Shown one piece after another: positions 1-21,059 of a stretch of DNA of 21,059 nt. Position 1 is the first letter of the stretch; each line of letters begins with the position of its first letter. This DNA comes from a virus: positions 1-21,059 of the IMG/VR virus record IMGVR_UViG_3300017750_000149. One strand, 5' to 3'. Under the pieces are notes generated by a model that was not told the origin of the DNA, ran no database searches, and saw only the letters and a list, made by a program, of their open reading frames with translations. Position numbers and translations under genes: made by a program.

Positions 1-166
1 CCGAAAGCACATAAGGATATTGGATCTCTTCTCTAGGTCTATTTGTTACAGTGACTACTTCTTCAGTCTCATCGTCGAAATATACACACCATTGATAGGG
101 AGAAACTTCGATCGATTTTTCACTAACAAATGTAGGTGGTGCATCATCAAACTGTTCTGTAGACAT
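1..166 (-). CDS. Start of a small uncharacterised protein, 3' part cut by window edge
   Basis: An ATG at 164-166 on the minus strand opens a frame that stays open for 55 codons to the window edge. The protein begins MSTEQFDDAPPTF and continues with SPYQWCVYFDDETEEVV and a proline- and tyrosine-bearing segment. It is acidic and reads like a soluble phage protein, with no signal peptide or membrane segment. Its start overlaps the last 20 bases of the glycosyltransferase gene (147-995) in a different frame, a packing typical of this strand. A weak purine-rich stretch (GAAGAA) lies upstream. I do not recognise a family. The frame and position are seen directly; that it is a gene is inferred from the open frame, gene direction and tight packing. 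Confidence 0.55.
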   Translation of the reverse strand, partial: MSTEQFDDAPPTFVSEKSIEVSPYQWCVYFDDETEEVVTVTNRPREEIQYPYVLS

Positions 167-995
167 CTAGTAATTCTTCGGTTAAAAAATTCTCATCACA
201 ATAGTGAATAATTCCACTTGTAATAATATGATTTTCAATTTGTATCTTCCCTGAATCACTTATCCAGGTATTAAGCATTTCAGTCCATTGGTCAGGTATA
301 TCTTCTGTCCATACTCCTTGCGAATCTGCATGCAAGTCAAAGTGATTGCTCAACCTTACCCCGACTCCATCTGACATATCTAAACAGTGTGTTATTAAAT
401 TGCATAAAATATTTTTATCAAATGTCGTAGGTTTTTTGTCTTGAAAGAATTTACTATATGCTCCTCTCCAGTTTTGCATTATCGGATCAGCCATTTTAAA
501 CCATTCAATTGCCGCTGGTGCATCTTTTTTCCAATATATTATATTATTAAAAAATTTAGGTAACTGATATTGATTTTCAAATTCAAATCTGAATGTAGTG
601 TCGATAGGATAATTTCTATAAGTTAATGCATTTTCTGGTATACAAAAATCACCATTTGAATTCATTGTGTCCCATAATAAGTCTATATCAATACCATGTA
701 TTAGTGTATCAGCGTCGATATAAATTGTTTCATCAAAAGGACTACAATGAATCATTTGCCAAATGTTCATGCCATGGAACCCATCTGCATAAGCACTATT
801 TCCAAATGGTAGTTCAATAATATAGTCAAACATTTTTAAATAATTTTTATCTACTTCGTCTGATTTACCTTTGTCAACAACTAAACAAATTTCTGCTGTA
901 GGGTCACTATTTTTTATACTACATGCAAGTCCGTAGCTGTGAAAAATTCTATCTTTATCAGTATTAATACCAAGTGTAATAAATCCTCTAGACAT
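147..995 (-). CDS. GT8-like (GT-A fold) glycosyltransferase, second of a pair
   Basis: This 282-residue protein probably transfers a sugar from a nucleotide-sugar donor to an unknown acceptor. A hydrophobic strand followed by D-A-D (residues 94-96, in the context ETIYIDADTLI) matches the metal-binding DxD motif of GT-A enzymes. The N-terminus (RGFITLGINTDKD) resembles the opening beta strand of that fold. A TFDKNILCNLITH segment and a C-terminal IIHYCDE histidine could supply later active-site residues, as in GT8-type enzymes. I chose the ATG at 993-995 because AAGGAGAA stands directly upstream; a more upstream ATG at 1017-1019 adds eight residues without a comparable site. The start overlaps the end of the neighbouring glycosyltransferase by 8 bases, which suggests translational coupling. 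There is no membrane segment, so it is likely cytosolic. Donor and acceptor cannot be told. Confidence 0.72.
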   Translation of the reverse strand: MSRGFITLGINTDKDRIFHSYGLACSIKNSDPTAEICLVVDKGKSDEVDKNYLKMFDYIIELPFGNSAYADGFHGMNIWQMIHCSPFDETIYIDADTLIHGIDIDLLWDTMNSNGDFCIPENALTYRNYPIDTTFRFEFENQYQLPKFFNNIIYWKKDAPAAIEWFKMADPIMQNWRGAYSKFFQDKKPTTFDKNILCNLITHCLDMSDGVGVRLSNHFDLHADSQGVWTEDIPDQWTEMLNTWISDSGKIQIENHIITSGIIHYCDENFLTEELLDVYRTV

Positions 996-1899
996 CAAAC
1001 TTCTCCTTAAACATATCATTGATAGTTGCTATTTGTCTATCTAATGCTCTTTTGTTCATTAAATGCATATTAGTGTTGGTATATCTACACAAGATATTTT
1101 TCCATGCTTCAACTCTATTGTGTTTTAAAAATACAAAGTCATCTAACGAATTCAATTTTACTATATCATCTTTTTGATCCATATTAAGTAAAGGAGTACT
1201 TTTAAAGTCGTCTACAAAAGTTTCATTTTGAAAACCGTTCATCATATGACTAGCAATACTTACACAAAAGTCTGTTCTAAATAGTTGTTTGGGAAACTGA
1301 TATAGCAAACTGTAATATTCCCAATTGTCTTTCACATGAGCCCAAGTATCAAAAAACATTTTACTATGTTCGCTTTGATCGAAATAAACTACAGTACTCC
1401 ACCAGTGATTCACTCCAGCACTATTCAACATCATTTCGTCTCGATAAGGCAATTCGCCTCCAAAATATTCAGCTGTTCTATGCATAGATATTGGAATATT
1501 TGTGTCAAATATATAATCATAAAAATTATTTTGTATAATAAAATCTGTATCTATTAACAGTGTGCGTTCGAATGGTGTGTATTCAAAAATTTTGTGTTTA
1601 TTAGAGTTTTGAAAATTTGCAGTAAATTCAGTCCAAGGACTGTCATGATGTACTCTTAAATTCTGGTTGTGTTGAGGGCTAGTAATTACCGTAAAATCAA
1701 AACAATAATCCATGTCTTTTTGACTCAGACTTTCTCTCATCCAAGCTTCAGTTCCTTCATCTGTGATTAAAGCAACTGTGTTGTTTTTCATATTTTTCTT
1801 AACAAATTTACTTACAACACTAGCAAATTTTACATAGTCTAACTGTTGATTGTTGTATGCAAAAATACATACCCCATTCCCTTTTTTAACACTATCCAT
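988..1899 (-). CDS. GT-A-type glycosyltransferase, first of a pair
   Basis: This 303-residue protein has the layout of a nucleotide-sugar glycosyltransferase with a GT-A fold. An N-terminal strand (GVCIFAYNN, residues 9-17) is followed by a D-T-D motif at 117-119 in the context PFERTLLIDTDFI, then LNSAGVNHWWSTVVYFD (159-174), FRTDFCVSIASH (207-218) and a late K-H-N (259-261). These correspond in order to the metal-binding DxD, acceptor-loop and late-histidine regions of GT8-like enzymes. The block around DTD closely parallels SPFDETIYIDADTLI in the next gene, so the two are probably old paralogues. The ATG directly abuts the stop codon of the gene upstream (1900-2247), and its Shine-Dalgarno is weak, so translation is probably coupled. 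Function is by family resemblance only; the substrate is unknown. Confidence 0.7.
   Translation of the reverse strand: MDSVKKGNGVCIFAYNNQQLDYVKFASVVSKFVKKNMKNNTVALITDEGTEAWMRESLSQKDMDYCFDFTVITSPQHNQNLRVHHDSPWTEFTANFQNSNKHKIFEYTPFERTLLIDTDFIIQNNFYDYIFDTNIPISMHRTAEYFGGELPYRDEMMLNSAGVNHWWSTVVYFDQSEHSKMFFDTWAHVKDNWEYYSLLYQFPKQLFRTDFCVSIASHMMNGFQNETFVDDFKSTPLLNMDQKDDIVKLNSLDDFVFLKHNRVEAWKNILCRYTNTNMHLMNKRALDRQIATINDMFKEKFDV
1001..1008 (-). promoter_or_regulatory. Ribosome binding site that fixes the start of the second glycosyltransferase
   Basis: On the minus strand AAGGAGAA precedes the ATG at 993-995 by five bases. It lies inside the 3' end of the upstream glycosyltransferase gene. It favours this ATG over the in-frame ATG at 1017-1019. 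Confidence 0.75.
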
Positions 1900-2247
1900 T
1901 TACCAGTCCATTATGCTCTTAATATTTCTAGCTTTTATAATTTTATCCATTTGTGTTTTATATTCATTTGTAGATTCAGTGTAGGCGCTTAGTAAACTAT
2001 CTAAAAATTCTTTTAAATTTTCTATCCAAATTGGCGATTCTTTTGAATCTAAGATTACTGCATCTTGTTTTCCGCTATCTATTAGAGTTTTTACAAAACT
2101 AATCACAACAGGATTAGCATTAAAAACTCCTTTATTGTAATTTACAGTTTGCAGAACATGCATACGTTGTCGTATTGTTCTTTTTTGATTACTTAGAGTA
2201 ATTCGATAATTCGCAAATTCTAAGGCTTTCTCGAGTCTCTCGTCCAT
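1900..2247 (-). CDS. Small conserved-looking phage protein of unknown function
   Basis: A 115-residue, charged, mostly helical protein: MDERLEKALEFANYRITLS, a basic stretch NQKRTIRQRMHV, a strand-like middle (NPVVISFVKTLIDSG, AVILDSKESPIWI), then a long helix (LKEFLDSLLSAYTESTNEY) and a basic end. The pattern 'ANY..TL.NQ+R.. ...VISFVKTLID ... EF...' recalls small hypothetical proteins near structural genes in T4-like marine phages, but I know no function for them. It is the first gene after the 65-base gap. It has a strong Shine-Dalgarno (AGGAG nine bases before the ATG) and lies just downstream of both a sigma70-like promoter and a late-promoter variant. It abuts the first glycosyltransferase gene. 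A role in tail assembly or as a partner of the glycosyltransferases is possible but unsupported. Confidence 0.7.
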   Translation of the reverse strand: MDERLEKALEFANYRITLSNQKRTIRQRMHVLQTVNYNKGVFNANPVVISFVKTLIDSGKQDAVILDSKESPIWIENLKEFLDSLLSAYTESTNEYKTQMDKIIKARNIKSIMDW

Positions 2248-2254
2248 GGTGAGT

Positions 2255-2261
2255 TTCTCCT
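2255..2261 (-). promoter_or_regulatory. Ribosome binding site AGGAGAA
   Basis: AGGAGAA on the minus strand lies seven bases before the ATG at 2245-2247. It supports that start as the first gene of the left-hand group. Confidence 0.75.
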
Positions 2262-2274
2262 ATAATTATATACT

Positions 2275-2304
2275 ACTATAACTTATTTATGTTGGGTTTG
2301 TCAA
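2275..2304 (-). promoter_or_regulatory. Sigma70-like promoter ahead of the glycosyltransferase group
   Basis: On the minus strand a perfect -35 box TTGACA (2299-2304) is followed by an 18-base spacer and the -10 box TATAGT (2275-2280, one mismatch to TATAAT). It sits in the longest intergenic gap of the window. The predicted start near 2268 leaves a leader of about 20 bases that holds the AGGAGAA ribosome site. The position makes a real host-polymerase promoter plausible; it is inferred from sequence only. Confidence 0.5.
2284..2291 (-). promoter_or_regulatory. Late-promoter variant CATAAATA
   Basis: CATAAATA on the minus strand differs at one base from the T4 late consensus TATAAATA; to my knowledge the first base is loose in marine T4-like phages. 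It lies within the spacer of the sigma70-like promoter, about 37 bases before the ATG at 2247. It could let the glycosyltransferase group be expressed both from host-type polymerase and from the phage late sigma factor. Confidence 0.5.
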
Positions 2305-2312
2305 CAGTTTTT

Positions 2313-3479
2313 TTAGCTGTCGTCTGCACTATTAAGATTGTTTGTGATTGTTACTGTTGGAGCAGGAGCTATATTAAATGTTGCTCCGCCTTGCGTTATA
2401 GCATCTGGCATCAGATAGCTTAGTGTAGGAGTTAACGTACCGTCAATAATGTTATTGTGTGCAGTATCATCTAGTACTATTTTTAGATGTACTTCGGCTC
2501 CGTTTGCCGCATATTTTCCATAGAGTTTAAACTTCAATGACTGATAGCTACTGTACATGCTGTATGCACTAACATATACTGTGCTACTGTATGATCCGCC
2601 GATAATTGCAGGATCTGCCCACTGTGGGAAAGCGCCTGGTCCACTGATGTATCCATAACCATACCCAGAAGTTCCTGAATCGCCTACTGTTCTATTTAAA
2701 GTAACACCACTTGATGTAAACAAAAGACCTTCATCTGCTGATCCAGCATCACTGCCATCACCGTAATACTGTGTTAATTGATAAAAACCTTTACCTGTGC
2801 TTGTACCAGCTGTAGTACTACTACTTTGTGTTACTGTGTCCCAATCTAAATTTAATACACCCATTTCATTTATAACATCGCTCCAGTTATAATATCCTGC
2901 TGTACTTCCGCCACTCATAGCTAGATTGAGTCTTACTTGTCCGCCACTATTAAAAAAGTATCTTGCTTTGTTATAGCTTCCCCAGGTCCATTTGTGTTCA
3001 CCTGCAAGTTTGGTGTTCCACTGTGCGGTTCTAGTATACGGACCTCCGGATACTGGTGTTGCAACCAATGCACTAGCATTTGTAGCATCAACTGTTAAAT
3101 GATTATTATTTGTTAAGATACTGCCGTCAAATTTTGTTTCTACTACGTTTAAATCTTCAGCCCTGATAGTTGTTCCAAGTGCTACATTATTTCTATTTGC
3201 TGGTACTACAAAAACTAAATTACCGTCGGTAACATTTATATGATCAATACTAACATTTGTACGCTCGACCATTGCTTGTAATCTTGCGGCAGTAATTAAA
3301 GTACCAGCAGACAAATTGTAAGGAATATCAGTGGCGCCCCAGCCAAATTTATGTGTATCGATTCTATTACTATCAGTAACTGCCGCGGTTTGGTAATTAT
3401 CACCAAAAACCTTGTTAACTTTTGTTGCTACCGTATTATAGTGTACCGCAGTTGCTATTTGTCCGGGTGAGACTGCCAT
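2313..3479 (-). CDS. Tail-fibre-like virion structural protein
   Basis: A 388-residue protein, rich in Ser, Thr, Gly and Tyr. The N-terminal ~115 residues (MAVSPGQIATAVHYNTVATKV...) look like a conserved attachment region with helices and short strands. At 171-183 the segment KARYFFNSGGQVR, preceded by HKWTWGSYN, is a signature I associate with tail and fibre structural proteins of marine and T4-like phages. A Gly/Tyr-rich loop (SGYGYGYISGPG, ~270-285) precedes a beta-rich end. No enzyme motif or signal peptide is seen. The ATG abuts the stop of the upstream gene, with GGAG eight bases before it, indicating co-translation with the 304-residue protein. It is the last gene of the virion block; the next gene lies beyond a promoter-bearing gap. 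The precise location in the particle is not known. Confidence 0.75.
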   Translation of the reverse strand: MAVSPGQIATAVHYNTVATKVNKVFGDNYQTAAVTDSNRIDTHKFGWGATDIPYNLSAGTLITAARLQAMVERTNVSIDHINVTDGNLVFVVPANRNNVALGTTIRAEDLNVVETKFDGSILTNNNHLTVDATNASALVATPVSGGPYTRTAQWNTKLAGEHKWTWGSYNKARYFFNSGGQVRLNLAMSGGSTAGYYNWSDVINEMGVLNLDWDTVTQSSSTTAGTSTGKGFYQLTQYYGDGSDAGSADEGLLFTSSGVTLNRTVGDSGTSGYGYGYISGPGAFPQWADPAIIGGSYSSTVYVSAYSMYSSYQSLKFKLYGKYAANGAEVHLKIVLDDTAHNNIIDGTLTPTLSYLMPDAITQGGATFNIAPAPTVTITNNLNSADDS

Positions 3480-4394
3480 TTATTTTGCTCCAACTACTAC
3501 TTCTACTGTGCCTGCATCTTCGGTATCTTTACTCTCAAGTGCCCTACCAATTATTGGTCTAAAATCAGGGCTATCACCTTTATGTGCTATTGCTGTTCCT
3601 GGTGTCGAACTTGATACAATCCTATCACCTTTAACAACTTTTCCAATTACTTTACACGGAACTCTACCTGCTAGTGCTACAAAAGGATGTGTTGCATCTG
3701 TTCCTGCACTTGCATTCATTTCAAATCCTGGCGAGTCACTTACAATTCCAAAAACATCTATGTCTGATTCTTGTAATGTTTGTGTAATTTCGTGTGTACC
3801 ACCTAAGCGTACTACTGTTCCTGCTTCGTATTCTGCATCTGCGGCATAACGTTCTGCAAGGTCAGCATAATCTGCACTAGTAGCTGTACCTCTAAACTTA
3901 TAGTTTGTTGTACTATTCATTTGGATGCCTGCTTGAATAGTTGGAAACTGTGTTGTTAGTGCAGTCGTGCCGTCTTCTAAAAATTCTGTTGATTTGGGTG
4001 TCCAAACTGTAGTATCATCAGTACCTATCCAGACAATGTTGTTATCAACTATCATCTCAATTGTTTTGTGATATGCGTTTGATGTATCTTGTCTATTTCT
4101 ATATTCAAATCTTGTGGTGCTAGCTGGTGCTCCAATTTGGAACCAACTACCGTTATCATAAAGTTTTAATAAACTGTTCGTAGTATCATACCAAAGTTGA
4201 CCTTCGGTAGGATTAGTTGGGGCATTAGCATCAGCAAAGTTTTCTAATAAATGCAGTAAATTTTCATTTAATAGTTCACCGAAATTTGTATAGTTTTTTC
4301 CTATTAAATTAAGACTGGTACTAGTATCAACTGTACCGTCATTTACTGTTATTGCTGTTTTACTACTTTGGCTATAATCTACTGTATATGGCAT
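3480..4394 (-). CDS. Tail-fibre-like structural protein with C-terminal G2-peptidase-like domain
   Basis: A 304-residue protein with two regions. The N-terminal ~90 residues (NLIGKNYTNFGELLNENLLHLLENFA at 29-54, then PTNPTEGQLWYDTTNSLLKLYDNGSWFQIG at 59-88) are a module common in marine T4-like fibre proteins. The C-terminal ~130 residues (YADLAER at 176-182; a valine strand; DVFGIVSDSPGFEMNA at 213-228; ALAGRVPCKV at 240-249; GDRIVSSSTPGTAI at 256-269; IIGRALES at 281-288) follow the order of conserved blocks in C-terminal phage-appendage domains of the G2 / self-cleaving chaperone type ('DYAE... G.VS..PG... ALAGRVPVKV... GD.L..S..PG.A... IG.ALE'). Such domains assist folding or trimerisation in some appendages; I cannot show that this one cleaves itself. 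AGGAAA precedes the ATG. The gap to the upstream gene is 12 bases. Confidence 0.75.
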   Translation of the reverse strand: MPYTVDYSQSSKTAITVNDGTVDTSTSLNLIGKNYTNFGELLNENLLHLLENFADANAPTNPTEGQLWYDTTNSLLKLYDNGSWFQIGAPASTTRFEYRNRQDTSNAYHKTIEMIVDNNIVWIGTDDTTVWTPKSTEFLEDGTTALTTQFPTIQAGIQMNSTTNYKFRGTATSADYADLAERYAADAEYEAGTVVRLGGTHEITQTLQESDIDVFGIVSDSPGFEMNASAGTDATHPFVALAGRVPCKVIGKVVKGDRIVSSSTPGTAIAHKGDSPDFRPIIGRALESKDTEDAGTVEVVVGAK

Positions 4395-4406
4395 CTTTTT
4401 TTCCTA

Positions 4407-5006
4407 TTATAAGTCCGCAAACGAACTTCTTATTCTTAATGTATAAACAACTTGTATCTTTCGATTGGCACTTTTTTGTACCGGGTGAAAAATTACGTGA
4501 GTCAACAAATCGTTGTTGGCTGTATAAAGTGCTAGTTCGTCAAATACGTATGTACCATTCATATTGGTAGCTGTATCTGTAGTGTCTTGTCCAGTTGGAG
4601 TTCCGTAGTCTAATGTACAAGTGACAGTTACATCACTATATGCATTTGGACTAGTGTGGCTAGCTTCTGTACTGTTGTCTGCACTTCCGCTAATTGTTTC
4701 ATCTACTGTTTGACTGTGTGTCTGATTATACAATGCTCCACTAGCACTGTTTGTATTTGTTGCTTTGTATGTAACAGCACCCAGTCCGTCTATACTTGTT
4801 CCTCCGTTACCAAAACGAAGTGTTTTAATTTCATATGTACTTGTTGCTCCTGATTCAGAAGCTAATAGGTTTGCAAGTGCAATGCTCATATTTTCAAAGT
4901 TTACAGCATTACGTCTACGAACCAGAACCTCACCTGATTCAGGATCCCAAATTTTAATATGACCTTCAATACCTATTAGTGGTGTTTCAATTTGTTCTAA
5001 ACTCAT
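4407..5006 (-). CDS. Uncharacterised virion structural protein
   Basis: A 199-residue protein starting MSLEQIETPLIGIEGHIKIWDPESGEVLVRRRNAV. The first ~60 residues read as a beta-rich attachment domain with the pattern 'G...I.D..TGE.+..+.NAVNFENMSIALA..LA', which I associate with structural proteins of marine T4-like phages. IKTLRFGNGGTSID (~66-79) follows, then a Ser/Thr/Asn-rich middle and a beta end (YVFDELALYT, LLTHVIFHPV, IQVVYTLRIRSSF). The longer reading from 5090 overlaps the giant gene by 62 bases. I prefer the ATG at 5004-5006 because GGAAG lies five bases upstream and an exact T4 late promoter sits just before it. A baseplate-rim or fibre-connector role is inferred from its place after the gp7-position gene, but it could be any tail component. 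Confidence 0.72.
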   Translation of the reverse strand: MSLEQIETPLIGIEGHIKIWDPESGEVLVRRRNAVNFENMSIALANLLASESGATSTYEIKTLRFGNGGTSIDGLGAVTYKATNTNSASGALYNQTHSQTVDETISGSADNSTEASHTSPNAYSDVTVTCTLDYGTPTGQDTTDTATNMNGTYVFDELALYTANNDLLTHVIFHPVQKSANRKIQVVYTLRIRSSFADL

Positions 5007-5025
5007 AATATCTTCCAATTTATAA

Positions 5026-5033
5026 TATTTATA
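5026..5033 (-). promoter_or_regulatory. T4-type late promoter TATAAATA
   Basis: The minus strand carries an exact TATAAATA, the T4 late promoter recognised by the phage sigma factor gp55. It overlaps the stop codon of the giant gene. Transcription would begin near 5020, leaving a ~14-base leader holding the GGAAG ribosome site of the gene at 4407-5006. Sequence match and placement are seen; activity is inferred. Confidence 0.65.
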
Positions 5034-8000
5034 TCGATCCTTGCCCTGCATTTCTAATGAATGCATGCTCTGGTGAAATTCCTGCGGCACTTAGGCTTAC
5101 ACCGCTATCATTGTACGCCATTCTCAAATTATCACCATAATCAGAGAACTTTTCCAGTATCGGAATACGTGTTGTTGCGCCACTGTTTACTACAGTTGCA
5201 CCGCTGTTGTGTGCTTTTTGTGCAGTTCCTAATGTGCCTCTTGTGCAATATAGTAAGTTATTACCACTTACTGCACTATATTCAATTCTTTCGCCGTTGA
5301 TGTAAACAACTCCAGGAACTTCGCCTACACCAAATACTGTGTTAGGATTATCTAATACAGTTGCATCTGCTACAGGAATTGTTGTATCTAATCCGGTAAC
5401 ACTTGCAGTTGTTGTTGTCTTTTGTGCATCTACAATAACATTACTAAATTGTATGTCATTTGGTTGATATACACTCATTCTAAATGTTCTTGTATCAGAT
5501 GTTACTGTATTTCCACTAGCATTTGTTTGAACACTAATTGCAATATTCTCTGTGAAGTCAGTCGGATAAAGTTCTTCACCCCATCCTTCACAAGCAGGTT
5601 GATCAAATACATTTCCATTATATATGAATTCGATATCATTGTCAACAGTTGTAAAATTAGCGTAATCTACTTGATTGCCAAATACAGTTGAAAATGCGCC
5701 GCCATCTAACACAAGATCACAATCCCAATCTCTTGTTGTATGATCGTTATGTTTAATTGTAATAGCCATATTTCTTGTTTGCTCGTCAACTTGTATATCA
5801 GTTGCTTCTGCATGAGTATTTGAATCTATTAGACTTAGCAACTTTGTATGAAAAGGTTTAATTTGATTAAAGTAATCTTCAATAGTTTCAATACTGTATC
5901 TTTGATACTTTTCTTTATTTGTTAGTAACTGATGTTTAACTTTTAGTTTGACATAGCTAGTTTTAAAAGCAAAATCATCTGTTGTATTTTGTAATATTGC
6001 TGAATATAGTAGCTTAAACCATAACTTGTTGTACTTAACTTTGTGACGACCTATGAATATTTTACTTCTTACAATATCCATTAACTTGCTTATTTGTTCA
6101 CTACTGCCACTATCGTAAGGGGTCATTGCATAACCAGCTGAGTCAAAGCCATGTCCAAACTTACTTTCAAACCAAAATTGTTCACTAAACTCTAGTGTTG
6201 CTTTTTCTTTGTACACTAGTTTACTTTTTTCGTTAGTGAATAAAAACATTTCTTGTCGGTTTATTCCATCATCACCGATGTTGGTTTTAATTAAAACATA
6301 ACTTCCGTCAGCTGGATCTACATCATTATTATAATCATCTAAATTATCGTATACCACGTCTGCTACTGTATTTGGATTGAAACTAAAAGTAGTTTTACCA
6401 CTTGCATCTTTTTCTACTAGATACCAATCTTTATAACTTGTATAATTTCTAAGATTATAAGTTGTATTTCCTTTTACAAAATCATCAAATAATACTGTGT
6501 ATCCGTTAATCTCATCTACAACATTTATCTCACCAACTAAATCATTGAGTGCTTCAATAAAATTTTGTCTTGCTTCTTGTATGTTTCTGAATAAAGTTTG
6601 TCTAGGTCTTACTAAGTGTCCATAACGATTATGTCTATGAAGATCGTAATCAGGTAAATGTTGTCCTTTCCAGATTTTAATATCATCTTCTTGAGTAACA
6701 TCTATTAGACTATAATCATATATCTTACTCCAGTTAGTATTATTTAAATCTGTTGACGGATCGTTGTTCTGGTTTGGTTTTAAACTTGTGTAATAACTTC
6801 CATTGTGTAATACAACTGCATCTTGTGTATAAGCAGTAAAACTTGACCAAGTTGTATATGGTTTATCTTCAGCATAATTATTGTAACTTGCAAGACTATC
6901 TCTCATTTTAATATGAAAGTACTCTGGAATAATACAAGAAGGATCACCGTCAGCTAATAGCTTCCATTCATTCAATGGCATACTATTTGTATCTCCATAA
7001 CTTTGATTAACTTGTACAACACTATTTTTGGTTACAAATGAATCAATGTTGTTTAGCAACAACTGACTATCACCACTAGCCGCCGCCCAACTTAATCCAT
7101 AACCGTTTGGATTGGTCAGTAAAGTAGACAATTGTTTTACGTTGTACTGTCTAGATCCTTTGTATGAAAGTTTATCTTTGACCCAGAAGTAATACACACT
7201 TTCGTCTCGTTGTGTGCGTGGATTATAGTATACCTGTTCAGTCCAGTTATACACTTTTTCGTTATTAATTATATTAAAGTAGGCTTCGCCACTCGCTTCA
7301 GATCCGTCAATGACAATAGCATCATCTACAGCTTGACTCCACTGATCTGGTAAAACAGGAGATCTTGTCCACTCGTATATATCAATTGTTGCGCCGTCAG
7401 CTAGCTTACCCCAATTTGCTTGTTGATAATCTATTGTGCTTTGTTCGTAGTCTAAATAGATTGCAGTACTAATATTCCACCATCTGGTGCCTACCCATTC
7501 GTCTTTCCAAGCTGAGGTGTTTATAATTTCGCCATCGTTGGTATTATAGTTATAGCTAGCAATATCATTAACTAATTTGAAGTCAATTTCTTTATCAATA
7601 AATCCAAATATAATACCTTTAGCAGGATCATATGTTTCAATGTTTGCTATGCTAGTTCGACTTACTGCATCATATATTTTAACATTACTAATTAAATCGT
7701 TACGTGCTTGTTCAATTCCATTACGCACAAGATTCCAACTTCCATTGTTGTGACCGTTATTGTCGTCCCAATCACCTACCCATTTGTATACTGCACTTTT
7801 GTTATATCCATCGTCATCTACAAAAGCATAAATTGGATTAGCACTTTGTTGTTGTCTAGTTCCTGAGAAGTTATATTTGTAAACTCCGTTTACTTGTTGA
7901 TTTTTCACACTATCTAAACTATTGTATGTGTCAAATCTAACTGGTCGTAATGGATATACGTTTCCTGCGGCGCCTTCTTCTTGGATATATTCGTCAATAT

Positions 8001-11000
8001 AAAATTGTGCAGTATTACTAGTATCAACTCTGGTTACTTTGTGTATTCCGTCGATGCTTGGTGTTGTAGCACTGCCTCGTATTAATACAAAATCACCTGC
8101 TACTAAGTTATGTGCTTGTGTAAGATTTGAAGGATTTCTAGATACAGTAATTTGTGCTTCATCTGCACTATCAACTCCAGCACAACTTTTTGAAATATAC
8201 ATATCAAAATCCATTGTTTGATATACTTCATAACCTTTATTATAATTTCCAAACTCACTATCGTCTGCAACCCATATACTCAGTACATTAGGATCAGTAA
8301 TCTCTTGGAAAACCTCCACGCCACTTACTATAGCATTGAACACATTTGATACATTTGTTGCAATTGCTGTAATTGTTTTGGCTGTTATGCCAATAACACT
8401 ATTTGCAGTACCTGCACCTATTACTAGTGTACTATTTGTACTGGTTAGCTTTAATCTGTTGTTGCTATTGCTTGCTGTTACGCCACTGATTGTTGCTGTA
8501 TTAATTTTGTCTACAATATCGTTAATACCAAGAGCCACACCACTAGTACTTGTTGATGTACTCGCTGGAGTCACACCTTGTGTTAAACCAATAACACTAT
8601 TTGCAGTACCTGTTCCAATAAACAGATTTGCAAGGTTACAGTTTATCTGTAGTAAATTTGTATTAGCACTATTAATCTGCGCCGTAATTCCTGTAATGTT
8701 AGCATTATTAATCTGTGAAACTACTTGTGAAATAGTTAAGTTAGGTGTACTTGTAGTAATACTACTTGTTGCCGCAATAGTTTCTGTAACACTACTAAAG
8801 CCTACATCACTGTTTGCTGTGCCTGCACTAATTACAAGACTATATGCAACAGTAGGTGTACTTGTAGTTTTTGTAATCCTTAAAAAATTACTGCTTGCAC
8901 TTGCAGTAATGTTAGCAATTCCTGCGGCTGTAATCTTGTTGACTATATCACTAAGTGAATATGTTTTGAACACTGTCGAACTTTGTGTTGTTACCACAGT
9001 ACTATTTGTAATAGTTACAGTTGGATTAGCAATTAGATATGTTTTAACGGCTGTGATATATGCTCCAGAGGCTATAGCTGTTTGTGTTGATGTTATATCA
9101 CTACTTGGTATTACAGTAGATCCACTTAGTACTGCTGACGCTACATAACTATTTCCAGTTTTAGCATTTATTAATGCTACATCGCTGGTAATTAAACTGG
9201 CTAGTTGTGTTGCATAACTTGGACTAGTATTGTACAAGGCAAGTGTTTGTGTCATATTAACACCTGCATCACTAACACTAAAATATGTTGTTAAAAATGT
9301 TGCCCAAGCACTACTGTTATTTGCACTAATGTAAGCAACACGTAAACTTTCTAATGCGGCTGATCTGTTTGTAGCCAGTGTGGTAACATTACTAAAACCA
9401 TTGGCATTGAATGCATTCTCAAATGCCGCTTGTAATGTTACGTTTGATGTACTGCTTACTGTATCATTGAATGTCACTGTTGTACCATCAATTATCAAAG
9501 TTTTTGTTGCACTTCCTACAAAACTTGGGTTACTCACTGTGCCTGTTTTTACAATGTTACTATAATTTGTTGTGGACACTGTATTGGCAAATGTAATTGT
9601 TTCTGCAAGCACACTATTTTCTCCAAAGATCAGTGTACTACCATGTGTAACTACGTTAGATGTTACAATATCCTGTGTTCCGATTTTGTTAATAACACCT
9701 AATGCTGTAGTTGTTGAAGTTTTTGTTAAGCTCACAGTATTATTATCAATTACAATTGTCCCGCCACTTGCAGGTACAACCGGAAGTGCAACTGCGCCTA
9801 TTAGCTCAATTGATTCATTGGCACTGCTCAATCCTGAATATCCTTTAGGATCAATCATTTGATACGCTTTACCTTGATAAATTATCTTATCGTTGAACTT
9901 ATAGCTTTTATCAGGTTCCCAATAATTAGAAAGTTGCCAGTCTCCATCAAAGCTATAAACACTTTTTGTCGGAGTAGGAAATGATAACATATCTTCTCTT
10001 TTTAATACTCTGAAGTCTGTTTCACTGGTTAGCGGTAATCCTGCTTTAATGTAGTCATTTGCAAATACATTTTCTTCTGTAATACTGTTATTATCATAAG
10101 TGTTTACTGCTCTTGTTGTAAAATTACTACCAGGTGTACCTGTAACTATCAACGGACTATTTAAATCTATATCAATGGACAGGTCAGTTAATACATCATA
10201 CTTCTGAGTATCAAAAAATCTAACAGGTTGTGGACTAGTTACTACTAAGTCAGGTGTAATTTCAAATTCTAAAGTTTCTCTGGATCTCGTATCACCAAAG
10301 TCACCTAATCTAACTGCCCATTCTTCATGTAGTTCTCCAGTAGCATCTGCATCAAAAATACCTTTGTTTCTTAAAAATGAATCTAGTGCATGCCTAGTAC
10401 CTTTGTACTTGTATGAGCCTTTGACCAACTCGAACAATGAATCATCTTCTATGTCTAAGTTTTCAGCCCATGTTGGTTGATTATATCCAACATTGAATCT
10501 AGCTACATTACTTTTTTGTTTATCCGAAAGTGTTTTTGTTTTGCCAAAATATTCATCAGCTTGTCCAGCTAAACTATCAAAGTTTGGAATAATAGTATCG
10601 TTGTTAACTATAAATCCAGGACTATATAATTTTCCGTTCCAGTCTTTTGTTCTACTACCTTGCCATACAATTCTAGTGTGTCGTTGTCCTATAATAGGAT
10701 CATACAAAACATCACTAAAGTCAGTAATACTGTCAAACACAATTATATGTTCTATTTCAGTTTTGTAAAGTCTTAAACCATAAACTTCAGTAGCACTTGT
10801 TTTTGTTTTGAATACAGTATCACTATCTGGAATCATTAAGTTTCTATTTACAATTAGATCATTTGACGATATTCTCTTACCCAAAGAATCGTTTATATTA
10901 AACACGCCATCATATTTAGAATCTAAATTATCAAAATATCCACTGTGACCATCATTTACAATTATAGAATTTGCATTAGGAATTAGATATAACTTGTCTG

Positions 11001-14000
11001 CACTATCGCCGTTTGCCCATGTAATAAAATCAACTCCTAAACTTTTCCAATCTTGTGGGAAGCCTAAGCCATTTAGATAGTTACCATAACCTAAAATAAA
11101 GTTATAAGTGTCTTGAATAGTTGTGATGGTAGTGTTATAATTTAATTGACTGATTGATGTCTCAAACCCAGTATATCGATTTACAGTTATATTGTCAATG
11201 GGCACTGCAATTACACTACTGTTTGAATCAGACTTATTATAGTTGAAATAATAATTGCTATTGTCGTAGCCTGATATTTTATATCCTGACGATACTTTTT
11301 CAAGTATTATACCGCCGTAAAAATATTCTCTGCTAGGCTTGCTGTTGTACAAAATTGTTTTGTAATTTTCTTCTGGAACTACAACTCTTCCTTTGTCTTG
11401 ACTGCTTTCTAAAATAAATTTTTGATTGTTGTTTACAAATCCACCAGCTTTGATAATTGGAGAATATTTCATTTTGTCCAATCTAACTCTGATATCAGCT
11501 GACGAAGTTGCTTCTATTCTAGCATATTCAATCATTGCGTTTTGCAAACCTACATGATATTCTATATGATTATCAGCAATATAAGCATCGATTACAGCAT
11601 TGCCCGACACTGTTACTGTAGGACTATTATAATAGTTACTGCCTGTATTGGTTATACTAACACTCTTCACACTTCCATTTTCAATAAATGCTGACATAGT
11701 AGCGTCAGATCCAAAGTTATCATTAATGGTTATTGTTGGAGCACTTGTATAGCCAGTTCCAGCTGAAACTATTCTTACTAGTTCAACTATTTTTCCTTGT
11801 GATTGTTCCCCTGACAGATTAACTGTTTTGAAACTTGTTAGTTTATTGTCTTTGTTACTAACTATAATTGGTTTATCAAATTTAGTTGTTGCATTGTTTA
11901 CATTTTTCTCAACTCTATAATTAGTTGAAAAATAATCGTTTAGTGCAATCAAAGGTCTAGTTTTTAAAAGTGCGAGAAAGCTAACAATTTTATACTCACT
12001 AGTACTTCTCCATTCTGCTTCGACTGGTCCCCAATCACCATAAGCAAAATCTTTGGATCGTTCTGCCGCACTTGGTGTACCAACAACGTTAGCTGTGTCT
12101 GGATCATTTAGCACACCAGCATTAGTAACCAAAACATTATTTGCCCAGTCATAACTGTTGTAACTGTAATTAATATCAAACACATCATTGGTACTAGGAT
12201 CACTGACTTTACCATATTTTAATGCTGTGATTAATGCACTTCTTTTAGTTGCATTAGTCCAACTATAATTACTATCCCACCAAGTTGGTTTTTTACTATA
12301 GCCCATCATTTTCCAAGGGTGTGTATGAGGCTTATCTGTATTAAAGAAATAATGATATATTCCTCTCCAACCACCTATGTTTGGAGTAACACTACTATAG
12401 TTCCAAGTAAATTTGTCACCGCCGCTATAGTATGAAGTAGCATTATATCCAGACTTGTTGTTTTTAATACTCCATTTATTATATTCACTTTTTATAGAGT
12501 CTTGTACTTCAGCCCAACTATATCTGTCTGCCCTATGTGCGTTAGGACCATATGTTGAAATATTTTTTACATCATCATGTTTTATGTTTAAGTTATTAAA
12601 AATTCTACATTCTAAATCATATATTACTGCATCTTCTGGACTAAATCCTGCACGAGATCTGTCGTATAATTCAGTACCTTTCCTGATGTGTACGCTACCG
12701 TCATGTGCTATTATAACATTAGTATTTGCTGTGCTATTACTATCTATACTATAATCTGATCTTAATTCAGGATTATGAGGTTTAATCATACCTAGCTTTA
12801 CTGCACTGCTAGGAACAAAACTTAAACTGTCACGCTTGTACCATCTGACATGTGCTCTTGCAAGCCCGTCTGATGGATATGTAATTGTAGTTGTGATAGT
12901 TACTTTATTGCTTGCTAGAGTATAGTCTATTCCTTTAACTAAACTTCTCCATCTTTTGTTTCCTAAACCATCAGCATCATTTACCCAAACTTGTATATGA
13001 TTCTGGGAGTCTTGATATGTGTTAACGCTTTGTGGTAAATCAAAAACTTTTGTAGCTGTATTTGTAAACGAAAAGTCTTCACTGGTGAATTCTTTAAACA
13101 TTGCCATATCGCTTCTGGCAAATGCACTATCTTTATTACTACCTAAACTTAATGCTTTTAAGGTCTCGTCGGTTAATTCGTGAACACTTTTTGAAATGTC
13201 CAAAGACTTATTTAATTGTACAGCTTTTTGTTTAAACTTTTGCAAGAATAATGAATAGTTGTTACTTGCATGTTTAACACTGCTAATAATATCAGTATCT
13301 TTATCCATCATTGTTTGATTCAACATTTCAGTTGAATAAGGCTGTTGCCTAATTGTTCCACCAAATTCATGTACGTGTGCTAGATTGCGATAGTTGTTTA
13401 CGCCAAAATAATTTCCAGTAAACCCTGGTATAGATTCCATTTGGTTACGCATATGTTCAATTAAATCTCCAAAGCTAACTTTTGTCATTGTTGTGTTCTG
13501 CGGATTTAACGTTTGTACGTCAGCAACTTGTTGATCACCTTCAGCCGTATCACTGTAAACATTATGTGTATAATATTCAACTTCGTACTTGTCATTTTCA
13601 GATAAGCCTCCTGTTATGGTGAGTATATTACCAGATATTGTATAATTTGTTACTTCAGAACCGTTGTTATAAACTTTTACAGTTGTATCATTTGCTACTG
13701 TATTGAAATATATAATACCATAATTGGTTGGCGAAGCCTTTATTCTATATTTTATTTCACTAACAGTTGGATTAGTAATTGCAATAGTAAACTCATCTCC
13801 TGAACCAGCATTTCTTGTATAGCCGCCAGCTATAGCAGTTCCGTCTGTGTTTACAAATTCTATTTCAGCTTGTGGAAATTGTGTTTTAATTGTGTATGTT
13901 GTATTAGTATTCCAAAACAATTCAGGCATAGTGCCGTTGATATCGTTGAGATTATTCTTTAAACTAGTGGTTTGCTGTGACTTAACATTATACAACCCAT

Positions 14001-16299
14001 TAAACTTTGTAAAAGTGTAACATCTATCATTGTTATAAGTTCCGTAACCTAAATCAAAATTAAGTGCTTGTGTAGCAGTTTGTTTGGTTACTGTTTTTCT
14101 AATTAATCTTTTAACTGGTTGTCCATTTCTTACTAGTGACCAACCATTGAAAGTTTTGTTGTTAAAATCTTTGAACAAGTAATAACCTTTGATCTTTTGT
14201 CTAGACTTTTGATTATTAGTATTGCTATCAGTGTAATATATTTCATTTGTTAAGAAAGGCATTTCAAAATTTAAACCTGGACTATTTCCATAGTCAACAT
14301 AGTCAGGTGCAAATCCTAATGCATCATCTACTGTGTTTGCTAAATTTTTACTGTAGTCAAATAGTGCTAGTCCTTGACTTTCGCTCTGTGGATATAAACT
14401 AGTGTCATTCAATGATACTCCGTTGATATCAAATAGTGTAACATTCATTGCAGTACTTTTTGCTAGCTTTTGTTGACCATATACCCAAGCTGTTCCATTC
14501 CAATATATTTCACTACCACTGTATGGTTTGTTTACTGTTAATAAGTCACTGCTAGCTGTAGGATCAGTGTTAAATGTTTCTCTTCCATTGAGTATAACTA
14601 TCTTATCATTTGTATTAATAGCAGTACTACTAGGGCCAAAAATTTCTGTCAATGCAATACTAGTTCCAACACCAGATACTTTGTAAATTTTATTATCATA
14701 TGCTGAGTTAGCTGTGTCTACAAAAAGAAATTTGTCGCCGTTTTCAATTTCACGTGGTGTAATATGGCTCCAATATTCGTTGTTCTCTCCATGTATAGGA
14801 TTCTTTGGTTCTGTATGACTTTGCACACATTCGTAATACCTTCTAAGAATGTTAGGACTAGATCCAACATCAACATAAACATATGCACCTTTGGTGTATC
14901 CTGCATAAGCACTTGCCCACGCTGTTGATCCTTGAACGTTCCAAGTAAATTCTGTTTTCCCAACTATTCCTGTTGCAGGATTAAAGTTAGATCCACCATA
15001 CACAAAATTTACATAATCAATATGATTCTGACCAAAATTATATTTTTGGAAGTTGCCTTTATATTCAATGATTGGTCTTACTGCTCTTATTTTATCTAAC
15101 ACATAGTCAGTAAAATTTAAGCTAGTGTCAAATTCTGTAATAGCTTTAATTGTATCTTCATGCACCCATAAATTACTTCTTGCCCATGCACTTTGATCTT
15201 TACTATATCTCTGTTCAACTACATAGTCTCTAGTGGTCATCACATATTCTTTAAAGTCATATGGGTCTAAATCAAAGCCAATACCAACTTCATCAAACCC
15301 AACAGGTTCTTGACTACTGTACATAGTATGATTTAACCAAACACGATCTCCGTCTAAGAAGTAAGAGTCTGGACTTGCAAAATGTTTAGTAAGTTTAATG
15401 CCTCCACTGTCACCTACGTTATCAACTATGTAAATGTCTCCAACTGCATAATCTCCGCTAGTACTGTGAGCATAAAAGTTACGTATTTTAACTGTATCAC
15501 CATTTGCAGGCGCATTTGTAAAAGTAACAACGCCTGAACTACTGTTATAGGTATAGTCTACGTTTACAGTTTGTAATATAGTATTTTTATAAACTTTTAC
15601 AGTGCCTGTTGTAATTGCAACCGAAGATGTAAATACCTTGTTTGTGTTGCCACTTTGAGTAAATTTATCCAGTACAGTTGAATCAAACATAATTCTCATA
15701 CCGTTTTGCAATGTAAGTGTGTTACTTGTGCTTAGTGTCGGAGTAGTATATGTTACTGAATTTACTATTTTATCAATATCAATTATTGCACTGCTTGTTG
15801 GTTTAATACTCACGTGCGGTACTGTATCCAAAGCCCAATAATACTTGTGATAGTTTATAAACATATCATAGTTTATGGGAAGGTCTAAAGTATATCCTTT
15901 TTCATCAAATACTTTGTTATGGTTATTCATATTAACTTCATTAAATTTTAATTGATTAATCAAATCATCATAAGGCATTACTTGTGAGATATTATTGCTT
16001 TTATCAACATTTACTAAACTAGGTGTAAATTGATATGGATCACTGTCTCGGTTATCAGCAATGTAGTTGTCTACTGTTGTATTTTTATTAAACTTAGATC
16101 CCACATAACTCTTTACGGGTTGTAAACTACCTGTTGATAAAAGTTGATCAAGTGTAGTATCAATGAATCCTTTGTTTATGTCTGTTCTGAAAATCTCAGG
16201 AAGAAAACTAGAAATGTCTCTAGTACCCGTATATTTTTTACTGTCGCCAGGATTGGTGATTAAAGGAGCTATATTAGGATTTGCTTTGCGTTCGCTCAT
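5029..16299 (-). CDS. Giant virion structural protein in the gp7 (baseplate wedge) position
   Basis: An unbroken 3,756-codon frame follows gp6 with a TAATG one-base overlap and a strong GGAGGTT ribosome site. T4 gp7 is 1,032 residues, so this is over three times longer. Residues ~1-75 (SSFLPEIFRTDINKGFIDTT, then LDQLLSTGSLQPVKSYVGSK) look like the conserved N-terminus of gp7-position proteins in marine T4-like phages. The conserved C-terminal third includes IYDAVSRTSIANIETYDPAK (~2870-2890), LPDYDLHRHNRYGHLVRPRQ (~3213-3233) and a VVYINGERIEY ... CTRGTLGTAQKAH module (~3640-3715). Between them lie beta-modules of VxVNG...DY...ND type (~230-275, ~865-912, ~1090-1155), a GTGYTSAP repeat (~1505-1570), W..Y..GD.V...G..Y modules resembling CBM5/12 (~455-511, ~2121-2166, ~3144-3190), and three Thr/Ser/Ala-rich tandem repeats (2447-2655). 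No enzyme motif or membrane segment is seen. Assignment as gp7, perhaps with fused gp8-like parts, rests on gene order and is moderate. Confidence 0.8.
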   Translation of the reverse strand: MSERKANPNIAPLITNPGDSKKYTGTRDISSFLPEIFRTDINKGFIDTTLDQLLSTGSLQPVKSYVGSKFNKNTTVDNYIADNRDSDPYQFTPSLVNVDKSNNISQVMPYDDLINQLKFNEVNMNNHNKVFDEKGYTLDLPINYDMFINYHKYYWALDTVPHVSIKPTSSAIIDIDKIVNSVTYTTPTLSTSNTLTLQNGMRIMFDSTVLDKFTQSGNTNKVFTSSVAITTGTVKVYKNTILQTVNVDYTYNSSSGVVTFTNAPANGDTVKIRNFYAHSTSGDYAVGDIYIVDNVGDSGGIKLTKHFASPDSYFLDGDRVWLNHTMYSSQEPVGFDEVGIGFDLDPYDFKEYVMTTRDYVVEQRYSKDQSAWARSNLWVHEDTIKAITEFDTSLNFTDYVLDKIRAVRPIIEYKGNFQKYNFGQNHIDYVNFVYGGSNFNPATGIVGKTEFTWNVQGSTAWASAYAGYTKGAYVYVDVGSSPNILRRYYECVQSHTEPKNPIHGENNEYWSHITPREIENGDKFLFVDTANSAYDNKIYKVSGVGTSIALTEIFGPSSTAINTNDKIVILNGRETFNTDPTASSDLLTVNKPYSGSEIYWNGTAWVYGQQKLAKSTAMNVTLFDINGVSLNDTSLYPQSESQGLALFDYSKNLANTVDDALGFAPDYVDYGNSPGLNFEMPFLTNEIYYTDSNTNNQKSRQKIKGYYLFKDFNNKTFNGWSLVRNGQPVKRLIRKTVTKQTATQALNFDLGYGTYNNDRCYTFTKFNGLYNVKSQQTTSLKNNLNDINGTMPELFWNTNTTYTIKTQFPQAEIEFVNTDGTAIAGGYTRNAGSGDEFTIAITNPTVSEIKYRIKASPTNYGIIYFNTVANDTTVKVYNNGSEVTNYTISGNILTITGGLSENDKYEVEYYTHNVYSDTAEGDQQVADVQTLNPQNTTMTKVSFGDLIEHMRNQMESIPGFTGNYFGVNNYRNLAHVHEFGGTIRQQPYSTEMLNQTMMDKDTDIISSVKHASNNYSLFLQKFKQKAVQLNKSLDISKSVHELTDETLKALSLGSNKDSAFARSDMAMFKEFTSEDFSFTNTATKVFDLPQSVNTYQDSQNHIQVWVNDADGLGNKRWRSLVKGIDYTLASNKVTITTTITYPSDGLARAHVRWYKRDSLSFVPSSAVKLGMIKPHNPELRSDYSIDSNSTANTNVIIAHDGSVHIRKGTELYDRSRAGFSPEDAVIYDLECRIFNNLNIKHDDVKNISTYGPNAHRADRYSWAEVQDSIKSEYNKWSIKNNKSGYNATSYYSGGDKFTWNYSSVTPNIGGWRGIYHYFFNTDKPHTHPWKMMGYSKKPTWWDSNYSWTNATKRSALITALKYGKVSDPSTNDVFDINYSYNSYDWANNVLVTNAGVLNDPDTANVVGTPSAAERSKDFAYGDWGPVEAEWRSTSEYKIVSFLALLKTRPLIALNDYFSTNYRVEKNVNNATTKFDKPIIVSNKDNKLTSFKTVNLSGEQSQGKIVELVRIVSAGTGYTSAPTITINDNFGSDATMSAFIENGSVKSVSITNTGSNYYNSPTVTVSGNAVIDAYIADNHIEYHVGLQNAMIEYARIEATSSADIRVRLDKMKYSPIIKAGGFVNNNQKFILESSQDKGRVVVPEENYKTILYNSKPSREYFYGGIILEKVSSGYKISGYDNSNYYFNYNKSDSNSSVIAVPIDNITVNRYTGFETSISQLNYNTTITTIQDTYNFILGYGNYLNGLGFPQDWKSLGVDFITWANGDSADKLYLIPNANSIIVNDGHSGYFDNLDSKYDGVFNINDSLGKRISSNDLIVNRNLMIPDSDTVFKTKTSATEVYGLRLYKTEIEHIIVFDSITDFSDVLYDPIIGQRHTRIVWQGSRTKDWNGKLYSPGFIVNNDTIIPNFDSLAGQADEYFGKTKTLSDKQKSNVARFNVGYNQPTWAENLDIEDDSLFELVKGSYKYKGTRHALDSFLRNKGIFDADATGELHEEWAVRLGDFGDTRSRETLEFEITPDLVVTSPQPVRFFDTQKYDVLTDLSIDIDLNSPLIVTGTPGSNFTTRAVNTYDNNSITEENVFANDYIKAGLPLTSETDFRVLKREDMLSFPTPTKSVYSFDGDWQLSNYWEPDKSYKFNDKIIYQGKAYQMIDPKGYSGLSSANESIELIGAVALPVVPASGGTIVIDNNTVSLTKTSTTTALGVINKIGTQDIVTSNVVTHGSTLIFGENSVLAETITFANTVSTTNYSNIVKTGTVSNPSFVGSATKTLIIDGTTVTFNDTVSSTSNVTLQAAFENAFNANGFSNVTTLATNRSAALESLRVAYISANNSSAWATFLTTYFSVSDAGVNMTQTLALYNTSPSYATQLASLITSDVALINAKTGNSYVASAVLSGSTVIPSSDITSTQTAIASGAYITAVKTYLIANPTVTITNSTVVTTQSSTVFKTYSLSDIVNKITAAGIANITASASSNFLRITKTTSTPTVAYSLVISAGTANSDVGFSSVTETIAATSSITTSTPNLTISQVVSQINNANITGITAQINSANTNLLQINCNLANLFIGTGTANSVIGLTQGVTPASTSTSTSGVALGINDIVDKINTATISGVTASNSNNRLKLTSTNSTLVIGAGTANSVIGITAKTITAIATNVSNVFNAIVSGVEVFQEITDPNVLSIWVADDSEFGNYNKGYEVYQTMDFDMYISKSCAGVDSADEAQITVSRNPSNLTQAHNLVAGDFVLIRGSATTPSIDGIHKVTRVDTSNTAQFYIDEYIQEEGAAGNVYPLRPVRFDTYNSLDSVKNQQVNGVYKYNFSGTRQQQSANPIYAFVDDDGYNKSAVYKWVGDWDDNNGHNNGSWNLVRNGIEQARNDLISNVKIYDAVSRTSIANIETYDPAKGIIFGFIDKEIDFKLVNDIASYNYNTNDGEIINTSAWKDEWVGTRWWNISTAIYLDYEQSTIDYQQANWGKLADGATIDIYEWTRSPVLPDQWSQAVDDAIVIDGSEASGEAYFNIINNEKVYNWTEQVYYNPRTQRDESVYYFWVKDKLSYKGSRQYNVKQLSTLLTNPNGYGLSWAAASGDSQLLLNNIDSFVTKNSVVQVNQSYGDTNSMPLNEWKLLADGDPSCIIPEYFHIKMRDSLASYNNYAEDKPYTTWSSFTAYTQDAVVLHNGSYYTSLKPNQNNDPSTDLNNTNWSKIYDYSLIDVTQEDDIKIWKGQHLPDYDLHRHNRYGHLVRPRQTLFRNIQEARQNFIEALNDLVGEINVVDEINGYTVLFDDFVKGNTTYNLRNYTSYKDWYLVEKDASGKTTFSFNPNTVADVVYDNLDDYNNDVDPADGSYVLIKTNIGDDGINRQEMFLFTNEKSKLVYKEKATLEFSEQFWFESKFGHGFDSAGYAMTPYDSGSSEQISKLMDIVRSKIFIGRHKVKYNKLWFKLLYSAILQNTTDDFAFKTSYVKLKVKHQLLTNKEKYQRYSIETIEDYFNQIKPFHTKLLSLIDSNTHAEATDIQVDEQTRNMAITIKHNDHTTRDWDCDLVLDGGAFSTVFGNQVDYANFTTVDNDIEFIYNGNVFDQPACEGWGEELYPTDFTENIAISVQTNASGNTVTSDTRTFRMSVYQPNDIQFSNVIVDAQKTTTTASVTGLDTTIPVADATVLDNPNTVFGVGEVPGVVYINGERIEYSAVSGNNLLYCTRGTLGTAQKAHNSGATVVNSGATTRIPILEKFSDYGDNLRMAYNDSGVSLSAAGISPEHAFIRNAGQGSI
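8335..8961 (-). repeat. Three in-frame tandem repeats in the giant structural protein
   Basis: Residues 2447-2655 of the giant protein hold three copies of a 66-74-residue unit. Each begins with L.I.DIV.KIN.A.I.G.TA, continues to a short L.L or I.I strand, and ends near (I)G.GTANSVIG(I/L)T. The GTAN boxes fall at residues 2493, 2564 and 2630. At DNA level 25 bases are identical between 8390-8414 and 8588-8612, exactly 198 bases apart; the third copy is diverged and 213 bases further on. The DIV.KIN / GVTAS pattern is reminiscent of repeats in bacterial surface and flagellar-hook-associated proteins, but that link is only visual. Confidence 0.7.
11590..11787 (-). repeat. GSGYTSxP-type beta-repeat pair in the giant protein
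   Basis: Residues ~1505-1570 contain IVSAGTGYTSAPTITIND followed by a second, looser copy (SITNTGSNYYNSPTVTVSG). A closely similar pair lies in gp6 (~620-693). The unit is a short Gly/Tyr/Pro beta hairpin seen in phage structural proteins; its function is not known to me. Confidence 0.6.
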
Positions 16300-19200
16300 T
16301 AGTAACCTCCGCTCGACATACCAGTTGAAGTTAACAATCCTGAAGTACTCTCTCCAATAGTAGTACTATTTCTTGCTACACTTTTAGTAACTGTAATATT
16401 ACTAGTTTTAATTACTGGTAGAAATAATTCATCACCGTTTGATGTAATCTCAAATAAGTCTGTTGTATCATCTGTATTTCCAACTGGTTGTATTGTTACT
16501 TGACTTATTTCACCAATCATATTATTGTGTATATAAGCCGCCATTTCTGTAAAGTAGAAATCTTCACCGAAGTCCCAATTTTCTATACTAAAATATTGTG
16601 TAATAAGTTGTATAATATTTTGTTTAATTTCTGTATCACTCATTGAACTGTTGCTTGTTTTAGTTACATTAAATCTAGCTTGTAGTTCGCTGTCAGCAAG
16701 ATCACCAAATAGTATCTTGTATTTTACAGGTCTGTATATTACTTGGTCACTAATTGCTTTTTTAGATTCTAACGTACTAAACAAATTGGTTAATTCGTTT
16801 ATTGTTGGGCTGTTGGGTTTTGTTTCTATTCTACCATCATAATTAGCCCAAATTCTAAAGTCACTGTCATAACTTTGTAATAGTACATATGTATCAATAA
16901 TGTTTGTAATTGCAGGATCAATTACATTATCAACATCACTTATTCTATTATATTGAGTATGCAAGTCTGCTCTACCATTTACTATGGTTGATCCATTTGA
17001 ATCATATACTGTATAATTAAATCCGTCGACTGTTTTTGTTCCTAGCTTAATAGTCTCTCCACGCAGAATAGCATTAAAACTTTCTGGATTGGTTGGATAG
17101 TTTCCATTATCTGGGCTAGACAATGTGACTCTTACTTTGTAAGGGTCTGTATACCCGTCTTGATATGTAATATATCCAAATGTGTTAAAGGTATAATCAG
17201 CGCCTAGTGGTGTAGGATCATTGGGAGTAAGTTTGTTAATACTTAAAACTTTAAGTGTATCTTTTAAAGGTTTCCTTGTTTCACTACTAAATGATTCATT
17301 AAAATTTAAATTACCAAATTTTAACTTTTGTGTGCTTCCAAATACCAATTGTGTTCTTCTTGCTAATACTTCCCATTGGGTGCTTGAATAATTTAGTCTG
17401 ATTAGCCAACTGTTATCTCTTCCAGTTTGTGCATTATCGGCTTCATAAAGTCTACTCCAACTAGCTACACTGTTGTTGGCAATTGTACTTGCAGGTAAAT
17501 TTGAACTTGAAATTATTTGCCAAGACTGACTAAGACTATTGTATCTTAGGGCAAAACTTTCTTTTGAATCTATTTTGCTTAACACAGAACTTTTAACTGT
17601 ACTATCAAAGTCTTTTTGTAATATTGGAACAATCCTACGCACTCTACTAGCACTGTTTACAATGCCACTTAGCACAATAGCACCTTTTCCTGCATTGTCT
17701 AAACCTGTTGGTGATCCACTAGCGTCATCATCTCCTAGTCCGTCTTTGTATATTTTATCAATCTTCACCCATTTAGTTTCTGCAAAAGCAACACTAACAC
17801 TGGCAGATGCATTTGATCCGCCGCCGCCTGTGATTGTTACAACTGTATTTGCATTATATCCGCTACCAGAATTAGTTACTGTGATTGATGTGATTTTGCC
17901 ACTTGCAACTGTAGCTGTAGCTGTTGCGCCAGTACCTGCACCGCCAATAGTTACTGTTGGCTGACTTGTATAGCCAGAGCCTTCATTTACTATAGTAATA
18001 GTATTAATATAACCCATCTTGTAAGGCGCACTAATAAACTCTACTAGACCACCTAAGCTGGCTTTTCTTAAAGCATTTGTTTGTACAAGTCCAACTCTTT
18101 GAATATAAGGTCCAGAACCAGTATTGAGCGTAAAGTATCCACTTGAACTGGTAGCTCCTTTGGTAATTTGATTCCATCTAAAAACATTAGTTTCGTCGTT
18201 GGTAGTTGCATTAGCTGATGTAATGCTATCGGTTGTGTCGTTAAAATCTGTTGTTGGGCTGTAACCAGCACTCGAATATCCTTGTCTATTGTAATAGAAG
18301 TTTTTAAGCTCTTCGTTACTTAACAAAGGTAAAATATATTTGTTGTAAAGTTGTTCACTTGTTAGTGTGTTTGGTAGTGTAATTAAACTACGATTTGTTA
18401 TATTGTTCTCATAGATATATCCATCATCGGCGTACATGGTTGCATCATTATAAGTTGCTGTAGGATCATACAAGTCTCTGAACCTACTATGTCCACTGTG
18501 TACTCTATTAACACTTTTAATTTTAGCAATATTTTCACTAACTGTAATTGGGAATATACTATAGTCTTCAGCGGTAATCATTCTATCTTGTGTTGCAAAA
18601 AATCTAGGTGCATTAACTTTAATACTATCTAAACTTTCTCTTTCACTTGCATTTGAAACTTTGTCTTTTAAACTACATGTTAGTGTAGCAGTGTGAATGT
18701 TACCATCTACTCCGACATAATCAAACAAAAGAGAAGTATTTCTAAAATTATTAGGATCAAGTGAATAAGTTGAATTTAATCCAACTCTGTACCATACTCT
18801 GATTATTCCTCTTGGTATATTGCCAAATGCACCATCACCAAAAACAATACTAATTTGATCGTTTTCTCTACTAGCGACTGAATATATGTTTCTAATATTA
18901 TTACTAGTAGCATTAAAAATAGTGCTTGCACCAAATTGTCTATCTACTCTTGTCCAGTTCTGTTGTACTTGTCCTACTTCGTCGATGTTTTGTACCCATA
19001 CTTGACCGTTGGCAACATTTTCAACATTTATATCTAATACAATATTAGGCAATCCTTCAGTGATATTAAAATCTTTATACTCTAATGTACCTTGTTTAAA
19101 GCCAACAAAGAATCCTGTATTTGAACTAGTGTTACCACTGTTGTCATCTTTATACAGTAAGTCAACAACACTGTAAGGATCAGGTGTCTTTTCTGCTAGT

Positions 19201-19871
19201 GTGTTAGTAGTTGTATTTGCACTTACACTGTGAAAACTAAAAGTAGCACCTCTATTGTTTACTTGATTGTCAAAGTTTCTTACAGCAATATTATTAACAC
19301 TATTGGTTCTGTAAATTTCGTTAGTAACACCAGCACTTGTAAATTTACTAAACGGACTGCCAAATTGACTACTAGTTTGAAATATGCTATTCATAATAGC
19401 TAAAAAGTTTTGATAGCTATTTGGATCTGTTGTGTCATCAAATTGTACAGTGGTATTTGCTAAACTATTTCCTAACGAATCAAATACTGATTCTGTAGTA
19501 AAAATACTTTCAATTTTTAAATATCCACTAGCTACAACGTTTCTAGTAGGGTTATATCCTAAAAATTCAGCAATACGTAATGCACTCTCTCTGCGTTCAG
19601 CTGTACTTAAAAAGTTCTCTCTGCTTGCTAGGTCTGATCTAAATGCTAAGTTATGTCCTAAAAACGACATAAGTTCTATCAAACTTACAAATTCACTTGA
19701 ATTAATCCAGTCATTATAATTTTCTGGATAATTCCTATTAATATAATCAACCATTGCGTTACGTATAGTTTCATAATCATATGCTTGAAAATTTGCTTCA
19801 CTGAAACTTTCGTATACTACACTAAAATCTTCTGCAGAAAATAAACTACTTTGTCTTGCGCCTTGTGCCAT
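16299..19871 (-). CDS. gp6: Baseplate wedge subunit gp6
   Basis: The N-terminal ~120 residues give the identification: AMVDYINRNYPENYNDWINS, EFVSLIELMSFLGHNLAFRS, DLASRENFLSTAERRESALR and IAEFLGYNP match the start of T4 gp6 and its marine homologues (YPE..ND...SSEF..LIEL.AFLG..LAFR.D...RENF...A.RR+S). gp6 forms the dimeric core of the baseplate wedge and drives the sheath-triggering rearrangement. A second conserved block lies at ~385-440 (RESLDSIKVNAPRFFATQDRMITAEDY), typical of the Baseplate_J/gp6 family. At 1,190 residues it is nearly twice T4 gp6 (660). The extra length includes a GSGYTSQP / GSGYNANT beta-repeat pair (~620-693). The start codon overlaps the gp25 stop (TAATG) with AGGTGA upstream, so the two are translationally coupled. 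gp25 and gp6 are partners in the wedge, which fits. Confidence 0.92.
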   Translation of the reverse strand: MAQGARQSSLFSAEDFSVVYESFSEANFQAYDYETIRNAMVDYINRNYPENYNDWINSSEFVSLIELMSFLGHNLAFRSDLASRENFLSTAERRESALRIAEFLGYNPTRNVVASGYLKIESIFTTESVFDSLGNSLANTTVQFDDTTDPNSYQNFLAIMNSIFQTSSQFGSPFSKFTSAGVTNEIYRTNSVNNIAVRNFDNQVNNRGATFSFHSVSANTTTNTLAEKTPDPYSVVDLLYKDDNSGNTSSNTGFFVGFKQGTLEYKDFNITEGLPNIVLDINVENVANGQVWVQNIDEVGQVQQNWTRVDRQFGASTIFNATSNNIRNIYSVASRENDQISIVFGDGAFGNIPRGIIRVWYRVGLNSTYSLDPNNFRNTSLLFDYVGVDGNIHTATLTCSLKDKVSNASERESLDSIKVNAPRFFATQDRMITAEDYSIFPITVSENIAKIKSVNRVHSGHSRFRDLYDPTATYNDATMYADDGYIYENNITNRSLITLPNTLTSEQLYNKYILPLLSNEELKNFYYNRQGYSSAGYSPTTDFNDTTDSITSANATTNDETNVFRWNQITKGATSSSGYFTLNTGSGPYIQRVGLVQTNALRKASLGGLVEFISAPYKMGYINTITIVNEGSGYTSQPTVTIGGAGTGATATATVASGKITSITVTNSGSGYNANTVVTITGGGGSNASASVSVAFAETKWVKIDKIYKDGLGDDDASGSPTGLDNAGKGAIVLSGIVNSASRVRRIVPILQKDFDSTVKSSVLSKIDSKESFALRYNSLSQSWQIISSSNLPASTIANNSVASWSRLYEADNAQTGRDNSWLIRLNYSSTQWEVLARRTQLVFGSTQKLKFGNLNFNESFSSETRKPLKDTLKVLSINKLTPNDPTPLGADYTFNTFGYITYQDGYTDPYKVRVTLSSPDNGNYPTNPESFNAILRGETIKLGTKTVDGFNYTVYDSNGSTIVNGRADLHTQYNRISDVDNVIDPAITNIIDTYVLLQSYDSDFRIWANYDGRIETKPNSPTINELTNLFSTLESKKAISDQVIYRPVKYKILFGDLADSELQARFNVTKTSNSSMSDTEIKQNIIQLITQYFSIENWDFGEDFYFTEMAAYIHNNMIGEISQVTIQPVGNTDDTTDLFEITSNGDELFLPVIKTSNITVTKSVARNSTTIGESTSGLLTSTGMSSGGY
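16304..16310 (-). promoter_or_regulatory. Strong ribosome binding site of the giant structural gene
   Basis: GGAGGTT on the minus strand lies four bases before the ATG at 16297-16299, inside the last codons of gp6. It fixes the start of the 3,756-residue protein at the TAATG overlap. Confidence 0.75.
17793..18014 (-). repeat. GSGYTSxP-type beta-repeat pair in gp6
   Basis: Residues ~620-693 of gp6 read NTITIVNEGSGYTSQPTVTI, then SITVTNSGSGYNANTVVTITG, with a Gly/Ala-rich link. At DNA level GGCTATACAAGT and the following CCAACA are shared with the pair at 11590-11787. It lies where gp6 is longer than T4 gp6. Confidence 0.65.
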
Positions 19872-20233
19872 TATTCTTCACCTGTAAATCTAAGAAACAG
19901 TTCTTCCGCTGTTCCTGTGTCAATATATTCCATCCGAACCTTAACCTCAATGCTATGGTCATCTGGTTTATCAACTAATGTTTCTAATACTTTCCATCTC
20001 GGATCATTGTTAACTATAACATCAACATCTTCTTGTGCGGCAGTAATTGTAGTTAAGTCATTGGGTTCAAAAACTAACTCTGGAAGTATACTTCCAAATT
20101 CAGGATTCATAACACGTTCACCTTTACGAGTATTAAAGTGATTCATTAAATCACGCCTAGCGATGTCGATGTCTTCTAAACTACGACTTCCGATTGTCTC
20201 GCCTATACTGCTATATCCTACATAAGTTGCCAT
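19871..20233 (-). CDS. gp25: Baseplate wedge subunit gp25
   Basis: A 120-residue protein of the GPW/gp25 family; T4 gp25 is 132 residues. The core SLEDIDIARRDLMNHFNTRKGERVMNPEFGS is seen across residues 18-48, including the NPEFG block typical of the family. The C-terminal half (NNDPRWKVLETLVDKPDDHS, then IEVKVRMEYIDTGTAEEL) completes the single-domain fold. gp25 sits in the wedge core where it seeds the tail sheath. The start agrees with the MATYxGYSS opening of marine homologues. There is no Shine-Dalgarno before this ATG: the 32-base gap reads ...AATAAATACTTGT, and the late-promoter variant AATAAATA lies only five bases before the start codon. Expression may therefore depend on a near-leaderless late transcript or on readthrough from the upstream gene. 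The stop overlaps the gp6 start. Confidence 0.93.
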   Translation of the reverse strand: MATYVGYSSIGETIGSRSLEDIDIARRDLMNHFNTRKGERVMNPEFGSILPELVFEPNDLTTITAAQEDVDVIVNNDPRWKVLETLVDKPDDHSIEVKVRMEYIDTGTAEELFLRFTGEE

Positions 20234-20238
20234 ACAAG

Positions 20239-20246
20239 TATTTATT
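20239..20246 (-). promoter_or_regulatory. Late-promoter variant AATAAATA before gp25
   Basis: AATAAATA on the minus strand, one base from the T4 late consensus, lies in the 32-base gap before gp25. With usual late-promoter spacing the transcript would start at or within a base or two of the gp25 ATG. It could serve the gp25-gp6-giant operon. Confidence 0.45.
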
Positions 20247-20265
20247 GTAAAATTAAATGCTAAGT

Positions 20266-21059
20266 TTATATTTTAATAGATGTTTCAATAATATCGTTAT
20301 TGGTAAGAGATTTAGTTATTGTAAGCTGATTAGCACTGCCTGTTGTGCCTAAAGTATAGTCAAATAGGTGTTGTATTATAGATCCGTTTACCTTTACCTG
20401 CAATTTTTCTACTGGTGTCATACTTGGTTGGCTAATTAACGTAAAAATACTAGAGCCACTGTATGTAAATGACTGTTTACTAATTGTTTTACTATACTTG
20501 TTAGCAATATCTCTTTTTATACTTTCCGGAGTAAATGGCAAAAATTTAAGTGTTTCAGCATAATATGCAAATCTGGCACGTTTTAGTTCTGCATCATTTA
20601 ATAGAAATTTTTCATTTTGGTCACGCATATGATGTATGCCGTTTGTTCTCATCCAAGTTCTATTTTTATTTTTACCATAGTCTGCTAATCTTAATACTGT
20701 ACTTGCTTTAATACACTTTAATTGGTTAATACTACTGCGTCTAATCATACTAGCTACAGTATCTAAATCGTCATTGAGTATACTATCTAACATAGTGTAA
20801 GTGCCTTCGACGGCTTCGACATAAAATAATTTTCCAGTAATCCAATGATAAAGTATAAGTCCGTCATACACACTTTGACTTATCTTTGTTATTGGACTTC
20901 TTTGCAGTTGATTTTTAACTATTCTTTGCTGTTCATTGAAAATAGTAGTCCATTGATCGAATGATTGTTGTTCTGTTAGCCCTGTAGTTACTGAACCTTC
21001 TCCGTATGCTGTTTGAGTATATCCTTTGTATCTTGCAAAATTTAATGCAACCAGTTTGC
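20266..21059 (-). CDS. Virion protein with lysozyme-like stretch, 5' end outside the window
   Basis: The frame is open from the window edge to the stop at 20266: 263 residues are visible and no start is needed inside. A GTG at 20869-20871 is internal, not the start. The first ~70 residues (TAYGEGSVTTGLTEQQSFDQ, then WTTIFNEQQRIVKNQLQR, then ISQSVYDGLILYHWITGK) follow the spacing of phage lysozymes of the T4/P22 type (GYG ... G.T...A...L......V...L...L.Q.QYDAL......G). The catalytic glutamate would lie at or beyond the edge, so activity cannot be judged. A basic helical middle (NRTWMRTNGIHHMRDQNEK, KRARFAYYAETLKFLPFTPE) is followed by a C-terminal beta-module (VEKLQVKVNGSIIQHLFDY, LTITKSLTNNDIIETSI) like three in the giant protein. 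Just upstream of gp25 it is probably a baseplate or hub component. gp53 is an alternative. Confidence 0.62.
   Translation of the reverse strand, partial: KLVALNFARYKGYTQTAYGEGSVTTGLTEQQSFDQWTTIFNEQQRIVKNQLQRSPITKISQSVYDGLILYHWITGKLFYVEAVEGTYTMLDSILNDDLDTVASMIRRSSINQLKCIKASTVLRLADYGKNKNRTWMRTNGIHHMRDQNEKFLLNDAELKRARFAYYAETLKFLPFTPESIKRDIANKYSKTISKQSFTYSGSSIFTLISQPSMTPVEKLQVKVNGSIIQHLFDYTLGTTGSANQLTITKSLTNNDIIETSIKI

Follow-up and report, generated by a model that had tools for sequence, protein, structure and literature searches.

A 3,756-residue protein in the gp7 position of a jumbo-phage family, probably an enlarged baseplate wedge scaffold

The giant protein encoded in the stretch of viral DNA analysed here (the window, 21,059 nucleotides) is probably a gp7-equivalent scaffold of the baseplate wedge that has been enlarged and carries inserted docking modules; the window itself would come from a marine myovirus related to jumbo phages. 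The protein is not unique: it belongs to a known and widespread jumbo-phage family, PHROG 10938, and is ordinary within it. Its identification as gp7 is plausible and somewhat favoured, with position in support and sequence stopping short of proof, and draws on three points: the location of the gene; the finding of no other gp7 in eight jumbo genomes; and weak motif matches.

The window is an entire IMG/VR record, a 21-kb fragment. On its minus strand, a single unbroken reading frame runs from an ATG to a stop (16299..5029) and encodes 3,756 residues, and its ATG overlaps the stop codon of gp6 (TAATG). The preliminary description had placed a protein of this length in the gp7 position, and the frame does follow gp25 and gp6. 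Its size was also described correctly as more than three times that of T4 gp7 and over half of the window, the values being 3.6 times (T4 gp7 has 1,032 aa) and 54%. The order on the minus strand is gp25, gp6, the giant, proteins of 227, 304, 388 and 115 aa, and two glycosyltransferase-like proteins. The genes nearest the giant are:

19871..20233, minus strand: gp25-type baseplate wedge / sheath initiator, 120 aa (phrog_43 E=1e-15; PF04965 E=7e-11)
16299..19871, minus strand: gp6-type baseplate wedge protein, 1,190 aa (phrog_10646 E=1e-265; phrog_219, the T4 gp6 family, E=2e-23)
5029..16299, minus strand: giant virion structural protein, 3,756 aa, PHROG 10938, in the gp7 position
4407..5090, minus strand: gene directly downstream of the giant, 227 aa (PHROG 11259 E=1e-57)
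3480-4394, minus strand: fibre-like gene downstream of the giant, 304 aa (tail-fibre-type matches)

The two adjacent reading frames at 147-1019 and 988-1899 (290 and 303 aa) look glycosyltransferase-like by eye (DxD-type IYIDADTL and LLIDTDF); a Pfam search at E 0.01 returned no hit for them, and PHROG a weak match of unknown function. At 20266-21057, the end of a truncated upstream protein resembles a fibre-adaptor pattern (KVNGSIIQHLFDYTLG...LTITKSLTNNDIIETSI).

The whole giant matches PHROG 10938 at E = 2e-222, with matches in six of six consecutive pieces. Family members are found in RaK2, CBB, PA5oct, Atu_ph07, SCTP-2 and at least 500 IMG/VR contigs, and the aa 1620-2045 block has relatives at no fewer than 559 IMG/VR loci. 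Individual giants measure 3,326 aa (RaK2 ORF070), 3,340 aa (CBB_236), 3,857 aa (PA5oct gp355), 4,449 aa (Atu_ph07 gp180), 4,555 aa (Phosso), 3,807 aa (SCTP-2), 3,771 aa (Vibrio phage 2.275) and 3,138 aa (Stenotrophomonas phage RAS14). The size of the window giant is thus normal for the family: 66 complete giant frames, from loci only partly de-duplicated by contig, run from 2,781 to 4,606 aa around a median of 3,740 aa. In IMGVR_UViG_3300035698_016988 (4575-16856), the giant is split into frames of 2,781 and 1,308 aa in the same reading frame; the break lies inside the C-terminal conserved block, with two in-frame stops at the junction, and the gene is either split naturally or disrupted in this copy.

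The gene order is equally regular. The gp25-gp6-giant succession of the window recurs in RaK2, CBB, PA5oct, Atu_ph07 and Phosso, and gp6 ends at most 500 nt upstream of the giant in 146 of the 148 loci with sufficient upstream sequence, counted after the same partial de-duplication by contig. Giants that do not adjoin gp6 occur in SCTP-2 and two IMG/VR loci. In Salicola phage SCTP-2, the upstream neighbour of the giant is gene 141 (8624-17914), which encodes a 3,096-aa beta-propeller-repeat protein of PHROG 8401 and not gp6. PHROGs labels family 10938 'head and packaging'; position and linkage speak for the tail instead.

Orthologues of the giant are virion proteins, on evidence from CBB, PA5oct and the positional equivalent in phAPEC6 rather than from the window phage. 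CBB_236 is represented in the virion by 21 peptides and adjoins the baseplate wedge protein CBB_237 (PMC5259590). In phAPEC6, 17 virion peptides derive from gp245, a 381.9-kDa protein adjoining the baseplate wedge protein gp244 (PMC7247149), with orthology here based on size and on the place beside gp244. The PA5oct giant is marked ESI-MS/MS in its database record. A baseplate-region structural protein in the gp7 slot, as the earlier proposal had it, is supported.

Judged from a 12-genome alignment, the giant consists of framework blocks throughout its length with clade-specific modules inserted between them. The framework comprises aa 1-180, 361-420, 600-720, 900-1080, 1140-1440, 1620-2040, 2881-3120, 3240-3540 and ~3660-3720, with low occupancy elsewhere. 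The main features of the chain, from N- to C-terminus, are:

15760..16299, minus strand: conserved N-terminal block, aa 1-180 (LPEIFRT..FIDTTLDQLL helix), conserved in 12/12 giants; candidate core-bundle helix
15469..15681, minus strand: inserted beta-jellyroll, aa 207-277, predicted T4 gp10 XD2 / CBA120 TSP4 XD2 / T7 gp17-N type
14764..14946, minus strand: CBM5/12-like module, aa 452-512, from sequence motif and clade-specific occupancy, without a Pfam hit of its own
13060..14502, minus strand: framework blocks aa 600-720 and 900-1080 (span aa 600-1080), from the 12-genome alignment
11980..12882, minus strand: framework block aa 1140-1440, from the same alignment
11599..11802, minus strand: glycine-rich GTGYTSAPTITI module, aa 1500-1567, clade-specific
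10180..11442, minus strand: most uniformly conserved block, aa 1620-2040, a beta domain followed by helices
9820..9948, minus strand: CBM5/12-like module, aa 2118-2160 (Pfam CBM_5_12 E=2e-4 with the whole protein, under the curated cut-off)
8377..8961, minus strand: three tandem ~70-aa Ser/Thr/Asn-rich repeats, aa 2447-2641 (IxDIVxKINxAxI..SNSNNxLxI...GTANSVIGI)
6940..7659, minus strand: best conserved C-terminal block, aa 2881-3120 (VGTRWWNIST..NWGKLADGATIDIYEW)
6724..6864, minus strand: CBM5/12-like module, aa 3146-3192, clade-specific (Pfam E=0.04 on a piece; occupancy)
5680..6582, minus strand: conserved C-terminal block, aa 3240-3540 (YNKLWFK..DDFAFKTSY..KPFHTKL)

Conservation was expected at the N-terminus and in the last third, where it is indeed present, but it extends to aa 600-720, 900-1080, 1140-1440 and 1620-2040 as well, blocks that distant jumbo phages share. 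Likewise, the middle does contain inserted modules and the three repeats, yet it is not simply filled by them, as framework blocks lie between. The giants of RaK2, CBB, PA5oct and Atu_ph07 share the family, the slot after gp25 and gp6, and the N-to-C series of conserved blocks, and RaK2-like and other jumbo giants are 24-31% identical to the window giant in the best-conserved block. A further difference is that the jellyroll, CBM-like and glycine-rich inserts of the window clade are its own.

The CBM_5_12 match in the giant scores 21.5 bits and does not reach the curated Pfam cut-off of 26.2. A profile of the relatives' insert matches chitin-binding domains (CBM5/12) among PDB sequences at E=1e-4; searched in the same way, the block profiles gave nothing beyond these matches, which arise via the insert in relatives. 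The glycine-rich GSGYTSxPTVTI/GTGYTSAP module is found both in the giant and in the gp6 of the window (aa 621-699; 17776-18012), with a paralogous match that covers gp6 aa 621-684, and matches PHROG 701/460/1922/2885. By tblastn, many cyanophages have similar modules in gp7, gp53, head-closure and fibre proteins. From these sequence relationships, the glycine-rich element is best described as a mobile virion module.

Structure prediction in pieces, another of the proposed checks, covered aa 1-460 and aa 1600-2060. An AF2 model of aa 1-460 (68 sequences) has a pLDDT of 78, with values >90 across aa 207-277, and one clear predicted helix in the N-terminal region, at aa 40-54; the gp7 family has an N-terminal helix-turn-helix in its (gp6)2-gp7 core bundle. 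The segment aa 207-277 is predicted to adopt the XD2-type jellyroll fold of T4 gp10. In VIA, it matches the LME-1 tail (Z 10.3), CBA120 TSP4 XD2 (Z 9.8), the T7 gp17 N-terminus (Z 8.7) and T4 gp10 residues 162-249 (Z 6.3), and Foldseek pairs it with TSP4 at prob 1.00. Such modules in T4 gp10 and CBA120 TSP4 dock other trimeric proteins (PMC8825819). In T4 gp10, TSP4 and T7 gp17 the jellyroll is trimeric, whereas in the giant it would lie inside a presumably single-copy wedge chain. The model of aa 1600-2060 (74 sequences; pLDDT 83.6) shows a beta domain and, after it, the KGT helices, and its matches in the PDB are weak. Its top three VIA matches are baseplate proteins of phiKZ, KP1 and T4 (gp6-type; Z 4.2-4.8), with no gp7 among those listed; as these gp6-type matches tie with unrelated entries, they are suggestive only. 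Foldseek searches of the PDB, that with this model included, returned zero matches at E <= 0.001, and the BFVD matches of this model are family members only.

The gp7 assignment can also be approached through sequence profiles. The conserved blocks had been described as recognisable; their conservation runs within the jumbo-phage family and is undetectable against T4 gp7, and profile searches of both ends against T4 gp7 gave no match. With hhalign, none of the N-terminal, middle and C-terminal giant blocks was significantly similar to T4 gp7, cyanophage gp7, jumbo gp6 or T4/cyanophage gp6. The best alignment, built from about 98 non-redundant giants, is to cyanophage gp7 (E = 0.019, prob 2.5%) and places KGT on KGT at giant aa 1963; one of 60 column shuffles was equally good. 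The giant N-terminus aligns in the correct register, although weakly, with the cyanophage gp7 N-terminus (E = 0.1; 6/60 shuffles equally good). Weak though this evidence is, the two landing points on cyanophage gp7 fall in the correct order. The motif FYxGxIxxKGT is present in all distant giants, and its candidate counterpart in gp7 is DFYxxKGT, which comes after the core helices:

10345..10584, minus strand: helical segment with the KGT motif (YKYKGTRHALDSFL at 1963), giant aa 1906-1985; candidate DFYxxKGT equivalent

No separate gp7 turned up elsewhere. Profiles of T4- and cyanophage-type gp7, which detect gp7 in T4 and QB2, found nothing in eight complete or near-complete related jumbo genomes, the genome of the window being known only as its 21-kb fragment. 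Conversely, the phrog_10938 profile found nothing in T4, V05, QB2 and S-SZBM1. The giant and gp7 are therefore mutually exclusive in the tested genomes, which fits orthologous or functional replacement. In the related jumbo genomes, gp8 was unrecognisable save for one stray match at E = 0.008 in Atu_ph07. Tail_P2_I (gpI) went undetected in the jumbo genomes and in T4 alike, which makes that comparison uninformative. Pfam and NCBIfam gave no curated hit for the giant, and phmmer with the whole protein against the PDB gave one chance match only.

Known gp7 proteins vary widely in size. T4 gp7 (PHROG 964) resembles the giant in sitting between gp6 and the peripheral wedge genes and in its KG motif region; it differs in being 3.6 times shorter and in a profile similarity that is not significant. 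The minimal gp7 orthologues, Vibrio phage XM1 gp17 and Anabaena phage A-1(L) gp32, have about 150-242 aa, and the role that they are proposed to share with the giant is that of a third wedge chain that also anchors spikes or fibres. At the other extreme, proteins annotated as gp7 ('baseplate wedge initiator/subunit') follow gp6 in Synechococcus phages S-SZBM1 (6,619 aa) and QB2 (6,283 aa), so giant gp7 proteins are not new. These loci (8728-26825 and 2587-21438) take up about 11% of the genome, with ~5,000 residues inserted. The cyanophage proteins share with the window giant the slot after gp6, a length of several thousand residues, the GSGYTSxP module type and the KGT motif. In contrast to the giant, their core is detectable against T4 gp7 (KGT segment, hhalign 93%, E = 3.5e-7), and PHROG 10938 was not detected in them.

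If the giant is the gp7-equivalent scaffold, each wedge would contain one chain of it, joined to two gp6 subunits immediately below gp25. Contacts would be made by the N-terminal helix (aa ~30-55) and the KGT-containing helical segment (aa ~1906-1985), which would correspond to the parts of the (gp6)2-gp7 core in T4, XM1 and cyanophages. An early idea was that the helices just ahead of KGT (aa 1906-1940) might instead form the core hairpin in place of the N-terminal helix. The framework would carry the baseplate further outward, and fibres or accessory proteins would be held by the inserted modules, among them the gp10-XD2-type jellyroll. Copy number, contact with gp6, core-bundle role and module partners are all suggested by analogy with (gp6)2-gp7 in T4, (gp16)2-gp17 in XM1 and (gp31)2-gp32 in A-1(L) (PMC10457771, PMC10966104).

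Extended to the family, this reading becomes more tentative, with slightly less than an even chance of being right: in RaK2-like phages and related jumbo phages, the PHROG 10938 giants would be the long-missing gp7, its core split by an insertion of ~1,850 residues and gp8 either merged or lost. In RaK2-like jumbo phages, homologues of gp6, gp25 and gp53 have been identified, and the giant beside gp6 is annotated 'structural' or 'hypothetical'. As far as the CBB report is accessible, gp7 is not shown in its table of T4-core homologues (PMC5259590). The N-terminal helix and the KGT segment would then lie far apart (their smallest separation among relatives is 1,355 aa), and a single chain would combine the core of the wedge with the framework and the peripheral docking modules. 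The same would have happened in cyanophages, independently or via a common ancestor.

An unlikely, though serious, alternative is that the giant is a peripheral baseplate protein, either replacing T4 gp8/gp10/gp11 or forming a platform for a fibre network, and that the true gp7 is small and undetected elsewhere or has been replaced by extra gp6 contacts. The non-significant match to gp7 profiles would be expected on this account, as would the gp10-type docking jellyroll and the giants located away from gp6 in SCTP-2 and the two IMG/VR loci. It is harder to reconcile with the near-invariant place right after gp6 and with a KGT motif kept in all distant giants that aligns best with cyanophage gp7. 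Moreover, the jellyroll is absent from RaK2, CBB and Vibrio 2.275; since many family members lack it, docking through this module is not the core function.

Selection on the gene bears on a third reading, in which the giant, as a wedge or fibre protein, would serve mainly in host recognition through middle modules that bind the host surface. The giant is a real, constrained gene under purifying selection over its full length. By codon comparison, dN/dS among close relatives is about 0.1-0.2, the ~0.1 value coming from a relative whose best-matching segment is 94% identical, and each block has a dN several-fold lower than its dS. The CBM5/12-like modules (Pfam E=2e-4, sub-cut-off; relatives' profile E=1e-4) and the lineage-specific turnover of modules speak for such a function, but no segment is hypervariable or swapped between close relatives, in T4 gp10 and CBA120 TSP4 the jellyroll fold serves protein-protein docking (PMC8825819), and a separate fibre-like gene lies downstream (3480-4394). 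Because purifying selection is uniform, host recognition is rejected as the main function and is improbable in that role. Of the earlier suggestion that the protein had absorbed fibre or host functions, the tail-fibre-type modules stand (jellyroll Z about 10, CBM5/12-like), but host recognition has no positive evidence.

That the frame is fused or misassembled, as its unusual size might hint, has practically no chance of being correct: the identical frame (100% identity) in two further, independent IMG/VR metagenomic contigs shows that it is not an assembly artefact, dozens of full-length relatives have the same length, and a 382-kDa phAPEC6 protein at the corresponding position was detected in the virion. 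Divergent copies in other contigs are 94%, 67%, 64% and 50% identical.

The gp7-equivalent role offers a concrete assignment, testable by structure, for a protein that ranks among the largest in these virions. If it is true, the conserved core of the contractile tail would be extendable through the insertion of docking modules.
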